Assembly (NCBI GenBank): GCA_025153775.1 | Contig: JAOALC010000001.1 | Location: 62,001 to 126,000 of the forward strand | Reading direction: 5' to 3' | Length of the DNA: 64,000 nt | DNA from: SAR92 clade bacterium H231 | GTDB taxonomy: Bacteria > Pseudomonadota > Gammaproteobacteria > Pseudomonadales > Porticoccaceae | Part shown: piece after piece, positions 1 through 64,000 of the stretch | Position numbering within the stretch: the stretch's first letter is position 1 | Layout: the number at the start of each line of letters is the position of its first letter | Program-made: the position numbers and the translations under genes | Notes under the pieces: generated by a model | Database searches by the model: none | The model's input: the letters and a program-made list of their open reading frames with translations, nothing else | What the model was told of the DNA's origin: nothing

Positions 1-1
1 A

Positions 2-2536
2 ATCGCAGATGATCAGTTTGTCTTTATCGAGGCCAATGCTCGGCTACAGGTGGAGCATACAGTGACCGAGGAAGTTACAGGTTTTGATCTGGTGCGCGGT
101 CAGATCCAGATTGCCCTGGGGTCTTCGCTGGCCGAGCTTGGTCTGGATGCCAAGGCATCGCTGAGCATATCCGGGTTTGCCATACAGGCTAGGGTCAATT
201 TAGAAACCATCAATAGCGATGGCACTGTTATGCCAGGCTCTGGCATCTTAGCCAGATATGAACCGCCCAACGGTCCTGGTGTGCGGACTGATGGCTTTGG
301 CTATGTAGGTTACAATACCAGCACCGCGTTTGATTCGCTGCTGGCGAAAGTGATTGTCCATGAACGCTCAGCGCAGTTTGAAGATGCCGCTAGAAAAACT
401 ATCAGAGCACTCTCTGAATTTCATCTAGAGGGGGTCAGAAATAATATTTCCTTCCTTAAAAATATTATCTCCCACCGCGACTTTATCGAAGGTGCTGTTC
501 ACACTCGCTGGGTTGAGGAGCAGATCGATCAGTTAACCACCGACTGGCAGGGTCCAGACCTCTTTGTGGCCTCAGCGCCCACAGACAAGGCCAATGATGG
601 TATTGTCGGTACAGCTGTAAACACCAATGACCCTCTGGCCCTGTTCACCCATAAAAATGCATCGGTACAGGCGACAGCAAATGAGCCCCAGAGTATTGAT
701 ACACCCGATGGCCTGCAGGCGGTCTGCTCACCCATTCAGGGCACTATCGTTGCTATTGAGGCTGGGGTCGGTGAGCAGGTCAGAGCTGGTGATGCAGTGG
801 TAGTAGTCGAAGCGATGAAAATGGAGCATGTGATTGTCGCTGAGTGCGATGCGGTTGTTCGCCAAGTGACTATGGAAGTGGGCCATGTTGTTCGGGAAGG
901 GTATCCAATTTTATTCCTTGAAGAAGCGGAAGTAGCAGAGAGAGACGAGATTTATAAAGAGCAGTTAGATCTGAATTATATTCGCCCCGACTTACAGGAA
1001 AACTTTGATCGCCATGCCTATACGCTGGACGAACAGAGACCTGAGGCAGTGGCAAAAAGAAGGGCGCGCGGTGGTCGTATGGCTCGGGAAAATATTGCCG
1101 AATTAGTCGATCAGGACTCCTTTAAAGAGTACTGGCCCCTAGTGGTTGCGCGCCAGCATCAGCGCCATGATATGGAGACATTGCGCAAGCGCACCCCGGC
1201 GGACGGATTGATCGGTGGAACCGCTACCATTAACGCAGATCTGTTCGGCGATGAGGCCTCCTCGGCCATGGTGGTGCATTACGATTACACAGTGCTGGCA
1301 GGGACTCAGGGCGGCAGAAACCACTACAAACAAGATCGACTATTTGAACTTGCCTTAAGATTTCGTATGCCTTTGGTACTGTTCAGTGAGGGTGGCGGCG
1401 GACGTCCGGGAGACGACGATTTAGGTCCCGGTGTCTCCTTCGATACCCATACATTTACGCAGTTTGCCAAGCTATCTGGTGCGGTCCCCATGATTGGCGT
1501 CAACCATGGGCGCTGCTTCGCAGGCAATACCGTATTGCTGGCCTGTTGTGATGTCATTATAGCGACCAAAGATTCCACCATAGGTATGGGTGGCCCGGCA
1601 ATGATCGAGGGCGGTGGTTTGGGTGTCTACACACCCGAAGAGGTGGGCCCCATGTCATTCCAGGTGCCCAATGGAGTGGTTGATATTCTGGTTGATGACG
1701 AAGCTGAAGCGGTATCGGTGGCGAAGAAATATCTGTCCTACTTTCAGGGAACTATTGATCGTTGGGAAGCACCAGATCAGCTGAGTTTGCGTCATGTTAT
1801 CCCTGAAAATCGACTGCGGCTCTACGACATGCGAGAGGTTATCGAGACGCTGGCAGATGTCGATTCGGTGTTAGAAGTTAGAGAAAAATTTGGTATTGGA
1901 GTTATCACTGCATTAATCCGCATCGAGGGTAAACCCATGGGAGTGATCGCCAATAATCCCCACCATCTCTCCGGTGCTATTGATTCTGACGGTGCGGACA
2001 AAGGTGCCAGATTCCTGAAATTATGTGATGCTTTTGATATTCCCATTCTCAGCTTGATGGACTGTCCCGGACTAATGGTTGGGCCGCAGGTTGAGGCTAC
2101 TGCACTTGTTCGTCATTCCGCGAGAATGTTTAATACAGGGGCAAATATAACCACACCAATGTTTGGCGTGGTTGTGCGCAAAGCCTATGGTCTGGGCATT
2201 CAGGCTATGTGTGGCGGCAGCTCATCCCTTGGCCTGCTGACCGTTGCATGGCCTACGGCAGAATTTGCGGCAATGAATATTGAGGGCAGCGTCAAGCTGG
2301 GTTTTCGCAATGAGTTGATGGCCATCGAGGACCCCGAGGAGAGAAACAGAGTATTTAATGACAAAGTAGAAGAGCAGTACGAGCGGGCCAAGGCAGTGAA
2401 TGCCGCAGTGGGTGGTGGGCTTGACGACGTTATTGATCCAGCGGAGACAAGATCATGGATCGCCGAGGGTTTAAAAAGATTGCCTCCGGTACCATTGCGA
2501 ACCGATAAAAAACACGCTTTTATAGATACTTGGTAG
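2..2536 (+). CDS. Single-chain acyl-CoA carboxylase (3' part): biotin carboxylase end, biotinyl domain, carboxyltransferase
   Basis: The reading frame is open from the left edge, so the 5' end of the gene lies outside; 844 residues are present. The first ~170 residues are the end of a biotin carboxylase domain (FIEANARLQVEHTVTEE matches the ATP-grasp end motif). A biotinyl domain follows at about residues 235-310 with the motif EAMKMEH; the biotin-accepting lysine is residue 273 of this fragment (bases 818-820). The rest is a carboxyltransferase of the PccB/AccD5 type with two crotonase-like halves. Such fusions carboxylate acetyl-, propionyl- or longer acyl-CoA at the expense of ATP and bicarbonate in the cytoplasm. 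Having all three activities in one chain resembles the long-chain acyl-CoA carboxylases rather than the usual split AccBC/PccB enzymes. The substrate cannot be told from sequence. It ends 80 bases before selA. Confidence 0.9.
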   Translation: MADDQFVFIEANARLQVEHTVTEEVTGFDLVRGQIQIALGSSLAELGLDAKASLSISGFAIQARVNLETINSDGTVMPGSGILARYEPPNGPGVRTDGFGYVGYNTSTAFDSLLAKVIVHERSAQFEDAARKTIRALSEFHLEGVRNNISFLKNIISHRDFIEGAVHTRWVEEQIDQLTTDWQGPDLFVASAPTDKANDGIVGTAVNTNDPLALFTHKNASVQATANEPQSIDTPDGLQAVCSPIQGTIVAIEAGVGEQVRAGDAVVVVEAMKMEHVIVAECDAVVRQVTMEVGHVVREGYPILFLEEAEVAERDEIYKEQLDLNYIRPDLQENFDRHAYTLDEQRPEAVAKRRARGGRMARENIAELVDQDSFKEYWPLVVARQHQRHDMETLRKRTPADGLIGGTATINADLFGDEASSAMVVHYDYTVLAGTQGGRNHYKQDRLFELALRFRMPLVLFSEGGGGRPGDDDLGPGVSFDTHTFTQFAKLSGAVPMIGVNHGRCFAGNTVLLACCDVIIATKDSTIGMGGPAMIEGGGLGVYTPEEVGPMSFQVPNGVVDILVDDEAEAVSVAKKYLSYFQGTIDRWEAPDQLSLRHVIPENRLRLYDMREVIETLADVDSVLEVREKFGIGVITALIRIEGKPMGVIANNPHHLSGAIDSDGADKGARFLKLCDAFDIPILSLMDCPGLMVGPQVEATALVRHSARMFNTGANITTPMFGVVVRKAYGLGIQAMCGGSSSLGLLTVAWPTAEFAAMNIEGSVKLGFRNELMAIEDPEERNRVFNDKVEEQYERAKAVNAAVGGGLDDVIDPAETRSWIAEGLKRLPPVPLRTDKKHAFIDTW

Positions 2537-2616
2537 CAAAATTAACGGTTTACGAGACCTTCCCTTTAAACTAAGTTTGTTGGTCTCAATAGTAAAATAT
2601 TTGATAAGAAGGCGGC

Positions 2617-4032
2617 ATGGATATACCGAAACGCCATTCCACAGATAAGACGGATATTCGACGCAGGTTACCCTCTGTCGATGCTGTCTTACAGGCATCT
2701 GACTCTCTTTTACAGCATTGGGGTAACAGTAGAGTCGGTATGGCTATTCGTGCCGAACTTGCGGGGCGTCGGGAGTATCTTGTCGCAGAGATTGATTTAG
2801 ATGTCAGTGTTGAATCTATTGTTGAGTCTGTGCGAAGCAAGCTAGCGGCAGCGGACGATTCGAGTCTAAAGCCAGTGATCAATCTTACTGGTACTGTCTT
2901 GCACACCAATCTAGGCCGAGCGGTACTTCCTCAGCAGGCAATCGACGCTATGGCCCAGGTGGCAGCGATGCCTACTAATCTGGAGTATGACCTCGCCAGC
3001 GGCGACCGTGGTGAGCGCGATGACCATGTTGAAGCATTGATCTGTGAGTTGATTGGCACCGAGGCTGCCACTGTAGTCAACAATAATGCTGCCGCACTTT
3101 TACTGGTATTAAATACCCTCGCCGAGAATGCCGAAATACCCGTATCCCGCGGTGAGTTGGTTGAGATCGGCGGTTCATTTCGAGTCCCGGATATTATGCA
3201 GCGATCAGGCTGTTCCTTAGTGGAAGTGGGCACCACTAATCGAACGCATCTCAAAGACTACAAACAGGCTATAAATACTCGGACAGCGCTGTTGATGAAG
3301 GTGCACACTAGCAACTATTCGGTCGAGGGATTTACCGCAGCGGTTGATGAGAGTGAATTGGCTGCGCTGGCCAAAGAACAGGGTTTGCCTTTTGTGGTCG
3401 ATCTGGGCAGCGGAAATTTAATTGATTTTACGGCCTATGGGCTCCCCCATGAACCTGTGACGGGCAGTGCCATCGAGCATGGCGCCGATGTGGTTACCTT
3501 TAGTGGTGACAAGTTATTGGGTGGCCCTCAATGTGGCATTATCGCAGGGCGTAAGGACCTTATAGATCGGATTCGCAGTAACCCACTAAAACGCGCGCTG
3601 CGCCTGGATAAAATTACCCTCGCTGCACTGTCTGAGGTGCTTAAGCTTTATCGTCACCCAGAGAAGTTAGCTGAAGAACTGCCAACCTTGCGCTACCTGA
3701 CCCGAGATCCCAGTGATATTGAAAAACAGGCGCTGTTGCTTGCACCCGCGCTGGCAGAAAATTTGCCCAGTGCTTATACCGTGACACCTCAGGTCTGCCT
3801 AAGTCAGATCGGCAGTGGCGCTCTGCCTGTGCAGAATATTCCTAGTTTTGGCCTGGCTATTACTGCCTCTAGCGATGCGCAGCTACGAGTCCTATCCGAT
3901 GCGTTTCGGCAGTTACCCTGTCCAGTGGTGGGTCGTATTAATGATAAGAAATTACTACTCGATCTACGTTGCCTTGATTGTGATACTCAGTTTGTTGAAC
4001 AGAGCGGTAAATTAAAAGAGCTACTCGCGTGA
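2617..4032 (+). CDS. selA: L-seryl-tRNA(Sec) selenium transferase
   Basis: This 471-residue, PLP-dependent cytoplasmic enzyme converts seryl-tRNA(Sec) to selenocysteinyl-tRNA(Sec) using selenophosphate. The N-terminal SelA domain is followed by the aminotransferase-fold core. The PLP lysine is K299 in FSGDKLLGGPQCG, close to K295 of the E. coli protein, and length is normal for the family. The ATG at 2617 is preceded by AGAAGG about 8 bases upstream. The stop codon overlaps the GTG of selB, so the two are almost certainly cotranscribed and translationally coupled, and tRNA-Sec follows directly. The selenophosphate synthetase gene selD is not in the window. Confidence 0.96.
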   Translation: MDIPKRHSTDKTDIRRRLPSVDAVLQASDSLLQHWGNSRVGMAIRAELAGRREYLVAEIDLDVSVESIVESVRSKLAAADDSSLKPVINLTGTVLHTNLGRAVLPQQAIDAMAQVAAMPTNLEYDLASGDRGERDDHVEALICELIGTEAATVVNNNAAALLLVLNTLAENAEIPVSRGELVEIGGSFRVPDIMQRSGCSLVEVGTTNRTHLKDYKQAINTRTALLMKVHTSNYSVEGFTAAVDESELAALAKEQGLPFVVDLGSGNLIDFTAYGLPHEPVTGSAIEHGADVVTFSGDKLLGGPQCGIIAGRKDLIDRIRSNPLKRALRLDKITLAALSEVLKLYRHPEKLAEELPTLRYLTRDPSDIEKQALLLAPALAENLPSAYTVTPQVCLSQIGSGALPVQNIPSFGLAITASSDAQLRVLSDAFRQLPCPVVGRINDKKLLLDLRCLDCDTQFVEQSGKLKELLA

Positions 4033-5960
4033 TAGTGGCTACAGCTGGTCATGTTGATCATGGCAAGACCTCTGTTGTAAAACACCTCTCCGGTGTCGAT
4101 ACCGATAGCCTCGAGGAAGAGAAGCGACGCGGGCTGACGATCAATTTGGGTTATGCCTATCTGCATGCAAATACTGATACCAGAGTTGGCCTTATTGATG
4201 TCCCGGGCCATAGCCGCTTTATCAATACTATGATTGCTGGGGTCAGCGGTATTGATCTGGCACTGATAGTGGTGGCCGCCGATGAGGGTCCAATGCCACA
4301 AACCATGGAGCACTTAGAGGTGCTGAGGCTATTGGGCATTGGCCAGTATGCAATTGTTATTACCCATATCGACAGGGTGAAAAGTCCTCGGGTAGAAGAG
4401 GTCACTGAAGTACTGCAGTCTGTAATGGGCATGCAATGGCCGGTTTTCGAGGTCAACAATATAGATGGCGCTGGAGTCGATGATTTAAAACGCTATCTAT
4501 TAAAGATGGCGGAAGAGCAGGGTGCTAAATCTCGAGAGGGATATTTCCGCTTATCGATTGACCGTAGTTTTTTACTTAATGGCATTGGACTTGTGGCCAC
4601 TGGTACGGCTATTTCAGGTTCAGTCTCAGAGGGTGATAAATTATTTTTGCTGCCTGGAAATCGAGAAGTCAGGGTGCGAGCAATACATTCTCAGAATCAA
4701 AAATCTGCAACAGGTCAGGCTGGTCAGCGCTGTGCGCTGCAGCTCGCAGGTATTGAGAGGAGTCAGATAAACCGGGGTGACTGGCTCCATGCCAGTGCTC
4801 AAACTCAGGTCTCCAATCGACTCGATGTCAGGCTCGAAATGTCTGATCGGCTGTCCTTCAAGGTTAAACATCTCTGTCCAGTAAAACTCTACATTGGCGC
4901 CAAATTGCAACCAGCTAAGCTGTATTTTCTGGAGCGACAAACCGATGGCAATCAGTTGGAGGCAGGTAGCCGCGAACTGGTGCGGCTTATTGTCGATAGC
5001 CCAATTAGCTGCTGTCGAGGCGATAGATTTATCCTGCGCGATAGCAGTGAATCGATCACATTGGGGGGTGGCGTAGTGCTGGATCCCTATGCTGACTACA
5101 ATCCAAAGTTAAGCGAAAAGGGCAAGAATTATTTACTGGCCATGGAATTGCCAACCCCGCAGGAAACTCTACAAAAGCTACTTATCGACCAGCAGCAAAC
5201 GGTGAATCTCAGTCAGTTTAAACAGGCTTGTAATTTGCAGGACGCAGATTTGGCCGCAGTGCTGCAACAAGCTGATCTACTCCATAAAACCAAAGCATTT
5301 TCTCTTCAGGGGCAGGAGTATTTGGTCGCTAATCAATACTGGGAAAGCGCTGAAAAAGTTATTGTCGGCGCTGTTCAGGGCTGGCATAAAGAAAATCCTA
5401 GTGCCGAGGGGATTCAGTCAGGCGCGCTATTAGCGGAATTATTACCAGTTACAGACAAGGGTCTGTACTGGCGCGTACTTGATAACCTAGTGGAACAAAA
5501 TGTGTTAAGTTGGGCCAATGGCTGTATCAGCCTAAAAGGCTTTAGATCTCAGCGCTCTGCTGAAGAGAGACAGCACTGGCAACTTATCGAACAGGCCCTG
5601 AGCCAGTACAGTCACCAAATACCCACTCTGGCGGATTTGCAAAATGACCTGCAACTCGATGGTAAAACCGTCGAGGGAGTTTTGCAGCGGGCCGTTGTCG
5701 AGGGGCGAGTCTTCAGGTTAGGTGCAAAGCGTTTTGTGCTATTCCAACAGCTCAGCCGATTTTCTCAGGGAGTGAACCAACTTGCCATTGCCAAGCCTAG
5801 ATTTTCTGTTGTAGATATTAAAAACCATCTGCAGCTGGGGCGTAATTCATCTGTTGAACTGCTGGAGTACTTTGATCTTATAGGCTTCACCAGACGTCAT
5901 GGGCAGAGTCGAGCAGTGCTAGATAAAACACTACCCGACAGGATTCTCACAATGAAATAA
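4029..5960 (+). CDS. selB: Selenocysteine-specific translation elongation factor
   Basis: SelB (643 residues) is the GTPase that carries Sec-tRNA(Sec) to UGA codons marked by a SECIS hairpin. The P-loop GHVDHGKTS begins near residue 7, the G3 motif DVPGHSRF lies near residue 57, and the guanine-recognition stretch reads THID instead of the NKxD of many GTPases. Beta-barrel domains and a C-terminal run of winged-helix domains, which bind SECIS RNA, account for the rest, and the length fits full-length bacterial SelB. The start is a GTG overlapping the selA stop (GTGA). The stop codon lies 5 bases before tRNA-Sec, so selA, selB and the tRNA form one compact unit. Confidence 0.95.
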   Translation: MIVATAGHVDHGKTSVVKHLSGVDTDSLEEEKRRGLTINLGYAYLHANTDTRVGLIDVPGHSRFINTMIAGVSGIDLALIVVAADEGPMPQTMEHLEVLRLLGIGQYAIVITHIDRVKSPRVEEVTEVLQSVMGMQWPVFEVNNIDGAGVDDLKRYLLKMAEEQGAKSREGYFRLSIDRSFLLNGIGLVATGTAISGSVSEGDKLFLLPGNREVRVRAIHSQNQKSATGQAGQRCALQLAGIERSQINRGDWLHASAQTQVSNRLDVRLEMSDRLSFKVKHLCPVKLYIGAKLQPAKLYFLERQTDGNQLEAGSRELVRLIVDSPISCCRGDRFILRDSSESITLGGGVVLDPYADYNPKLSEKGKNYLLAMELPTPQETLQKLLIDQQQTVNLSQFKQACNLQDADLAAVLQQADLLHKTKAFSLQGQEYLVANQYWESAEKVIVGAVQGWHKENPSAEGIQSGALLAELLPVTDKGLYWRVLDNLVEQNVLSWANGCISLKGFRSQRSAEERQHWQLIEQALSQYSHQIPTLADLQNDLQLDGKTVEGVLQRAVVEGRVFRLGAKRFVLFQQLSRFSQGVNQLAIAKPRFSVVDIKNHLQLGRNSSVELLEYFDLIGFTRRHGQSRAVLDKTLPDRILTMK

Positions 5961-5965
5961 GACTT

Positions 5966-6059
5966 GGAAGAGCGACGCCCCCGGTGGGGTGCCTGGTCTT
6001 CAAAACCAGTGAGGTGCCATTGAGGTGCCTGGTGGGTTCGACTCCTACCTCTTCCGCCA
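5966..6059 (+). tRNA. selC: tRNA-Sec (anticodon UCA)
   Basis: The sequence aligns almost base for base with E. coli selC: acceptor strand GGAAGAG pairing with CTCTTCC, a long D-arm with CCGGTGGGG, anticodon stem CTGGT/ACCAG around loop CTTCAAA (anticodon TCA at 6000-6002), a long variable arm and GGTTCGACTCC in the T-arm. An encoded GCCA end follows at 6056-6059. It reads UGA as selenocysteine with SelA and SelB. Lying 5 bases after selB, it is probably processed from the selAB transcript. Confidence 0.95.
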
Positions 6060-6109
6060 CTAATCGCATTTGTATAAAGCTATAAAAATTGAAAGGGTGA
6101 GTAATAAGA

Positions 6110-7081
6110 ATGAATATAGAATTAGTCGATACTGAGTTAGCGGAGTCTCTCAAATCATTCCCCGACTTAGATATCTGGACAGATCTGGTAAAAACAAGGG
6201 AGATGGGTGCCCAGATGCGCGCCAAGATGATCGGCAATCTACCGCCAATAGAGGCCGTTGAGTCCGAGGACTATTGGCTTCAGCAGGCCGATGGCCCGGA
6301 GGTTTGGGTGCGCGCTTATAGGCCTAAAAGTCAGGTAGAGCCATTACCCGCACTCCTTTGGATTCATGGGGGAGGCTACTGTCTGGGGTCCATGGAAGCC
6401 GATGACCATATGGTTCGTCAAATGGTCCGTGAAGTCGGCTTCGTGGTTATTTCTGTGGACTATCGGTTAGCTCCAGAGCATCCTTTTCCAGCGGCTTTAA
6501 ATGACGCCACTGCTGCTCTGCAATGGCTGGCAGATAATACAGATACGCTAGCTGTCGATCCGGCGCGTATTGCCATTGGCGGTATCAGTGCCGGTGCTGG
6601 GTTGGCGGCTGGTCTGGCGTTGCATACTAGAGATAAAACGGATATACAGCTGGCTTTCCAATTTCTGCTCTGTCCGATGATCGATGACCGCTGTGTTACA
6701 GCCTCGAGCCATATGATTACCGACAAGCGAGTGTGGAACCGGGATTCTAATCTGATTGCCTGGAAACATTATTTGCATAGGGATAAAACGCCTGAGCAAG
6801 AGCTCTATAAAGACGTATCCGAATATGCTGCTGCCAGTCGCGCAACCAACCTCTCTGGCCTGCCATCGGCCTATATTGCGGTGGGCTCAGTGGATGCCTT
6901 TGTAGATGAAAATCGGGACTACGCTCAGCGTCTTCAGGCGGCTGGAGTGAGTACTCAGTTTGAAGTGTTTGAGGGAGGCTTTCATGGATTTGAATTTATT
7001 GCCCCTGGCGCTGGATTATCTAAAGACGCTCGAGAAAGTCATTATGGTGCCCTGAGAATTGCGCTGTTTGATCTGGACTGA
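6110..7081 (+). CDS. Alpha/beta hydrolase of the hormone-sensitive-lipase (HSL) family
   Basis: The protein is a 323-residue cytoplasmic-type esterase. The oxyanion-hole motif HGGG is at residues 86-89. The nucleophile elbow is G-I-S-A-G with Ser160, a variant of the usual GDSAG. Asp262 (SVDAFVDEN) and His292 (GFHGF) complete the triad. These features place it in lipase family IV, which hydrolyses short-chain acyl or carboxylic esters; the substrate is unknown. The ATG is preceded by AAAGGGTGAG. It stands alone between tRNA-Sec and a bidirectional terminator, so it may be cotranscribed from the sel unit or have its own promoter in the 50-base gap. Confidence 0.88.
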   Translation: MNIELVDTELAESLKSFPDLDIWTDLVKTREMGAQMRAKMIGNLPPIEAVESEDYWLQQADGPEVWVRAYRPKSQVEPLPALLWIHGGGYCLGSMEADDHMVRQMVREVGFVVISVDYRLAPEHPFPAALNDATAALQWLADNTDTLAVDPARIAIGGISAGAGLAAGLALHTRDKTDIQLAFQFLLCPMIDDRCVTASSHMITDKRVWNRDSNLIAWKHYLHRDKTPEQELYKDVSEYAAASRATNLSGLPSAYIAVGSVDAFVDENRDYAQRLQAAGVSTQFEVFEGGFHGFEFIAPGAGLSKDARESHYGALRIALFDLD

Positions 7082-7140
7082 TATAACGACTGAAAAAATA
7101 ACCTATTGCTTAGTCGCCATATACACAGCATTAAGGCAAA

Positions 7141-7172
7141 AAAAACCGCGGCTTGGGCCGCGGTTTTTCGTT
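7141..7172. terminator. Bidirectional rho-independent terminator
   Basis: Perfect 12-base inverted repeat AAAAACCGCGGC / GCCGCGGTTTTT with a 4-base TTGG loop, T-rich on both sides. It separates the convergent esterase gene (+) and the TonB receptor gene (-) and can end both transcripts. Confidence 0.85.
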
Positions 7173-7190
7173 TTACGACTAATACATTGC

Positions 7191-9653
7191 TTAGAAATTC
7201 ATGCGAGCCGTAAGCTGAACAGTTCGCGGTGGGTCAATCATCTTGAAATAAGAGCCATTGAATCCCTGAGGTCCCAGTGGAATGTCGTTACCCCACATAA
7301 AGGTATCTTCGCTAGTCAGATTTTTACCAATTACAGCGATCTGCCACTGATCGCCAGCAGCAATAGCGATGCGGGCGTTAAGCTTGCCGAAGCTGTGTTG
7401 GATCAGGTTCTCATCCAGGTCAGCGGAGACTATAACATCGTCGCTCCAGTTATAGTCTAAGCTTGCACTCAGGCGTAGGCCTGAAGACAGCTGAGTCCCA
7501 TAGTTGATGCCGACGTTTGCCGTGTACTCAGGAGCAAACTGCAGCGGCTGGCCGCTCAGGTCTTGAGTACATCCGCGACCTGCCACCAGCGTTTGCGCCA
7601 GATTACAACCAGCGCCTGGGAATGACTTGTAAGTCGCATCCAGATAAGCAAAGGCACCATTTAGGGTGATCTCTTCTGTCAAGCGGAACAGCACATCAGT
7701 CTCAATACCCTGCACTTCAGACTCAGCTGCGTTACCCACTACAAAGCCTGCGTTGCCATCAAAAGTAGACACCTGAACATCTTCATAGGTGCTCATATAT
7801 GCAGCGATATTAAGTCGACCACGACCATCCGCGAGATCAATTTTGGCGCCAAGTTCTACCGTTTCAACTGACTCATCTTCGAAATCTGCAAGATCATCGG
7901 TAATTCCAGCAACAGTTTCGACTTCACGGCCCAGGCCGTTGTCTTCGTCAAAGCCACCTGCTTTATAGCCGTTGCCGATTTCCAAATAGACCATGGCATC
8001 ATTATTCATATCCCACTGGAAATTAACATGGCCAGTGATATGGTCTTCTTCGCGCTGACGCGTGTAGCTATGAGCCGCGGCCAGATTTAAAGCGTTTTTA
8101 TACACTAAATTTAAGGCAGGAAGTGGCATTCTCGGAGTGTCTGTAACCTGATCTGCATATCCATTAGCCTGCAGCCAGTCGTTTAGATATCCAATTGTGG
8201 CACTTTTGGACATTTCTTTTTCGTCCTCCGAGTAACGCAAACCAGCGGTAATGCGGAAACTTTCGCTGACATGGAAAGTACCTTCGGCAAACACCGACCA
8301 GCTATCGGCATCCTGTTGGAAGGAATTCATGGCTGTGGCATCCAAAATGCCGTTGTGCGTAGCAGGGCTCAAATTGCCACCCAAAACTGCGGCTGCAAAA
8401 CTTGCGCCACCCAGATTCGGGTTTGGTGCGTTAAGCCGGCCAAATATACCACCCTGTACCGGCGCTACTGCGGATAGATCGACGTGGCTATAACGTTCGT
8501 TTGACAGCTCTTCGTTTTGATAAAAGGCACCAGTGAGATACTCGAACTTATCGTCGCTTGGCGAGCTAATAATAAACTCGGCACTAAGTTGCTCATGCTT
8601 TTCGTTGCGGCCACGATTAATAAGCTTCAGAGGACTGAAGTCTGAGTCCAGGCTGTTGTTAAACTCGTAGTCCGTGTACCCCATAACAGCTTTTATGCCG
8701 TGCTCACCAACGGCGCCATCAAACGTAACCTGAAAGATATTTGACTCATTGTCATCGTATATCGGCATATCGCGAACATTTTGGGTATAGCTTGTGTAGC
8801 CAAAGCCAGCTTCAAAATTGGTCGCGCCGAAAGGAGTGCCGTAGAGTGCAGCCGCTCCACCAGTCGCCAGGCTAGTGTCAGTCTGAGCAGTCAGTGCTTG
8901 GCGACCAATAACATCCATAAAGCCATGTTCAGCTTTTATTGTGGCAGTCCAATTTTCGTTGACATCAATGGCCAGCGTTGCTCGAGCATAGACGCTGTCT
9001 TTTTGTGGGCCATCTTCGCCATCGGCAGCGAGGTTGTTCACATAGCCCTTGTCTTCATAGGAACGCACAGCCAGACGGCCGCGAACTGAATTACTCAATG
9101 GGCCCGAGACCATAGCAGTTATCGTCTGTGCTTCTAGTTCACTGGTGTATCCTGCGCTAACGTAGCCTTGGAGCTCTTCGGTTGGCTGTGCAGTGGAGAT
9201 ATTAAGTGCTCCAGCAATGGTGTTTTTGCCGAACAGTGTCGATTGTGGGCCCTTAAGAACCTCGACACGCTCTAGATCAAGGAACTGACCTCTAGCACTG
9301 CGGCCACGACCAAAGTAAACACCATCTACAAAAGTGCCAACTGATTGTTCAAAACCATAGTTAACCCCTGAGCCAATACCGCGGATAAATATCTGGGTAC
9401 CAGTAGAGGCTTCGCCCATATGGACGTTAGGAATATATCTGCTTAGATCTTCCATCGAATTGATCGATTTATTCTCTATTTGCTGCCCATCGATGACCGA
9501 AATAGCGATGGGAACTTCTTGCAATCCCTCTGCGCGCTTGGTCGCGGTGACGATGATCTCCTCAAGTGTTAAATCTTGCGCCAGAGTCGGTGCACTTAAA
9601 GCCATGGTCAGCGTTGCCGCTGTAGTCCTTAAAAGCCTAGTTGAGTTTTTCAT
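7191..9653 (-). CDS. TonB-dependent outer-membrane receptor (catabolic island, receptor 1)
   Basis: This 820-residue precursor has a signal peptide ending near ALSAPTLAQ. A TonB-box/plug start follows (LEEIIVTATKRAEGLQEVPIAIS), then the plug segment with ERVEVLKGPQSTLFGKNTIAGA, and a 22-strand barrel ending in an aromatic residue (ARMNF). It belongs to the FecA-like/IroN-like group common in marine and sphingomonad-type catabolic clusters, where the cargo is often a hydrophobic or aromatic organic molecule rather than iron; the cargo here is unknown. The gene is divergent from an FAH-family hydrolase. The shared 276-base gap holds two copies of the TAGCC-N4-GGCTA operator, so it is probably induced with the catabolic genes. 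Confidence 0.92.
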   Translation of the reverse strand: MKNSTRLLRTTAATLTMALSAPTLAQDLTLEEIIVTATKRAEGLQEVPIAISVIDGQQIENKSINSMEDLSRYIPNVHMGEASTGTQIFIRGIGSGVNYGFEQSVGTFVDGVYFGRGRSARGQFLDLERVEVLKGPQSTLFGKNTIAGALNISTAQPTEELQGYVSAGYTSELEAQTITAMVSGPLSNSVRGRLAVRSYEDKGYVNNLAADGEDGPQKDSVYARATLAIDVNENWTATIKAEHGFMDVIGRQALTAQTDTSLATGGAAALYGTPFGATNFEAGFGYTSYTQNVRDMPIYDDNESNIFQVTFDGAVGEHGIKAVMGYTDYEFNNSLDSDFSPLKLINRGRNEKHEQLSAEFIISSPSDDKFEYLTGAFYQNEELSNERYSHVDLSAVAPVQGGIFGRLNAPNPNLGGASFAAAVLGGNLSPATHNGILDATAMNSFQQDADSWSVFAEGTFHVSESFRITAGLRYSEDEKEMSKSATIGYLNDWLQANGYADQVTDTPRMPLPALNLVYKNALNLAAAHSYTRQREEDHITGHVNFQWDMNNDAMVYLEIGNGYKAGGFDEDNGLGREVETVAGITDDLADFEDESVETVELGAKIDLADGRGRLNIAAYMSTYEDVQVSTFDGNAGFVVGNAAESEVQGIETDVLFRLTEEITLNGAFAYLDATYKSFPGAGCNLAQTLVAGRGCTQDLSGQPLQFAPEYTANVGINYGTQLSSGLRLSASLDYNWSDDVIVSADLDENLIQHSFGKLNARIAIAAGDQWQIAVIGKNLTSEDTFMWGNDIPLGPQGFNGSYFKMIDPPRTVQLTARMNF

Positions 9654-9778
9654 TGATATTCCCCTTTAAGTCAGGTGCCTCAGGGCACAGTTTGTTATGT
9701 GTACTGCAGAAACTAGATGGATATATGTAACTCTACTTATCTAATTTGCGTACCGTAACAGTTGGCTGTGGTTGCTTC

Positions 9779-9792
9779 TAGCTAATTGGCTA
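9779..9792. promoter_or_regulatory. Palindromic operator, TAGCC-N4-GGCTA type (copy 1)
   Basis: The site reads TAGCTAATTGGCTA, one mismatch from the repeated TAGCC-N4-GGCTA palindrome. It lies 126 bases upstream of the receptor 1 start codon in the gap shared with the FAH-family gene. TAGAAT, a good -10 hexamer, begins at the operator's last TA on the plus strand. No convincing -35 was found on either strand, so the direction of the promoter is unclear. Confidence 0.6.
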
Positions 9793-9799
9793 GAATGTT

Positions 9800-9815
9800 A
9801 TGACTGCTCAGTCAT
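9800..9815. promoter_or_regulatory. Second palindrome type in the divergent promoter region
   Basis: ATGACT-GCTC-AGTCAT is a perfect 6+4+6 palindrome between the two TAGCC-type operators. A single copy was seen. It might bind another regulator or be chance. Confidence 0.3.
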
Positions 9816-9865
9816 GGGGCCCAAGGTGTTGCAATGGGATGATTGGCAACACTGTTTTAAACCGG

Positions 9866-9894
9866 TTGCTTTTGTTTAGCCGTATGGCTAATAT
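9866..9894 (+). promoter_or_regulatory. Promoter with embedded operator TAGCC-N4-GGCTA (copy 2) for the FAH-family gene
   Basis: A weak -35 TTGCTT (9866-9871) and -10 TAATAT (9889-9894) are 17 bases apart. The perfect palindrome TAGCCGTATGGCTA (9877-9890) fills the spacer and shares its final TA with the -10. A protein bound here would block RNA polymerase. The start codon of the FAH-family gene is at 9930. Confidence 0.6.
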
Positions 9895-9929
9895 TATCGC
9901 ATATTGATAATTTTATTGAGGTGGACTTT

Positions 9930-10856
9930 ATGGGGTTTAGGTTGGCAAATATCGGCGGCAGGGCGGCTCTGGTGTCCGGTGAGTCTTACTATGATCTGGA
10001 GAAAATAAGTCATGGTGATTTTTCACAGGACCCGATGGAAGCGCTTGAGGCGCTCTCAGAGCTATCTGCGCTCGACGCTCAATTAGAACATTTTGAGCCC
10101 AGTGGCCAGCTTGCGGATATCGAGCTTGGCCCCCCAGTGCCAAACCCCAAAAACTGTTATGCGGTGGGGCTTAATTATCGCAATCACGCCGAAGAATCGA
10201 ATATGGCGATCCCCCCGGTGCCGATGGTGTTTACTAAGCATTCCTCGTGCATAAGTGGTCCCACTGCCGATATTGAAATGCGCAGTGATTATGTTGATTA
10301 CGAAGCCGAGCTAGTTGCAGTTATCGGCAAGCCCGGCAAGGACATTCGTCGAGACGATGCTTGGCAACATGTGGCCGGTCTCTGTGTGGGGCAGGATATT
10401 TCTGATCGTCCGATGCAGTTTAGCGCGGCTCCGCCACAGTTTAATCTAGGTAAATCCTTTGATACCTTCGGCCCCATAGGTCCGGTATTGACTTCGCTGG
10501 AGTCCTTAGACGATTACCATTCTATGGAAATACGCTGTGACGTAAGTGGGCAGCTGCGGCAGAGTGACAATGTCGATGATCTAATTTTCGATATTCCTTT
10601 TATAATTGCCTATCTGTCTGAAATTGTGACCTTAAATACCGGAGATGTGATTTTCACCGGAACGCCAGCCGGTGTTGGTGTTATCGATGGCAAATATCTG
10701 CGCGATGGCGAAATACTAACCACCAGCATTGAGGGGCTCGGAACCCTGCGTAATCGCTGTGTGAGGGTGGCTGACCATTCTCGCGCAGATATCGTACCCG
10801 AGGCTTTTTCTAAGCTGGTGGCTGCAGCCCGTGAAAAGGCCGCGGCACATCAGTAA
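9930..10856 (+). CDS. Fumarylacetoacetate hydrolase (FAH) family protein
   Basis: The 308-residue protein carries the FAH C-terminal domain: GLNYRNHAEE, FTKHSSCISGP, the metal-binding acidic stretch DYEAELVAVIGKPG, and TGDVIFTGTPAGVG near the end. Family members use Mg2+/Mn2+ to hydrolyse C-C bonds of acylpyruvates or to hydrate/decarboxylate ring-fission products of aromatic pathways. The ATG at 9930 is preferred over an in-frame GTG nine bases earlier because GAGGTGG sits at the right distance. Its divergent partner is a TonB receptor, and its promoter carries the repeated TAGCC operator. In this island it could process the product of the extradiol dioxygenase at 20.6 kb; that link is inference. 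Confidence 0.88.
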   Translation: MGFRLANIGGRAALVSGESYYDLEKISHGDFSQDPMEALEALSELSALDAQLEHFEPSGQLADIELGPPVPNPKNCYAVGLNYRNHAEESNMAIPPVPMVFTKHSSCISGPTADIEMRSDYVDYEAELVAVIGKPGKDIRRDDAWQHVAGLCVGQDISDRPMQFSAAPPQFNLGKSFDTFGPIGPVLTSLESLDDYHSMEIRCDVSGQLRQSDNVDDLIFDIPFIIAYLSEIVTLNTGDVIFTGTPAGVGVIDGKYLRDGEILTTSIEGLGTLRNRCVRVADHSRADIVPEAFSKLVAAAREKAAAHQ

Positions 10857-10884
10857 ACCTCTGTATTGTTGATGGTTGTCGAGT

Positions 10885-11745
10885 CTAAATGCCGGTGACC
10901 TTTTCCAGGGTTGTATTGGTTATTGCTTGATAGGTCTGGGTCAGAAAGCGGATAACTTTTAGGGGAAGCGGATCTGCCACCTCTTTTGCAATTTCGGGGC
11001 GATAGAGCAGGGACTGGTACCAGGCTTCCAGACCCGGGTGTAAGCGCTTGAAGGGGTAGCCGGTTGATTTTAGGCGGTGAGCGTAAATAAACCAGACTAT
11101 ATCGATGATAGTGATTCTATCACCCAATAGAAATTCTTGATTGGCAAGCTGCGCTTCCAATGATGTAAATTTTCGTTTAAATCTCTCTACTGAGTTGGTG
11201 GCCTGTTCTGGGGTAATACCCTGTTTTGCCAGATCGCGCCAAAAGGCAAGCTGCACCTGTTTATGACTGTCTTTTTTCCCCTCTACAGTGCCTTCGCTGG
11301 ATGCTAGTGTATCAAGAGCCTCTGGCGGTTTGCCGATCAAAAATTTCGGCAGGGAGAAGCCAAAGGTCAATGTCCGCAGATCGAGGTGCAAATCATTCTC
11401 GGCGTTGAGTTGCTCTAAAACAGATTCCCTCTGCTGGGCAGGAATTAATTTTGGGGTCTCGAATCGATCATCGAGGTAGCTGACAATATCATTGCTCTCG
11501 ATATGTACTTCGCCGTCATGTATCAGTGCCGGAATAAGCCCGCGAGGATTAATACCAAGATACCATTCGCTGTAGTTTTTAGCTTTTAATAAATTGATCG
11601 GGTGTGACACCCAGTCAACGCCTTTGAGATTGAGCACGATACGCGCTTTTTGAGAGCATGAGGAGCTGCTGAAATGAAAGAGATGTAATCCCTTCCATTC
11701 TGTGACTTCCTTGGTTTTGATGTCTTTGGAGTATAGTTTAACCAT
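10885..11745 (-). CDS. Glutathione S-transferase family protein (GST 1)
   Basis: This is a 286-residue protein with an N-terminal thioredoxin-like domain (HLFHFSSSSCSQKARIVLNLKG; NPRGLIPALIHDG with the cis-proline; ESNDIVSYLDD) and an all-helical C-terminal domain (LLGDRITIIDIVWFIYAHRL). The ATG at 11745 has GGAG about 11 bases upstream; an in-frame start 45 bases earlier lacks one. It is longer than ordinary GSTs, in the size range of LigE/LigF beta-etherases, but nothing specific to those can be claimed. It lies convergent to the FAH-family gene within the island. No TAGCC operator lies in its 160-base upstream gap, so its regulation may differ. Roles could be isomerisation or glutathione-dependent cleavage of a pathway intermediate. 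Confidence 0.85.
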   Translation of the reverse strand: MVKLYSKDIKTKEVTEWKGLHLFHFSSSSCSQKARIVLNLKGVDWVSHPINLLKAKNYSEWYLGINPRGLIPALIHDGEVHIESNDIVSYLDDRFETPKLIPAQQRESVLEQLNAENDLHLDLRTLTFGFSLPKFLIGKPPEALDTLASSEGTVEGKKDSHKQVQLAFWRDLAKQGITPEQATNSVERFKRKFTSLEAQLANQEFLLGDRITIIDIVWFIYAHRLKSTGYPFKRLHPGLEAWYQSLLYRPEIAKEVADPLPLKVIRFLTQTYQAITNTTLEKVTGI

Positions 11746-11906
11746 ATTAGTAGTCGCTCCTAATGTCTCTCTGTAACCCCAGAGTAACAAGCAGTAATAT
11801 TATCGCTGCTGTTACCACTGTAAGCATTGGATTCCAGCCGTTGAGCAGCGAGGGAACGCCGCACTGTCTGTCGGCTAGCCCACTCTTGTTTTAGGCTGAA
11901 TATTGG

Positions 11907-13415
11907 TTAGTTCTTATTTTTGGCATTTTCAATGGCGGCTTCAGCCCAGGGTATACGATCTTCAGGGCCCCCAAAGGTATCCATATCAAATAGAATTTCC
12001 ATAATCTCGACGCCTCGCTCTTCACCGGCGGGCCAATTTGCAATGATTTTCTGCATCTCGGTAACGCGCTCGGGATACTGAGCTGATAGATCGATGCTTT
12101 CAGTGGGATCGGTGAATACGTTGTAGAGTTCCAACCTATCGCCAGTAATTAACTTCCATGGCGGTTGATACAGAGAGGTATTGTCAAAGCCGGTGACTAA
12201 ATAGTCTGGTTTTCTGGTTATCTCGCCCTTGGATAGCGAACGCCATTGAGATGCGCCATCAATATCGTCTGGGATGTCGTCGGAGCCGCCAACGGCGTCT
12301 AGCAAGGTTGGCAGTACATCCGAGACAGAGATAAATTCATTATGGGTGCCTGGGTTGATCTGATTGGGCCACCAGAGAAGGGCGGGCACTCGCACACCGC
12401 CCTCTAAAGTGCTTGTTTTGGTCCCGCGCAGAGTTCCATTGTCGCTGCCGCCGTCATAGGAGAATTTGGCAAATTCCTCGAGGGTGCTAAATGGTACTGG
12501 CCGATCAAAAAAGAATGTCCCTAGGTCGGCAAGCTTTCTTAATGTGGATGCAAGTTCCGCTTCGCCGCCTATTAACCCACCGTTGTCGCTGGCAAACAGT
12601 ATTAGAGTGTTGTCGAGCATATCGCGTTTTTTAAGCGCCTCGATAACACGGCCAATTTGATGATCTAATTCCGACACCATGGCCGCATGGACACGCCTAT
12701 TGGGATTGCTGATCTGACTGTATTTATTGATGCCCGCCTGTGGTGCCTGGTTGGGCATATGGGGTGCGGCCATCGCCAGATAGAGAAACAACGGCTGCTG
12801 TGATTGGTACTCTTCGATTAGGTGAACGGCTTCATCGCCCAACAGATGAGTTGCATAACCCTCTTCGCGAACGGTTCTGCCGTTGCGCTGCCAGTCATGC
12901 CCGCCACCATGGTTGTGATCCCAGTAGCCAATACCACCACTTAGAAAACCATAAAAGTGCTCAAAGCCCCTTGCCGGGGGCGCATAGGCGGGGATGTAGT
13001 TACCCAGATGCCATTTGCCGACCATCAGACTTTGATAACCCAGAGCATTGAGGTACTGAGGCAGAATTTGCTCATCCAGGTCCAGACCAAGTTGCTGATT
13101 TTTAGCAATAGCCCTGCTGATGCCTAACTTTCTAGGAGATTTGCCTGTCATCAAGGCGGCTCTGGTAGGGCTACAGGTAGGCTGAGCATAAAAACGGTCA
13201 AGCTCAAGTCCCTCGGCAGCAAGACGGTCAATATTGGGCGTATTAATTTCGCTACCATGGTAGCCGACATCATTCCAACCTAGGTCATCAGCTAATATCA
13301 TTACAATATTAGGTCTTGGGGGGTTGGCTTCAACGGCATAGGCCGAGCCATAAATGTTGAGTAGTAGAGCTGCGACAAGCCCCATAGACTGGAAACTGAA
13401 TTTTAAAATTTGCAT
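11907..13415 (-). CDS. Secreted sulfatase (type I, formylglycine-dependent)
   Basis: This 502-residue sulfatase of the alkaline-phosphatase superfamily has a signal peptide ending near residue 27 (GSAYA), so it probably acts in the periplasm. The metal-binding aspartates D43-D44 lie in ILADDLGWNDVGYHG. The activation motif C81-S-P-T-R85 has the cysteine that anaerobic or FGE-type enzymes convert to formylglycine, and ALMTGKSP follows. It removes sulfate esters; the substrate may be an aryl or sugar sulfate. In this setting a sulfated phenolic or algal compound is plausible, but that is inference. No sulfatase-maturing enzyme is in the window. Its promoter holds a 28-base perfect palindrome containing the TAGCC operator. 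Confidence 0.93.
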   Translation of the reverse strand: MQILKFSFQSMGLVAALLLNIYGSAYAVEANPPRPNIVMILADDLGWNDVGYHGSEINTPNIDRLAAEGLELDRFYAQPTCSPTRAALMTGKSPRKLGISRAIAKNQQLGLDLDEQILPQYLNALGYQSLMVGKWHLGNYIPAYAPPARGFEHFYGFLSGGIGYWDHNHGGGHDWQRNGRTVREEGYATHLLGDEAVHLIEEYQSQQPLFLYLAMAAPHMPNQAPQAGINKYSQISNPNRRVHAAMVSELDHQIGRVIEALKKRDMLDNTLILFASDNGGLIGGEAELASTLRKLADLGTFFFDRPVPFSTLEEFAKFSYDGGSDNGTLRGTKTSTLEGGVRVPALLWWPNQINPGTHNEFISVSDVLPTLLDAVGGSDDIPDDIDGASQWRSLSKGEITRKPDYLVTGFDNTSLYQPPWKLITGDRLELYNVFTDPTESIDLSAQYPERVTEMQKIIANWPAGEERGVEIMEILFDMDTFGGPEDRIPWAEAAIENAKNKN

Positions 13416-13442
13416 GATGTGGGCCGACTGGTTTTTATTAGA

Positions 13443-13473
13443 ACTATTTTAGCCGATAGGCTAAAATAGTCAA
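13443..13473 (-). promoter_or_regulatory. Sulfatase promoter with long palindromic operator (copy 3)
   Basis: On the minus strand TTGACT (-35, plus positions 13468-13473) and TAAAAT (-10, 13446-13451) are 16 bases apart. The operator TAGCCGATAGGCTA (13450-13463) fills the spacer. It lies within a perfect 28-base palindrome (13443-13470) with 12-base arms around GATA, the most symmetric copy of the set. The sulfatase start codon is at 13415, about 30 bases from the -10. Confidence 0.75.
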
Positions 13474-13563
13474 TCACATGTTTGAAGGTCTACCTATTTA
13501 TCAGGATGGTATTACTCAGAGCCACTCAGATTCCCTTGCTTGCATAAAAACACATATCTATTC

Positions 13564-13577
13564 TAGCCGTCAGGCTA
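13564..13577. promoter_or_regulatory. Operator TAGCC-N4-GGCTA (copy 4), distal
   Basis: TAGCCGTCAGGCTA is a perfect copy about 150 bases upstream of the sulfatase. On the minus strand a -10-like TAGAAT begins at the operator's last TA, but the -35 is poor. It may mark a second upstream sulfatase promoter or an auxiliary repressor site. Confidence 0.6.
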
Positions 13578-13727
13578 ATTTGTTGGGCGTGAGTTTCTCC
13601 CCTGCTGGGCATTAGTTTTCTTGAATAGCGCTATTTCAGTGTAACTTTGCGAGCATCAAAAATGTTGGGGCTACCAGTGTCGAATGACTTTATGGATGAT
13701 TTTGTTTAACAGCAGGCAGTAATAGGC

Positions 13728-15308
13728 CTAGGTTAGCTGAATTTTTAATTGATCAATCAGCTTGCCCAGCTGGTCTTTTAAACTCTCAGAGCTGTCTGTA
13801 TAACAGAGCCCATAAATCTGCCTGTCCGGCCTCAGTAGGGCTAATGCAACGTTATTATCTTCGGCCCAGCGCTGCAGTAGGCCCTCTTTATCGATACCCT
13901 GACCCTGGTCTCCCAGATGAAAACCGGCTAAAGGTGCCTGTAAGAAATCGGTATTTTGTTGGCTGAGCAATGGGCCGGGGTCGGTATTAAATCCAACAAC
14001 TGAAAATTCATCATCGAGCAGGCTATCTAGTAGAACGCAATCGCCATTACTTAGGGTGACCATACTTTGACGCAGCATGTAGCGATCGAGTGAGTGTGGA
14101 TCCTGAGCAAAAATACCATCCCCGAGCCGCCACTGCTGACCAAATTTAATCGAGGATACAAGTACCGGAATTAACCGTCCGAGCATCAGAAATAGGTCAC
14201 GGGCCAATGCTTTTAGGGGATTGCGCGTTTGAATAATATCGCCATGGGTAATAGCCAGCTTAATCACTTCCTCTACATGGGGCCGCCGTTCACTATGATA
14301 GCTATCGAGAATCCTAGCATCCCATTGGCCGCTTAATACGCCAGCAAGCTTCCAGTTTAGATTGTATGCATCCCGTATACCCGAGCAGAGTCCCTGACCT
14401 AGAAATGGAGGCATTTGATGAGCGGCATCACCGAGCAAAAAGACTCTTCCTTTTTTAAATTGATCTGCCAGCAGGGCATGGAAGCGATAAACTTTTGCCC
14501 GAATAAGACTGCCATCTCGCTCGTTAAGCTGACTGTTAAGTCGACCAATATGGGGGGCCATCAGAGCGCGAACATTATCTTCATTTTCAACATCCCCATG
14601 GTCATCTGTATCATTAAGCATAAACTCCCAGCGTATATGGCCTGGTTCGCAGGGAATAAGTGATGTAGGCCGAGTTGGGTCGCAAATCTGATAGGCCTCA
14701 TCTTTGATCTGGATACTTTTATCCAGAATCAGATCACAGACTAGCCAGGGTTCGTCGCAGCCCAAATCCTGCAGCCCAAAGCCGCCCAATTCTCTTGTGC
14801 TGCTTGAAGCTCCGTCACAGCCTAGCAGGTACGAGCATTGGACATGTTGCGACTCTGTACCATTGATATCGGTGATCTTTAGGGTTACTCCAGAGCTGTC
14901 CTCATGGAGTTCTTCGAGCTGCCAGCCAAGAAATTGATCAACTGAATCGCAATCGTCGACAGTTTCTCGAAGATATTTTTCGAGTTGGGGCTGGGAAAAA
15001 AACGTACTGTTGGCCCAGTAGTGAACTCTGTCAGATTCCGACAGATCCTGATGAAGAAGCGTCCAGTTAAAGCCATTGAGGAATGAAATAAATCCAAGCT
15101 CGCGACCGGCTTCCTTGATTCTTTCATGCAGCCCTTGGGATTGAAAAATTCGCATGACCTCGCCATCGTAATGAACCGCTCGAGGAATTTCATAGATATC
15201 CATATTAGGCTCTACTACTAATGTATTTATGCCTTGCTTACCTAGCAAAGAAGCCATCATTGCGCCGGTGGGTCCATAGCCAATAATTGCAACATCGTAA
15301 CTTTTCAT
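13728..15308 (-). CDS. FAD-dependent aromatic hydroxylase (MhpA/PheA-like)
   Basis: This 526-residue class A flavoprotein monooxygenase starts with the Rossmann fingerprint DVAIIGYGPTGAMMASLLGKQG. It has the DG motif (LLGCDGASSSTR) near residue 165 and the second FAD motif GDAAHQMPPFLGQG near residue 295, followed by a C-terminal thioredoxin-like region. Relatives hydroxylate phenols, phenylpropionates or resorcinol-like rings with NAD(P)H and O2, giving catechols for ring cleavage. The ATG at 15308 begins directly at the FAD fold; upstream in-frame ATGs would run through the operator and promoter. The promoter holds a TAGCC operator. It may supply substrate to the extradiol dioxygenase at 20.6 kb. 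Confidence 0.9.
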   Translation of the reverse strand: MKSYDVAIIGYGPTGAMMASLLGKQGINTLVVEPNMDIYEIPRAVHYDGEVMRIFQSQGLHERIKEAGRELGFISFLNGFNWTLLHQDLSESDRVHYWANSTFFSQPQLEKYLRETVDDCDSVDQFLGWQLEELHEDSSGVTLKITDINGTESQHVQCSYLLGCDGASSSTRELGGFGLQDLGCDEPWLVCDLILDKSIQIKDEAYQICDPTRPTSLIPCEPGHIRWEFMLNDTDDHGDVENEDNVRALMAPHIGRLNSQLNERDGSLIRAKVYRFHALLADQFKKGRVFLLGDAAHQMPPFLGQGLCSGIRDAYNLNWKLAGVLSGQWDARILDSYHSERRPHVEEVIKLAITHGDIIQTRNPLKALARDLFLMLGRLIPVLVSSIKFGQQWRLGDGIFAQDPHSLDRYMLRQSMVTLSNGDCVLLDSLLDDEFSVVGFNTDPGPLLSQQNTDFLQAPLAGFHLGDQGQGIDKEGLLQRWAEDNNVALALLRPDRQIYGLCYTDSSESLKDQLGKLIDQLKIQLT

Positions 15309-15342
15309 GTTTTGGAGCCTTACGCGGACAAATTTTAAGCGC

Positions 15343-15370
15343 ATATTAGCCATTTGGCTATTTTTGTCAA
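15343..15370 (-). promoter_or_regulatory. Flavin hydroxylase promoter with operator (copy 5)
   Basis: On the minus strand a perfect -35 TTGACA (plus positions 15365-15370) and -10 TAATAT (15343-15348) are separated by 16 bases. The palindrome TAGCCATTTGGCTA (15347-15360) sits in the spacer and overlaps the start of the -10. The start codon is at 15308. Confidence 0.75.
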
Positions 15371-15468
15371 GAAAGGGATTGGCGAAAACCAAACAAAGTT
15401 TTACTCGGACTGTTTGTTGGTACTAATTAGTCCTGTGACTGGTGAAAAAAAATCAATGATTAACTTCC

Positions 15469-15497
15469 TTGACATAAACTAGCCGAATGGCTAACGT
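15469..15497 (+). promoter_or_regulatory. MmsA-like dehydrogenase promoter with operator (copy 6)
   Basis: A perfect -35 TTGACA (15469-15474) is followed after 17 bases by a weak -10 TAACGT (15492-15497). The palindrome TAGCCGAATGGCTA (15480-15493) fills the spacer. The predicted leader to the ATG at 15674 is about 170 bases. Confidence 0.65.
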
Positions 15498-15673
15498 GCT
15501 GAACCTAGGCTTTATAATGAAAGACTTCAGATTAATTTAAGGTGTTTCGTAGAGTTCAATAACGCAGCCAAAGCCCTGCAGAATAGGGTTTGGATACTGC
15601 ATTAGATATGACAGGACGCCGTTGATAGGTTTTCACTACAGCTTTAATCGGAATAGAGGAAGGTGAGTTTTTT

Positions 15674-17152
15674 ATGATTAATCATTTTATAAATGGGGCA
15701 GCAGTTGCAGAGGGGGGTTATCCATCAGATCTTTTTAATCCATCAAATGGCAGCAAAATTGGTACTGTCTTAAACGGTGGTGCCGATGAGCTGGATTTGG
15801 CCGTACAGGCTGCCCATATAGCTTTTCAATCTTGGTCAATCACAGGCTTGGGTTACAGAGCAAATGTACTTTTAGCCTGCCGTCAGCAGGTTATGGACCA
15901 TCGCGACGAGCTAATTGAAATTTGCGTGGTCGAAGCGGGCAAGACATTTGCGGATGCTGCTGCTGAGGTTGATAAAGGTATTGAGGGACTTGCCTATGCT
16001 GCCAGTGTTGGCAGCTGGTTGCGCTCCGCGACAACACAAAACGTTTCGTCGGGAATTGATGTTGTTGACGCTCGCTACCCAATTGGAGTTGTCACTACAG
16101 TCAGTCCATTTAATTTCCCCGTTATGATCCCATTGGTGCAATGCGCAATGGCAATTGCATGCGGCAACACTGTTGTTGCGAAACCAAGCGAAAAAGTCCC
16201 CTCAGCCTTTCGTTTAATCGCTGAGCTTATGCACAGAGCTGGCTTGCCCAGTGGCGTTTTAAATGTGGTGAACGGTGGTCGCGAAGTAGTTGAGTCCATG
16301 ATCGAGCACCCCAGTGTGGCCGGATTAAGCTTTGTTGGCAGCACGCCAGTGGCCAAACACTTAAGGATTAGGGGCATTGAGAACGATAAGAGAGTCCAGG
16401 CATTTGGCAGTGGTAAAAATCATATGATTGTACTACCTGATGCGGAATTGGATATGGCTGCAGATGCGGCAGTATCAGCCGCCTTCGGTGCGGCAGGTCA
16501 GCGTTGTATGGCAATCTCGGTCGTCGTCGCTGTGGGTGATATCGGCGATCAGTTGGTGACTAAAATTGCTCAGCGTATTCCCGATATTGTCGTCGGTTCA
16601 ACGGCAGATGCCGCTGTTCAGCTGGGCCCGGTGATTAGTCCCGAAAGCAAGCAGCGGATTCATGGCTTTATCGAAGGCGTAGAGTCCTCCGGTGCGTCAC
16701 TCATCATCGATGGACGTCTGCAGGACGATCAAGACGGATGGCTAGTAGGTGCTAGTCTTGTCGATCATGTAAAGCCTGGCATGCCAGTCTACGATCAAGA
16801 AGTGTTTGGGCCGGTACTCTGTGTTGTTAGAGCGTCAACGTACAAAGAGGCAATGGACATAGTGGCAAGTCATCCGTTGGGTAATGGCGCCGCTATATTT
16901 ACCCGCGATGGTGGCGCTGCCAAGCGTTATGCAGATGATATACAGGCGGGAATGGTTGGCATCAATGTGCCTATACCTGTGCCACCTTGGAGCCATAGTT
17001 TTGGCGGCTGGAAGGCTAGTGCGTTTACTGATAGCAAAATTAGCGGCCCCGAGTCTCTGAATTTTCACACTCGAATTAAAGCGATTATCAGCCGCTGGCC
17101 AGATCCGGCAGAAAGTAAAGTCGATCTGGGTTTTTTAAAGACCGATCGCTAG
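15674..17152 (+). CDS. CoA-acylating (methyl)malonate-semialdehyde dehydrogenase-like enzyme
   Basis: This 492-residue aldehyde dehydrogenase is of the MmsA type. The catalytic cysteine is C278 in GAAGQRCMAIS, the family signature, and TVSPFNFPVMIPL and PSEKVPSAFRL follow the MmsA pattern. Near the C-terminus the family signature appears as MVGINVPIPVPPWSHSFGGWKAS. MmsA enzymes oxidise methylmalonate or malonate semialdehyde to propionyl- or acetyl-CoA with NAD+ and CoA, releasing CO2. In the island it could handle a C3/C4 semialdehyde released late in a ring-cleavage route. The RutE-like protein at 21.7 kb belongs to a family acting on malonate semialdehyde, which is suggestive but not proof. 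Its promoter carries the TAGCC operator. Confidence 0.88.
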   Translation: MINHFINGAAVAEGGYPSDLFNPSNGSKIGTVLNGGADELDLAVQAAHIAFQSWSITGLGYRANVLLACRQQVMDHRDELIEICVVEAGKTFADAAAEVDKGIEGLAYAASVGSWLRSATTQNVSSGIDVVDARYPIGVVTTVSPFNFPVMIPLVQCAMAIACGNTVVAKPSEKVPSAFRLIAELMHRAGLPSGVLNVVNGGREVVESMIEHPSVAGLSFVGSTPVAKHLRIRGIENDKRVQAFGSGKNHMIVLPDAELDMAADAAVSAAFGAAGQRCMAISVVVAVGDIGDQLVTKIAQRIPDIVVGSTADAAVQLGPVISPESKQRIHGFIEGVESSGASLIIDGRLQDDQDGWLVGASLVDHVKPGMPVYDQEVFGPVLCVVRASTYKEAMDIVASHPLGNGAAIFTRDGGAAKRYADDIQAGMVGINVPIPVPPWSHSFGGWKASAFTDSKISGPESLNFHTRIKAIISRWPDPAESKVDLGFLKTDR

Positions 17153-17211
17153 GAGGTCAAGGCAACTGCCGCACTGATAACAGTTGCCATCACCAAATAT
17201 CGATGTTAAAT

Positions 17212-17225
17212 TAGCCAAATGGCTA
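17212..17225. promoter_or_regulatory. Operator TAGCC-N4-GGCTA (copy 7)
   Basis: TAGCCAAATGGCTA is a perfect copy, one base from copy 8, giving a 15-base centre-to-centre tandem upstream of receptor 2. Confidence 0.7.
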
Positions 17226-17226
17226 T

Positions 17227-17240
17227 TAGCCATGTGGCTA
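17227..17240. promoter_or_regulatory. Operator TAGCC-N4-GGCTA (copy 8) with -10 of receptor 2
   Basis: TAGCCATGTGGCTA is followed by TATATT (17239-17244), a good -10 that begins with the operator's last TA as at the other sites. The -35 would fall inside copy 7. The receptor start codon is at 17291. Confidence 0.7.
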
Positions 17241-17290
17241 TATTGCAGATAAATAAAAATATTGAAAAGCCAATACCTGAGGGGAGTAGC

Positions 17291-19555
17291 ATGAGAAAAA
17301 AACTAATTATTAGCGCTATCGGCGCACAGCTGATTATGATGCAGGGGCTCCAGGCTGAGACCCTTGCTCTTGAGGAAGTAATAGTAACCGCAGAGAAAAG
17401 AGAGCAGAGCTTGCAGGACGTGCCAGCCTCAATCTCAGCGTTCTCAGCATCTCAGATTGAGAACGCTGGATGGGATGATATATCCCAGCTTGAAACCAGT
17501 ATCCCCAGCGTATCCATGGGTGGTGATGGTGATTCACGACCCTTTATTTTTATCCGAGGCGTAGGCTCTCGCAAGTTTGACCTCGGCTCCGAAGGCTCGG
17601 TTGGTGTGTTTGTTGATGAAATCTACAATGCTCGCTTTTCGTCGGCTCTCTCGGGTATTGTCGATATTGAGCGCATCGAAGTACTGAAGGGCCCTCAGGG
17701 CACATTGTACGGGCGCAATACCATCGGTGGTGCGGTATCACTCTATACGGTCAAACCAACGGATGAATTTGAAGCGCGGATTAAAGTGGCCGCTGGTTCA
17801 GATGGCTATAGCCGTGTGGGTGGATTTGTATCTGGCGCACTCTCGGAAAATTGGGTCGGCCGTTTAGCTGCCTCGACGCGTTCGGACGACGGCAATATGA
17901 CAGAGGTTCTGTCTGGGAAAAATGACGGTCAAGACGCCGATGCTGTTCGACTTAACCTGATAGGTCAGTTATCTGACAAGACCAGCCTCGAATTCACTGC
18001 GCAGAGTACTAAGCTTGATCAAAATGGCAGGCTCGCTCAGGCCAACGGTGAAATGGGGCCATTTGGTCTTTACCAGTTGGGCCATGCTCTGCCGCTGCCC
18101 GTTCTGCCCGCACCTTTGCGAGCCAATATTATGGCCGGAATACAGGCTGGAACTGTAGCCGGTATTCTGCGTGAAGCTGCTCTTGATCCACGCAATGTAA
18201 AGATGGATCGTCCCGGATTTTCCTCTCTTGAGACAGATCTAGTTTCTCTTAAGCTCGAGCATGAATCTGATAATTTCTTGTTTACATCGATTACCAGCCG
18301 CACCAGTGACGAACTGCATGAAGAGACTGATTTTGAATCAACCACTCGGGATGCCATTTGGACTGATGTTATTCAGGACAGTCGACAAACAAGTCAGGAA
18401 TTTCGGTTTACGTCAGTTGATGGTGGCATGGGAACTATGGATGATCGACTAACCTGGGTGATTGGTCTGTACTACTTCAATGATAAAGGCTACAGGAAAG
18501 ATGACTACTCTGTTGAAGAGCAGGGCAATATTCCGCCTCAGTTCTATCAGGCTGCCAGCGTAGATTTTAGTCAGTCGCGTCAGGACTTGACTCTCGATAA
18601 TAAGAGCTTTGCTCTGTATGGACAGGCGACCTATGCGCTGACAGATCAACTCAATGTCACACTTGGTATTCGACGCAGTGAAGATGAAAAAGATGTGATC
18701 ACGCAGATGATCACCAACACACCAGGTTATCCATTTGTTGCAGCACCTTTTAGCCTTCCTCAGACGCTGGAATACAGCTCTACTGATCCCAAGCTAAGTA
18801 TTGACTATGCGATCAATGACAACTCAATGGCCTATATTACGTACGCCAGTGGCTATAAAAGTGGCGGCGCCCAATTTGCGAGTTGGGCCGAGGCGGGGAA
18901 TGTTAATGGCTTCGAAAAAGAGCAGCTGGACTCTCTGGAAATTGGCTATAAAGCACGTCTGATGAATGATCGCCTGCAATTGAATGTGGCGGCCTATCGC
19001 TATGATTATACAGATCAGCAAGTACAAACCATTGTCGTGATTAATGGCGCGCCATCTGGTTTGACGAGCAATGCTGCCGAGAGTGAGATGGATGGTTTTG
19101 AACTCGAGATGAATTATCTGCTGACCAGCGCATTGAGAGTTGACTTTAACTACTTCAACCAGGATGCAGTGTTTGGCAGTTTTGAGGATGTAAGTGGCTC
19201 TAAGACGGGCAATCCAATGCAGTTCGCCCCGGAGAATGCCTACACGGTGGCGTTAAATTATGCGCCCGACACTGCAATTGATCTTCAATTACGCGCTGAA
19301 TACAGCTACAAGGACGAATTTCAGTTTGATGCGGGCAACCGTGCCATCTCGCTGGAGCCTGAGCACAGTGTTGTCAATTTAACGGCCTCAATGAATCTCA
19401 ATGATTCAACGTCGCTGCGCCTGTACTGTGACAACTGTTCCGATGAGCTAATCCGCACTCAGGTGACTACCTTTGCTACTACACAGGGTGGTGGTGGACG
19501 CAGCATCTATGGTCCTGGTCGCCGCGTTGGGGCCGAGATTAGCTATAATTTTTAA
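17291..19555 (+). CDS. TonB-dependent outer-membrane receptor (catabolic island, receptor 2)
   Basis: The precursor has 754 residues: signal peptide (MRKKLIISAIGAQLIMMQGLQA), TonB box/plug (LEEVIVTAEKREQSLQDVPASIS), IERIEVLKGPQGTLYGRNTIGG, and a barrel ending in EISYNF. It belongs to the same broad group as receptor 1 but is clearly a distinct sequence, so the two may import different members of a substrate class. The ATG at 17291 has GGGGAG 5 bases upstream; an earlier in-frame ATG at 17219 would place the tandem operators inside the coding region, so it is rejected. A strong terminator follows. Confidence 0.92.
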   Translation: MRKKLIISAIGAQLIMMQGLQAETLALEEVIVTAEKREQSLQDVPASISAFSASQIENAGWDDISQLETSIPSVSMGGDGDSRPFIFIRGVGSRKFDLGSEGSVGVFVDEIYNARFSSALSGIVDIERIEVLKGPQGTLYGRNTIGGAVSLYTVKPTDEFEARIKVAAGSDGYSRVGGFVSGALSENWVGRLAASTRSDDGNMTEVLSGKNDGQDADAVRLNLIGQLSDKTSLEFTAQSTKLDQNGRLAQANGEMGPFGLYQLGHALPLPVLPAPLRANIMAGIQAGTVAGILREAALDPRNVKMDRPGFSSLETDLVSLKLEHESDNFLFTSITSRTSDELHEETDFESTTRDAIWTDVIQDSRQTSQEFRFTSVDGGMGTMDDRLTWVIGLYYFNDKGYRKDDYSVEEQGNIPPQFYQAASVDFSQSRQDLTLDNKSFALYGQATYALTDQLNVTLGIRRSEDEKDVITQMITNTPGYPFVAAPFSLPQTLEYSSTDPKLSIDYAINDNSMAYITYASGYKSGGAQFASWAEAGNVNGFEKEQLDSLEIGYKARLMNDRLQLNVAAYRYDYTDQQVQTIVVINGAPSGLTSNAAESEMDGFELEMNYLLTSALRVDFNYFNQDAVFGSFEDVSGSKTGNPMQFAPENAYTVALNYAPDTAIDLQLRAEYSYKDEFQFDAGNRAISLEPEHSVVNLTASMNLNDSTSLRLYCDNCSDELIRTQVTTFATTQGGGGRSIYGPGRRVGAEISYNF

Positions 19556-19568
19556 AGGTTTCCCTCTT

Positions 19569-19622
19569 AATATGGGATAGCGAGTGATGGAGGGATCTGT
19601 CATTAGCTATCTCATATTTTTT
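19569..19622 (+). terminator. Rho-independent terminator after receptor 2
   Basis: Arms AATATGGGATAGC (19569-19581) and GCTATCTCATATT (19606-19618) pair with one wobble around a 24-base loop and run into six T residues. Confidence 0.65.
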
Positions 19623-19636
19623 AAGGGAATAAGTTT

Positions 19637-19654
19637 AATACGGCGTTCCGTATT
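19637..19654. promoter_or_regulatory. Palindromic operator candidate AATACGG-N4-CCGTATT
   Basis: This perfect palindrome (7+4+7) lies about 55 bases upstream of the GST 2 start codon. A -10-like TAGATT (19659-19664) lies just downstream. It differs from the TAGCC operators, so the GST/dioxygenase/nitroreductase operon may answer to another repressor; the TetR gene at the end of that operon is the natural candidate. Confidence 0.5.
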
Positions 19655-19709
19655 GCTCTAGATTGGCTCCACTAAGTAGATCATTTCTTGTGATGAAGAT
19701 TTAAATTTT

Positions 19710-20582
19710 ATGGCGATTAAATATACTAAAGAATTTGAACTTTATAGCTACGGTGAGTCCTTAGCTTCTCAAACTGCCAGAGTAGGTCTTGCAGAAAAAG
19801 GCATTGACTACAAGCAACATCGCGTCGGTCTTGAATCTACTGGTGAACATTTGCAAAAAGCCTATAAGGCAATTAATCCCGCGTCATTGGTTCCGACCCT
19901 GGTACACAATGGTGAACCGATCTATGACAGTGTAAAGATTCTTGACTATCTAGATTCTTTTGCGCCCAAACAGGGTGCCACTTTATTTCCTGCGGACGGT
20001 GAAAAAAATGCTCAGGTTCGAGCGCTAGTCAAAGAGTTTTCTCTCGATGAAACTGTTGGGATCGGTGAGAATTTTGGCACATGTATGGCGGGCCTCAGTA
20101 CTCAGATGCTCGCTTATCTACTCTGTAAGCGTCCTTTTTGGACCGTCGTTTGGGACTATCTGACCAAGCATCCTTCGAGAGACCGGGTGCCCATCTTTAT
20201 TTTAATTCGTCTGTTGGGAAAGCCGCCTGGATTTAAATATAGAGAATTCGTTAGCGGGGTTGCCAGGGGAATAATCTTTATTGAGAAGACATTGTCCCAT
20301 GGCGGGCCCTTTATCGCCGGCGAGTATTCCGCCGCTGATGTGTTACTTGCACAGGGCTTTCACCGACTGGAGATAACCGCCTTCCATAAAGTACTCGAGT
20401 CGGATCAGTTTCCAAATATTAAACAGTACTGGCCAAGACTGCAGCAGCGAGAAAGTTATAAAGCAGGAATCCTCGACTATGAAGAAGACGAGTGGACTGA
20501 ATGTAAGGCTGCTTTATATGGGGAGGGAGAAAACCCAGATATCGAGTATTTTTGGTCAGAGGTTAAAAAGTTTAACCAATAA
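19710..20582 (+). CDS. Glutathione S-transferase family protein (GST 2)
   Basis: The protein has 290 residues with an N-terminal thioredoxin-like domain (ELYSYGESLASQTARVGLAE; NPASLVPTLVHNG with the cis-proline; YDSVKILDYLD) and a helical C-terminal domain (GPFIAGEYSAADVLLAQGFHRLE). It is only distantly similar to GST 1. It is the first gene of a likely three-gene operon: the extradiol dioxygenase starts 49 bases later and the nitroreductase after that. GSTs next to extradiol dioxygenases occur in biphenyl, lignin and naphthalene routes as isomerases, dehalogenases or ether-cleaving enzymes; which applies here cannot be told. Confidence 0.85.
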   Translation: MAIKYTKEFELYSYGESLASQTARVGLAEKGIDYKQHRVGLESTGEHLQKAYKAINPASLVPTLVHNGEPIYDSVKILDYLDSFAPKQGATLFPADGEKNAQVRALVKEFSLDETVGIGENFGTCMAGLSTQMLAYLLCKRPFWTVVWDYLTKHPSRDRVPIFILIRLLGKPPGFKYREFVSGVARGIIFIEKTLSHGGPFIAGEYSAADVLLAQGFHRLEITAFHKVLESDQFPNIKQYWPRLQQRESYKAGILDYEEDEWTECKAALYGEGENPDIEYFWSEVKKFNQ

Positions 20583-20631
20583 CAAGCCTTGTATTATCGC
20601 TTATAAATGAAACTGTAAAAAGGACAATCAA

Positions 20632-21714
20632 ATGAGTGAGCCGATTTGTAAAGTTGCAGATATTATTTTTGTACGTTTTGAACTTGTGGATCTGGAACCA
20701 CAAAAAGAGTACATGGAACATTTTGGCATGATACTGGCGCACGAAACGGAAGACGCGATTTTCTATCGCGGCACAGGTACAGCACCCTATTGTTACGTAG
20801 CCACAAAAGGCCAGAGCAACCGCTTTATTGGTACCGCTTATCGGGCCAATGCACTCTCTGACCTCGAGGCATTGGCCGCCGCAAAGGGAGTTAGTATCGT
20901 CGCTAATACCGAGCCTGGTGGTGGCCACAAGGTAACGCTTATCGACCCGGATAATATTGAGATTGAAGTCTATTACGGTTTGCAACCGTCTGAGCCCATA
21001 TCGATTAATCCAATTATGCTTAATACGGGTGTCGATAAGCCTAGGGAAAATACTCTGCAGCGCTTTGGTCGGGGTTCCGATGAGTGGCAGTTGCACGACA
21101 ACCGTTGGGTGTATGAGCTGACCTCTAAGGTAAAGCGGCTGGGGCACACCGCTATCAATGTAGCGGACGCCGCAATATCCGTTGATTGGTATGCCAATAC
21201 ACTGGGCTTTTTGATCAGTGATAATCTGCTTGCTCCAGATGGTCCTCATTCTATCGGTGCCTTTATGCGCTGTGATCAGGGTGATGTGCCTGTCGATCAT
21301 CACACGTTGAATAACGTGCAGTTTTTAGGTGAGCCAAAGCCTGCATTTGGGCATGCTGGCTTTGAGGTAACTGACTCAGTGGATGATCTGATGGCCGGTC
21401 ACTACCATATGAAAACCGTCGATAAGTATTACCATGAATGGGGTATTGGACGTCACCTATTGGGTAGTCAAATGTACGACTATTGGCGTGACCCCAGTGG
21501 CTTTACCCATGAGCATTGGACTGATGGTGATCTTCTCAATGCATCTATCCCTGCCACGGATACGCCGGCCAGGGATTTGATTATGGCTCAATACGGGCCC
21601 GAAGCTCCCGCCTCTTTTGGCGCTACCATGCCCAGTGAAGAGGTCGATGATTTTAGAGCAGCAACCCCGAGCTTGACGGATATAGTCAAGATGATGGAAC
21701 AGCAACCAAAATAA
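20632..21714 (+). CDS. Two-domain VOC extradiol ring-cleavage dioxygenase
   Basis: This 360-residue type I extradiol dioxygenase has a degenerate N-terminal VOC module (residues ~5-120) and a catalytic C-terminal module (~168-310). The iron ligands are H172 (RLGHTAIN), H241 (FGHAGFEV) and E294 (THEHW), spaced as in BphC/XylE. A likely acid-base His at 223/224 (VDHHTLNN) and Tyr284, ten residues before the Glu, complete the active site, so the enzyme should be active. It would open a catechol-like ring next to the hydroxyls with Fe(II) and O2. The region between the modules (residues 121-167) is long and has few features. An AAAAGGA-type ribosome site precedes the ATG. Confidence 0.88.
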   Translation: MSEPICKVADIIFVRFELVDLEPQKEYMEHFGMILAHETEDAIFYRGTGTAPYCYVATKGQSNRFIGTAYRANALSDLEALAAAKGVSIVANTEPGGGHKVTLIDPDNIEIEVYYGLQPSEPISINPIMLNTGVDKPRENTLQRFGRGSDEWQLHDNRWVYELTSKVKRLGHTAINVADAAISVDWYANTLGFLISDNLLAPDGPHSIGAFMRCDQGDVPVDHHTLNNVQFLGEPKPAFGHAGFEVTDSVDDLMAGHYHMKTVDKYYHEWGIGRHLLGSQMYDYWRDPSGFTHEHWTDGDLLNASIPATDTPARDLIMAQYGPEAPASFGATMPSEEVDDFRAATPSLTDIVKMMEQQPK

Positions 21715-21726
21715 GTGAGATTCGAT

Positions 21727-22458
21727 ATGAGTTGTTCAAACAAGCAATCAATTTCTGCTCAGGAACTTGCGGCTGCCTCAGGTATGCAGCGCCGGCTCCA
21801 TGGTGGAGATAATGTGCAGTCCGACCATGTGTTGGCAGCACAAAATACATTTAGTGAGATGAAAAAACGTTACACGGCATTAAGTGATGATCACCTCGAT
21901 TTACTGTTCAGAGAACCGAGGACACAGTACGCTTGGCAGGATAAGGAGGTTAGCGAAGACCTATTAAGAACGCTGTATGATCTGACCAAAATGACATCTA
22001 CTAGCGTCAACTCTTGTCCAGGACGGTTTGTTTTTCTGCGCTCAGAAGAGAGCAAAGAGCGACTCAGACCGACATTAACAGGTAATAATGTTGAGAAGAT
22101 AATGGGAGCTCCCGTGGTTACGATTATTGCCCATGACAATGCTTTCTACGAGCGACTGGACCAACTCGCTCCCTACGCCGACCTCAAACCGATGTTTGTC
22201 GACAAGCCGGCCTATTGCGAAGCTACAGCGTTTCGAAATGGCACCTTGCAAGGTGCTCAGTTGATGATGGCCGCGCGTGCGCTGGGGCTCGACTGTGGTC
22301 CTATGTCGGGTTTTAACAATCAGCTGGTTGACGAGGAATTTTTTGCGGGTACCACAGTGGTTTCAAATTTTCTATGCTGCCTGGGTTATGGCGATCCGAG
22401 TCGTATTTTCCAGAGGCTTCCTCGTCTCGAGTTTAACGAGGCCTGTGAGTTTTTATAG
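21727..22458 (+). CDS. Nitroreductase-family flavoprotein, RutE-like
   Basis: This 243-residue FMN-dependent enzyme is of the malonic-semialdehyde-reductase (RutE/HadB) subgroup: LFREPRTQYAWQDKEVSEDLL, STSVNSCPGRFVFLRS and ALGLDCGPMSGFNN. RutE reduces malonic semialdehyde to 3-hydroxypropionate with NADH. The ATG at 21727 is chosen because GTGAGA lies upstream and the family N-terminus fits; an in-frame GTG 12 bases earlier is less likely. It begins 12 bases after the dioxygenase stop, so the genes are cotranscribed. In this context it may reduce a semialdehyde or enone from ring cleavage; whether malonic semialdehyde is the substrate is open. Confidence 0.85.
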   Translation: MSCSNKQSISAQELAAASGMQRRLHGGDNVQSDHVLAAQNTFSEMKKRYTALSDDHLDLLFREPRTQYAWQDKEVSEDLLRTLYDLTKMTSTSVNSCPGRFVFLRSEESKERLRPTLTGNNVEKIMGAPVVTIIAHDNAFYERLDQLAPYADLKPMFVDKPAYCEATAFRNGTLQGAQLMMAARALGLDCGPMSGFNNQLVDEEFFAGTTVVSNFLCCLGYGDPSRIFQRLPRLEFNEACEFL

Positions 22459-22596
22459 AATTAGCCACGCAGGCACTTTCCCCATAGTCAGTGATAGGTT
22501 TTTTGCATCCGTCGAAGAGGATATTTAACTTAATCTATCCTATGCAGCTTCAATGTATTATAATTTTTTCTTCAAAATAAAAGCTCTTACCTGACT

Positions 22597-23175
22597 ATGA
22601 CTACTTCTGAAAAACAGCACAATCCGTCAATGCGCGGGCGCGTTAATGTTGAGGGTAAGCTGCTCAAAGCCGCCTGCAAACTGCTGGCTCAAAAAGGCCC
22701 CAAAGGTGTTTCAAACAGAGATATTGCCAAACATGCTGGGGTCAATCACGGTCAAATTCATCATTATTTCGGCAGTAAGCGGGGGTTGCTTGAGGCCGCC
22801 ATCTCTAAACTCGCCCACGAACACTGGGACCATACTCAACGCGATGGTGTGTCTCCCCTGGCATTGGGCAAGGATCAAACCTACATTTTGGCGGTAATTC
22901 GCTGCGCTATCGATGGTGATTTGGAGTTGGCGACGCTGGAACTGCGAGAAGATATATCGGTGCCCAGACAAGCACTGCAAAAGCACTGTGACAATAGAAG
23001 CCCGTCCGAGACTGAGACCGACGTAAAAGCCCAAGTGGCCGCAGCCATGGCAATTGAAATGGCTTGGGCCGTTTTAGAGCCATATATTAATGTTACGCTC
23101 AATATTGAACCCAACGAGGTCGATACCGTAAAACAGAAGATTGTCGATATTTTGGTATCCCTAGCGGAGTATTGA
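22597..23175 (+). CDS. TetR-family transcriptional regulator
   Basis: The 192-residue regulator has a typical N-terminal HTH (VSNRDIAKHAGVNHGQIHHYFGSKRGLLEAA) at about residues 35-65 and an unclassified ligand-binding domain. It lies 138 bases after the nitroreductase gene; a TATAAT -10 at 22559-22564 suggests its own promoter. It is the only regulator encoded inside the catabolic island, so it is the main candidate to bind either the eight TAGCC-N4-GGCTA sites or the single AATACGG-N4-CCGTATT site. Both have N4-spaced half-sites, a layout known for TetR proteins such as PsrA. Neither site occurs at its own promoter. Confidence 0.9.
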   Translation: MTTSEKQHNPSMRGRVNVEGKLLKAACKLLAQKGPKGVSNRDIAKHAGVNHGQIHHYFGSKRGLLEAAISKLAHEHWDHTQRDGVSPLALGKDQTYILAVIRCAIDGDLELATLELREDISVPRQALQKHCDNRSPSETETDVKAQVAAAMAIEMAWAVLEPYINVTLNIEPNEVDTVKQKIVDILVSLAEY

Positions 23176-23347
23176 ACCGTCTTTACCAAGCAGCAGCCAC
23201 GCAAGGGCTTTTAATTTTCATAACGTATTGATTTATATTTTTTTAGGCTTAGAGAGATTCATCAAATATTGTAAATATCCACACTAAGGCTAAAGTACAA
23301 TTTTTGATGCGCTCTGTTGTCACCCCCAGCGTACTATAAATAGAACC

Positions 23348-23608
23348 TTATCTCTTCAAGGTTTTAATTATCTCTTCTACTTTGTCATCAAATCCTTGAT
23401 CATTACTTAGGGCATCTTTAACACATTGTTTCATATGAGTTTTTAGGATTTTACCCTCAACGGTTGAAATAGCATTTCTTACTGCTTTGATTTGGTTGAG
23501 TATGTCGATACAGTATTTCTCTTCCTCAATCATCTTGGTAATTCCACGCACCTGACCTTCTATTCTTTTGAGGCTTGGCAGCTGTTGTGTATGACAGGGG
23601 TGTTTCAT
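23348..23608 (-). CDS. csoR: Copper-sensing CsoR-type repressor
   Basis: This 86-residue all-helical DUF156 repressor has the metal-site residues C33, H58 and C62, spaced exactly as C36/H61/C65 of Mycobacterium CsoR. This C-H-C set marks the Cu(I) branch and argues against RcnR or FrmR types. H3, C5 and H6 at the N-terminus could add ligands. GAGGTT precedes the ATG. About 175 bases upstream a TTGACA-16-TAATAT promoter overlaps a CsoR-type operator (23783-23801), so the gene is likely autorepressed and released by copper. No copper gene is adjacent, but the same operator lies at 51.9 kb in front of a metal operon. Confidence 0.88.
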   Translation of the reverse strand: MKHPCHTQQLPSLKRIEGQVRGITKMIEEEKYCIDILNQIKAVRNAISTVEGKILKTHMKQCVKDALSNDQGFDDKVEEIIKTLKR

Positions 23609-23782
23609 ATTAACCTCGGAGTTACCTAAGTGAATGTTGTGGCAAAGATAAATAATGCCACCAAAAAATAGTAATTGTGTCTTGAGCCGTTCCTAGCCTG
23701 CATGCATAGCCTGCCGGCCTCTGGGTCTGCAGAGCAGGGCCTATCATGGATCTGTAGTTCGCGGCTATTGACAATAATAGGT

Positions 23783-23801
23783 ATACCCCAGCAGGGTATA
23801 T
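23783..23801. promoter_or_regulatory. CsoR-type operator 1
   Basis: TATACCC-CAGCA-GGGTATA is a 7+5+7 inverted repeat with the A/T-flanked C-run/G-run layout of known CsoR sites. It covers the predicted transcription start and -10 of csoR. Both half-sites are identical to those of the site at 51881-51899. Confidence 0.75.
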
Positions 23802-23826
23802 TATTAGATCAACTGTGGTTGTCAAT
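23799..23826 (-). promoter_or_regulatory. csoR promoter
   Basis: On the minus strand TTGACA (plus positions 23821-23826) and TAATAT (23799-23804) are 16 bases apart, running toward csoR and overlapping operator 1. Confidence 0.65.
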
Positions 23827-23958
23827 ATTTGATGAGAAAAGGTTTTATGATTAAAGAGGGCTGTTCGACATATAATGTGCTGTTATAAATCCTTTGCAAA
23901 CCATAAGTGTTTAAGATTAGGTTACCGAAGGAAACCTACAATAGATCCGGAATTAACT

Positions 23959-24894
23959 ATGAAGTACTTTCGCCCTCTCTATGCCTTCTTGCTGGGGCTC
24001 ATTATTATCTTAAATAGTTCGGCTTTCTCTAATTTGGCGCTTATTAATGGCCTGGGGCAGCTAGTGCTGTTTACTCTGGTTGTGTGCATACCAATATGGC
24101 GCACCGGACGTATGAGCTATGTAGATATTGGCTGGCCCTGGGGGTTGGTGGTTCTTGGCATTATCAGCTTCCAGTACAGCGATGGTTATTGGCTGCGGTC
24201 TCTTGTTGTCAGTGGGGTGGTTGTGCTGATAGGTCTGCGTATGGGACTGGGTGCCCTGAAAATGTGGCGATTGGGATTGTTAAAGAAGGAGTTTCCCCGT
24301 TATCAGTATCAGCGCATTGTTTGGCAGCAGGAGGGCAAAACCAATACTGGGCTGGCCCTGCAGGTGGATGCTATTTCTCAGGGGCTGGCCAATGCGTCGT
24401 TTTTAGCGTTCCCGGTGTTTATTATTGCGTCTAACAGCAGCGAGCAGTTACATGCTTTAGAGTTGCTCGGCTTGGTTATCTGGATATTGGCTTTTGCTAT
24501 GGAATCAGTTGCCGACTTGCAAAAACTCCACTTTCTTAGAGAGATGAAAAAATTGGGCAAGCACAATCAGGTGTGCAATGTCGGCCTGTGGAAATACTGT
24601 CGACACCCTAATTATTTTGCCGAATGGATGGTGTGGAATGGCCTGGTTATTGCCGCTATTCCATCATGGCTGGCTCTGAGGGGCGCGGAAACCGATGCAG
24701 TATGGTGGCTGCTGGGGCTGGGTCTTTTGTTGGCCTCTAAGTTTATGTACAGTACATTGGTTTATATCACAGGCGCGGTGCCGTCGGAGTATTACTCGGC
24801 GCAGAAAAGACCTGGGTATACGGATTATCAGAAGCAGACAAATCGATTTTTTCCGGGGCCAAGAAAGACCCTGGATATACAGGTTAAATCCTAA
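23959..24894 (+). CDS. DUF1295 (steroid 5-alpha-reductase-like) membrane protein
   Basis: The 311-residue inner-membrane protein has about 7-8 hydrophobic segments. The C-terminal part carries the family hallmark CRHPNYFAEWMVW and later PSEYYSAQKRPGYTDYQ, which fit the NADPH-binding region of 3-oxo-5-alpha-steroid 4-dehydrogenase and isoprenylcysteine methyltransferase relatives. Bacterial DUF1295 proteins are presumed lipid or steroid-like reductases, but the substrate is unknown. The ATG at 23959 begins the conserved MKYFRPLYAFLLG. The DUF2147 gene follows 12 bases later. A decayed copy of this gene's 5' end lies at 28322. Confidence 0.82.
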   Translation: MKYFRPLYAFLLGLIIILNSSAFSNLALINGLGQLVLFTLVVCIPIWRTGRMSYVDIGWPWGLVVLGIISFQYSDGYWLRSLVVSGVVVLIGLRMGLGALKMWRLGLLKKEFPRYQYQRIVWQQEGKTNTGLALQVDAISQGLANASFLAFPVFIIASNSSEQLHALELLGLVIWILAFAMESVADLQKLHFLREMKKLGKHNQVCNVGLWKYCRHPNYFAEWMVWNGLVIAAIPSWLALRGAETDAVWWLLGLGLLLASKFMYSTLVYITGAVPSEYYSAQKRPGYTDYQKQTNRFFPGPRKTLDIQVKS

Positions 24895-24906
24895 GAGGTG
24901 GTAGTA

Positions 24907-25326
24907 ATGAAAAATTTACTTATTTTGCTTGTGTCCTTATGGGCCAGTACCGCGTGGGCTGACCCAGCAGCTGATCCGTCCGGGCTTTGGAATACCTTTG
25001 ATAAGGAGGGTACTGTCCAGTCGACAGTGGAGGTGCGAATTGAAGAGGGCAAGCTCTACGCCACTATACTTAGCCTGCAAAATCAGCCTGAGGAAAATCC
25101 GCTCTGTGAGAAGTGTAAAGGAGACTTATATGGCAAGCCCGTTATTGGTATGGAAGTGATTAACGGGCTTAGCTTAAAGAAATCTATCTGGCAGAGTGGC
25201 ACTGTATTTGACCCTGAAACTGGTGGGTCCTACAAGGCCAAAGTCTGGCTGGAGGGTGGTGCACTTATGGTGCGTGGCTACCTGGGATTTGTCTATCAAA
25301 CTAAATCCTGGCAGCGGGTCCCCTAG
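24907..25326 (+). CDS. DUF2147 secreted protein
   Basis: This 139-residue protein has a signal peptide ending at WASTAWA. The DUF2147 pattern follows: DPSGLWNTFD at the start, a C-x-x-C-like pair (LCEKCKGD), GKPVIGMEVINGL, and a beta-rich end YLGFVYQTKSWQRV. The family is thought to form a small periplasmic lipocalin-like barrel; its function is not known. The ATG at 24907 has AAGAGGTGG upstream; an in-frame GTG 9 bases earlier is less likely. It is cotranscribed with the DUF1295 gene, a pairing that suggests a joint envelope-lipid role (inference). Its end overlaps the convergent TetR gene by 4 bases. Confidence 0.8.
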   Translation: MKNLLILLVSLWASTAWADPAADPSGLWNTFDKEGTVQSTVEVRIEEGKLYATILSLQNQPEENPLCEKCKGDLYGKPVIGMEVINGLSLKKSIWQSGTVFDPETGGSYKAKVWLEGGALMVRGYLGFVYQTKSWQRVP

Positions 25327-25991
25327 CTGTCCACAAGCTCGTTGATTTTGTTGCACAGCATTTTATAAAAGTCGGGGCTGGCATCGGCGGCATAGGTAAT
25401 ATACATGCCTATCAATACCTGCTTTCTGTAGCGCTGTAAGTCTATATAACCATTAACCCAGTCTTGGCGTGCCAGGCGCTGGCAAGCGAAAAGTTGCTCG
25501 GCAAGCGTGCCAGTTGCAATATTTCCCTTAAGAAAACCATTTTCCTTTGCTTCAGTACAGAGCCGCTCTGCTATCTGCAGCGACTGGTGGAATATGCCAT
25601 CGGGTAACTTATGGTCAAACAACCCGGTGCGGTCAGCCGCCATAAAGGCAGAGCGATAAAATGCCTCATCCTGTTTATATAGCCGCAGCAGATTGTCGGT
25701 AAACACCTCTGCGCCCTCTATGGGGTCAGACACATCGGGGTTAGACAGAGCCAGGCTTATGGTATTGACCATCTGCGAGACAAGTTCTTGGAAAATATTA
25801 TCTTTTTTGCCAAACAGATTGTGAATGGTAGGTGTGGATACACCAGCCTCTTTAGCTAGGTGGCTCAGGGTAAATGCTTCGAACCCCTGAGAGGCTATTA
25901 GATGTTTGGCGATATCCAGAATGCGTTGGCGACGCAATTTTTTGTTCGCTTGGCGGGTGATATTGCCCCTTGCTAGGGTTGGACTACTCAT
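25323..25991 (-). CDS. TetR-family transcriptional regulator
   Basis: The 222-residue protein has an N-terminal HTH (LSHLAKEAGVSTPTIHNLFGKKDNIF) and an uncharacterised C-terminal domain. It is divergent from the PhyH gene across 96 bases and convergent with DUF2147. A promoter for PhyH lies in the gap, so PhyH is its most likely target. No clear palindrome was found there. Confidence 0.88.
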   Translation of the reverse strand: MSSPTLARGNITRQANKKLRRQRILDIAKHLIASQGFEAFTLSHLAKEAGVSTPTIHNLFGKKDNIFQELVSQMVNTISLALSNPDVSDPIEGAEVFTDNLLRLYKQDEAFYRSAFMAADRTGLFDHKLPDGIFHQSLQIAERLCTEAKENGFLKGNIATGTLAEQLFACQRLARQDWVNGYIDLQRYRKQVLIGMYITYAADASPDFYKMLCNKINELVDS

Positions 25992-26014
25992 AGAATGACC
26001 TCAGCGAAAAACCC

Positions 26015-26044
26015 TTGACCACAGATTTAACTGCCCATTAAAAT
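26015..26044 (+). promoter_or_regulatory. PhyH gene promoter candidate
   Basis: TTGACC (26015-26020) and TAAAAT (26039-26044) are 18 bases apart, with the ATG 44 bases further on. Confidence 0.4.
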
Positions 26045-26087
26045 TGATGGATAATAAAAACAGCAAAATCTTAACAAAGGCCCTTTT

Positions 26088-27260
26088 ATGAAACAAGATA
26101 TCAGTGAATCCATTGCAGCCTGTGCCGCCCATTATGGCGATGATGCTGAGGCCATGCGCAGCTATTTAACCCAGGGCGAGCGCAACGCCTGTGCGCTAGA
26201 TAACCGTGGCGCTATTCGCTTTGATAAGCGGGGCAATCTGGCGGCAGATATTCTAAGTGCTTACTCCAAATACGGGTTTTACATCTTTGAAAATGTGCTG
26301 GCCGAGGATGAGCTGCAGGATATCAAAGAGGATTTAGACCAGATACGTGCGTCCTATCCTGCGGAACCCAATGGCAAGTTAACCAAGGACGGCAAGCCGG
26401 CTCTGGGAGCAGACTGTGTTGGCCCCAACCTGGTGTGGTCGAAACCCTTAGGTGACCCTCTGGGGGGCACTGAGCTGGCCAATGGCCGTCATCAGGTGAA
26501 GTTGTTTGAACCAGAGGCCAGTGCCTCGGCGCCAGAGTTCGCCCCGTTTATTTTGCTGGGCTCGCTGCAGTTTTCAGAGAGCTGTCTGCGGGTTTATGGC
26601 CATCCTCAATTGCTGCGTGTGGCTGAAGCGGTCAATGGCAGTGATTTTGCCCCCTTTAATGAGAGCCTGTTTATTAAAGAGCCCGGAGTTGGTGCCGCAG
26701 TGTCCTGGCATCAGGATGGTGACACCTACTGGGACAGTGAGCACTTTGATGAGGGTATCCACGGGTTTAACTTTATGGCCCAGGTCTACGGCAGCACTGC
26801 TGTTAATGGCGTCTGGGTAAAACCCGGCAGCCATAGGGTGGGCAAAATTGATATTAAAAAACTGATTGCAGATTCTGGAAGTGAGCGCATAGAGGGCATG
26901 GTGCCCCTGGTGTGTAACCCCGGTGATGTCATTATTTGCAATCGCCAGCTGCTGCACGGCTCATTTCCCAACTGTGGTTTTGAGCCCAGAGTTACGGTGA
27001 ATTTTGGCTTTCACCGCCGTTCATCGGTGCTGGGGATTCAGGGGCCAGGCCTGTACAGTGAGCCCATGTTTTACGATGAGGCGCTGATTGACGAGCGGTC
27101 AAAACCTCTGGGCTATGCCATAGACGCGCGCAAGCGGCGTTTCCCAGACGAAGAGTCCTATCAATATCAGCCATTTATCGAGGCCGGTAAGACTTTCCAC
27201 TGGAGTGAGAGTGCCAAGGCCGAGCTCAAGGATTACAATCTTCGCGATCTAAGTATTTAG
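26088..27260 (+). CDS. Phytanoyl-CoA dioxygenase (PhyH) family oxygenase
   Basis: This 390-residue non-haem Fe(II)/2-oxoglutarate oxygenase has the iron triad H208-x-D210 (SWHQDGDTYWD) and H290 (LLHGSFPNC), with R301 probably binding 2-oxoglutarate. Such enzymes hydroxylate lipids, alkyl chains, amino acids or natural products using O2. The protein is longer than human PhyH, with extra N-terminal sequence (~1-60). The neighbours, a ketopantoate-reductase-like enzyme and a TetR gene, do not fix the substrate. Confidence 0.85.
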   Translation: MKQDISESIAACAAHYGDDAEAMRSYLTQGERNACALDNRGAIRFDKRGNLAADILSAYSKYGFYIFENVLAEDELQDIKEDLDQIRASYPAEPNGKLTKDGKPALGADCVGPNLVWSKPLGDPLGGTELANGRHQVKLFEPEASASAPEFAPFILLGSLQFSESCLRVYGHPQLLRVAEAVNGSDFAPFNESLFIKEPGVGAAVSWHQDGDTYWDSEHFDEGIHGFNFMAQVYGSTAVNGVWVKPGSHRVGKIDIKKLIADSGSERIEGMVPLVCNPGDVIICNRQLLHGSFPNCGFEPRVTVNFGFHRRSSVLGIQGPGLYSEPMFYDEALIDERSKPLGYAIDARKRRFPDEESYQYQPFIEAGKTFHWSESAKAELKDYNLRDLSI

Positions 27261-27326
27261 TGTCTGTCATAAACGCTTGGAGGCCTGTAGGCATTGAGCC
27301 TATGGGACAAGGGTAGGAGTAACTGC

Positions 27327-28301
27327 ATGCAACTAGCAATCTATGGCGCCGGCTCGACCGGCTGTTATCTGGGTGGGCTGCTGCAGCTGTGCGGCCATAA
27401 GGTCAGTCTGATCTGTCGCCAGCGTATTCGCGACTCCATTGTGGCCGCTGGGGGCGTCACTCTTACAGACTATACCGGCCAGAATGAAAGGGTAATGCCT
27501 ACTGGGCTAATCACCCAGCTGGCAGGCGAGACCTTTGATGCCGTGTTTGTCACCCTAAAATGTCATCAGCTGGAGGCGTCGGTTGCGGATTTAAAGCAGC
27601 TGGCAGAGGGCGGTGCTCAGTTGTTTTTTATGCAAAATGGTCTCGACAGTCTGGAGGCTATTCAGCACCAGCTGCCCGATGGTGCCGTTTGGCAGGGAAT
27701 TACGCCATTCAATATACTGAGTCTGGACAATGCCCGCTTCCATCGGGGCACTGAGGGGGCGTTTGTAATGCACCGCACCAAGGTGACAGAGCAGCTCGCC
27801 GAGCAGCTGGGTGACATTGGTTTCCCCTGCCAGCTTTACCGGGATATGAAGCCGCTGATCTATGGCAAGTTGCTGCTCAATCTCAACAATGCTCTTAATG
27901 CAGTGGCAGACCAGCCGATTAAAACCCAGCTTGAGAACCCTAAACTACGCAGGCTCTATGCCGCAGCCCAGCGTGAGTGGTTGCAGGTGGCCGCAGCAGA
28001 GGGGGTTGAGCTGGGGCAGTTTACAGCGGTTAAGCCCGCCTGGATGCCAGCAATACTGAGCTTGCCCAACTGGCTGTTTTTGCGGCTGGCCAAGGCCATG
28101 TTAGATATAGACCCCCATGCCCGCTCTTCGATGTGGGAAGATATCTCTCAGGGTAGAAAAACTGAAATTGAGTTTCTCAATGAAGCTGTGGTGAGGCGCG
28201 GTGAGAAGGTAGGCCTAGATATGCCGGTCAACCGCAAAATCAGCAGTTTAATACATAGCCTAGAGCGCGGTGACAGCGTAACCCTGGAGCAACTCTACTA
28301 A
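27327..28301 (+). CDS. Ketopantoate-reductase-like NAD(P)-dependent oxidoreductase
   Basis: The 324-residue protein has an N-terminal Rossmann motif (AIYGAGSTGCYLGG) and a C-terminal ApbA/PanE helical domain (YGKLLLNLNNALNA; SMWEDISQGRKTEIEFLN). PanE reduces ketopantoate for pantothenate synthesis, but many relatives act on other 2-oxo acids. The ATG at 27327 has GGTAGGAG upstream. With the PhyH gene 66 bases before it, an oxygenase-dehydrogenase pair acting on one hydroxy compound is possible (inference). Confidence 0.82.
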   Translation: MQLAIYGAGSTGCYLGGLLQLCGHKVSLICRQRIRDSIVAAGGVTLTDYTGQNERVMPTGLITQLAGETFDAVFVTLKCHQLEASVADLKQLAEGGAQLFFMQNGLDSLEAIQHQLPDGAVWQGITPFNILSLDNARFHRGTEGAFVMHRTKVTEQLAEQLGDIGFPCQLYRDMKPLIYGKLLLNLNNALNAVADQPIKTQLENPKLRRLYAAAQREWLQVAAAEGVELGQFTAVKPAWMPAILSLPNWLFLRLAKAMLDIDPHARSSMWEDISQGRKTEIEFLNEAVVRRGEKVGLDMPVNRKISSLIHSLERGDSVTLEQLY

Positions 28302-28321
28302 CCCTTAGGTTGGGAATAACC

Positions 28322-28410
28322 TTGGACTATTTTCGTCCGCTATATGCCTTTCTGTTGGGGCTGCTTGTGCTTTAAAACAGTTCGACACTGGCCTAGATGG
28401 CTGCGCTCTG
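28322..28410 (+). pseudogene. Decayed copy of the DUF1295 gene 5' end
   Basis: Translated from a TTG, the sequence gives DYFRPLYAFLLGLLVL followed by TAA. This matches the start of the intact DUF1295 protein at 23959 (KYFRPLYAFLLGLIIIL) residue by residue. After the stop the frame continues NSS, again as in the intact gene. Then homology jumps: TGGCTGCG-TCT near 28399 matches bases near 24189, so an internal segment is deleted. The rest is lost before the yghU gene. It is a gene remnant 20 bases downstream of the ketopantoate-reductase-like gene. Confidence 0.75.
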
Positions 28411-28463
28411 TGCTGGTATTTTCCTTTCTTTATTATTGTGAAACTCTGTTACTCAGTGGTTAT

Positions 28464-29303
28464 TTAATCCTCAAAGTCACTGGCATTATGGCGCTCCGCA
28501 AGCTGCCGGCTTTCGTCTCCCCAAACACGGTTGACTCTGAGTCCTCGCTGTACAGCCGGACGTTCCTGAATTTGCTCCGCCCATCTTATTACATTGGTAT
28601 AGCTGGCCACATCTAAAAATTCCTGGGCACTATAGAGAGCGCCTGAGACCAATGTGCCATACCAGGGGTGGGTGGCCATATCGGCGATTGAGTAGTTATC
28701 ACCGGCTAAGTATTCACGATTAGCCAAGGTTTGATCGAGCACATCGAGCTGCCGTTTAACTTCCATTGCAAAGCGATTAATCGGGTACTCATACTTCTCT
28801 GGGGCATAGGCATAAAAATGACCGAAGCCACCGCCCAAAAATGGCGTGCTACCCATCTGCCAGAATAACCAGGACAAGCATTCTGTGCGCTCTGGAATAG
28901 CGGTGGGCAAAAATTCATTAAAGGTCTCGGCCAGATACATCAGCATAGCCCCAGACTCGAAAATGCGAACGGGCTTGGCGCCCCGGCGATCCATCAGTGC
29001 GGGGATCTTTGAGTTGGGATTGACCTCTACAAAGCCACTACTAAACTGTTGCCCCTCCCCAATATTAATTAGCCATGCATCGTACTCTGCATCTTTATGC
29101 CCCAGAGCCAGAAGCTCTTCGAACATAATGGTGACTTTTACGCCATTGGGTGTGCCCAAGGAGTAGAGCTGGAAAGGGTGCTTGCCTATGGGTAGCTCTT
29201 TATCATGGGTCGCGCCTGCTATGGGTCGATTGATGGCTGCAAACTTGCCGCCACTCTGTTTGTCCCAACTCCAGACTTTTGGTGGGGTGTAGATATGGCT
29301 CAT
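28464..29303 (-). CDS. yghU: Glutathione-dependent disulfide-bond oxidoreductase, YghU type
   Basis: This 279-residue nu-class GST matches E. coli YghU throughout: N-terminal extension (YTPPKVWSWDKQSGGKFAAINRP), GKHPFQLYSLGTPNGVKVTIMFEELL, NPNSKIPALMDR, and a helical domain with REYLAGDNYSIADMATHPWYG. These proteins bind two glutathione molecules and reduce disulfides and organic peroxides in the cytoplasm. The HxlR regulator gene lies 60 bases upstream on the same strand, and the MDR gene beyond it is divergent, which suggests a small redox-stress module. Confidence 0.9.
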   Translation of the reverse strand: MSHIYTPPKVWSWDKQSGGKFAAINRPIAGATHDKELPIGKHPFQLYSLGTPNGVKVTIMFEELLALGHKDAEYDAWLINIGEGQQFSSGFVEVNPNSKIPALMDRRGAKPVRIFESGAMLMYLAETFNEFLPTAIPERTECLSWLFWQMGSTPFLGGGFGHFYAYAPEKYEYPINRFAMEVKRQLDVLDQTLANREYLAGDNYSIADMATHPWYGTLVSGALYSAQEFLDVASYTNVIRWAEQIQERPAVQRGLRVNRVWGDESRQLAERHNASDFED

Positions 29304-29363
29304 GCTGAGGGCAACTCCTATTTTTATGGGGTTAGTGGGTCTCTGGGTTGATGTTTTTGCAGT

Positions 29364-29705
29364 TTATTTGGAGTGGTTATCTTGGGAGATAGACTGCATC
29401 AGGTCGTTATTCTCTGTGCTCCATTTGCACAGGGAATCTAACACTGGCATAAAAGACTGACCAAAGTTGGTCAGAGAGTATTCCACCTTAGGGGGAATGA
29501 CTTCGTAGACCTTGCGATCGATCAGTCGATCTCTTTCCAACTCACGCAGCTGTTTGGTCAGCATCTGTTGAGTAATGGGAGACAGAATGCGCTTTAACTC
29601 GCCAAACCGAACCGGGTCTTGGCGCAAATTATAGATAATGGCGATTTTCCATTTGCCGCCGATCAGGCTTAGTGCATTGCTTACAGGGCTTTTACATTGG
29701 GTCAT
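29364..29705 (-). CDS. HxlR-family transcriptional regulator
   Basis: The 113-residue winged-helix protein has KSPVSNALSLIGGKWKIAIIYNL, then FGELKRILSPITQQMLTKQLRELERDRLI and the wing VPPKVEYSLT-type stretch. Cys4 near the N-terminus sits where YodB/HypR-type members sense electrophiles or quinones. It is divergent from an MDR oxidoreductase across 134 bases and cotranscribed with yghU, so it likely controls both in response to reactive compounds (inference). Confidence 0.88.
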   Translation of the reverse strand: MTQCKSPVSNALSLIGGKWKIAIIYNLRQDPVRFGELKRILSPITQQMLTKQLRELERDRLIDRKVYEVIPPKVEYSLTNFGQSFMPVLDSLCKWSTENNDLMQSISQDNHSK

Positions 29706-29722
29706 AGTCTACGCTTCTATAC

Positions 29723-29777
29723 CAGTATGATTTTAATGACTACTTGTATAATCAACCTAACAAACCATATCATACTG
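29723..29777. promoter_or_regulatory. Spaced inverted repeat in the HxlR/MDR divergent gap
   Basis: CAGTATGAT (29723-29731) and ATCATACTG (29769-29777) form a perfect 9-base inverted repeat with a 37-base spacer. HxlR proteins bind A/T-rich dyads, so each arm could be a half-site or full site. Confidence 0.35.
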
Positions 29778-29839
29778 CATATTAATCAAGGGTCAACTAT
29801 AGGGCCTGCTCCTAATACCTATAACTAATGAGGGAAATC

Positions 29840-30976
29840 ATGTCAGACAATAGCTCAAAACAAATACGCTCAACGATCACCAGTGAAGGCGTATTGGAAC
29901 TATCCATTGTTAATTCAGAGCGGCCAGTTCCCGGCGAAAATGAGGTTCTTCTCAAAGTAGAAGCTTCCCCTATTAATCCCTCTGACCTTGCCTTGCTGGT
30001 TACCTTCGCCGCCGATCTAGATAGCATCAGTGTTTCTGGGGAAGGAGATCAGGCTGTCACATCCATAAAATTGCACCCCGCAATGATGGGCGCAATGAAG
30101 CCGCGTATGGGCCTATCTATGCAAGCGGGCAATGAAGGGGGCGGGGTAGTGGTAGATGCCGGTGCCAATGCCAAACATCTGATCGGCAAAACTGTTGGTG
30201 TAGCTGGTGGGGCTATGTATAGCCAGTACTGCTGTGTACCCGCACAGAGCTGTCTGGTGATGGATGAGGGGACTACCTCTACGGAAGCTGCGTCTTCCTT
30301 TGTAAACCCACTGACTGCTCTGGCCTTTGTGGAAACCATGAAAATGGAAAATCACACAGCCCTCCTTAACACTGCTGCAGCCTCAAATCTGGGTCAGATG
30401 CTGGTAAAGATTTGTCAGGATGACGGCGTGCCACTGATCAATGTGGTTAGAAAGCCTGAGCAGGTAGAAACTCTTAAAAAGCTGGGAGCAGAGTATATTT
30501 GCGATACCAGTTCAGATAGCTTTATGGCCGATCTAGTGGATGCAATTGTTGCCACTGGCTGCACCCTGGGCTTTGACGCCACCGGTGGTGGCAATGGCGG
30601 CAAGCTGCCTGGCCAAATACTTGCGGCCATGGAAATCGCTGCTAACAAAACAGCCACAGAATACAGCCGCTATGGTTCAGACACCTACAAGCAGGTATAT
30701 ATCTATGGCGGACTGGATATGCAGCCCACTGTTCTAAACAGATCATTTGGCCTGCAATGGGGGCTGGGTGGTTGGCTGTTGACACCCATGATTGGTCGCA
30801 TTGGTATGGAGCGATTTGGCGAAATGCGCGCCCGTGTTGCCCGTGAGATTAATACCACCTTTGCTAGCCATTATACTCAGGAGATCTCGTTTGAAGAGAT
30901 GCTGCAGCCAGAGGTTATTCGCGGCTATGCAAAACAGGCGACGGGTGAGAAGTATCTGGTTAACCCCCATAAATAA
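29840..30976 (+). CDS. Zinc-type medium-chain dehydrogenase/reductase (quinone oxidoreductase-like)
   Basis: The 378-residue MDR-superfamily protein has an N-terminal GroES-like domain (PGENEVLLKVEASPINPSDLALL) and a Rossmann domain (ALLNTAAASNLGQMLVKICQDDGVPLINVVRKPEQ). Structural zinc cysteines are not evident, so it fits the zinc-free quinone reductase/enoyl reductase side. The ATG at 29840 has AGGG 6-8 bases upstream and replaces an in-frame ATG 12 bases earlier. Divergence from an HxlR regulator suggests induction by quinones or electrophiles. Confidence 0.82.
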   Translation: MSDNSSKQIRSTITSEGVLELSIVNSERPVPGENEVLLKVEASPINPSDLALLVTFAADLDSISVSGEGDQAVTSIKLHPAMMGAMKPRMGLSMQAGNEGGGVVVDAGANAKHLIGKTVGVAGGAMYSQYCCVPAQSCLVMDEGTTSTEAASSFVNPLTALAFVETMKMENHTALLNTAAASNLGQMLVKICQDDGVPLINVVRKPEQVETLKKLGAEYICDTSSDSFMADLVDAIVATGCTLGFDATGGGNGGKLPGQILAAMEIAANKTATEYSRYGSDTYKQVYIYGGLDMQPTVLNRSFGLQWGLGGWLLTPMIGRIGMERFGEMRARVAREINTTFASHYTQEISFEEMLQPEVIRGYAKQATGEKYLVNPHK

Positions 30977-31002
30977 TTAATGCTAATTAAGAGAGAATAA
31001 AA

Positions 31003-31497
31003 ATGCCAGAAATGACATTACTTGGCTGGTTCCACACAATCCTTGGGATAGTGGCACTGGTCGCTGCGTTTTATACATTGTTTAAATACAGAGTAGTTTC
31101 TCTGGACAATAAGTCTGGGAAACTCTATGTGCTGGTCACCATTATTGTGGCTGGCTCTGCTCTGGGTATCTACAACCAGGGTGGCTTTGGTATTGCCCAC
31201 TGGCTGGCAGTATTGACCCTAGTTGCGGTTAGCGGTGGCATTATTATGGAGAAGTTTAAGTGGTTTGGTCGCTTCTCCATGTATTTTCAGGCGCTGGGTT
31301 ACTCCAGCACGCTGCTGTTTCATATGATTCCAGCGATTACGGACTTCCTGCGCCGTCTGCCCCTAGGAGATCCGTTTATTGATTCCTTTGAAGACCCTCT
31401 GTTGATGGCTTTTCACCAGGCATTTTTACTGATCTTTGTGGTGGGCATAATTGTGCAGTTCCGCTGGTTAAATAAGAACACAGCAGAGACAGCCTAA
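31003..31497 (+). CDS. Small four-helix membrane protein of unknown function
   Basis: The 164-residue protein has four to five hydrophobic segments: about residues 6-26, 44-60, 66-82, 95-112 and 135-155. Histidines lie in helix 1 (GWFHTILG), AHW, LLFHMIP and AFHQAF. The arrangement recalls the DUF2306/cytochrome b561-like integral proteins, but I do not recognise it for certain. It starts 26 bases after the MDR gene with GAGAGAATAAAA upstream and is probably cotranscribed. Confidence 0.7.
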   Translation: MPEMTLLGWFHTILGIVALVAAFYTLFKYRVVSLDNKSGKLYVLVTIIVAGSALGIYNQGGFGIAHWLAVLTLVAVSGGIIMEKFKWFGRFSMYFQALGYSSTLLFHMIPAITDFLRRLPLGDPFIDSFEDPLLMAFHQAFLLIFVVGIIVQFRWLNKNTAETA

Positions 31498-31528
31498 CAC
31501 CCCTGATATCAGCGCTTAATAAAGCCTA

Positions 31529-31554
31529 TGGGGTCCCAAATTCTTGGGGCCCCA
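31529..31554 (+). terminator. GC-rich hairpin, possible terminator lacking a U-tract
   Basis: TGGGGTCCCAA and TTGGGGCCCCA pair with one wobble around a 4-base loop between the membrane protein and aldehyde dehydrogenase genes. No T-run follows, so it may attenuate rather than terminate. Confidence 0.35.
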
Positions 31555-31675
31555 GCTGGTTGAACTGAATTAGCATATTCCTTTCCGGTTATTTCCCACC
31601 GATAAAAAGCTTGCAATGACCTCTGGTCAGTTATTTAATGACCCTAAGTCATTTATAAACTATCGGAGAATAGCA

Positions 31676-33136
31676 ATGAACGCACCGCAAAAAATCCTTG
31701 TAGATACTGAAACCGAACTCAAAATGCAGGCGGCACTGCAGGCTCAGCGCGATAGCTATATTGCTGAGGGCGAGGTGTCGGCGGCGACCCGTATCGACCG
31801 TATTAATCGCGCTATTGATGTGCTGGTTAAGAATGCCGAGTCGATCAGTGAAGCTATGAATGCAGACTTTGGCTGTCGGCCACGACAGGTCAATCTGATG
31901 ACCGATGTGACCGGCTCTATTGAATGCCTCAAGCACAGCAAAAAGCATCTTAAAAGCTGGATGAAGGTGGAAAAGCGGCCCAGCATGTTCCCGCTAAATC
32001 TGCTGGGTGGACGTTCCTCTATCGAATATCAACCCAAAGGTGTGGTTGGTGTACTGGCTCCTTGGAACTTCCCCCTGGGCATGGTATTTGAGCCTCTGGC
32101 TAATGTGCTGGCCGCGGGTAACCGGGCTATGATCAAGCCCTCTGAGTTTACCCCGGCTACCTCTGCGCTGATTGCAGAAATGGTGGCCGAGGCCTTTGAC
32201 CCCACCGAACTAACGGTTTTTGCCGGAGGCCCGGAAGTTGGGCAGGCATTTTCTTCACTGCCTTTCGATCATATGATCTTTACCGGTGCAACCAGTATTG
32301 CCCGGCATATTATGGGTGCTGCTGCGCGCAATCTGGTGCCGGTCACATTGGAGCTTGGTGGCAAGTCACCGGTGGTGGTCTCCCGCAGCGCTAACCTCAA
32401 TGAGGCAGTGCAGCGCATTATGGTAGGCAAAATGCTCAATGCCGGGCAGGTTTGTATTGCCCCTGATTATCTGATGGTCCCCGAAGAGAGCTTAGATCAA
32501 GTGATTGAGCAGGCTACTGCGGTAGTTAATGAGATGTATCCAACCATAGTGAACAATGACCAGTACACCGCTATGGTTAATGAGCGTCATTATCAGCGCA
32601 TGATGGACAACCTCAACGATGCCGAAAAGCGCAAAATCAAGATGGTTACCATCAACCCGGCCAATGAAGACTTTAAAGATAATCCTGCCCAGAAGCTTCC
32701 ACCGACGCTGATTATTAACCCGGATGATGATGCCATCTGTATGCAGGATGAAATCTTTGGGCCATTGTTGCCGATTAAAACCTACAAGCACTTCGAAGAG
32801 ACTATTGGCTATATCAACGATAGGCCTCGCCCACTGGCCGCCTACTACTTTGGCTACGACAAGGCTGAGGAGAAGCGCTTCCTCACGGGCACCACCTCTG
32901 GCGGCGTCTCTATCAATGATGTGATGTTCCATATGCTGCAGAAAGACCTGCCCTTTGGCGGTGTCGGTCCCAGTGGTATGGGGGCCTATCATGGCATCGA
33001 AGGCTTTAAGACGTTCAGTCATGCCAAAGGTATCTACCGTCAGCCAAAACGCATTCCTGTGGCTAAACTGGCTGGCTTTATGCCTCCCTATGGTCCGGCT
33101 TCTGAGAAGAATATTAAGGACAAAGTAAAGCGATGA
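31676..33136 (+). CDS. NAD(P)-dependent aldehyde dehydrogenase, coniferyl-aldehyde-dehydrogenase-like
   Basis: The 486-residue enzyme is of the CALDH/class 3 ALDH type: GVVGVLAPWNFPLGMVFEPLA, LVPVTLELGGKSPVVV with the catalytic Glu, and the active Cys in MLNAGQVCIAPDY. The C-terminal SINDVMFHMLQKDLPFGGVGPSGMG is typical of the coniferyl/fatty aldehyde subgroup. It oxidises aromatic or long-chain aldehydes to acids. The ATG at 31676 has GGAGA upstream; an in-frame ATG 60 bases earlier lacks a good site. Its last codon overlaps the TetR start (ATGA), so the regulator is translationally coupled. Confidence 0.88.
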   Translation: MNAPQKILVDTETELKMQAALQAQRDSYIAEGEVSAATRIDRINRAIDVLVKNAESISEAMNADFGCRPRQVNLMTDVTGSIECLKHSKKHLKSWMKVEKRPSMFPLNLLGGRSSIEYQPKGVVGVLAPWNFPLGMVFEPLANVLAAGNRAMIKPSEFTPATSALIAEMVAEAFDPTELTVFAGGPEVGQAFSSLPFDHMIFTGATSIARHIMGAAARNLVPVTLELGGKSPVVVSRSANLNEAVQRIMVGKMLNAGQVCIAPDYLMVPEESLDQVIEQATAVVNEMYPTIVNNDQYTAMVNERHYQRMMDNLNDAEKRKIKMVTINPANEDFKDNPAQKLPPTLIINPDDDAICMQDEIFGPLLPIKTYKHFEETIGYINDRPRPLAAYYFGYDKAEEKRFLTGTTSGGVSINDVMFHMLQKDLPFGGVGPSGMGAYHGIEGFKTFSHAKGIYRQPKRIPVAKLAGFMPPYGPASEKNIKDKVKR

Positions 33137-33795
33137 GCACAGAGCGAAAACGCGCACGCACTCAGGATCAAAAGCATTTTCGCCGCCAGCAAATACTAGA
33201 CGCGGCAGAGCAGCATTTTACTGAGGTGGGTTACGAGGGATTCTCAATGGCGAACCTGGCCAAACTGGCCGGGGTCGTTAAAGGGACTCTGTATCTGTAT
33301 TTTAAAACCCGCGAGGAAGTGTTTTTAACCCTGTATAACCAGAGTCTGGTGCGCTGGAGTCATGTGTTTCTCGATCAGCTGCAAGACGCCATGACAGATC
33401 AGGATTATGCAAAAACCCTGTACACCACAGCTCTGGCTGATGGCAGCTTTATTCCCCTATTGACCAGGCTTGAGCATGTGATTGAGCACAATGTGTCCGT
33501 TGAGAGTTTGATTCAGTCAAAGCGCAATTTTATCGAGCGTGTGGACTGTATTGCTCAGGCCACCGCGCCTGTTCTGAATCTCAGTCAGGCTCAGTCACTG
33601 GAACTGGTCAAAACTATGGGGGTGCTTTTGGTGGGCGCTAGCAGTACAGATCAGGGCCCTTCACTGGAGGGAGAAACTATTCCCGCCGATGTGCAGGGGT
33701 TGATCGACAGTTTTTCTTCAGAACCCATCTTTATAAAAAATGCCTGCCGCATTATTAGCGGCATTCGCGCAGACCACAGCGCTACAGGAGAATAA
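33133..33795 (+). CDS. TetR-family transcriptional regulator
   Basis: The 220-residue protein has an HTH with FSMANLAKLAGVVKGTLYLYFKTREEVF and a C-terminal domain of the AcrR-related type. The start overlaps the aldehyde dehydrogenase stop by 4 bases and the MDR gene follows 2 bases after its stop. It is therefore embedded in an operon ALDH-TetR-MDR-AhpD-like that it probably autoregulates. Confidence 0.9.
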   Translation: MSTERKRARTQDQKHFRRQQILDAAEQHFTEVGYEGFSMANLAKLAGVVKGTLYLYFKTREEVFLTLYNQSLVRWSHVFLDQLQDAMTDQDYAKTLYTTALADGSFIPLLTRLEHVIEHNVSVESLIQSKRNFIERVDCIAQATAPVLNLSQAQSLELVKTMGVLLVGASSTDQGPSLEGETIPADVQGLIDSFSSEPIFIKNACRIISGIRADHSATGE

Positions 33796-33797
33796 TA

Positions 33798-34817
33798 ATG
33801 ACAATTAATCGACAGTGGCTATTGGCTGCCAGACCGGACGGCATGATTGGTCCACAAAATTTTGAATATGTAGAAACACCCATACCCACCATTAGCAATG
33901 GCCAGATTCTGGTTAAAAACCTGTATCTTTCGTTCGACCCCACCCAGCGCAACTGGATGGTCGATCGCCCCGGCTATCTGCCGCCGGTGGCTATGGGTGA
34001 GGTGATGCGTGCGGGTTCTGTCTCCCAGGTGGTGGAGTCCCAGCATGCTGACTTTGCCGTTGGCGAGCTGGTGCAAACCACCGGCTGTTGGCAAGACTAT
34101 GCGGTGGTAGAGCCCGGCAAAGGCCCCACGGGCATTAATAAATTACCGCCCGGGGTATCTCCGGAAATGATGCTATCGATTCTGGGCATCACGGGCATGA
34201 CCGCCTACTTTGGATTGATGGATCATGGCCAGCCAAAGGCGGGTGAGACGGTGCTGGTGTCCGGTGCTGCCGGTGCCACCGGTTCCGTGGTGGGACAGAT
34301 TGCCAAGCTTAAAGGTTGTCGTGTGGTGGGTATTGCCGGTGGTCCCGAAAAATGTGCCTGGCTAAAAGATGTAGCAGGATTTGATGCGGTGATTGATTAT
34401 AAAAACGAGAATGTCAGCGAGCAGATTGCTATCCACTGCCCGGATAAATGGGATGTGTTTTTCGATAATGTGGGCGGCCCCATATTGGAGGCTGCTCTCA
34501 ATCATCTAAACCTCTATTCCCGAGTGGTTATGTGTGGCGGTATTGCCAATTACAATAATACAGAGCCTGCTCCTGGTCCCAACAATCTGATGAATCTGGT
34601 GACCAATCGCGGTCGCATGCAGGGCTTTATTATTTTGGACTATCTGCCCCGGGCCATGGAAGCTATTGAAGCTCTGATGGGTTGGGTAGCCTCTGGGGAT
34701 ATTATCTATCAGGTTGATATGCAGGAGGGGTTTGACAATATTCCCCGTACTTTGCAGCGACTTTATACGGGCGAGAATCTCGGCAAGCAGCTATTAAAAA
34801 TAGCGGACCCAGTTTAG
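33798..34817 (+). CDS. NADPH-dependent enone/alkenal reductase (CurA/leukotriene B4 dehydrogenase type)
   Basis: The 339-residue MDR protein begins NRQWLLAARPDGMIG and carries YLSFDPTQRNWMVDR, TAYFGLMDHGQPKAGETVLVSGAAGATGSVVGQIAKLKGCRVVGIAGG and YDVFFDNVGG-type motifs of the zinc-free alkenal reductases. These reduce the C=C bond of alpha,beta-unsaturated ketones or aldehydes with NADPH. GGAGAATAATA precedes the ATG. Together with the aldehyde dehydrogenase it suggests detoxification or use of unsaturated aldehydes. Confidence 0.9.
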   Translation: MTINRQWLLAARPDGMIGPQNFEYVETPIPTISNGQILVKNLYLSFDPTQRNWMVDRPGYLPPVAMGEVMRAGSVSQVVESQHADFAVGELVQTTGCWQDYAVVEPGKGPTGINKLPPGVSPEMMLSILGITGMTAYFGLMDHGQPKAGETVLVSGAAGATGSVVGQIAKLKGCRVVGIAGGPEKCAWLKDVAGFDAVIDYKNENVSEQIAIHCPDKWDVFFDNVGGPILEAALNHLNLYSRVVMCGGIANYNNTEPAPGPNNLMNLVTNRGRMQGFIILDYLPRAMEAIEALMGWVASGDIIYQVDMQEGFDNIPRTLQRLYTGENLGKQLLKIADPV

Positions 34818-34829
34818 AGGCCTATTTGT

Positions 34830-35414
34830 ATGACCCAAATTTCTAAAAAAGATCGGCAGGAACTCCCGGCTCTCGCACCAATGCTGGATATGGTAGAGGC
34901 CGGCATGGGCTTTGTGCCCAATAGCATGCTGACCATGGCTCACTGGCCGGAACTACTGGGCGCCTTTGGTGGGCTGGGTGCGACCATACTGCAAACCGGC
35001 GACATTGAGCCTGAGCTTAAACAGCTGATTGCGCTGGTAAGCAGCCGCGCCAGTGGCTGTAACTACTGTCAGGCCCATACCTCCAACTCGGCCCATCGCG
35101 CTGGTGCCGCCGAAGCAAAAATCGCCGCCGCTTTTGAGTTTGAACAGTCGCCCCTGTTTAGCGACAGAGAGCGCGTCGCCCTGCGCTTTGGCTGGCATGC
35201 AGCAATGCAGCCCAATGCCACAGAGCCCAGTGATTTTGCAGCGTTAAAACAATTCTTCTCCGAGCGAGAAGTCGTAGAAATAGTGGCGGTGGTATCTCTA
35301 TTTGGGTTTTTAAATCGCTGGAACGATACCATGGCCACTGAACTGGAGCCCCAGGCCGCTGAGTTTGGCAATAGGGCTCTGGCTGAGTCTGGCTGGAATC
35401 GCGGCAAGCATTAG
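34830..35414 (+). CDS. Carboxymuconolactone-decarboxylase/AhpD-like protein
   Basis: The 194-residue all-helical protein has the AhpD motif with two cysteines and a histidine (SGCNYCQAHTSNSA), which in AhpD relays electrons to peroxiredoxin. It is of the peroxidase-related type found near MDR genes. It lies 12 bases after the alkenal reductase gene, last in the operon, and points at the convergent CsaA-like gene 11 bases away. A redox role is likely; the partner is unknown. Confidence 0.85.
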   Translation: MTQISKKDRQELPALAPMLDMVEAGMGFVPNSMLTMAHWPELLGAFGGLGATILQTGDIEPELKQLIALVSSRASGCNYCQAHTSNSAHRAGAAEAKIAAAFEFEQSPLFSDRERVALRFGWHAAMQPNATEPSDFAALKQFFSEREVVEIVAVVSLFGFLNRWNDTMATELEPQAAEFGNRALAESGWNRGKH

Positions 35415-35425
35415 CCAATCGCCTA

Positions 35426-35776
35426 TTAGGCCAGCCGGGATCCATTACTGGCCAGCTTATCGGGAATAGCCAATATAATACTGCCATCTGCTTGAGTAAA
35501 ACCTGTCACAAGGCATTCCGACATAATGGGGCCAATCTGTTTCTTGGGAAAATTGACCACTGCGGCGACCTGTTTGCCTATTAATGTCTCTGGATCATAA
35601 TGATGGGTAATCTGTGCAGACGACTTTTTAATACCCAGCCCATCACCAAAGTCGATGCTCATTTTAATGGCGGGTTTCTTTGCCTCTTTAAAAACCTCGG
35701 CGGCGACAATTGTTCCTACTCGAAGGTCTATGCGTTCAAATTCTGCCCAGGTCAGGTCATTAGTAACTTCAGTCAT
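35426..35776 (-). CDS. CsaA-like tRNA-binding protein
   Basis: The 116-residue OB-fold protein has FERIDLRVGTIVAAEVF, AIKMSIDFGDGLGIKKSSAQI, VNFPKKQIGPIMSECLVTGF and ILAIPDKLASNGSRL. This is the full CsaA/YgjH pattern homologous to the tRNA-binding domain of MetRS and PheRS beta. CsaA dimers bind tRNA and have been linked to secretion in Bacillus. It is a single gene here with no evident partner. Confidence 0.9.
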   Translation of the reverse strand: MTEVTNDLTWAEFERIDLRVGTIVAAEVFKEAKKPAIKMSIDFGDGLGIKKSSAQITHHYDPETLIGKQVAAVVNFPKKQIGPIMSECLVTGFTQADGSIILAIPDKLASNGSRLA

Positions 35777-35901
35777 TGTGTAAAGTGCCCCTCGTTTTTA
35801 TAGATCATATTTTTCATTGTGGCCCAGTGCAAGTTGAGCTGTTAGCATGGTCTGGGGTATAGGGTATAAAAATCTCTAAAAAATAATCAGGCGAGATAAA
35901 T

Positions 35902-37359
35902 ATGAAGCGACTTTTTAACGGAAGCATAGCGGCCATTGGGCTTCTAATTGCACTGGTGGTTGTGCGCACCCTGATGCACCAGCCTCCGGCGTCCATCAAT
36001 ACTAACTTGGTTGAAGTTGAACTTAACGAAGCTGCGTTGGCAGAGCGCCTGTCCCAGTCTATTCAATTTCAGACCATATCCTTTCAGTCGCCAGAGCTAA
36101 AAGATCAGTCTCAATTCTCTGCTTTTATAGACTGGGTACATACCAGCTACCCCAGAGTTCATCAAAGCCTCGACTATATTCAGCTCAACGACACCATGCT
36201 CTATCGCTGGCCCGGTTCTGATGCCAGTCTGCAGCCGATTCTTGTTACTGGGCACTACGATGTGGTACCTGTGATTCCAGGCTCTGAGAGCCAGTGGCAG
36301 CAGCCGCCTTTCTCTGGGGCCATAGTGGATGGACTGATCTGGGGTCGCGGGGCGCTGGATGATAAAAGCGGTGTGCTGGGTATTCTTGAAGCTGTGACCT
36401 ATCTATTGGATGCAGGTCATCAGCCTCAAAGAACGGTTTATCTTAGCTTTGGCCATGATGAGGAAATTGGCGGCCGCGAGGGCGCCGCTGCGGTGGCTGC
36501 CTATCTAAAAGATCAGGGGGTCCAGCTTGCCTGGTCCCTGGATGAGGGCTCGTTTATCTTTGATGGCTTGATTGCCGGGGTCGATAGCTTGGTGGCGGCT
36601 ATTAATGTGGCGGAAAAAGGCAGTATTACCCTGGATATTGTGGCGGCCGCTGAGGGCGGGCACTCCTCTATGCCTCCGCAAACCAGTGCGATTACAGATT
36701 TGGCCCGAGCTATCACCCAACTGGAAGAACATCCGGTACCTGGCGGCCTAGAGGGTCTTGCTGCAGATATGTTTGATAAAATCAGCCGCCATATGCCCTT
36801 TGTGCCTAGAGTATTTTTTGCCAATCAATGGTTATTTGGTGGTTTGATCAATGATCAGCTCAGCGGGGCACCGACTACCAATGCCATGCTTCGCACAACC
36901 ACTGCGCCGACCATGCTATCGGGCAGCGTCAAGACCAACGTATTGCCAATCGAAGCTGTGGCTACGGTTAATTTTAGAATTCACCCCAGGGATTCCATGG
37001 ATAGTATAGAGAGCTATGTTACTGACCTAGTGGCCAGTGACAGTATCTCAGTGCACCGCCGTGGCGGGGCAGACGCCTCCGCTGTTTCTGATTGGAAAGC
37101 GCCAGGCTTTGCGATTATTGCCCAGAGTATGCGGGAGATACATGGAGATATTCCCGTGGCGCCGGGCTTAATGATCGCCGCTTCAGACAGCCGACATTAT
37201 GGCAAGGTGGCAGACAATGTCTACAGGTTTAATCCAATCCGGTTGACTCCAGAATTGCTGACAGGATTTCATGGCACCAATGAGAAAATTGCGGTGGCTG
37301 ACTATGCGCAGGGCGTGCGCGGCTATATAAGAATTATTGCCCATGGCACAGCCGAGTAA
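35902..37359 (+). CDS. M20 family peptidase, carboxypeptidase S/PM20D1-like
   Basis: This 485-residue dizinc amidohydrolase has one N-terminal hydrophobic segment (residues ~8-22), so it is membrane-anchored or exported. Metal ligands are seen in VTGHYDVVPV, RGALDDKSGV and SFGHDEEIGGREGAAA; a dimerisation domain with AAEGGHSSMPP follows. The subgroup includes yeast Cps1 and PM20D1, which hydrolyse N-acyl amino acids or dipeptides. The alpha/beta hydrolase gene follows 22 bases later, so the two may act on the same amphiphile (inference). Confidence 0.88.
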   Translation: MKRLFNGSIAAIGLLIALVVVRTLMHQPPASINTNLVEVELNEAALAERLSQSIQFQTISFQSPELKDQSQFSAFIDWVHTSYPRVHQSLDYIQLNDTMLYRWPGSDASLQPILVTGHYDVVPVIPGSESQWQQPPFSGAIVDGLIWGRGALDDKSGVLGILEAVTYLLDAGHQPQRTVYLSFGHDEEIGGREGAAAVAAYLKDQGVQLAWSLDEGSFIFDGLIAGVDSLVAAINVAEKGSITLDIVAAAEGGHSSMPPQTSAITDLARAITQLEEHPVPGGLEGLAADMFDKISRHMPFVPRVFFANQWLFGGLINDQLSGAPTTNAMLRTTTAPTMLSGSVKTNVLPIEAVATVNFRIHPRDSMDSIESYVTDLVASDSISVHRRGGADASAVSDWKAPGFAIIAQSMREIHGDIPVAPGLMIAASDSRHYGKVADNVYRFNPIRLTPELLTGFHGTNEKIAVADYAQGVRGYIRIIAHGTAE

Positions 37360-37380
37360 TTATATTTTGAGATTGCCACA

Positions 37381-38346
37381 ATGAAACTAGCAGCACTGAT
37401 ACTTCTGATTGTTATTTTGGGGCTGGCCATACCCTACGTCGACAAAACCCATGGCTTAAAGTCTATTTCTGCCGCAGATCTTCCAGCTGAGGGAGCCTGG
37501 GCAGCACTGACCGAAGGCAACCTTTACTACCGTTGGTATTTGCCAAATAAGGCCGATAGCAATGGCCAAACCCTGGTGTTGATCCATGGATTTTCCACAC
37601 CGCATTTTGTCTGGGATGGGGCTCGGCAGTTTTTTCTCGATGCTGGGTATAGGGTTCTGGTCTATGACCATTTTGGCCGAGGGTTTTCTGAGCGGCCATC
37701 CACAGATTATGATGCGCAGCTGTATGTTCGGGCCCTGAAAGAGCTTTTGGATTATCAAAATCTCTCCCAGCCTGTCCATCTGGTTGGCTATTCCATGGGC
37801 GGTGCGATTTTGGGTCATTTTGCCCAGATCTATCCAGACAGGGTTAAAACCATGTCGCTAATAGCGCCAGCTGGTTTTATGACCGAGCAACCTGCTACTA
37901 GCAGTTTGGTTAATATCCCGCTAATAGGCGAATGGCTGGGGCATATGTTTGCGGACAATATGCTGGTCAGTGATATTACCGAGACGGAAATGGCCAATAT
38001 AGATGACCCTTTTGCCATTCCTAGAGGGGAGTTTATTATCAAGGTAGGTAAACAGATGCAGTACTCTGGGTTTGTGGAGTCTCTGGTTTCTACCTTGCGG
38101 AACTTCAATCTATTTAACGCCTTAGAGAGCTTTGAACTGGTGGGCAAACTGGGTATTCCAACCCTGGCTATATGGGGCACGGATGATGCAACAGTGCCGT
38201 TTATGGGCAGTGAAAAGTTGCTGGAGGTTATACCTCATACTCAGCTAGTGGTGATTGATGACGGGGGCCATAATATTACCTATATGCAGCCCAGCATTGT
38301 GGGGCCTGCTATTGTAGAGTTTCTCGATCGGAGTGTTGCCGATTAA
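37381..38346 (+). CDS. Alpha/beta hydrolase, membrane-anchored
   Basis: This 321-residue hydrolase has an N-terminal hydrophobic helix (KLAALILLIVILGLAIPYV). The oxyanion motif is LIHGFSTPHFVWDG, the nucleophile is in GYSMGG, and the acid and base lie in AIWGTDDATVPF and DDGGHNITYMQP. It is of the general MhpC/haloalkane-dehalogenase-like fold; the substrate is unknown. It is cotranscribed with the M20 peptidase gene. Confidence 0.85.
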   Translation: MKLAALILLIVILGLAIPYVDKTHGLKSISAADLPAEGAWAALTEGNLYYRWYLPNKADSNGQTLVLIHGFSTPHFVWDGARQFFLDAGYRVLVYDHFGRGFSERPSTDYDAQLYVRALKELLDYQNLSQPVHLVGYSMGGAILGHFAQIYPDRVKTMSLIAPAGFMTEQPATSSLVNIPLIGEWLGHMFADNMLVSDITETEMANIDDPFAIPRGEFIIKVGKQMQYSGFVESLVSTLRNFNLFNALESFELVGKLGIPTLAIWGTDDATVPFMGSEKLLEVIPHTQLVVIDDGGHNITYMQPSIVGPAIVEFLDRSVAD

Positions 38347-38495
38347 CCGCCTTATCCTTGGTGGCCTGCGCGATTAACTCGATCGAGAAAAACAATCTTT
38401 TCCTGCGTATAAAAAGTTCAATCTGTTATTATTCGGCTTTGTTAATTTGCTGAAAATTATTTAGATTTAAACTTCAACTATAAAAAGAGAAAACT

Positions 38496-38879
38496 ATGTT
38501 TAGTCATATTATGATCGGTGCCAATAGCATCGAAGAGTCAAAAAAATTCTACGATGCTATTTTGGGTGAGTTAGGTTACAAACCTGGCATGGTTGATCCC
38601 AAGGGCCGTTGTTTCTATTTCAATGGTGATTCTATTTTTGCTTTGAGCGTACCTATTGATGGTGAGCCAGCCAGCCATGGTAACGGCAGCACCATAGGGT
38701 TTAATGTAACCTCGACAGAGCAGGGCGATGCCTGGCACGCTGCCGGTTTGGCAAATGGCGGTACCACCTGTGAAGATGCGCCAGGAGTGCGTGAGGGCGG
38801 TGCTATGGGCGATATGTATCTAGCTTATCTGCGTGATCCTGCTGGCAATAAGATCTGCGCACTGCTGCGTATGGGCTAA
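38496..38879 (+). CDS. VOC-family (glyoxalase-like) protein
   Basis: The 127-residue single-module VOC protein has FSHIMIGANSIEESKKFYDAILGELGYK and a C-terminal YLAYLRDPAGNKICALL. It fits the small glyoxalase/bleomycin-resistance group. The metal set is partly present (H4 and a Glu/His-poor end), so catalysis is uncertain. The gene is preceded by 149 bases without a gene and an AAAAAGAGAAAA-rich leader. Confidence 0.85.
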   Translation: MFSHIMIGANSIEESKKFYDAILGELGYKPGMVDPKGRCFYFNGDSIFALSVPIDGEPASHGNGSTIGFNVTSTEQGDAWHAAGLANGGTTCEDAPGVREGGAMGDMYLAYLRDPAGNKICALLRMG

Positions 38880-38886
38880 GTTTCCA

Positions 38887-39540
38887 TTGAATAGACTACT
38901 AAGACAGGTTCATAAATATCTGAGCCTCGCAATTTCTATTCAGCTGCTGCTGTGGACTATCTCGGGCATCTATTTCTCGTTTAATGAGATTGGCGATATT
39001 CGGGGTAGCCAGTACCTGGTTGATCAGCCGGTGAGAGATTTTAATATTAGTGGTGCGGTCAATTTGCCTCAGGCTCAGGGCATCAGTTATTTCTATCGCC
39101 TTGATCAATTGCTGATAGAAGCCAAGACGGATGAGGGGGCAAAGTTTTATCAGGCCGATGGCAGCCCTGTTGAAGCTTTGTCAGAGGATCAGGCTCGAGC
39201 TCTGGTGGAGCAGAATACAACCCTTGCTGTTGGGACTGTTAGTCAGATTACCCAGGCAGAAGCTGGTGCAGAATATCGCGGCAGAGCCCTTCCTCTTTAT
39301 AGGGTAGAGGCTAGTGCTGGTGACGAGTTGGTCAATGTGTATGTAAACCCCTATTCAGGGAAAATCGTTGCGGTGCGCTCGGACGCCTGGCGCACCTGGG
39401 ATTTTCTGTGGGGCCTGCATATTATGGATTGGAACGAGAGAGATGACTTTGGTAATGTATTTATTCGTTTCTTCTCTATTCTGGCCCTAATCAGTTCGTT
39501 ATCCGGCATCCTTTTATATTTCAAGATTCGTCGGCGCTAG
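38887..39540 (+). CDS. PepSY-domain membrane protein
   Basis: About 217 residues from the TTG at 38887. Transmembrane segments lie at about 12-30 (LSLAISIQLLLWTISGIYFS) and near the C-terminus (FIRFFSILALISSLSGILLYF), bracketing a periplasmic PepSY-like region. LHIMDWNERDDFGN is typical of PepSY-TM proteins linked to iron or flavin reduction. No ATG exists at the conserved start; NRLLRQVHKYLS fits a family N-terminus right after the TTG. The ribosome-binding site is weak, so the start is uncertain. Confidence 0.75.
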   Translation: MNRLLRQVHKYLSLAISIQLLLWTISGIYFSFNEIGDIRGSQYLVDQPVRDFNISGAVNLPQAQGISYFYRLDQLLIEAKTDEGAKFYQADGSPVEALSEDQARALVEQNTTLAVGTVSQITQAEAGAEYRGRALPLYRVEASAGDELVNVYVNPYSGKIVAVRSDAWRTWDFLWGLHIMDWNERDDFGNVFIRFFSILALISSLSGILLYFKIRRR

Positions 39541-39545
39541 TTACC

Positions 39546-39989
39546 CTAGGGTCGCAACTCCTGCTGCTGTTCAAGAATATTCTCTCTGTAAAAAGGCGGT
39601 ATTGGCATTGACTGCCGGGTTTTAGGATCCACAAATACCTGGGTTAATCCGCCTTTGGCTAACAGGGTCCCGTCGGCATTATTATATAGTTCAAACACCG
39701 CGTCGGCGCTGGATTTACCCAAGCGGCCGTATCCCGCATAGACTGCAATCTCAGAGTCTCCTGCAATTTCATTGAGATAGTCGCAGTGAATATTCACGGT
39801 AAATATCAAACAGGGCGCGGAGAGAGGATCCATAATACTCAGGCCCAGTTGCTCCATATAGGCCCCCAGCACCTCATCGCCAAACACTAGGTAGTTGGCA
39901 AAGTACAGATGCCCCTGAGCGTCCAGATCGCTGTACCTTACTTTGACAATTTCGCTAAAGGGTAGCTGGCTATTGATTGTGGAACCCAA
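39546..39989 (-). CDS. Acyl-CoA thioesterase, 4-hydroxybenzoyl-CoA-thioesterase-like
   Basis: The 147-residue hot-dog-fold protein has VRYSDLDAQGHLYFANYLVFGDEV with the catalytic Asp of the 4HBT/YbgC group, and a beta-rich C-terminal half. A TTG at 39989 is preferred because AGGAG lies 8 bases upstream and the protein then starts just before the fold; frames running further upstream lack a site. It cleaves acyl- or aryl-CoA thioesters. It is convergent with the PepSY gene and divergent from the alpha-galactosidase gene. Confidence 0.8.
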   Translation of the reverse strand: MGSTINSQLPFSEIVKVRYSDLDAQGHLYFANYLVFGDEVLGAYMEQLGLSIMDPLSAPCLIFTVNIHCDYLNEIAGDSEIAVYAGYGRLGKSSADAVFELYNNADGTLLAKGGLTQVFVDPKTRQSMPIPPFYRENILEQQQELRP

Positions 39990-40122
39990 AATAACAACTC
40001 CTGTTATAGTTTGATTTACACCAGTATGATTAATAATATCTGGTCCTAGGCCCGGATAGTACGGCATTATGAATGGGCACCTAAGCCCAAGTAAAGCAGC
40101 AGAACAATAAGAAGATTGCCCT

Positions 40123-42255
40123 ATGTCAGCAGCCGCAACGCCTTTCTATACAGTCCATAGTCGACACAGCAGTTTAGTGTTGGACTGCGGCAGCAATGGT
40201 CCGGCTATAGTCTACTGGGGGGTGCGCCTAGACCAGGGCACCAGTCCGGAAATGCTGGCACTGCTGGCAACCCAACAAGAGGCGCCGGCCTGCCAACCTC
40301 AGGAGGCACCCATTTCCCTGTCACCAGAAATAGGTGCTGGCTTTCAGGGCAATCCGGGCATTCAGGTACATCGAGGGGGCACAGGTTGGGCGGTCAGTGC
40401 GCAGATTACCTCAGTAACCCAAGATAGCGATACCCATCTGACTATTGTATCTGTCTGTGAGGGCACTCAGATTCGCGTTACCCATAGAATTGGCCTTGAT
40501 GCTGACAGCGATCTGTTAACTGCTAGCACAGAGCTGTGCAATCTGGGTGATAGCCGTCTATGGGTAGAGCAATGCAATGCGCCCAGTATCCCTGTGCCTG
40601 TGCACTACAATAAAATTCTTGGTTTTCAGGGCCGCTGGGCCAAGGAATTTCAGCTTCAGCCGGTGGACCGATTTATGGGCACCTATCTGCGGGAAAACCG
40701 ATCTGGGCGAACCTCCCATGATTCATTTCCCGGTGTCATTATTCATACTGAGCAGACCAGCGAGAGTGTCGGCGCTGCCTATGGGCTGCATCTGGGTTGG
40801 AGTGGCAATCATCATCTTCGTGTTGAAGAGCAGTTTACCGGTCGTGCCTATGCCCAGTTGGGGGAGCTATTTTTTCCCGGTGAGCTGAGTCTTGAACCCA
40901 GCCAATCCTATTGCTCGCCGGTGCTCTATGGCGCCAGTACTAATAATGGATTATCAGAGTTATCCGGCTGCTTTCATCGCTATATCCGCTCCCATCTGAC
41001 CGCTAGCCGTATGGCGGGTAAGGCCAAGCCGGTGCACTTTAATACCTGGGAGGCCATGTATTTTGACCTATCGCTGGAACGGCTTCAGGCTCTGGCGGAC
41101 AGTGCCGCGGAACTGGGTGTAGAGCGTTTTGTGCTGGATGATGGCTGGTTTAAAAACCGCAAATCTGACCGCGCTGGGCTGGGGGACTGGACTGTGGATG
41201 AGACAGTTTTTCCCGATGGATTAGGGCCACTAATTGAAACTGTGCAGGCTAGGGGTATGGAGTTTGGCCTGTGGATTGAACCTGAGATGGTAAACCCGGA
41301 TAGCGATCTGTATCGCGCTCATCCGGACTGGATTTTGAGCACGCCACCAGCCCCATTAATTCTATCGAGAAATCAGCTGGTGCTGGATTTAACCAGAGCA
41401 GAGGTTCAGGACTATCTGTTTAACTGCATTGATGGGCTGCTGAGCCAGTACCCCATTGCCTACTTAAAATGGGATATGAATCGGACGATTAATCAGCCCG
41501 GCAATACCGAGGGGCGAGCGGTGACTCATTACCAGACACTGTCCCTTTATCAGTTGCTTGATCGTGTTCGCGCGGCCCATCCACTGGTTGAAATTGAGAG
41601 CTGCTCCTCTGGGGGTGGCCGCGCTGACTTTGGTATTTTAGCTTATACGGATCGTATCTGGCCCTCGGATAGCAATGATGCATTGGATCGACTTGCCATT
41701 CAAAAAGGCTTTTCAATGTTTTTCCCGGCAGAATTTATGGGTGCCCATGTGGGGCCCAAAGACTGTCATATCACTGGGCGCAGTATCAGCATGGCTACTA
41801 GAGCCGGGGTGGCACTGTTTGGGGATATGGGTATTGAGGCCAACTTACTGGATATGGATAAGGACGAAAAAGCCGAATTAACCGCCGCTGTGGTACTGCA
41901 TAAGCAGCACCGTCAATTGATTCACAGCGGCGAGTTGGTGCGGCTGGATACTCAGGATTTTGAGAATAGTTTTGGGATAGTTGCCGAGGATAGAGAGGAG
42001 GCATTATTTTCCTATACGCTGCTAGCAAGCTCGCCCAATACTCATGCTGGTCGTCTGCATTTTTCTGGGCTGAATCCGGATAGGCTCTATACAGTGGATA
42101 TTATCTGGCCCCTAAAGCCGAGCAGTTCATCTCCATCCATTCTGGATAGGATAAATGGCGCAGTCATTAGTGGTGATGCCTTAATCCATGCCGGGCTGCA
42201 GTTGCCGATTATGCAGCCCGAGACATTATTGGTTTTCCATCTTCAGCAGAGCTAG
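40123..42255 (+). CDS. Alpha-galactosidase, glycoside hydrolase family 36
   Basis: The 710-residue enzyme has the GH36 order: N-terminal beta-supersandwich (to ~residue 300), TIM barrel, C-terminal beta domain. The nucleophile is D451 in KWDMNR and the acid-base D516 in WPSDSND; CSSGGGRADFG and FVLDDGWFKNR are family motifs. It removes terminal alpha-galactose from oligosaccharides such as raffinose or galactans. No signal peptide is seen, so its substrate is hydrolysed in the cytoplasm. It converges on the symporter gene with a 4-base overlap and feeds the galactose route encoded further right. Confidence 0.94.
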   Translation: MSAAATPFYTVHSRHSSLVLDCGSNGPAIVYWGVRLDQGTSPEMLALLATQQEAPACQPQEAPISLSPEIGAGFQGNPGIQVHRGGTGWAVSAQITSVTQDSDTHLTIVSVCEGTQIRVTHRIGLDADSDLLTASTELCNLGDSRLWVEQCNAPSIPVPVHYNKILGFQGRWAKEFQLQPVDRFMGTYLRENRSGRTSHDSFPGVIIHTEQTSESVGAAYGLHLGWSGNHHLRVEEQFTGRAYAQLGELFFPGELSLEPSQSYCSPVLYGASTNNGLSELSGCFHRYIRSHLTASRMAGKAKPVHFNTWEAMYFDLSLERLQALADSAAELGVERFVLDDGWFKNRKSDRAGLGDWTVDETVFPDGLGPLIETVQARGMEFGLWIEPEMVNPDSDLYRAHPDWILSTPPAPLILSRNQLVLDLTRAEVQDYLFNCIDGLLSQYPIAYLKWDMNRTINQPGNTEGRAVTHYQTLSLYQLLDRVRAAHPLVEIESCSSGGGRADFGILAYTDRIWPSDSNDALDRLAIQKGFSMFFPAEFMGAHVGPKDCHITGRSISMATRAGVALFGDMGIEANLLDMDKDEKAELTAAVVLHKQHRQLIHSGELVRLDTQDFENSFGIVAEDREEALFSYTLLASSPNTHAGRLHFSGLNPDRLYTVDIIWPLKPSSSSPSILDRINGAVISGDALIHAGLQLPIMQPETLLVFHLQQS

Positions 42256-43682
42256 ACTGCCTGCAAACCAATAAACTCTGCTTTGTTACCCAGCACCAAC
42301 CGGTTAATGGTCAGTGCTAATCCAACACAGATAAAGAAGGTGAAAAACATCATATGAATATAATGCAGCGGCATCCATAGCCAGATAAAACAGGCATACA
42401 TCAGCACACCAAAGATCACTGCCGCAATAGCCGCACGATAGTCCACATTCTTAAAGAGTAGACCCACAGCAAAGCAGGCCAGTATTGGCATACTAATCAG
42501 ACCCCAGAGCTCTTGAAGCAGATTAATAATGCTATCCGATTGGGCATAGACCGGCACCATAGCCACGGCGATCAGCACAAACACCCCTGTAGCTATGCCG
42601 CTGAGTACCCGCACATTAGGTTTTTCATCAATATAGCGCTCGTGCAGATCACAGACATACATGGCCGCGGAACTATTGACCATACTGTTAAAGGAACTCA
42701 GCACTGCGGCTGCAATAGCAGCGGCAAATACTCCAGATAGCCAGCTTGGTAGCAAATCACCCACAATGCGCCCGTAGGCCTGATCGCCAATATCACCGTA
42801 GAGTTTAAAGGCAACAATACCTGGGATAACCACCATAGAAGGAATAAAGATCACCCGGATAAAGGCTGCGGCATACACACCTTTCTGAGCCTCTTTTACT
42901 GTGGGTGCCGCCATGGCACGCTGGGTAATAGTTTGATTGGTACTCCAGTAAAAAATCTGGATTAGGAACATACCGGTTAATAATGTATGCCAGGGCACTG
43001 GCGAGTCGCTATCGCCAATCAGTGTCAGGCGCTCGGCCGGAATACCGCTGAGATCAAAGTCTATAGCCATCAGCGATAACACCACTACTAGAAGCCCCAT
43101 TAGCAGCACCAGCACACCACCGTAGGTGTCGGACACAGCCACAGCGCGCAACCCACCCAGTACTGAATAGGCCGCGCCCACCAGTGCAAAGGCAATGGCG
43201 ATGGTTATTAGATCCGCATCAATACCAGTCATGGAGATCATAAATAGCGCGCCGGTATAAATCACCGCAGGCTGAAAGACAAACACATTGATAAACAGGA
43301 ACATGGTGGAGACCAGCGCCCGCACATGCTTACTGTCATATCGCCGCTCAAGAAGCTCAGTGGTCGTAGTGCAATTATTACGGTAGTACACCGGAAGAAA
43401 AACCTTAGCCAATACCATCAGGCCTACAAAGCCTGCCAGCTCCCAAAGAGCTAGCAACAGCATTTGATTGCCATTCATGCCCACCAGCTGGTCGGTACTG
43501 AGGTTGGTCAGAGTAATGGAGCCTGCGACAAACACCCAGGTCAGGCCGCCGCCGGCGAGAAAGTACTCTTTGTTGGAGTCTGTTGAATGTCGATTTTCAC
43601 CGCGACATTTAATGTAGGTGATCAGTGCAATAGCACCTAGGACAAAACAGAATACGGCTAGTTGAATGGCTTGCTCGCTCAA
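42252..43682 (-). CDS. Sodium/solute symporter (SSS family), probably sugar
   Basis: This 476-residue inner-membrane protein has 12-13 hydrophobic segments. LAGGGLTWVFVAGSITLTNLSTDQLVGMNG carries the SSS start. Motifs resemble Vibrio SglT, with GGLRAVAVSDTYGG and SSFNSMVNSSAAMYVCD. The substrate is likely galactose or a small galactoside given the neighbouring GH42, GH36 and galactose-oxidation genes (inference). The beta-galactosidase gene lies 53 bases upstream on the same strand. Confidence 0.9.
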   Translation of the reverse strand: MSEQAIQLAVFCFVLGAIALITYIKCRGENRHSTDSNKEYFLAGGGLTWVFVAGSITLTNLSTDQLVGMNGNQMLLLALWELAGFVGLMVLAKVFLPVYYRNNCTTTTELLERRYDSKHVRALVSTMFLFINVFVFQPAVIYTGALFMISMTGIDADLITIAIAFALVGAAYSVLGGLRAVAVSDTYGGVLVLLMGLLVVVLSLMAIDFDLSGIPAERLTLIGDSDSPVPWHTLLTGMFLIQIFYWSTNQTITQRAMAAPTVKEAQKGVYAAAFIRVIFIPSMVVIPGIVAFKLYGDIGDQAYGRIVGDLLPSWLSGVFAAAIAAAVLSSFNSMVNSSAAMYVCDLHERYIDEKPNVRVLSGIATGVFVLIAVAMVPVYAQSDSIINLLQELWGLISMPILACFAVGLLFKNVDYRAAIAAVIFGVLMYACFIWLWMPLHYIHMMFFTFFICVGLALTINRLVLGNKAEFIGLQAV

Positions 43683-43735
43683 GGGAGACTCCTATTTATT
43701 ATTGTTAGTATTTTGGGTCAGTTAGCAGTGGCCAT

Positions 43736-45691
43736 TTAGCTGCGCCACAGGGTTACTCCATGGGGCTCAATAATAGCATTGCCCAATATAAGCTCAGCCT
43801 CTTTATCCAGAGGTATTGTTTGGGGCTCAGCTGAGTAGTTAAAGGCAAACAGCAAATCGCCTCTCTGGCTGACTCGGATATCGGCGCCAAATCTATAGGT
43901 TTGGATATTCGCTTGCTGGCAATACTGCTGGAAAAAATCCAATAAAAATTCTCGATTGGTCAATGTGCCAATATAGGTGGAGCGACCCTGACGCACCACA
44001 GCGGGCTCGCCGTTATCATAGCGGGCCAAGATCTCTGACTCTCCGGCATCGATTTGCTCGCACCAGCTGCCGCTCTGGTATTGCTGATTATTCCAGCACA
44101 GCCCTTCCATACAGTCGGCACGCAGAGTTTCCACCGATAGCACACGAATGGGAATTAGCTGTTGCAATAACCCAGGTGGCAATGTGGCGGGATAGCCAAA
44201 CTCTGAGGTTTTGGCACCAGCTCTGGGGCCAAAAATAAATTGGGCGCTACTGGCTTGGCATTTATCGACAAAGGCCTGATCCACCATAGGTAGGCTGGGA
44301 GCAATAATTAATGAGTAGGGCCCGAAGTCAGAATCCACAGAGATAAAGTCTATATTGATCCCTAGTTCCCGCAGTGCACTGTAGTAGGACAGCTGCACCT
44401 GATTAAACTCATAGGCCTCTCCCTGCTTTTCTATATCGCTGACCCAGAGTCCCTCGGCACCGGTAATAATGGCCACAGAAGCCGGCTGTAAAGGCTGGTT
44501 AGCAATATCCAGTGCCGCCACTTCGGCCATGGCCTGCTCGGCTTCTGACCAGGCTTCAGTTTTGGAGTTATCTGGACGTAGTAGGCCTGCATGCATCTGC
44601 TCCTGGGCAAAGGGTGCCTGACGCCAGCGGAAGTAACAGACGCAATCGGCACCATGGGCAAAGGCTTCCAAGGTCCAAAAGCGAATCATGCCCGGGGCGG
44701 GGCGCGGGTTACTATTGGCCCAGTTTACCGGCCCCGGCTGTTGTTCCATAACCCAGAAGCCACGGTTCAACAGCCCGCGGGTTTGATCATGGTAGTAGGT
44801 GGCAAAGTCCGGATGCCCGGTGCGCATATAGGGCATTAGCTGCTCTTTGGGGGCACCGGTTAGCAGCAGATCGGTGCGGCCCAGAGGGTAATTATCATAG
44901 CTAGTAAAGTCCAATGGTGCGGCAAGAGCAAAGTTGTCCACCCCGGTTTCATTCATGGGGATAAAGTTATGGGTAATAAACTTGCCCGGCGCATATTGGC
45001 GAATAATCTCCACCATGGGATTGTGATAGGCAATGACCTGATCTGAGGAAAAGCGCCGATAGGCTAGACGATGGGCCGGGCTGGTTTCTGTCACTGCGCC
45101 TATGGGCAGTTCTATCTCAGAAAAGTCGCGATACTCCATGGACCAAAATACATTGCCCCAGTCGCTGTTGAGCTGATCTATGCTGGTATAGCGCTGGCGA
45201 CACCAGTCCTGAAATGCCTGTTTGGCCAGAGCTGAGCCACTGAGGGCGGTATCGTGACAGCAGAGTTCATTGTCTGTCTGCCAGCCCACTACGCCATCAT
45301 GCTTGCCATAGCGAACTGCTAGAGCCTCGGTAATGCGCATTGATTCTCGTAGATAGACTGCGCTGGAAAAGTCATAGTGGCGGCGCGAACCAAAACCTCT
45401 GGTGCGGCCCGTAACTGGGTCTACAGGTAATATCTCTGGATGCTGGTCGATCAGCCATTTAGGTGGCGTGGCGGTGGGAGTGCCCATCACCACTTTAAGA
45501 CCGGCATTGGTCAGGGTAGCAATGGCATTATCCAGCCAGGCAAAATTATATTCCCCATGGTTGGGTTCCAGTCTCGACCAGGCAAACTCGCCTATGCGCA
45601 CATAGGTTAAGCCTAGCTCGGCCATCATTTTTGCATCTTGCTCCCACTGGGATTGGGGCCAGTGCTCTGGGTAGTAACAGACTCCGAACAT
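43736..45691 (-). CDS. Beta-galactosidase, glycoside hydrolase family 42
   Basis: The 651-residue enzyme has the GH42 order: TIM barrel (FGVCYYPEHWPQSQWEQDA; RIGEFAWSRLEP), a trimerisation domain, and a C-terminal beta domain. The acid-base is E141 in QTDNELCCHD and the nucleophile E315 in VMEQQPGP. It hydrolyses beta-galactosides. There is no signal peptide, so it is cytoplasmic. It sits in a minus-strand operon with the symporter and the exported hydrolase. Confidence 0.94.
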   Translation of the reverse strand: MFGVCYYPEHWPQSQWEQDAKMMAELGLTYVRIGEFAWSRLEPNHGEYNFAWLDNAIATLTNAGLKVVMGTPTATPPKWLIDQHPEILPVDPVTGRTRGFGSRRHYDFSSAVYLRESMRITEALAVRYGKHDGVVGWQTDNELCCHDTALSGSALAKQAFQDWCRQRYTSIDQLNSDWGNVFWSMEYRDFSEIELPIGAVTETSPAHRLAYRRFSSDQVIAYHNPMVEIIRQYAPGKFITHNFIPMNETGVDNFALAAPLDFTSYDNYPLGRTDLLLTGAPKEQLMPYMRTGHPDFATYYHDQTRGLLNRGFWVMEQQPGPVNWANSNPRPAPGMIRFWTLEAFAHGADCVCYFRWRQAPFAQEQMHAGLLRPDNSKTEAWSEAEQAMAEVAALDIANQPLQPASVAIITGAEGLWVSDIEKQGEAYEFNQVQLSYYSALRELGINIDFISVDSDFGPYSLIIAPSLPMVDQAFVDKCQASSAQFIFGPRAGAKTSEFGYPATLPPGLLQQLIPIRVLSVETLRADCMEGLCWNNQQYQSGSWCEQIDAGESEILARYDNGEPAVVRQGRSTYIGTLTNREFLLDFFQQYCQQANIQTYRFGADIRVSQRGDLLFAFNYSAEPQTIPLDKEAELILGNAIIEPHGVTLWRS

Positions 45692-45707
45692 ATGATTACC
45701 TGCTCAA

Positions 45708-46982
45708 TTATTGGCGGTAGAAGCGCAGGCCACTGGCCCAGAGATGTTTAAAGCCGGGCCAGGGGTCTCTATGCTGATTTAAGCTACCCTGATACTGCTG
45801 ACTATCCTCGTCCATGGGCAGATAGCCGCATCTGGCGCCATCGCCTTTTACATGGCAGTCTAAAAAGGCCAGGCTCATATGTTCCAGTACCCGATTAATG
45901 GTTTCTATATCCCAGCTGGGGTCGAAGTAGTGACCCAATTCAAAGTCCGTCTCAAAAGAGGCTGCTGGCGCTGGGTGGGGGCCAATATTATGGCGGGCAT
46001 TTTCAAATAGCAGCAGATAATTATGTTTGCCACCAGTCTGTTTATAGAGCTTCTCTATACCCTGAGTAAAACCGGAAGTATTGTCCTGATCGCCAGCCAC
46101 ATAGAGGGTGGGAACGCTAATATTGGCCATGGCCTCGGCGCTGTGTACAGCGTATTCACCACCCCAGGGGGCAAATAACTGCACTGCCTTCCAGCGCGGG
46201 TCTATTTTATCGCGGCCGGCATAACAGGAGTTAAGGGCCAGAGGCATAACCAGAGCCACTGGAGCAGGGATGCCAAATTCCTTAAGCATTTTATAGGTAA
46301 AGTCAAAGCAGCCACCCACTGTATTGATGGCGCCAAAGCCTCCCATGGAGTGGCCAATAATTGCTGCCCTATCTGTATCCACAATGCTTTCTACCGGACT
46401 AGGCTGTTCGCTAAAGTAGTCCAGTAGAAACTGCTGATCTCGGGCGCGGTTATACAATGTGCTTATCATGCCGGCGGGGCGATCCTCGGGGGTTTTAATT
46501 TCGGCATTGGTTGAGTCTTTGTGATCTATACCCACCACCACATAGCCATGACTGGCTAGGTGTTCTCCAAGATAGAACATCTGGGTGCGGTAGCCGGTAA
46601 AGCCATGGGAGAGCAGAATTAACGGGAAGCTGCCGCTCTCTAATGGGGGCGCATCGCGATAGGCATCGCCCTGAAGCTCAAAGGGCTTTTGCAGGCGAGT
46701 AACATTTTTATAGGTCGCCTGGGCTGCCTCTTCAGGTGCCTGAGCTGGATACCAGACTTCTAGTACTAGGGGTCGTTCAATGCTGGTAATAAAGTTGCTG
46801 GTATTTAGGCGCTTGGGGTCAGTGGCTGTGATGCTGGTTACGCCTACATCATAGTCGCCAGGAAAAGCCAGTTCCGGAGTGACAGGAGGCTGATCTGTAT
46901 AGAGTTGCTCGGCACTCAGGCTGATGCTGCTAACGAGCGCAGCACTGATAATTGCGGCTATCCGCAGTCCGTTGATAATCAC
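45708..46982 (-). CDS. Exported alpha/beta hydrolase (dienelactone-hydrolase/PAF-acetylhydrolase-like)
   Basis: The 424-residue precursor has a signal peptide (IAAIISAALVSSISLSAEQ). The hydrolase fold shows PLILLSHGFTGYRTQMFYLGEHLASHGYVV and the nucleophile GHSMGGFGAIN; the acid may be in VAGDQDNTSG and the base in NARHNIGPHP. Relatives act on acyl esters or polymers. In front of beta-galactosidase it might deacylate a sugar, but this is inference. It starts 176 bases from the divergent SDR gene. Confidence 0.82.
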   Translation of the reverse strand: MIINGLRIAAIISAALVSSISLSAEQLYTDQPPVTPELAFPGDYDVGVTSITATDPKRLNTSNFITSIERPLVLEVWYPAQAPEEAAQATYKNVTRLQKPFELQGDAYRDAPPLESGSFPLILLSHGFTGYRTQMFYLGEHLASHGYVVVGIDHKDSTNAEIKTPEDRPAGMISTLYNRARDQQFLLDYFSEQPSPVESIVDTDRAAIIGHSMGGFGAINTVGGCFDFTYKMLKEFGIPAPVALVMPLALNSCYAGRDKIDPRWKAVQLFAPWGGEYAVHSAEAMANISVPTLYVAGDQDNTSGFTQGIEKLYKQTGGKHNYLLLFENARHNIGPHPAPAASFETDFELGHYFDPSWDIETINRVLEHMSLAFLDCHVKGDGARCGYLPMDEDSQQYQGSLNQHRDPWPGFKHLWASGLRFYRQ

Positions 46983-47158
46983 CTGTTACCCCTATAAAAG
47001 CCCGCCGGCAAGTTTTTATTATTGCGCTCTGGGTTAGCGTTGTTGTTAATTCAGAATCGCGTTATGGTTGATGGTATGTTAAAACAAAAGCAGGCAGGTA
47101 TACAGGCTATCAACAGAGTCTCTAGCTAACCAGGCCTGTTACCGCAGGGGACCGTCCC

Positions 47159-47929
47159 ATGGACGAAACAACAAAATATCCAAGTCTTGAGGGGCGCTCG
47201 GTCTTTATTACCGGCGGTGCCACTGGCATAGGTGCCGCTATGGTTGAGGCATTTGCCCTACAGGGCGCCAAAGTTGCCTTTGTGGATCTGGATGCAGAGT
47301 CTGCTGTATCCCTCTGTGCCAGGCTTGAGGAGCAGACTGGCATCAGGCCCTGGTTTCAGCTAGTTGATATAACTGACACTGAGGCGCTACAGGGCTCTAT
47401 TACAGCCGCGGTGGAGGCCCTGGGGCCGCTGCAGGCCCTGGTTAATAATGCCGCCAATGATAATCGTCATTCCCCCGCAGAGGTCACGACCCGGAGTTGG
47501 CGTGACTGTATGGCCATTAATCTGGATGCGGCATTTTTTGCCACTCAGGCCGCCGCGCAGCTCATGGCTGCGCAGAATCATGGCGGTTCGGTGATCAACC
47601 TTAGTTCAATTAATGCGCTGCTTGGTCCCACCAATATGCCCGGCTATGTGACTGCCAAAGCTGGTGTGGTGGGTATGACCAAGGCTCTGGCACGGGACTA
47701 TGGGGAGTCGCAAATACGGGTCAATGCTATTTTGCCCGGATGGGTAGTGACTGATCGTCAGCTCGATACCTGGTTAACCCCAGAGGCTGAGGCGGACTGG
47801 ATGAAACAGGTGGCACTCAAGGAGCGGCTGCAGCCCTCTGAGGTGGCTAATTTAGCACTGTTTTTGGCGGCAGATGATAGCCGCATGATTACAGGTCAGA
47901 GCTTTACCATCGACGGTGGCAGGACCTGA
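47159..47929 (+). CDS. SDR oxidoreductase, probable D-galactose (aldose) 1-dehydrogenase
   Basis: The 256-residue classical SDR has the cofactor motif TGGATGIG, NNAANDNRHS, catalytic Ser in NLSSINALLG and the Tyr/Lys pair in PGYVTAKAGVVG. SDRs of this type oxidise aldoses to lactones, and the location just before dgoK, dgoA and a lactonase makes galactose the likely substrate. The ATG overlaps an upstream CCC and is preceded by GGGGA. dgoK starts 3 bases after the stop. Confidence 0.82.
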   Translation: MDETTKYPSLEGRSVFITGGATGIGAAMVEAFALQGAKVAFVDLDAESAVSLCARLEEQTGIRPWFQLVDITDTEALQGSITAAVEALGPLQALVNNAANDNRHSPAEVTTRSWRDCMAINLDAAFFATQAAAQLMAAQNHGGSVINLSSINALLGPTNMPGYVTAKAGVVGMTKALARDYGESQIRVNAILPGWVVTDRQLDTWLTPEAEADWMKQVALKERLQPSEVANLALFLAADDSRMITGQSFTIDGGRT

Positions 47930-47932
47930 CCC

Positions 47933-48904
47933 ATGGCCGAATCTGTCTTTATTGCCGGTGACTGGGGTAGCACTCATCTGCGCCTCTATCTCTGTTGCCT
48001 TAACAGCATAGAGATTACTTCGGGGACAGCTTCAGAGACAGCCGAGATAATAGCCATTCGAAATGGCCCCGGGTGCAGCAAAATAGATAATGATTTTGAG
48101 CAGATTTTCTTTGATTTGGTGGCAGACTGGATTGAACAGTATGGCCCTGTGCCGGTAATTCTGTCCGGGGCAGTGGGCTCTAATATCGGCTGGCATACAG
48201 TGCCCTATTTAGACTGTCCCGCCGGGCCAGACCAGATAGCTAGGGCTACAACGAAATTGCATGTTCGCGGGCTAGACCTGTGGATACTCTCCGGCCTCAA
48301 AACTCTCAATGCACTGCAGACTCCGGATATTATGCGCGGCGAAGAACTGCAGCTGCTAGGCTGGATGCCGACCCAGAGTAAACAGGCCAGTGAACAGATT
48401 GTGATGTTGCCCGGCACCCATAATAAATGGGCTCTGGTGAAGGACGGCCAGGTAGACAGCTTTGTTACAGCCTTTACCGGGGAGCTGTACTCTCTGTTGG
48501 AGCAGCAGAGTATGCTGATTACTCAGCCCATGGCAGAGAATTTTTCTGATAAGTTTTTTATGCAGGGCGTGGAGCTAGCCAAGACCTTGCAGCCAGGCCA
48601 GCTGCTAAATGCATTATTTGGCACCCGCAGTCGCCAGATTGCCGCGGAGCTAACGGCGGAGGATGCAGCCTCCTATTTGTCTGGTCTACTGGTGGCCTCT
48701 GATATTATTGGCTCTATGGCGCTATTAAATCCAGGAGCCCAGATTACCCAGGTGGTAATTATTGGTAATCAGATGCTGAGTTATGCCTACCAACTGGCGC
48801 TGAGTTCTCTGGGGATAGCCGCTAAGATTTGTGATCCAGCGCAGATTGCTGTGGCTGGCTATCAGGCCGTTTATCAATCTCTAGATAGGGACAGAGACCA
48901 ATGA
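47933..48904 (+). CDS. dgoK: 2-dehydro-3-deoxygalactonokinase
   Basis: This 323-residue sugar kinase has the DgoK N-terminus AGDWGSTHLRLYL, a phosphate-binding LSGAVGSNIGW, and LPGTHNKWALVKDG. It phosphorylates 2-keto-3-deoxygalactonate to the 6-phosphate. The stop overlaps the dgoA start (ATGA), so the two are translationally coupled. It is the third step of the oxidative galactose route after dehydrogenation and lactone opening/dehydration. Confidence 0.92.
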   Translation: MAESVFIAGDWGSTHLRLYLCCLNSIEITSGTASETAEIIAIRNGPGCSKIDNDFEQIFFDLVADWIEQYGPVPVILSGAVGSNIGWHTVPYLDCPAGPDQIARATTKLHVRGLDLWILSGLKTLNALQTPDIMRGEELQLLGWMPTQSKQASEQIVMLPGTHNKWALVKDGQVDSFVTAFTGELYSLLEQQSMLITQPMAENFSDKFFMQGVELAKTLQPGQLLNALFGTRSRQIAAELTAEDAASYLSGLLVASDIIGSMALLNPGAQITQVVIIGNQMLSYAYQLALSSLGIAAKICDPAQIAVAGYQAVYQSLDRDRDQ

Positions 48905-49536
48905 AAGAAAAATTAGACAGCTGGTTTGCACAGATGCCGGTTATTGCTATTTTGCGCGGTGTGCGTCCAGAGGAAGTGGTGGATATTGGCGAAGCTCTCC
49001 ACAGGGCAGGTATTGGTATTATTGAAGTGCCTTTAAACTCGCCAGAACCTTTCAATAGTATCGCTAATTTGGCGCAGGCTATGGGTGATCGCTGTGTTAT
49101 AGGTGCAGGCACTGTATTGACTGGTGCTGATGTGGTGGGGGTTGCAGCTGCGGGCGGTGAAATTGCCGTTAGCCCCAATACTGATCCTGAGGTTATAAAG
49201 CTGAGTCTGCAGGCGGGTTTGATACCCATGCCCGGCTGGGCCACGGCAACTGAGGCATTTGCAGCCTACCAATCTGGCGCCCGCTACTTAAAGTGTTTTC
49301 CCGCCGCAACCTATGGTCCTGAGCATATTAAAGGGCTGAGAGCTGTATTGCCGAAAAACTGTCAGCTACTGGCCGTGGGCGGTGTAGGAGCCGAGGTTGC
49401 AGGCCAGTGGTTGCAGGCTGGGGTGGATGGTTTTGGTATTGGTTGGGAGCTCTATAAGCCCGGTGATAGCCCAGAGCAGGTCTATCAGTCTGCGCGCGCT
49501 GTGGTGGATGCCATTAACCTTGCGCGGGGAAAATAA
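48901..49536 (+). CDS. dgoA: 2-dehydro-3-deoxy-6-phosphogalactonate aldolase
   Basis: This 211-residue class I aldolase of the KDPG/KDPGal family has VIAILRGVRPEEVVDIGEALHRAG, IEVPLNSPEPF, GAGTVLTGADV and YLKCFPA with the Schiff-base lysine. It splits KDPGal to pyruvate and glyceraldehyde 3-phosphate. NSPEP, not TP, is typical of the DgoA rather than Eda side. Its last base overlaps the first base of the lactonase start (TAATG). Confidence 0.92.
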   Translation: MKEKLDSWFAQMPVIAILRGVRPEEVVDIGEALHRAGIGIIEVPLNSPEPFNSIANLAQAMGDRCVIGAGTVLTGADVVGVAAAGGEIAVSPNTDPEVIKLSLQAGLIPMPGWATATEAFAAYQSGARYLKCFPAATYGPEHIKGLRAVLPKNCQLLAVGGVGAEVAGQWLQAGVDGFGIGWELYKPGDSPEQVYQSARAVVDAINLARGK

Positions 49537-50417
49537 TGGTAAGCACCAGGCTCGTAGAGACTCTCAGGGTTGAGAATAAATTGGGTGAAGGGGTAATCTG
49601 GGATGCCGTTGGTGCCGCTGTCTGGTGGACAGATATTGAAGGCAGTACCCTGTATAGATACATTCCGCAGAATAAGCAGTTGGATCAGTGGGCTACGCCG
49701 GAGCGTCTGGGGTCTTTTGCCTTAGTGGCTAGCAGCAGCAGGCTGATCTGTGGCTTTGCCAGTGGTTTTGCCTATTTCAACCCTGCGACCGGTGCTATGC
49801 AATGGCTCAGTAAAATAGAACAGGATAATCCCGGGACCAGACTTAACGATGGTCGCGCTGACCGGCAGGGGCGGTTTTGGGCTGGCTCTATGGTGGAGTC
49901 CGGGGAGCAGGGTGTCGGCGCCCTTTACTGCCTTGATCACAGGTTGCAGTTGTCCAGTCAAATCTCTGGCCTATCAATTTCCAATGGTCTCTGCTGGAAC
50001 CCAGATGGCACCATCATGTATCACACTGATACGCCCTCAAGAAGTATTTATCGCTATGACTTTGATGGGGCTACTGCAGCGCTCTCAAATCAACGCCTGC
50101 TGGTGCGCACCGAGAAGGGCTGCTTTCCCGATGGAGCCACAGTGGATGCGGAAGGCTATATCTGGAGTGCCCAGTGGGCTGCTAGCCGAGTGGTGCGTTA
50201 CAGCCCCGAGGGAGAGGCGGACTTTATTCTGCCGTTGCCAGTAAGCCAGCCCACCTGTGTTGCCTTTGGCGGGCCAGAGTTAAACAGGCTTTTTGTGACC
50301 AGTGCCTATCAGGGGCTGGATGCGCAAGCTCGCGAGGCTGAGCCAGAGGCGGGCAATCTATTTATCTTTGAAACTGATATTCAAGGGATTGCAGATCCGC
50401 TGTTTAAACCGGATTAA
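49536..50417 (+). CDS. SMP-30/gluconolactonase-family lactonase, probable galactonolactonase
   Basis: This 293-residue six-bladed propeller has KLGEGVIWD with the metal-binding Glu, WWTDIEGSTLYRY, NDGRADRQGRFWAGSM, SNGLCWNPDGTIMYHTDT and PDGATVDAEGYIWSAQW. These are the SMP-30 metal and active-site motifs. It opens sugar lactones, here most likely galactono-lactone from the SDR dehydrogenase. It is the last gene of the operon. A galactonate dehydratase, needed before dgoK, is not found. Confidence 0.88.
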   Translation: MVSTRLVETLRVENKLGEGVIWDAVGAAVWWTDIEGSTLYRYIPQNKQLDQWATPERLGSFALVASSSRLICGFASGFAYFNPATGAMQWLSKIEQDNPGTRLNDGRADRQGRFWAGSMVESGEQGVGALYCLDHRLQLSSQISGLSISNGLCWNPDGTIMYHTDTPSRSIYRYDFDGATAALSNQRLLVRTEKGCFPDGATVDAEGYIWSAQWAASRVVRYSPEGEADFILPLPVSQPTCVAFGGPELNRLFVTSAYQGLDAQAREAEPEAGNLFIFETDIQGIADPLFKPD

Positions 50418-50483
50418 TCTGCCCTGAGACAAGGTTAATCTTGGAGGCTAACTTTTGTGATAGGGGTTTGAGGTGGTCTCGCC

Positions 50484-50849
50484 TCAGATAAAGTAAGGCA
50501 CTGCGTAGGTAAAAATGCTGGCACAGATAAAGATACCGGTGGACACATAGTAGATTTTTCGTGAGCGCTGCCTGGTCTTTAAGCAGGCGCGACCCAGTTC
50601 AGGATCAGCGGGACAGGGCATTCTGGCGGTTTTATAGTTGACCACTCCGGCGACCGCAATCATCACCAGAGCAAATAGGCTGATGGCTATTTTGTACTGG
50701 GACAGCACAATCAAAAACGGGAATACTCCCAGTAAGCTGGCAAAGCTGGCCCCCGCACCCAGAGTGACAAAAATAGCCGGCAGGGCGCAACATATCAATG
50801 TGGATGTAGAGGCAAAAAGGGAAAAGAAATTGGCCGCTCTGTCTTGCAT
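50484..50849 (-). CDS. MerT-like membrane transporter
   Basis: The 121-residue inner-membrane protein has three hydrophobic segments. C20-C21 lie in the first helix (LICCALPAIFVTLGAGA) where MerT has its cysteine pair, and a second pair, C79 and C89, lies in the cytoplasmic loop before helix 3, also as in MerT. MerT moves Hg(II) inward from MerP. No mercuric reductase or MerR gene is near; instead the operon is headed by a CsoR-type site, so Cu(I) or another soft metal may be the cargo. The HMA gene ends 1 base before its start, so it is last in the operon. Confidence 0.75.
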   Translation of the reverse strand: MQDRAANFFSLFASTSTLICCALPAIFVTLGAGASFASLLGVFPFLIVLSQYKIAISLFALVMIAVAGVVNYKTARMPCPADPELGRACLKTRQRSRKIYYVSTGIFICASIFTYAVPYFI

Positions 50850-50850
50850 G

Positions 50851-51258
50851 TTACTTTTCTACCACCTGAATCGCTGTGGTATTAAGGCCGTTATTGAGAA
50901 TGTTTTTCTCAATACTAGCGCGGTCTATTTCTGTGTCTGGAGAATAGGCTAGCAACACTTTTCCCGAGGCTAGATCCACGTCTATTTTGGTTACGGAACT
51001 ATCTTTGCCAAAGGTCTTTTCAATGCCGCGGGCGCAAAAGTCGCAGACCATGCCCTGGACACTGATCACCACAATTTGATCTCCGGGCACAGCGCTGACA
51101 AAATTATCGAAACGCTCGGCATCAACACTGAGCTTTTGACCATCTACCATGGTGTCGTGCACATGGCCCTCGTGTGAGTGCATATGCCCCATCTCATGGT
51201 GAGCAGCCTGAGATGCTGTCGCCGCTAGTAGTAATGCTGCCAGTAAGAATTTTTTCAT
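50851..51258 (-). CDS. Periplasmic heavy-metal-associated (HMA) protein with His-rich segment
   Basis: The 135-residue precursor has a signal peptide (LLAALLLAATASQA), a His/Met-rich segment at residues 20-35 with six histidines, and an HMA ferredoxin-like domain with the metal motif C72-D-F-C75 (GMVCDFCARG). It resembles MerP or CopZ-like chaperones with an added metal-binding tail. It probably passes metal to or from the MerT-like protein encoded next. Confidence 0.82.
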   Translation of the reverse strand: MKKFLLAALLLAATASQAAHHEMGHMHSHEGHVHDTMVDGQKLSVDAERFDNFVSAVPGDQIVVISVQGMVCDFCARGIEKTFGKDSSVTKIDVDLASGKVLLAYSPDTEIDRASIEKNILNNGLNTTAIQVVEK

Positions 51259-51281
51259 AGTAGTCTCATTTTTGTTATTAA

Positions 51282-51881
51282 TTAGAATCTATACATCAGA
51301 TGAACATCCCAGTCGGTTTTTTTGTGGTAGCCGACCTCAATTAAGGCACCACCTTTAAAAAACCGCAGTACCGGGTAGGTGATGCGTCTGTCGTCCAAAT
51401 TATCTTTTTTGCTCTCTATCATCAACCAGGTGTGGAGATCGCCGTAGGCACCCAGATAGGGGGCGATGCCCAGTTTTACAGACTGCTCAAAAAGCTCATA
51501 ACCCATGCCAGAGACCTGTTTGGCAGAGAAGCCGGCAAATAGGCGCCTGGTCTCCCAGTCTCCGGCCAAGGCATAAAAGTGATTTGTGCTATTGTCTAGT
51601 CCAATACCGGTTTTAAGATACAGATTGCGCTGGGAGGTGGCAGTGTTCTTGCGATTGATCAGATAGGTCAGTCTGGCCGAGGGAAATGCCTCTCCACTGA
51701 TTTTATCTCTCTGGTAATCCAAGCCCAGTGAGTAGTTGATATTGGGTGTGTAGTGCCAGTAGATATTATCTGTCTGGGCTCCAGAGTTAGCCATCAGCGT
51801 ATGGCCGCCTACATAGGAGATTGGCCGGCTCATTGAGTTTGAGGCGAGCAATAGAGAACAGATAAATATAATAGCCTTCAT
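51282..51881 (-). CDS. Small outer-membrane-type protein heading the metal operon
   Basis: The 199-residue protein has a signal peptide (KAIIFICSLLLASNSMS), then alternating beta strands ending in the aromatic terminus VHLMYRF, as in 8-stranded outer-membrane barrels. I do not recognise the family. Its ATG directly abuts the CsoR-type operator, so the leader must be very short or the G-run of the operator must act as ribosome site. HMA and MerT-like genes follow within 25 bases. An outer-membrane part in a MerT/HMA operon is unusual. Confidence 0.7.
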   Translation of the reverse strand: MKAIIFICSLLLASNSMSRPISYVGGHTLMANSGAQTDNIYWHYTPNINYSLGLDYQRDKISGEAFPSARLTYLINRKNTATSQRNLYLKTGIGLDNSTNHFYALAGDWETRRLFAGFSAKQVSGMGYELFEQSVKLGIAPYLGAYGDLHTWLMIESKKDNLDDRRITYPVLRFFKGGALIEVGYHKKTDWDVHLMYRF

Positions 51882-51899
51882 ATACCCCCGTAGGGTATA
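51881..51899. promoter_or_regulatory. CsoR-type operator 2, overlapping the start of the metal operon
   Basis: TATACCC-CCGTA-GGGTATA has the same 7-base arms and 5-base spacing as operator 1 at 23783-23801. From memory its core closely resembles the Bacillus CsoR site of copZA. TTGACA lies upstream at 51914-51919 (minus strand), but no good -10 is placed. Confidence 0.75.
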
Positions 51900-51947
51900 G
51901 AATATTGGACCACTGTCAACTTATTTCTAGCGGTTACATCTGGGCAT

Positions 51948-51979
51948 AAAAAAGGGGCGCCTATAGGCACCCCTTTTTT
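51948..51979 (-). terminator. Rho-independent terminator of the large TonB receptor gene
   Basis: Read on the minus strand, AAAAAAGGGGTGCC and GGCGCCCCTTTTTT pair with one wobble around a short TATA loop and end in a T-run. It lies 47 bases after the receptor stop codon. Confidence 0.8.
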
Positions 51980-52025
51980 GTACTTCTTACTACTTACAAC
52001 TAATGTCTCATAAAATGAGTGATGC

Positions 52026-54545
52026 TTAGAAGTTGTAACCAGCTTTAACATACCAGTATGAACCTTCGATACCATATGGAGAGGTCTCGTAGAAGATTGC
52101 ACCCAGAACGTTACCTGGAACGCCTTCGGCAACTGCACCTGCAGAACCGTCGATGCGCAGGGCATCTTGGTCAAACATGTTCTGTGCACCCAGAGTCAGG
52201 TCAAAGTTATCACTGAAGCTGTAAGTCATTTCCATATCTACAGTCATCTCTGAGCTTGAGTCAGTACCAAACCAGTCAGCATGTACTGCATAGTAGCTGC
52301 CGAAGTAGTTGGCGCGAACAAATGCGCTCAGATTTTCAGTAGCACCAAAACCTGACTGAGACATGGTGAATGTAGCACGCTCGTTAGGCAGGCCTTCTTC
52401 AAGACGCTTAACTTTGCTATCGCTTGTAACACTACCCTGATCTGATACTTCAGTATCAGTCATGTTGAAGGCTGCACTAAATGCAGTCGACCCACCAAAA
52501 AGCTCAGTGTCGTATGTAGCAACGATATCCAGGCCCTGGGTGTCAGTGTTGAAGTCGTTAGTAAAGTAGTTAACCTGACCGATCAGCTCTGGGTTAGGAA
52601 TGCCAGCAGCAGCCATAGCAACACGCTGTGCAGCTGTGGTGTCGGCATTACTAGTTAGAGCAACACGGTTTTCAACTTCGATCTTGAACCAGTCAGCAGT
52701 AACATCTACATCACCGATTGACATAACAATACCGAAGGCATAGTTAGTAGACTCTTCTGGCTGCAGTTGACCTGCGCCCAGCTTAAAGCTTGGCAGAGTC
52801 TGCGCCTGAGTCAGCTGACCGCCAACGAGAGTAGTCTGAGTGTTAACAACGTTAGCCTGACCCTGAGTTGGAGCACGGAAACCAGTACTGTGTGAACCAC
52901 GAATAGACAGGCTGTCTGACATCTGCTTGTTAAAGGTAACCTTGTAGTTAGCAGTGTCACCGAAGCTTGTGTAGTCCTCATAACGCAGAGCACCACCAAC
53001 CAACAATGTATCAGAAACCTGAGATTCAACGTCCATATACAGCGCGTAGTTGCGACGAGAGAATGCACCAGCTGAGTCTGGAGAGAATCCAGCGAAGCCG
53101 TGAGAGCCAATGTTAAAGCCCTGTGCAGCATACTCACCTACTTTCCAAGAAGCTTCTTCACCAGAAACAACTTCAAAAGTGGTTTCACGCCACTCGGCAC
53201 CACCAGCGATGCTAGTGTCGCCATACTGCTTCTGCAGATCCAGGTTAAAGGTCTTTTCTAACTGAATGTAGCTACCAGTATAGAAATCGCGCTTTGAATC
53301 AGGACCCATAGATGGGTTGAACGTGTTGTTCAGACCAAAGTCAGCTTCGTTGCGACCAACAGAACCGCTTACGTCATAGCGAACGCCGTCCATGTTTCCG
53401 CCAGTGATTTCGCCACGAGTACCAGCTGTGAAAGAGGTATCAGTGATGTTACCGGTGAAACGAGGAGTGTAGCCGCCAGGAGCCTGTTCGTTGTGAATAT
53501 AGCAGTTAGGGTTAGCCATAATCGCATCGCGCAGAGCGTAGTCAGCAGGATCTACGTCAGTTGGGCAGTTACCGGACATATCGCCAGTTACGTCTGCAAT
53601 CAGACGGTTGCCGTCACCATTTGTAAATACTCCGCCACGGCTGTCTGGATTACGGTAGTAGAAACCACCATCCACATCGCGCTCAGAGTAGTTACCAAAC
53701 ATGTAAGCTTCAGCGCCATTGCCCAGGTCAAGACCTGAGTTGAAGAAGAAAGTTACATCGTCGTCAATTTTTGGGGCACCCCAGATCTGGGCCGGATCTG
53801 TCACTGAAGTGTTGCCTAAGTCGATCAGGTCCTGTGCGTCTGGACGCTGCACGGAACGTGAAGTGTCATCAGCTTGCTTCACCTGGAAGCTCAGGTTAAC
53901 AAAACCAGCATCAGTCAAAGGTAAACCAACGTTACCTGCAACTGTAGTAGTGGTGCCGTCGCCTTCGCTGAACTCACCCTGCTTAACAGTTAGGCTACCG
54001 CCTTCAGAAGCGTCATTCAGTACAAAGTTCAAAACACCGGCAATAGCATCAGAACCATACTGAGCTGCTGCGCCATCACGCAGTACTTCAACCTGCTTCA
54101 GAGCAATGCTTGGAATTACAGAGATATCAGCACCCTGAGAACCATCGTTTACACCACCGCCCTGGAAGGCGATAACTGATGCACGGTGACGACGCTTGCC
54201 GTTAACCAAGATCAGGGTGCTGTCTGCAGAGAGACCACGCAGGTTAGCTGGACGGATCATAGATGCCGCGTCACTGATAGGCTGCAGGTGAACGTTTAGT
54301 GAAGGAATAGCACCCTGAAGCTGCATAAGCAGGTCAGAGCTACCAGCTGAGTTCAACTCATCTGCACTGAGAACGTCGACAGGAACTGGTGATTCAGTAA
54401 CGGTGCGAGGTGCACCACGTGAACCAACTACAACAACTTCTTCAAGTGCTGCTTCTGCTGCAAATGCAACTGTAGGAAGCGCAGTGCTTCCTGCAATTAC
54501 TGCTGCCGCAATAGTATTCATTTTCCAAAAGGTATTAGATTTCAT
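52026..54545 (-). CDS. TonB-dependent outer-membrane receptor, large
   Basis: The 839-residue precursor has a signal peptide (IAAAVIAGSTALPTVAFAAE), the plug start LEEVVVVGSRGAPRTVTESPVPVDVLSADEL, GSSDLLMQLQGAIPSLN, VLVNGKRRHRASV-like plug motif with RRH, QVEVLRDGAAAQYGSDAIAG, and a barrel ending in VKAGYNF. It belongs to the group with the plug motif LVNGKRRH, common in Alteromonadales and Cellvibrionales; ligands are often sugars or peptides, not only iron. Codons look biased (AAC, TTC, CGT, GGT often), consistent with high expression. It stands alone, with no SusD-like partner. Confidence 0.93.
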   Translation of the reverse strand: MKSNTFWKMNTIAAAVIAGSTALPTVAFAAEAALEEVVVVGSRGAPRTVTESPVPVDVLSADELNSAGSSDLLMQLQGAIPSLNVHLQPISDAASMIRPANLRGLSADSTLILVNGKRRHRASVIAFQGGGVNDGSQGADISVIPSIALKQVEVLRDGAAAQYGSDAIAGVLNFVLNDASEGGSLTVKQGEFSEGDGTTTTVAGNVGLPLTDAGFVNLSFQVKQADDTSRSVQRPDAQDLIDLGNTSVTDPAQIWGAPKIDDDVTFFFNSGLDLGNGAEAYMFGNYSERDVDGGFYYRNPDSRGGVFTNGDGNRLIADVTGDMSGNCPTDVDPADYALRDAIMANPNCYIHNEQAPGGYTPRFTGNITDTSFTAGTRGEITGGNMDGVRYDVSGSVGRNEADFGLNNTFNPSMGPDSKRDFYTGSYIQLEKTFNLDLQKQYGDTSIAGGAEWRETTFEVVSGEEASWKVGEYAAQGFNIGSHGFAGFSPDSAGAFSRRNYALYMDVESQVSDTLLVGGALRYEDYTSFGDTANYKVTFNKQMSDSLSIRGSHSTGFRAPTQGQANVVNTQTTLVGGQLTQAQTLPSFKLGAGQLQPEESTNYAFGIVMSIGDVDVTADWFKIEVENRVALTSNADTTAAQRVAMAAAGIPNPELIGQVNYFTNDFNTDTQGLDIVATYDTELFGGSTAFSAAFNMTDTEVSDQGSVTSDSKVKRLEEGLPNERATFTMSQSGFGATENLSAFVRANYFGSYYAVHADWFGTDSSSEMTVDMEMTYSFSDNFDLTLGAQNMFDQDALRIDGSAGAVAEGVPGNVLGAIFYETSPYGIEGSYWYVKAGYNF

Positions 54546-54774
54546 AAATCTCCCCCGAGATGTTTGTGGATAAAGCTTTGGGTTACTGTGCCTATAATGG
54601 GCTTTTTTATAAATTCCGTATTGTTAACCGAGCCAGATGGGATCTGTTTCTGTTACTGCATTGGTATAACGAAGGTAATACGCAAACCCTCATCTGCAAG
54701 TTTACTCTAATTGCAATCTCTTTTCGATAGTCGTTTTTAGGTAATTGAAAGTCGTAAAAGACTTAGGGTTAAGA

Positions 54775-55800
54775 CTAATTGTTAACTTGACCCATCAATG
54801 TCTTGGATTTTTTGCCAGGAATTTCTCGCACCAGCTTTGGTACCAAGAAACCGGGCAGTTCAGCCTGTAGTTGATGAAATATATGTTCAGCACGCTGCTG
54901 AGAAATATCAAAATGGCTGGCGCCCTCGATTGGGTCCAATAGATGCAGGTAGTATGGCAGCACCCCTGCATCGTAGACTGTTTCGCTCAGCTCGGATAAT
55001 ACTTGCGCATCGTCATTGATACCTTTTAGCAGCACAGTTTGGTTAAGGATTAATATGCCTCGGCTTAATAGTCGCTGGATCATATTTTGTACGCTGGAGT
55101 CGATCTCGTTGCTATGGTTAATATGCAGCACTATTATCGGCTTGAGTCTGGTGGCAGTTATCCAGCTAAGAAATGGCTCATCAATGCGTGATGGGATCAC
55201 CACTGGCAATCTACTATGAATGCGCAGACGCTTGATATGAGGGATATCTGCAATCTGCTTAGTTAGCCAGCTAAGAAAATTATCATTGGCGGCCAGTGGA
55301 TCGCCACCACTAAAAATCACTTCATTAATTTCTTTTGACCTACTTATATAGGCGATGGCCTGTTGCCACTGCTCTTTACTCTGGCGATTTTCTTGATAGG
55401 GGAAGTGCCGGCGGAAGCAGTAGCGACAGTTAATCGCGCAACTGGGACTGACTATTAATAGCAGGCGATTGCGGTATTTATGCACAATGCCCGGCACTGG
55501 ATTATGCTGAGTTTCTTCCAGTGGGTCTGCGCTGTAGCCCACCGCAGACTGAGTTTCTTGGATCACAGGCAGAACCTGAGCCAACAATGGGTCATTGGGG
55601 TCGCCAATTTTCATACGCTCAACAAATGGCCTTGGCACTCTCAGGGGGAAATCTGTGGCGGCCTGATGGCTTGGAGAGAGTTGCTCCGGTTTGAGTTGCA
55701 AGCGGCCCAGCAGTTCATCAATTGAGCTGATGCATTGACTAAACTCAGTTTTCCAGCTCGGTTGAATATCAATGGTCTGGGAGGTGATAATGGACGGCAT
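54775..55800 (-). CDS. epmB: EF-P beta-lysylation radical-SAM enzyme
   Basis: The 341-residue lysine-2,3-aminomutase-like enzyme has the radical-SAM cysteines C121, C125 and C128 (SPSCAINCRYCFRRHF). FSGGDPLAANDNFLSWL and LRIHSRLPVVIPSRI follow. It converts (S)-alpha-lysine to (R)-beta-lysine, which EpmA attaches to elongation factor P. Length and motifs fit E. coli EpmB (YjeK). efp and epmA, often close, are not in the window. It is divergent from tadA across 61 bases. Confidence 0.92.
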   Translation of the reverse strand: MPSIITSQTIDIQPSWKTEFSQCISSIDELLGRLQLKPEQLSPSHQAATDFPLRVPRPFVERMKIGDPNDPLLAQVLPVIQETQSAVGYSADPLEETQHNPVPGIVHKYRNRLLLIVSPSCAINCRYCFRRHFPYQENRQSKEQWQQAIAYISRSKEINEVIFSGGDPLAANDNFLSWLTKQIADIPHIKRLRIHSRLPVVIPSRIDEPFLSWITATRLKPIIVLHINHSNEIDSSVQNMIQRLLSRGILILNQTVLLKGINDDAQVLSELSETVYDAGVLPYYLHLLDPIEGASHFDISQQRAEHIFHQLQAELPGFLVPKLVREIPGKKSKTLMGQVNN

Positions 55801-55861
55801 AGGACAGCGGCTTTGGTTGCAAAGTTAACTCCAGTGATTTTACGCTATTTCTTCAGCATTA

Positions 55862-56338
55862 GTGGCCCTGAGTAATAATCTATTGAATACCGACGAATTT
55901 TACATGATAAGAGCCCTTGAGCTCGCGGCTCAGGCTGGCGCTGCTGGTGAAGTCCCTGTGGGCGCTCTGGTGGTGCGAGATGGGCAGGTGATTGGCGAAG
56001 GTTACAATCAGCCTATCAGCGCCATTGATCCCACAGCTCACGCCGAGATTGTAGCCATGCGCAATGCGGCCGCCCATATAGGTAACTATCGTTTAATCGA
56101 CTGTGATCTCTATGTGACTATCGAGCCCTGCACCATGTGTGTTGGTGCCATGATTCACGCCCGTGTGCAGAGGGTGATTTTTGGTGCCAAGGAGCCTCGG
56201 GCTGGTGCCCTGGCCAGCCAGCTGCAACTGATGGAAAACAAGCACTTCAATCATGTAATCGAATGGCGGGGCGGATTGATGGAAACAGACTGTGGCGATC
56301 TTATCAGTGATTTTTTTCGCCGCAAGAGAGGCAAATAG
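55862..56338 (+). CDS. tadA: tRNA-specific adenosine-34 deaminase
   Basis: This 158-residue zinc deaminase has H60-A-E62 and the zinc cysteines in PC90TMC93. It converts A34 to inosine in tRNA-Arg(ACG). The GTG at 55862 is used because the family has 10-15 residues before the conserved YMIRALELA; an ATG at 55904 would cut them. The order tadA, mltF (convergent), purL matches E. coli and relatives. Confidence 0.92.
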   Translation: MALSNNLLNTDEFYMIRALELAAQAGAAGEVPVGALVVRDGQVIGEGYNQPISAIDPTAHAEIVAMRNAAAHIGNYRLIDCDLYVTIEPCTMCVGAMIHARVQRVIFGAKEPRAGALASQLQLMENKHFNHVIEWRGGLMETDCGDLISDFFRRKRGK

Positions 56339-56343
56339 CGGTT

Positions 56344-57795
56344 TTAAATGGTTGGTACGCCGTTAATTTCCCAGTCTACCGATTCAGCTGGCTCTTCGGT
56401 GTCCGGTTCGAAGTCCTGCTGAGACAGTGCATGAAGCTGCAGATAGGTTTTGTAGTACTGAATATTTTTCACATAGAGAACTGGCTCGTTGCCGCGGGCA
56501 TAACCATGTTTGACTGTTGAGTAAAATTTCTTTTTGCTCAATAGGGGCAGATGCAGGCTAACATCGTCCCAGCTATCTGGGTTTTTACCATTGCGCACCG
56601 TTAAGATACGCGCATCTTCCAAATGACCAAAGCCCACGTTATAAGCGGCAAGTGCAAATAGAGTGCGATCAGGGTCTTCAATACGATCGGGCAGGCGAGC
56701 CTTTAGTTTAAGGAAGTAAGCTGCACCCCCTCTCAAGCTCTGGGCCGCATCAAGGCGGTTGTCGACTTTCATCTCGCTGGCTGTACTCAGTGTCAGCATC
56801 ATCAGTCCGCGCACACCTGTGGGTGATCTGGCCATTGGGTTCCAATGGGATTCCTGATAGGCCACCGCTGCCAGTAACTGCCAGTCCATGCCAAATTCAG
56901 CGGCTGTTTCCCGGAACATTGCCTCGTACTTTGGCAGTCGGTTGGCAACCAGCTTTCCCAGCTGCTGCGAATTGGACACCGAAAAATTCTCGGTCTGAGC
57001 CAGCAGTTCACTGGTCATGGAGTCGAGCTCGCCAGACTTAATATAGTGCTGCAAAAACGTATTAGCGGCATCGAGCAGGGAGCCGTCATGATGGGAGGGA
57101 AAGGCCCAAGCCATGGGCTGGGGGTCAGATATATCCATCGCCTTGCGCGCTTTTGGGTAAATGTGGCGATTGATCAGATAGGCCAGTGAGTCCACCACTG
57201 CGTAGGTAATCTCGCCTTCATGGACTCGGCGAATAAGATCGCTCATCTCCGCATAATCTTGCTCTATCCAAGTGAGTTTTGGTCGTTCAGTCTTGAGCAG
57301 TTCCAGGTGTTCACTGTGAGAAGAATCTGCAATAACCACAAGTTCGCCGTCGAGATTCTCCAGAGATCTCGGGCGCCTGGTGCCGCCGCGGTAAATAAGC
57401 TGTTGGGTGACTTCAAGATATGGGGTGGCAAAAACCAGTGACTGGTTGCGCTCTGCGGTTTTGACTAGGTTGGCGGCGGCGAAGTCTCCCTGGGGTCCGC
57501 CCACCGAGTAGAGAAGCTGGCGCAGAGTCGGTTTAGTTTTGACCACTAATTCAACGCCCAGGCTATCAGCAAAGGCTTTGGCCAGCAGATAATCAAAGCC
57601 ATTTTTACCATAGCCGTCTTCAAAATAGGTGGTTGGGCCCTGAAGGGTGAGCATAACCAGCTGCCCCCTGGCTTTGACTTTAGCGAGATCGTTAAGGTGG
57701 GCGCTGGCAGAGATCAGAGAGACAAAGGGGAGCATAAAAAGGACTAAAATAATCCTATTGCGCCATTTTCTTTCTCTGTTGGAGAGTTCTCGCAT
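56344..57795 (-). CDS. mltF: Membrane-bound lytic murein transglycosylase F
   Basis: The 483-residue protein has an N-terminal hydrophobic segment (NRIILVLFMLPFVSLISASA), a periplasmic substrate-binding (SBP_bac_3) domain to about residue 265, and an SLT catalytic domain with the Glu in AVAYQESHWNPMARSPTGVRGLMMLT. It cleaves peptidoglycan between MurNAc and GlcNAc. It is convergent with tadA by 6 bases and divergent from purL. Confidence 0.94.
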   Translation of the reverse strand: MRELSNRERKWRNRIILVLFMLPFVSLISASAHLNDLAKVKARGQLVMLTLQGPTTYFEDGYGKNGFDYLLAKAFADSLGVELVVKTKPTLRQLLYSVGGPQGDFAAANLVKTAERNQSLVFATPYLEVTQQLIYRGGTRRPRSLENLDGELVVIADSSHSEHLELLKTERPKLTWIEQDYAEMSDLIRRVHEGEITYAVVDSLAYLINRHIYPKARKAMDISDPQPMAWAFPSHHDGSLLDAANTFLQHYIKSGELDSMTSELLAQTENFSVSNSQQLGKLVANRLPKYEAMFRETAAEFGMDWQLLAAVAYQESHWNPMARSPTGVRGLMMLTLSTASEMKVDNRLDAAQSLRGGAAYFLKLKARLPDRIEDPDRTLFALAAYNVGFGHLEDARILTVRNGKNPDSWDDVSLHLPLLSKKKFYSTVKHGYARGNEPVLYVKNIQYYKTYLQLHALSQQDFEPDTEEPAESVDWEINGVPTI

Positions 57796-57955
57796 TATTT
57801 TTCGAGATACCTAAAGGGCTATAAACTTAGCTTTAGACTACTGCAGTTCAATAAAATTGAATTGTACATGGTTTAGTCAATTCTATCTGCCTATGACTTA
57901 ATTTTTCCGCTAGAATAACCGCCTTTCCCTAATCATGATTTAGAGACCAGCCTTG

Positions 57956-60900
57956 ATGATAGTTCTCAGCGGTGCACCTGCTCTTTCCGCCTTTCGACGC
58001 CGAAAATTACTCGCCAACCTGCAACAAGCTGTGCCCTCTGTTACCTCGGTAACTGCGGAGTATGTGCACTTTGCCGAAGCCAGCAAGCCACTGTCTGAGT
58101 CGGACAGTGCAACCCTAAAGGCACTGATGACCTATGGGCCCAGCGAAGAGTCGCTCGACAATGAGGGCAGTCTACTATTGGTGGTGCCGCGGCCAGGTAC
58201 AATTTCGCCCTGGGCCAGCAAGGCAACGGATATAGCCCACAACTGTGGTCTCGACAGTATTCTGCGGGTTGAGCGAGGCACTGCCTATTATATTGCCGCC
58301 AGTACAGCGTTAACCGCTGGGCAGCTGCAGTCTCTGGGCGAGCTGGTCAGTGACCGTATGGTTGAGGCTGTAATGACCGACTTGCAGCAGGCTGAAGCTC
58401 TGTTTGTCCATCATCAGCCACAGCCTCTCACTGAGGTGGATATCTTGGCCGGTGGTGTGGGCGCGCTCAAATTGGCCAATGTAGAGTTGGGTCTGGCCTT
58501 GGCAGAGGACGAGATCGATTATTTGGTGGCCAGCTTCGAGGAACTGCAACGCAACCCCTCGGATACTGAACTGATGATGTTTGCTCAGGCTAACTCCGAG
58601 CACTGTCGCCACAAAATTTTTAATGCCAGCTGGACCATCGACGGTGTAGATCAGCCCAACTCGCTGTTTGGCATGATCCGCAACACCAATAATGTCGGCG
58701 GCGAAAATGTGCTCTCGGCCTACTCGGATAATGCCGCCGTAGTGGTGGGCTCAGAGGGTGGGCGCTTCTACCCGGACCCTGTTAGCAAAGTCTATGGCTA
58801 CAGCCAGGAACCTGTGCATCTTTTAATGAAGGTGGAGACCCATAATCATCCCACAGCTATATCCCCCTACTCAGGTGCAGGTACAGGCTCCGGTGGCGAG
58901 ATACGCGATGAAGGTGCTGTGGGAAGAGGCTCCAAACCCAAGGTAGGGCTTGTGGGCTTCACCGTATCAAATCTGCAGATTCCCGACTATGTGCAGCCTT
59001 GGGAGCAGGATTATGGCAAGCCAGACCGCATTGTGTCTGCCCTGGATATTATGACTGAGGGCCCCATTGGTGGCGCCGCCTTTAATAACGAATTTGGCCG
59101 CCCCAATATCTGTGGCTACTTTAGAACTTTCGAGGCAGATTTCGCCGGTGAGCGCCGCGGTTATCACAAGCCGATTATGATTGCTGGCGGCTATGGCAAT
59201 ATCCGCGAAGAGCATGTGGACAAGCCGGAGTTTAAGCCTGGTGCCAAGTTGGTGGTGCTAGGTGGTCCGGCAATGTTGATTGGTCTGGGTGGTGGCGCGG
59301 CCTCATCTATGACCACAGGCAGCAGCTCTGCTGATTTGGACTTTGCCTCGGTACAGCGACAGAACCCTGAGATTGAGCGCCGCTGTCAGGAAGTTATTGA
59401 CCAGTGCTGGCAGCTGGGCGACAACAATCCCATTGCCTTTATTCATGATGTGGGCGCTGGCGGTCTCTCCAATGCCTTGCCCGAGCTGGTTAAAGATGGC
59501 GGCACTGGTGGCCGTTTTGATCTGCGTTCTGTACCCAATGATGAGCCCGGCATGTCTCCGGTTGAAATCTGGTGCAACGAAGCTCAAGAGCGCTACGTGC
59601 TGGCGATAAACCCGGTTGATGTGGAGCGTTTTAAAGCTATCTGTGAGCGCGAGCGCTGTCCCTATGCGCTGGTAGGTGAGGCCACCGAAGAGAAGCATAT
59701 AATGGTCAGCGATGATCACTTCGGCAATAATCCGGTCGATCTGCCAATGTCAGTGCTGTTTGGCAAGGCGCCAAAGATGCATCGCACCGCGACCAAGCTA
59801 GATATTGCAGGTGGCTCTTTCGCAGCAGAAAGCCTGGATATTAATGATTCGGTTTTCCGCACTCTGCGCCACCCAGCGGTGGCCAGTAAAAGCTTTCTAA
59901 TTACTATTGGCGACAGATCTGTCAGCGGCATGGTAGCGCGGGACCAGATGGTTGGCCCCTGGCAAATTCCGGTGGCCGACTGTGCTGTCACCACTGTGAC
60001 CTATGACAGCCTAGCTGGTGAAGCCATGGCTATGGGTGAACGCACGCCTCTGGCTCTTATTGATGGTCCAGCCTCTGGGCGTATGGCCATTGGTGAGGCG
60101 ATCACCAATATCAGTGCTTCGCGTATCGGCTCTATGGTTGATATTAAGCTCTCCGCCAACTGGATGTGTGCCGCAGGCTCTCCCGGTGAAGATGAAAAGC
60201 TCTATCGCACGGTTGAGGCTGTGGGCATGGATCTCTGCCCCCAGCTGGGCATCACCATTCCTGTGGGCAAAGACAGCATGTCGATGCGGACCGCCTGGCA
60301 GGAAGAGGGCGAAGATAGGTCTGTTACCGCGCCTATGTCTCTTATTATCACCGCCTTTGCGCCTGTGCTGGATGTGCGTAAGACAGTCACTCCTCAGCTG
60401 CGCACTGATCAGGGCGATACAGAGTTACTGCTACTTGATTTGGGTGCCGGTGCCAACCGCATGGGTGGCTCTATTTTGGCTCAGGTGTTCTCGCAATTTG
60501 GCGACACTGCCCCTGATATTGATAAGCCTGAGGCTCTGGTAGGCTTTTTTAACAGCATGCAGGCGCTGCTGGAGCAGGGAGATATTCTTGCCTATCACGA
60601 TCGTTCTGACGGTGGCCTTATGGCTACGCTGGCGGAGATGAGTTTTGCAGGCCATGTGGGTATTGATCTGTGTTTGGATGCTCTGGATAACAACTGGATG
60701 GCAGCGCTGTTTAACGAAGAGCTGGGCGCAGTTATTCAGGTGCGTGCAGAGCAGGCGGATAGTATTCTCAAACAGTTTGCCAGTGCCGAGGTAGCGGGCC
60801 ACCGGATTGGTCGGTTGAACGAGAGGGATACTATTGAGATCAGGCGCGACAATAAAACTCTGTTTGCTCAGACCCGCGCCAATCTGCAGCGCTCCTGGAG

Positions 60901-61828
60901 TGAAACCTCCTATCACCTGGCCTCTCTGCGTGACAATGCAGACTGCGTAGCTGAAGAGTTTGAACGTGTTTCCTATGTGGACGAAGGTCTCTCGGCAAAG
61001 CTGAGCTTTGATCCCAGCGAAGATATCAGTGCTCCCTATATAAACTCTGGCGTGAAGCCCAGTGTGGCTATTGTTCGCGAGCAGGGAGTTAACAGTCATT
61101 TGGAAATGGCAGCTGCCTTTGATCGCGCTGGGTTCACCGCTGTGGATGTGCATATGAGTGATCTATTGGCTGGCCGTCGCTCGCTGACCGATTTCTCCGG
61201 CATGGTTGCCTGTGGCGGTTTCTCTTACGGCGATGTGCTGGGTGCAGGTGAGGGTTGGGCCAAGACTGTGCTGTTTAATGAGCAGATTCGTGATCAGTTT
61301 CAGACTTTCTTCCATCGCCCCGAGACCTTTAGTCTGGGCGTCTGCAATGGCTGCCAGATGCTGAGTAACCTCAAGCCTCTTATTCCCGGTGCCGAGCTCT
61401 GGCCGCGCTTTGTGCGCAATCTGTCTGAGCAGTTTGAGGCGCGTTTCTCTCTGGTCAGAATTGATGAGTCGCCCTCGGTATTCCTTCGTGGTATGGCGGG
61501 CACCCATATGCCGATCGCTGTGTCTCACGGTGAGGGGCGGGCGGAGTTTGCCAACGCTGAGGCTCTGGCTGAGTTGCAGCAGACTGACCAGATAGCGATG
61601 CGCTTTTTGGAGAATGATCTGTCGGTGGCTTCACGCTATCCGGCGAACCCCAATGGCTCCCCTGAGGGCATTACTGGCGTTACCAGTGCCGACGGTCGTG
61701 CTACATTAATGATGCCTCACCCGGAGCGCGTGTATCGCACTGTGCAGAATTCTTGGCACCCGGAGGACTGGGGTGAAGATAGCGGTTGGATGCGTATCTT
61801 CCGCAATGCACGTACTTTTATTGACTAA
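57956..61828 (+). CDS. purL: Phosphoribosylformylglycinamidine synthase, single chain
   Basis: This 1290-residue large PurL has an N-terminal PurS-like part ([18 protein letters not shown]), two AIRS-type ATP domains ([19 protein letters not shown]) and a glutaminase domain with the nucleophile Cys in [12 protein letters not shown] and HPE in [12 protein letters not shown]. It converts FGAR to FGAM with glutamine and ATP in purine synthesis. The ATG at 57956 gives the usual short N-terminus; a TTG 3 bases earlier is not used. Confidence 0.97.
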
Positions 61829-61863
61829 CTATTAACTGCTGATAACCGCTGAGGGTCTGACTG

Positions 61864-62133
61864 ATGAATAAGATTGCCAATGAAGACGAGTTGGTTAAAA
61901 AGGCCCTCCAGATTGGCGCTGTATATGCCAAGAAGAGAGCCTATGGTGAGATCGAGGTTCAGGATTCGGTGAAGTTGAAGGTGGAGTTTATCTATAAGGT
62001 GCTGGTTGAAGACAAGCTAATTCAGCCTTTGGCTAAAGACCAGATCAGTGATCCCAATATGCGTCACAAACTAGCGCTGTGGATTTCTCGGCAGCTACCA
62101 GCAGACCACCCTTTATTAACTGAGTCAAAATGA
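61864..62133 (+). CDS. DUF5062-family protein
   Basis: The 89-residue helical protein reads ELVKKALQIGAVYAKKRAYGE at the start and MRHKLALWISRQLPADHPLL at the end. This fits the DUF5062 family, found in Shewanella, Vibrio and relatives; the function is unknown. It starts 35 bases after purL with GAGGGTCTGACTG before the ATG and is probably cotranscribed. Confidence 0.75.
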   Translation: MNKIANEDELVKKALQIGAVYAKKRAYGEIEVQDSVKLKVEFIYKVLVEDKLIQPLAKDQISDPNMRHKLALWISRQLPADHPLLTESK

Positions 62134-62225
62134 TTTCCCCTCCGTCTAGTATCATCCTGAGCCTAGTGAAGGGTCTACCCGAACACTTCCCCCACCTCAC
62201 TTCAACCTATGCTATCCTCCGCTCC

Positions 62226-62607
<382 letters not shown>

Positions 62608-62619
62608 AGTAGAATTCAG

Positions 62620-62653
62620 AAAGGGCCAGCGAGAGATCGCTGGCCCTTTTTGT
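62620..62653 (+). terminator. Rho-independent terminator of rnpB
   Basis: AAAGGGCCAGCGA and TCGCTGGCCCTTT form a perfect 13-base stem with a GAGA loop and a trailing T-run. Confidence 0.93.
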
Positions 62654-62974
62654 TATCCCCAATTGCCGACAAGCAATATTCCTTTGTGATCTAAGAAATC
62701 GAAAAATTAAAAATAAATGATCTTAAAAACCCGCAAAGCTAGAAGTTACTTTAACTTGTGGTCTTACCCTTATGTTTTCTATTGGTAAATATTTCCCGCA
62801 TTCTGAGCACTGCAGCACAAACTGGGAAAAATACCGGAACTTACTGATTTTACTCACTTTTTTAGTAAACCCTTAGCCTTGACATTGACCTGAGCTACCC
62901 ATAACCTGCACAGATGGGTAAAAGTGGCAAAAAGTGGCGAAAATGGGATTTACTGTGGAGCAAAAGGGGTAAAA
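62654..62974. other. Intergenic region before mraZ
   Basis: These 321 bases are A/T-rich. The first ~225 show no gene or clear motif; the last ~95 hold the mra promoter and MraZ repeats. Confidence 0.6.
62879..62949 (+). promoter_or_regulatory. mra promoter and MraZ-binding repeats
   Basis: A perfect -35 TTGACA (62879-62884) and weak -10 TAACCT (62902-62907) are 17 bases apart. TGG(G/C) repeats begin at 62915, 62925, 62935 and 62944, nearly every 10 bases, with A-rich spacers. E. coli MraZ binds TGGGN repeats at this spacing, and mycoplasma MraZ binds AAAGTGG-like repeats. They lie just downstream of the predicted start, fitting autorepression. Confidence 0.65.
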
Positions 62975-63442
62975 GTGTTTAAAGGTAGTGATCCAATCAA
63001 TATGGATGCTAAGGGCCGGATGGCAATTCCGACTCGCTACCGTGCCCTGCTCGAAGATATTTGCTCCAACGACCTGGTTATCACCATAGATATGAAGTCT
63101 ACCTGTTTAACCCTCTCACCGCTCCCCGAGTGGAAAAAATTCGAAGAAAAAGTATCTGCCCTACCGGCCATGGATGAGCTTGGCGAAATGCTCAGCCGCT
63201 TTGTTGTGGGTCAGGCCAAAGATTTGCAGGTGGACGGCAGTGGTCGAATTCTTATTCCGCAGGAGTTGCGTGGCTATGCCGAGCTCGATAAAAAGCTTGT
63301 GCTGGTGGGGCGAACTCAACGCCTGGAGATTTGGTCGGAAGAGAATTGGAACGCCGAGCGCGACAAGTCGCAAGAAAATTATCGCAGCATGTTGATCGAC
63401 AGAGAAAACATGTCCGATGCGCTGAAGAATCTTTCCTGGTAA
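62975..63442 (+). CDS. mraZ: MraZ transcriptional regulator of the division/cell-wall cluster
   Basis: The protein has 155 residues from the GTG at 62975, giving the family start [22 protein letters not shown]; upstream in-frame codons lie inside the MraZ repeats and are rejected. It has two AbrB-like MraZ modules, the second with [25 protein letters not shown] precedes the GTG. It is the first gene of the dcw operon and represses it by binding TGGG repeats. rsmH follows 10 bases later. Confidence 0.93.
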
Positions 63443-63452
63443 GGGGCGGGCT

Positions 63453-64000
63453 ATGACAGCGGTTAGTGAGAGCGCAGAGCAGGTTGAGCACACCACGGTG
63501 CTTTTGCAGGAGGCTGTAGAAGCTCTGGTCACAGACCCAGATGGTTTTTATGTTGATGGCACCTTTGGCCGCGGCGGCCATACGGCCGAGCTGCTGGCTC
63601 GTTTATCAGGTCGGGGCAGGGTGCTGGCAATAGATAAAGACCCCCAGGCCATAGCCTCGGGCGAGGAGCGATTTGCTCAGGATGACCGCTTAGGGTTTTT
63701 CCATGGCAGCTTTGCTGAGTTGCAGAATGTGGCGGCACAGATGGAAAAAGCAGGCGAGATTTCCGGTGTGTTGCTCGACCTTGGGGTGTCCTCTCCGCAG
63801 TTGGATCAGGCGGATCGAGGCTTTAGTTTTATGCGCGATGGGCCCCTGGATATGCGCATGGATACCAGTCGCGGGCTATCGGCAGCTGAGTGGATTGCCA
63901 GTGCTGATGAGCAGGAAATAGCGCGGGTGATTAAAGAATATGGCGAAGAGCGCTTTGCTCGAAGAATGGCCAGCGCGGTCATTCGCGAGAGGGCGATCAA
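63453..64000 (+). CDS. rsmH: 16S rRNA (cytosine-1402-N4)-methyltransferase (5' part)
   Basis: Starting at the ATG at 63453 (GGGGCGGG upstream), 182 residues are present before the right edge. The SAM motif is [15 protein letters not shown], then [30 protein letters not shown] and GPLDMRMD, all diagnostic of RsmH/MraW. It methylates N4 of C1402 in 16S rRNA. The gene is complete outside the window; it follows mraZ as in other gammaproteobacteria. Confidence 0.95.

Follow-up and report, generated by a model that had tools for sequence, protein, structure and literature searches.

TAGCC-N4-GGCTA, a putative operator of a TetR-type repressor in a local aromatic catabolic regulon of SAR92 bacteria

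The palindrome TAGCC-N4-GGCTA, which recurs in the promoters of a catabolic gene cluster of SAR92 clade bacterium H231, is very probably the operator of the TetR-type protein TetR_A, the putative repressor of a local aromatic catabolic regulon. The cluster lies in a stretch of 64,000 nucleotides, here referred to as the window. As the original prediction had it, the palindrome is present in seven perfect copies (starting at 9877, 13450, 13564, 15347, 15480, 17212 and 17227) and one copy with a single mismatch (9779).

Distribution of the palindrome and the genes it precedes

In a ranking of all 5-base half-sites with spacers of 0 to 20 over the 64-kb window, TAGCC with a spacer of 4 reached seven copies and the runners-up three. 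One of these three-copy patterns, AGCCA with a spacer of 2, is a sub-match of the same sites. A scan of the 2.93-Mb genome, which had been suggested as a check, found no similar density elsewhere: ten perfect copies were obtained, seven of them inside the 7.5-kb cluster, compared with two copies of a reversed control pattern and a chance expectation of 2.7 per genome from the base composition of the window. None of the three perfect copies outside the cluster is promoter-like: with gene names read from translations, one (L008) lies in the convergent gap between infA-like and clpA-like genes, another (L009) covers the first codons of an oadB-like ORF, and the third (L010) forms the arms of a 26-bp inverted repeat. 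Single-mismatch copies are frequent (131 sites genome-wide with up to one mismatch versus 76 for the control), which would suit a chance cluster of a short palindrome and makes a site such as 9779 weak evidence on its own. However, seven perfect copies were observed in 7.5 kb where 0.007 are expected, and the copies are kept in relatives; the whole-genome count, the palindrome ranking and the conservation therefore refute a chance origin, to which we attach practically no probability. The four central bases, which had been described as different at every site, do differ on the plus strand; sites 15347 and 17212 are, however, the same 14-mer on opposite strands, and a purine adjoins TAGCC in 12 of the 14 half-sites of the perfect copies, so that the centre is not fully free. 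A genome-wide search for additional regulon members using promoter-register patterns with up to two mismatches yielded eight matches outside the cluster versus nine for reversed controls. Two of these eight were seen inside an ORF (C1:751413) and as an inverted repeat (C4:222109).

The gene set of the cluster looks suited to the breakdown of sulfated aromatic compounds. The plus-strand FAH-family hydrolase (9921..10856; Pfam PF01557), for which ATG 9930 is the likelier start, has HpcE and maleylpyruvate hydrolase among its PDB relatives. It is followed on the minus strand by GST1 (10885..11790; Pfam), which is located downstream of the sulfatase (11907..13415, minus strand; Pfam PF00884, PDB relatives and a CSPTR motif), and by an FAD-dependent aromatic hydroxylase of the MhpA-like subfamily (13728..15308, minus strand; NF004829 above cut-off). 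The plus strand then encodes an MmsA-like CoA-acylating semialdehyde dehydrogenase (15674..17152; TIGR01722 above cut-off), the TonB-dependent receptor TonB2 (17291..19555; NCBIfam similarity below cut-offs), GST2 (19710..20582; Pfam), whose N-terminal domain is nearest to maleylacetoacetate isomerase in the PDB, a VOC-fold protein (20632..21714), a nitroreductase-family oxidoreductase (21715..22458; NF003768 above cut-off, IstO relative) and TetR_A (22597..23175). The VOC-fold protein (Pfam PF00903, HpaD-like but below cut-off, with a weak PDB relative) is probably a ring-cleaving extradiol-type dioxygenase. Judging from the likely operon structure, both GSTs, the dioxygenase and the nitroreductase probably also belong to the regulon, and perhaps the TetR gene itself. 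A plasmid link was rejected: the seven records were short matches, and among the five listed, four carry the annotation methylmalonate-semialdehyde dehydrogenase and one is without annotation. The list of flanked genes in the original prediction stands for FAH, sulfatase, hydroxylase, MmsA and TonB2; the second receptor, TonB1 (7191..9653, minus strand; NCBIfam similarity below cut-offs), is a doubtful member, as its site is weak and it does not adjoin FAH in G022.

Promoter register and the proposed mode of repression

Several promoters place the palindrome between the -35 and -10 elements. At the sulfatase, site 13450..13463 (minus strand) lies between TTGACT and TAAAAT with a spacer of 16, and at the hydroxylase, site 15347..15360 (minus strand) lies between TTGACA and TAATAT, again with a spacer of 16. 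Site 15480..15493 (plus strand) follows TTGACA in the MmsA promoter, whose -10 element (TAACGT) is poor; the automatic call favoured another position, in a tie at 9/12. Upstream of FAH, TTGCTT precedes site 9877..9890 (plus strand) by 11 bases and TAATAT begins at base +12, a promoter read from the flanks, as the automatic best call lay elsewhere. The TonB2 promoter carries tandem sites (17212..17225 and, 15 bp on, 17227..17240, both plus strand), the first just after the probable -10. The distal site upstream of the sulfatase (13564..13577, minus strand) has no TTGA[CT] in register and is a possible auxiliary site. The weak one-mismatch copy TAGCTAATTGGCTA upstream of TonB1 (9779..9792, no strand assigned) likewise lacks TTGA[CT] in register; its letters are identical in H921. 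All sites had been placed in promoter regions. The longest ORF calls run across 17212/17227 and 15347, but the likelier starts (ATG 17291 for TonB2 and ATG 15308 on the minus strand for the hydroxylase) leave these sites upstream of the genes.

The register recurs in relatives. In each of the 14 sites grouped here as hydroxylase, MmsA or proximal sulfatase sites, TTGA[CT] is found at -10/-11; the fair control is 2/31, as the 32 control sites included L047, which is the H921 FAH site. TTGA[CT] is absent in register from 20 of 35 cluster sites, namely the TonB2 pairs, FAH (TTGC instead), TonB1, the distal sulfatase site, the TetR-promoter sites and the GST2 site of G101. This count excludes the near-duplicate H921, draws different sites from a single contig under the names L065 and L056, and takes L055:970 as a sulfatase site, the sulfatase itself being off that contig. 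Automatic calling picked an in-register promoter as the best in 19 of 45 rows. The half-sites of 15347 and 15480 are invariant in four genomes, amounting to 20/20 half-site columns versus 94/365 other columns, a footprint that is nearer to three genomes because H921 is a near-duplicate. As all 14 sites fall within the -35/-10 spacer, blocking of RNA polymerase would be the natural mechanism of repression.

We propose that a TetR_A dimer binds each palindrome, which would occupy the -35/-10 spacer of the sulfatase, hydroxylase and MmsA promoters, and probably that of FAH, and would lie as a pair just after the -10 element of the TonB2 promoter. A repressor bound on the spacer or just past the -10 would therefore block RNA polymerase. 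Release of the repressor may be triggered by an aromatic ligand or by an intermediate derived from this ligand, thereby inducing uptake through TonB2, desulfation by the sulfatase, hydroxylation, ring opening by the VOC dioxygenase, isomerisation by GST, hydrolysis by FAH and semialdehyde oxidation by the MmsA-like enzyme. In this model, we infer repression rather than activation, the operon structure, the pathway order and the substrate.

Two other readings of the sites bear on this model. TetR_A might bind the sites but activate transcription, or act both ways, as activation is known for some TetR-family proteins; sites out of promoter register, namely 13564 in the distal position upstream of the sulfatase and the one at TonB1, would fit such a role. 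At the hydroxylase, MmsA and sulfatase genes, however, the site fills the spacer between -35 and -10, and a dimer bound there should keep polymerase out; we consider this reading quite improbable. Alternatively, the inverted repeats might act as RNA hairpins, that is, terminators or leader structures: the half-sites could pair into a 5-bp stem with a 4-base loop, several of the changes in SAR86 are compatible with G-U pairs, the L010 copy outside the cluster lies within its inverted repeat, and part of the TonB2 pair may be transcribed. In contrast, the sites at the hydroxylase, MmsA and sulfatase genes lie between -35 and -10 and would thus remain untranscribed from the promoter they mark, leaving the hairpin reading highly improbable.

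TetR_A and the recurrence of the cluster

TetR_A matches PF00440 at residues 22-68 (E 3.7e-16; 59.1 bits, cut-off 24), and its structure model (mean pLDDT 84.9) consists of helices only. The 50 listed of 836 PDB fold matches are regulators, most titled TetR family, with modest TM-scores of 0.36-0.65. The protein scores below the cut-offs of the equivalog models for KstR (NF033703; 20.4 bits, cut-off 280), BetI (TIGR03384; 47 bits, cut-off 201.3) and RefZ (NF037937; 52.5 bits, cut-off 180).

The hydroxylase is encoded in 7 of 112 family genomes (G000, G022, G037, G051, G099, G101 and G103), all seven of which contain a TetR_A ortholog. These genomes carry 10, 6, 9, 6, 8, 2 and 5 perfect sites, respectively, compared with a mean of 1.5 in the other 105 family genomes (p about 3e-5), and four genomes without the hydroxylase carry 5-7. 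Seven perfect sites lie inside the cluster in the window genome, and 5, 7, 4, 7, 1 and 4 in G022, G037, G051, G099, G101 and G103, G101 thus having a single perfect cluster site. On the 11.9 kb of a contig labelled Luminiphilus, sites are present at the corresponding promoters and TetR_A is absent. The block shared with H921 is about 94% identical through TetR_A (87% there) and 69-73% beyond it. G044 may hold the cluster unseen, as its TetR_A match is truncated at a contig end, and the match in G057 is a 148-residue remnant with most of the DNA-binding domain missing. Across the order, TetR_A was found at E 1e-30 in 1 of 390 genomes, the window's own, the six other cluster genomes evidently not being in that draw. 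On these sequence comparisons, the operator is part of a regulon whose sites and genes travel together. The original prediction of one local regulon is supported by the concentration of genome sites in the cluster and by the recurrence of sites at the matching promoters of six other family genomes and of the Luminiphilus-labelled contig; several promoters of this one catabolic cluster share the palindrome, as in local TetR catabolic regulons of the EdcR/KstR kind.

It might be argued that some other regulator uses the palindrome as its operator, either an unlinked one or the TetR protein TetR_B (25323-25991), whose gene lies 2 kb beyond that of TetR_A, and that TetR_A controls something else. 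In the window, no palindrome occurs in the 138 bp ahead of TetR_A, and the unmatched ORFs of the relatives' clusters were annotated in part (10 proteins scanned). However, palindromes are found directly upstream of the TetR_A gene in G099 and G103, a TetR_A relative is present in 12 of 12 SAR86-type loci in addition to the family orthologs, and TetR_A is the sole DNA-binding product among the window genes matched in the clusters of both lineages. A TetR_B homolog was seen neither in any of the 12 SAR86-type loci nor in the H921 stretch L053, where the two left neighbours of TetR_B are present. TetR_B, not having been seen with the relatives' clusters, was judged an unlikely regulator, and control by any regulator other than TetR_A appears improbable. 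The protein at 22597-23175, already named as the candidate, is thus retained as the proposed repressor; the N4 layout, which had been said to fit a TetR-type protein, does not by itself identify a regulator family.

The same gene set occurs in 11 SAR86 contigs and one unclassified gammaproteobacterial contig, with TetR_A relatives that are 32-36% identical (11 of the 12 proteins aligned, L072 left out). Ten of these 12 loci contain a drifted palindrome, TA(G/A)(C/T)C-N4-G(G/A)(C/T)TA, and the other two a looser form. In SAR86-type intergenic DNA, this degenerate pattern is tied second of 2,560 comparable half-site patterns, A/T-rich patterns equalling or surpassing it, and the loci are related. 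The form TA(G/A)(C/T)CA-NN-TG(G/A)(C/T)TA was absent from four more distant dioxygenase loci (L081-L084). The helix-turn-helix residues are SNRD/SNRE in SAR92 and TIRD/SIRD in SAR86; a G-to-A change in the SAR86 recognition helix was rejected as the sole cause of the changed operator, as L074 keeps G and has a T-type site.

Both strands are in promoter register around one dyad in G103 (L058:10695), in G101 (L057:10786) and at 3 of 33 SAR86-type sites. The window is not symmetric, its hydroxylase and MmsA promoters having two separate sites that start 133 bp apart. A joint reading of these observations seems possible to us, though it falls somewhat short of probable: a single TetR dimer, bound where a symmetric promoter has its dyad, would switch the divergent genes for the hydroxylase and the MmsA-like dehydrogenase off and on together in some SAR86 and two SAR92 relatives, and the window's lineage may have split this unit into two operator-bearing promoters; the regulon would control an undescribed route for sulfated aromatic compounds common to two abundant ocean groups; and the operator would have drifted together with the helix-turn-helix residues. 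If true, this drift would provide a natural series for reading TetR specificity.

Comparison with known systems

Catabolic regulons under TetR-family control have been described in actinobacteria and in the alphaproteobacterium Caenibius tardaugens. The actinobacterial regulators KstR and KstR2 control a catabolic-pathway regulon through a short palindromic operator; operator and lineage differ from those of the TAGCC-N4-GGCTA regulon. Furthermore, the structure match of TetR_A to KstR/KstR2 is confined to the DNA-binding region, and its KstR model score is far below the cut-off. NicR2 (PDB 5fgl/5fhp) shares the TetR fold and, by its entry titles, regulates catabolism of the aromatic heterocycle nicotine; at 13-14% identity and a TM-score of about 0.5, a weak fold match, it is likened to TetR_A by fold and not by operator. 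In C. tardaugens, EdcR is an estrogen-dependent TetR repressor of the edc cluster with the operator TnnCnnTACnAnTnGTAnnGnnA (PMC8700777). Both systems have a TetR-type repressor gene inside a local aromatic or steroid catabolic cluster, several promoters, a TonB receptor and a palindrome overlapping promoter elements. The EdcR operator is, however, unrelated, the enzymes differ, and the EdcR palindrome is reported to overlap the -10 element, whereas TAGCC-N4-GGCTA fills the spacer. Divergent transcription from pseudo-symmetric promoters, which G101, G103 and three SAR86-type loci resemble by sequence, is known from bidirectional promoters of E. coli (PMC12825309); in the loci considered here, -35-like elements form part of the symmetry and a putative repressor palindrome sits at its dyad.

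For SAR86, catechol dioxygenases, nitroreductases, arylsulfatases and GSTs have been reported (PMC11582366); TetR is absent from the main text of that article, and the passages considered do not treat these genes as one operator-bearing regulon. The exact operator pattern occurred in none of the searched papers, and a description of the regulon was not found in the accessible literature on SAR92/SAR86 enzymes and TetR operators, including PMC11582366 and PMC8371827, which is no proof of absence. With a candidate repressor and mapped sites, previously unlinked 'aromatic degradation' genes of SAR92 and SAR86 become one defined, testable regulon. The drifted SAR86 site together with its TetR relative represents a natural experiment in TetR operator specificity. 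H921 is a cultured SAR92 isolate carrying the cluster, so that the inducer can be sought by growth and reporter tests; its identity would indicate the natural substrate. The TAGCC-N4-GGCTA regulon, for which we found no description, is of a known kind, the local TetR catabolic regulon.

Copies of the proposed operator and the genes they flank

All eight copies of the palindrome TAGCC-N4-GGCTA that the original prediction had listed are present in the window (9779, 9877, 13450, 13564, 15347, 15480, 17212 and 17227), seven of them perfect and one, at 9779, with a single mismatch. Among all five-base half-sites with spacers of 0 to 20 in the window, TAGCC with N4 ranks first with seven copies, and the runners-up reach three. 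A scan of the complete genome (2,931,580 bases, seven contigs), as had been proposed, yielded ten perfect copies, seven of which lie in the cluster, and two for the reversed control. The three outside copies look unrelated: one lies in a convergent gap between infA-like and clpA-like genes, one in the first codons of an oadB-like open reading frame (gene names were read from translations), and one within a 26-bp inverted repeat. The last stands in the fetched stretch L010:1380-1680, which contains repeated blocks that may be tRNA-associated. With up to one mismatch, the genome holds 131 copies versus 76 for the control; thus, single-mismatch sites prove little on their own.

The cluster genes were assigned using Pfam and NCBIfam with curated cut-offs. 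They encode an FAH-family hydrolase, a sulfatase (CSPTR motif, read from the sequence), an MhpA-like FAD hydroxylase (above the NF004829 cut-off), a CoA-acylating semialdehyde dehydrogenase (MmsA-like, above TIGR01722), two GSTs, a nitroreductase-family protein (above NF003768), an HpaD-like VOC-fold protein (below cut-off; the probable dioxygenase), two TonB receptors, assigned by matches that fall short of the curated cut-offs, and TetR_A (22597-23175), a member of the TetR family. PDB relatives of FAH include HpcE and maleylpyruvate hydrolase, and the N-terminal domain of GST2 is related to maleylacetoacetate isomerase, which fits ring-opening chemistry. The route would likely run from uptake via sulfate removal, ring hydroxylation, ring cleavage, GST isomerisation and FAH hydrolysis to semialdehyde oxidation.

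Conservation of the sites and their promoter register

The hydroxylase is encoded in seven of 112 family genomes (E 1e-60 or better). Perfect sites number 10 in the window's genome, 6 in G022, 9 in SAR92 strain H921, 6 in G051, 8 in G099, 2 in G101 and 5 in G103, and 7, 5, 7, 4, 7, 1 and 4 of them, respectively, lie in the cluster stretches; the 105 genomes lacking the hydroxylase contain on average 1.5, and four of these (G032, G041, G056 and G093) also reach 5 to 7. In G032, three perfect copies follow each other in steps of about 193 bp on one contig (C47:13031-13431), perhaps as a repeat array. Besides H921, other relatives with clusters are Porticoccaceae or similar MAGs. When the orthologous clusters were mapped, the sites fell at corresponding promoters. 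In G051, a tandem pair with one mismatched copy stands ahead of GST2, with no TonB2 seen between, and no tandem pair was seen in the G101 cluster map. A Luminiphilus-labelled contig (L066) carries a further TonB2 site pair; TetR_A is absent from its 11.9 kb.

Part of the sites stand in register with promoter elements. At the hydroxylase, MmsA and proximal sulfatase sites, TTGA[CT] begins 10 or 11 bases 5' and a TAnnnT -10 element follows from base +12 in 14 of 14 cases, a class of our own grouping in which some -10 elements are poor (e.g. TAACGT at 15480); the FAH sites have TTGC at the TTGA[CT] position. Overall, TTGA[CT] is in register at 15 of 35 cluster sites versus 2 of 32 control sites, which wrongly include one FAH site of H921 (L047), and 19 of the 45 rows have their best automatically predicted promoter in register. 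Tandem pairs are spaced 15 bp site-to-site in all seven loci that have one, and their best automatic promoter places the -35 at -28 and the -10 at -5 or -6 in six, L054 being the exception. Across four genomes, the half-site columns of the hydroxylase-MmsA gap are invariant (20/20) versus 94/365 of the gap's other columns, with H921 nearly identical to the window there. The window has two separate promoters in this gap, with sites 133 bp apart; in G101 and G103, promoter elements are arranged symmetrically on the two strands around one central site (TTGAC...TAGCC....GGCTA...GTCAA). According to the abstract of PMC12825309, how bidirectional promoters are controlled is not known.

TetR_A as candidate regulator

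A TetR_A profile matches nine of the 112 genomes, namely all seven with the hydroxylase, G044 and G057. In G044, the TetR_A-like gene ends at the contig end (L094:6152-6604), and the cluster may be present but unassembled. G057 has a 148-residue remnant (L095:8745-9188) that has lost most of the DNA-binding domain; the other cluster genes are absent from the 16 kb read, and the remnant was probably left over after cluster loss. G099 carries a second, degenerate copy with stops (L096:8927-9331) on a contig different from that of its cluster. No counterpart of the rival TetR protein at 25323-25991 was seen alongside the relatives' clusters. The AlphaFold model of TetR_A (18 sequences, pLDDT 84.9) has its best structural matches in the TetR family, with modest scores.

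A perfect site lies directly 5' of the TetR_A gene in G099 and G103. The window has no palindrome between 22458 and 22597, before TetR_A, and the gene may therefore be transcribed from the upstream TonB2-GST2-dioxygenase-nitroreductase operon.

Identity between the window and H921 is 93.9% up to 22.5 kb, 87% across TetR_A to 23.3 kb and 69-73% thereafter. To the left, the common block reaches at least to C1:47.8 kb, where the fetched H921 stretch starts, and in total it covers at least 37 kb at about 81-99% per kb (window 3796-23294 against L052, and L113 against L112). SAR92 isolates share 71.7-74.2% identity genome-wide according to PMC10746254; the block therefore looks recently exchanged, and TetR_A lies inside it. 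Just past TetR_A, another stretch resembling a TonB1 receptor follows in H921 (L052:19682-20000, L053:22-2093), about 71-75% identical to the window's TonB1 DNA.

SAR86-type loci and comparison with known systems

A dioxygenase scan returned 23 loci, including twelve SAR86-type loci (L069-L080; eleven named SAR86, one Gammaproteobacteria MED-G141). All twelve encode FAH, a TonB receptor, a GST, the dioxygenase, nitroreductase, sulfatase, hydroxylase and a TetR_A relative; MmsA is found in ten, and the remaining two stretches stop at contig ends. TAGCC-N4-GGCTA occurs in none of the twelve. Ten contain TA(G/A)(C/T)C-N4-G(G/A)(C/T)TA, mostly with CA-NN-TG centres and chiefly in the FAH/TonB, GST and hydroxylase/MmsA gaps, and L070 and L079 have a looser palindrome ending in GGATA. 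The degenerate pattern occurs 19 times in about 30 kb of intergenic DNA versus four times in 208 kb of coding DNA (shuffled control: mean 0.4, at most 3); however, when ranked among 2,560 comparable half-site patterns it shares second place, with A/T-rich patterns scoring as high or higher, and the loci are related. TTGA[CT] flanks 14 of 33 SAR86-type sites in register, three of them on both sides and the rest on one. Eleven of the twelve TetR proteins were aligned with TetR_A (32-36% identity over the alignment). The recognition helix hardly differs between the two groups, reading VNHGQIHHYFG in all seven SAR92-type proteins and VNHAQIHHYFG in ten of eleven SAR86-type proteins (L074 keeps G), and the helix-turn-helix contains SNRD/SNRE in the former and TIRD/SIRD in the latter. 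On one alphaproteobacterial contig (Rhodobiaceae FE80, L082:6182-11068), relatives of hydroxylase, FAH, GST and dioxygenase lie together and lack the operator; they may form a related pathway with different control.

The clustered operator copies are real, and the reading as a local TetR regulon is supported, with TetR_A as the putative repressor; the regulon extends beyond what the original prediction saw and recurs in two marine lineages. SAR86 genomes have been reported to encode catechol dioxygenases, nitroreductases, arylsulfatases and GSTs (PMC11582366), and the main text of that paper makes no mention of TetR. The exact pattern was not found in the literature searched, and as far as that literature goes the regulon is undescribed. 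The closest described arrangement found is EdcR (PMC8700777), a TetR-type protein that represses the local catabolic cluster in which it is encoded; its palindrome is unrelated to TAGCC-N4-GGCTA and overlaps the -10 element.
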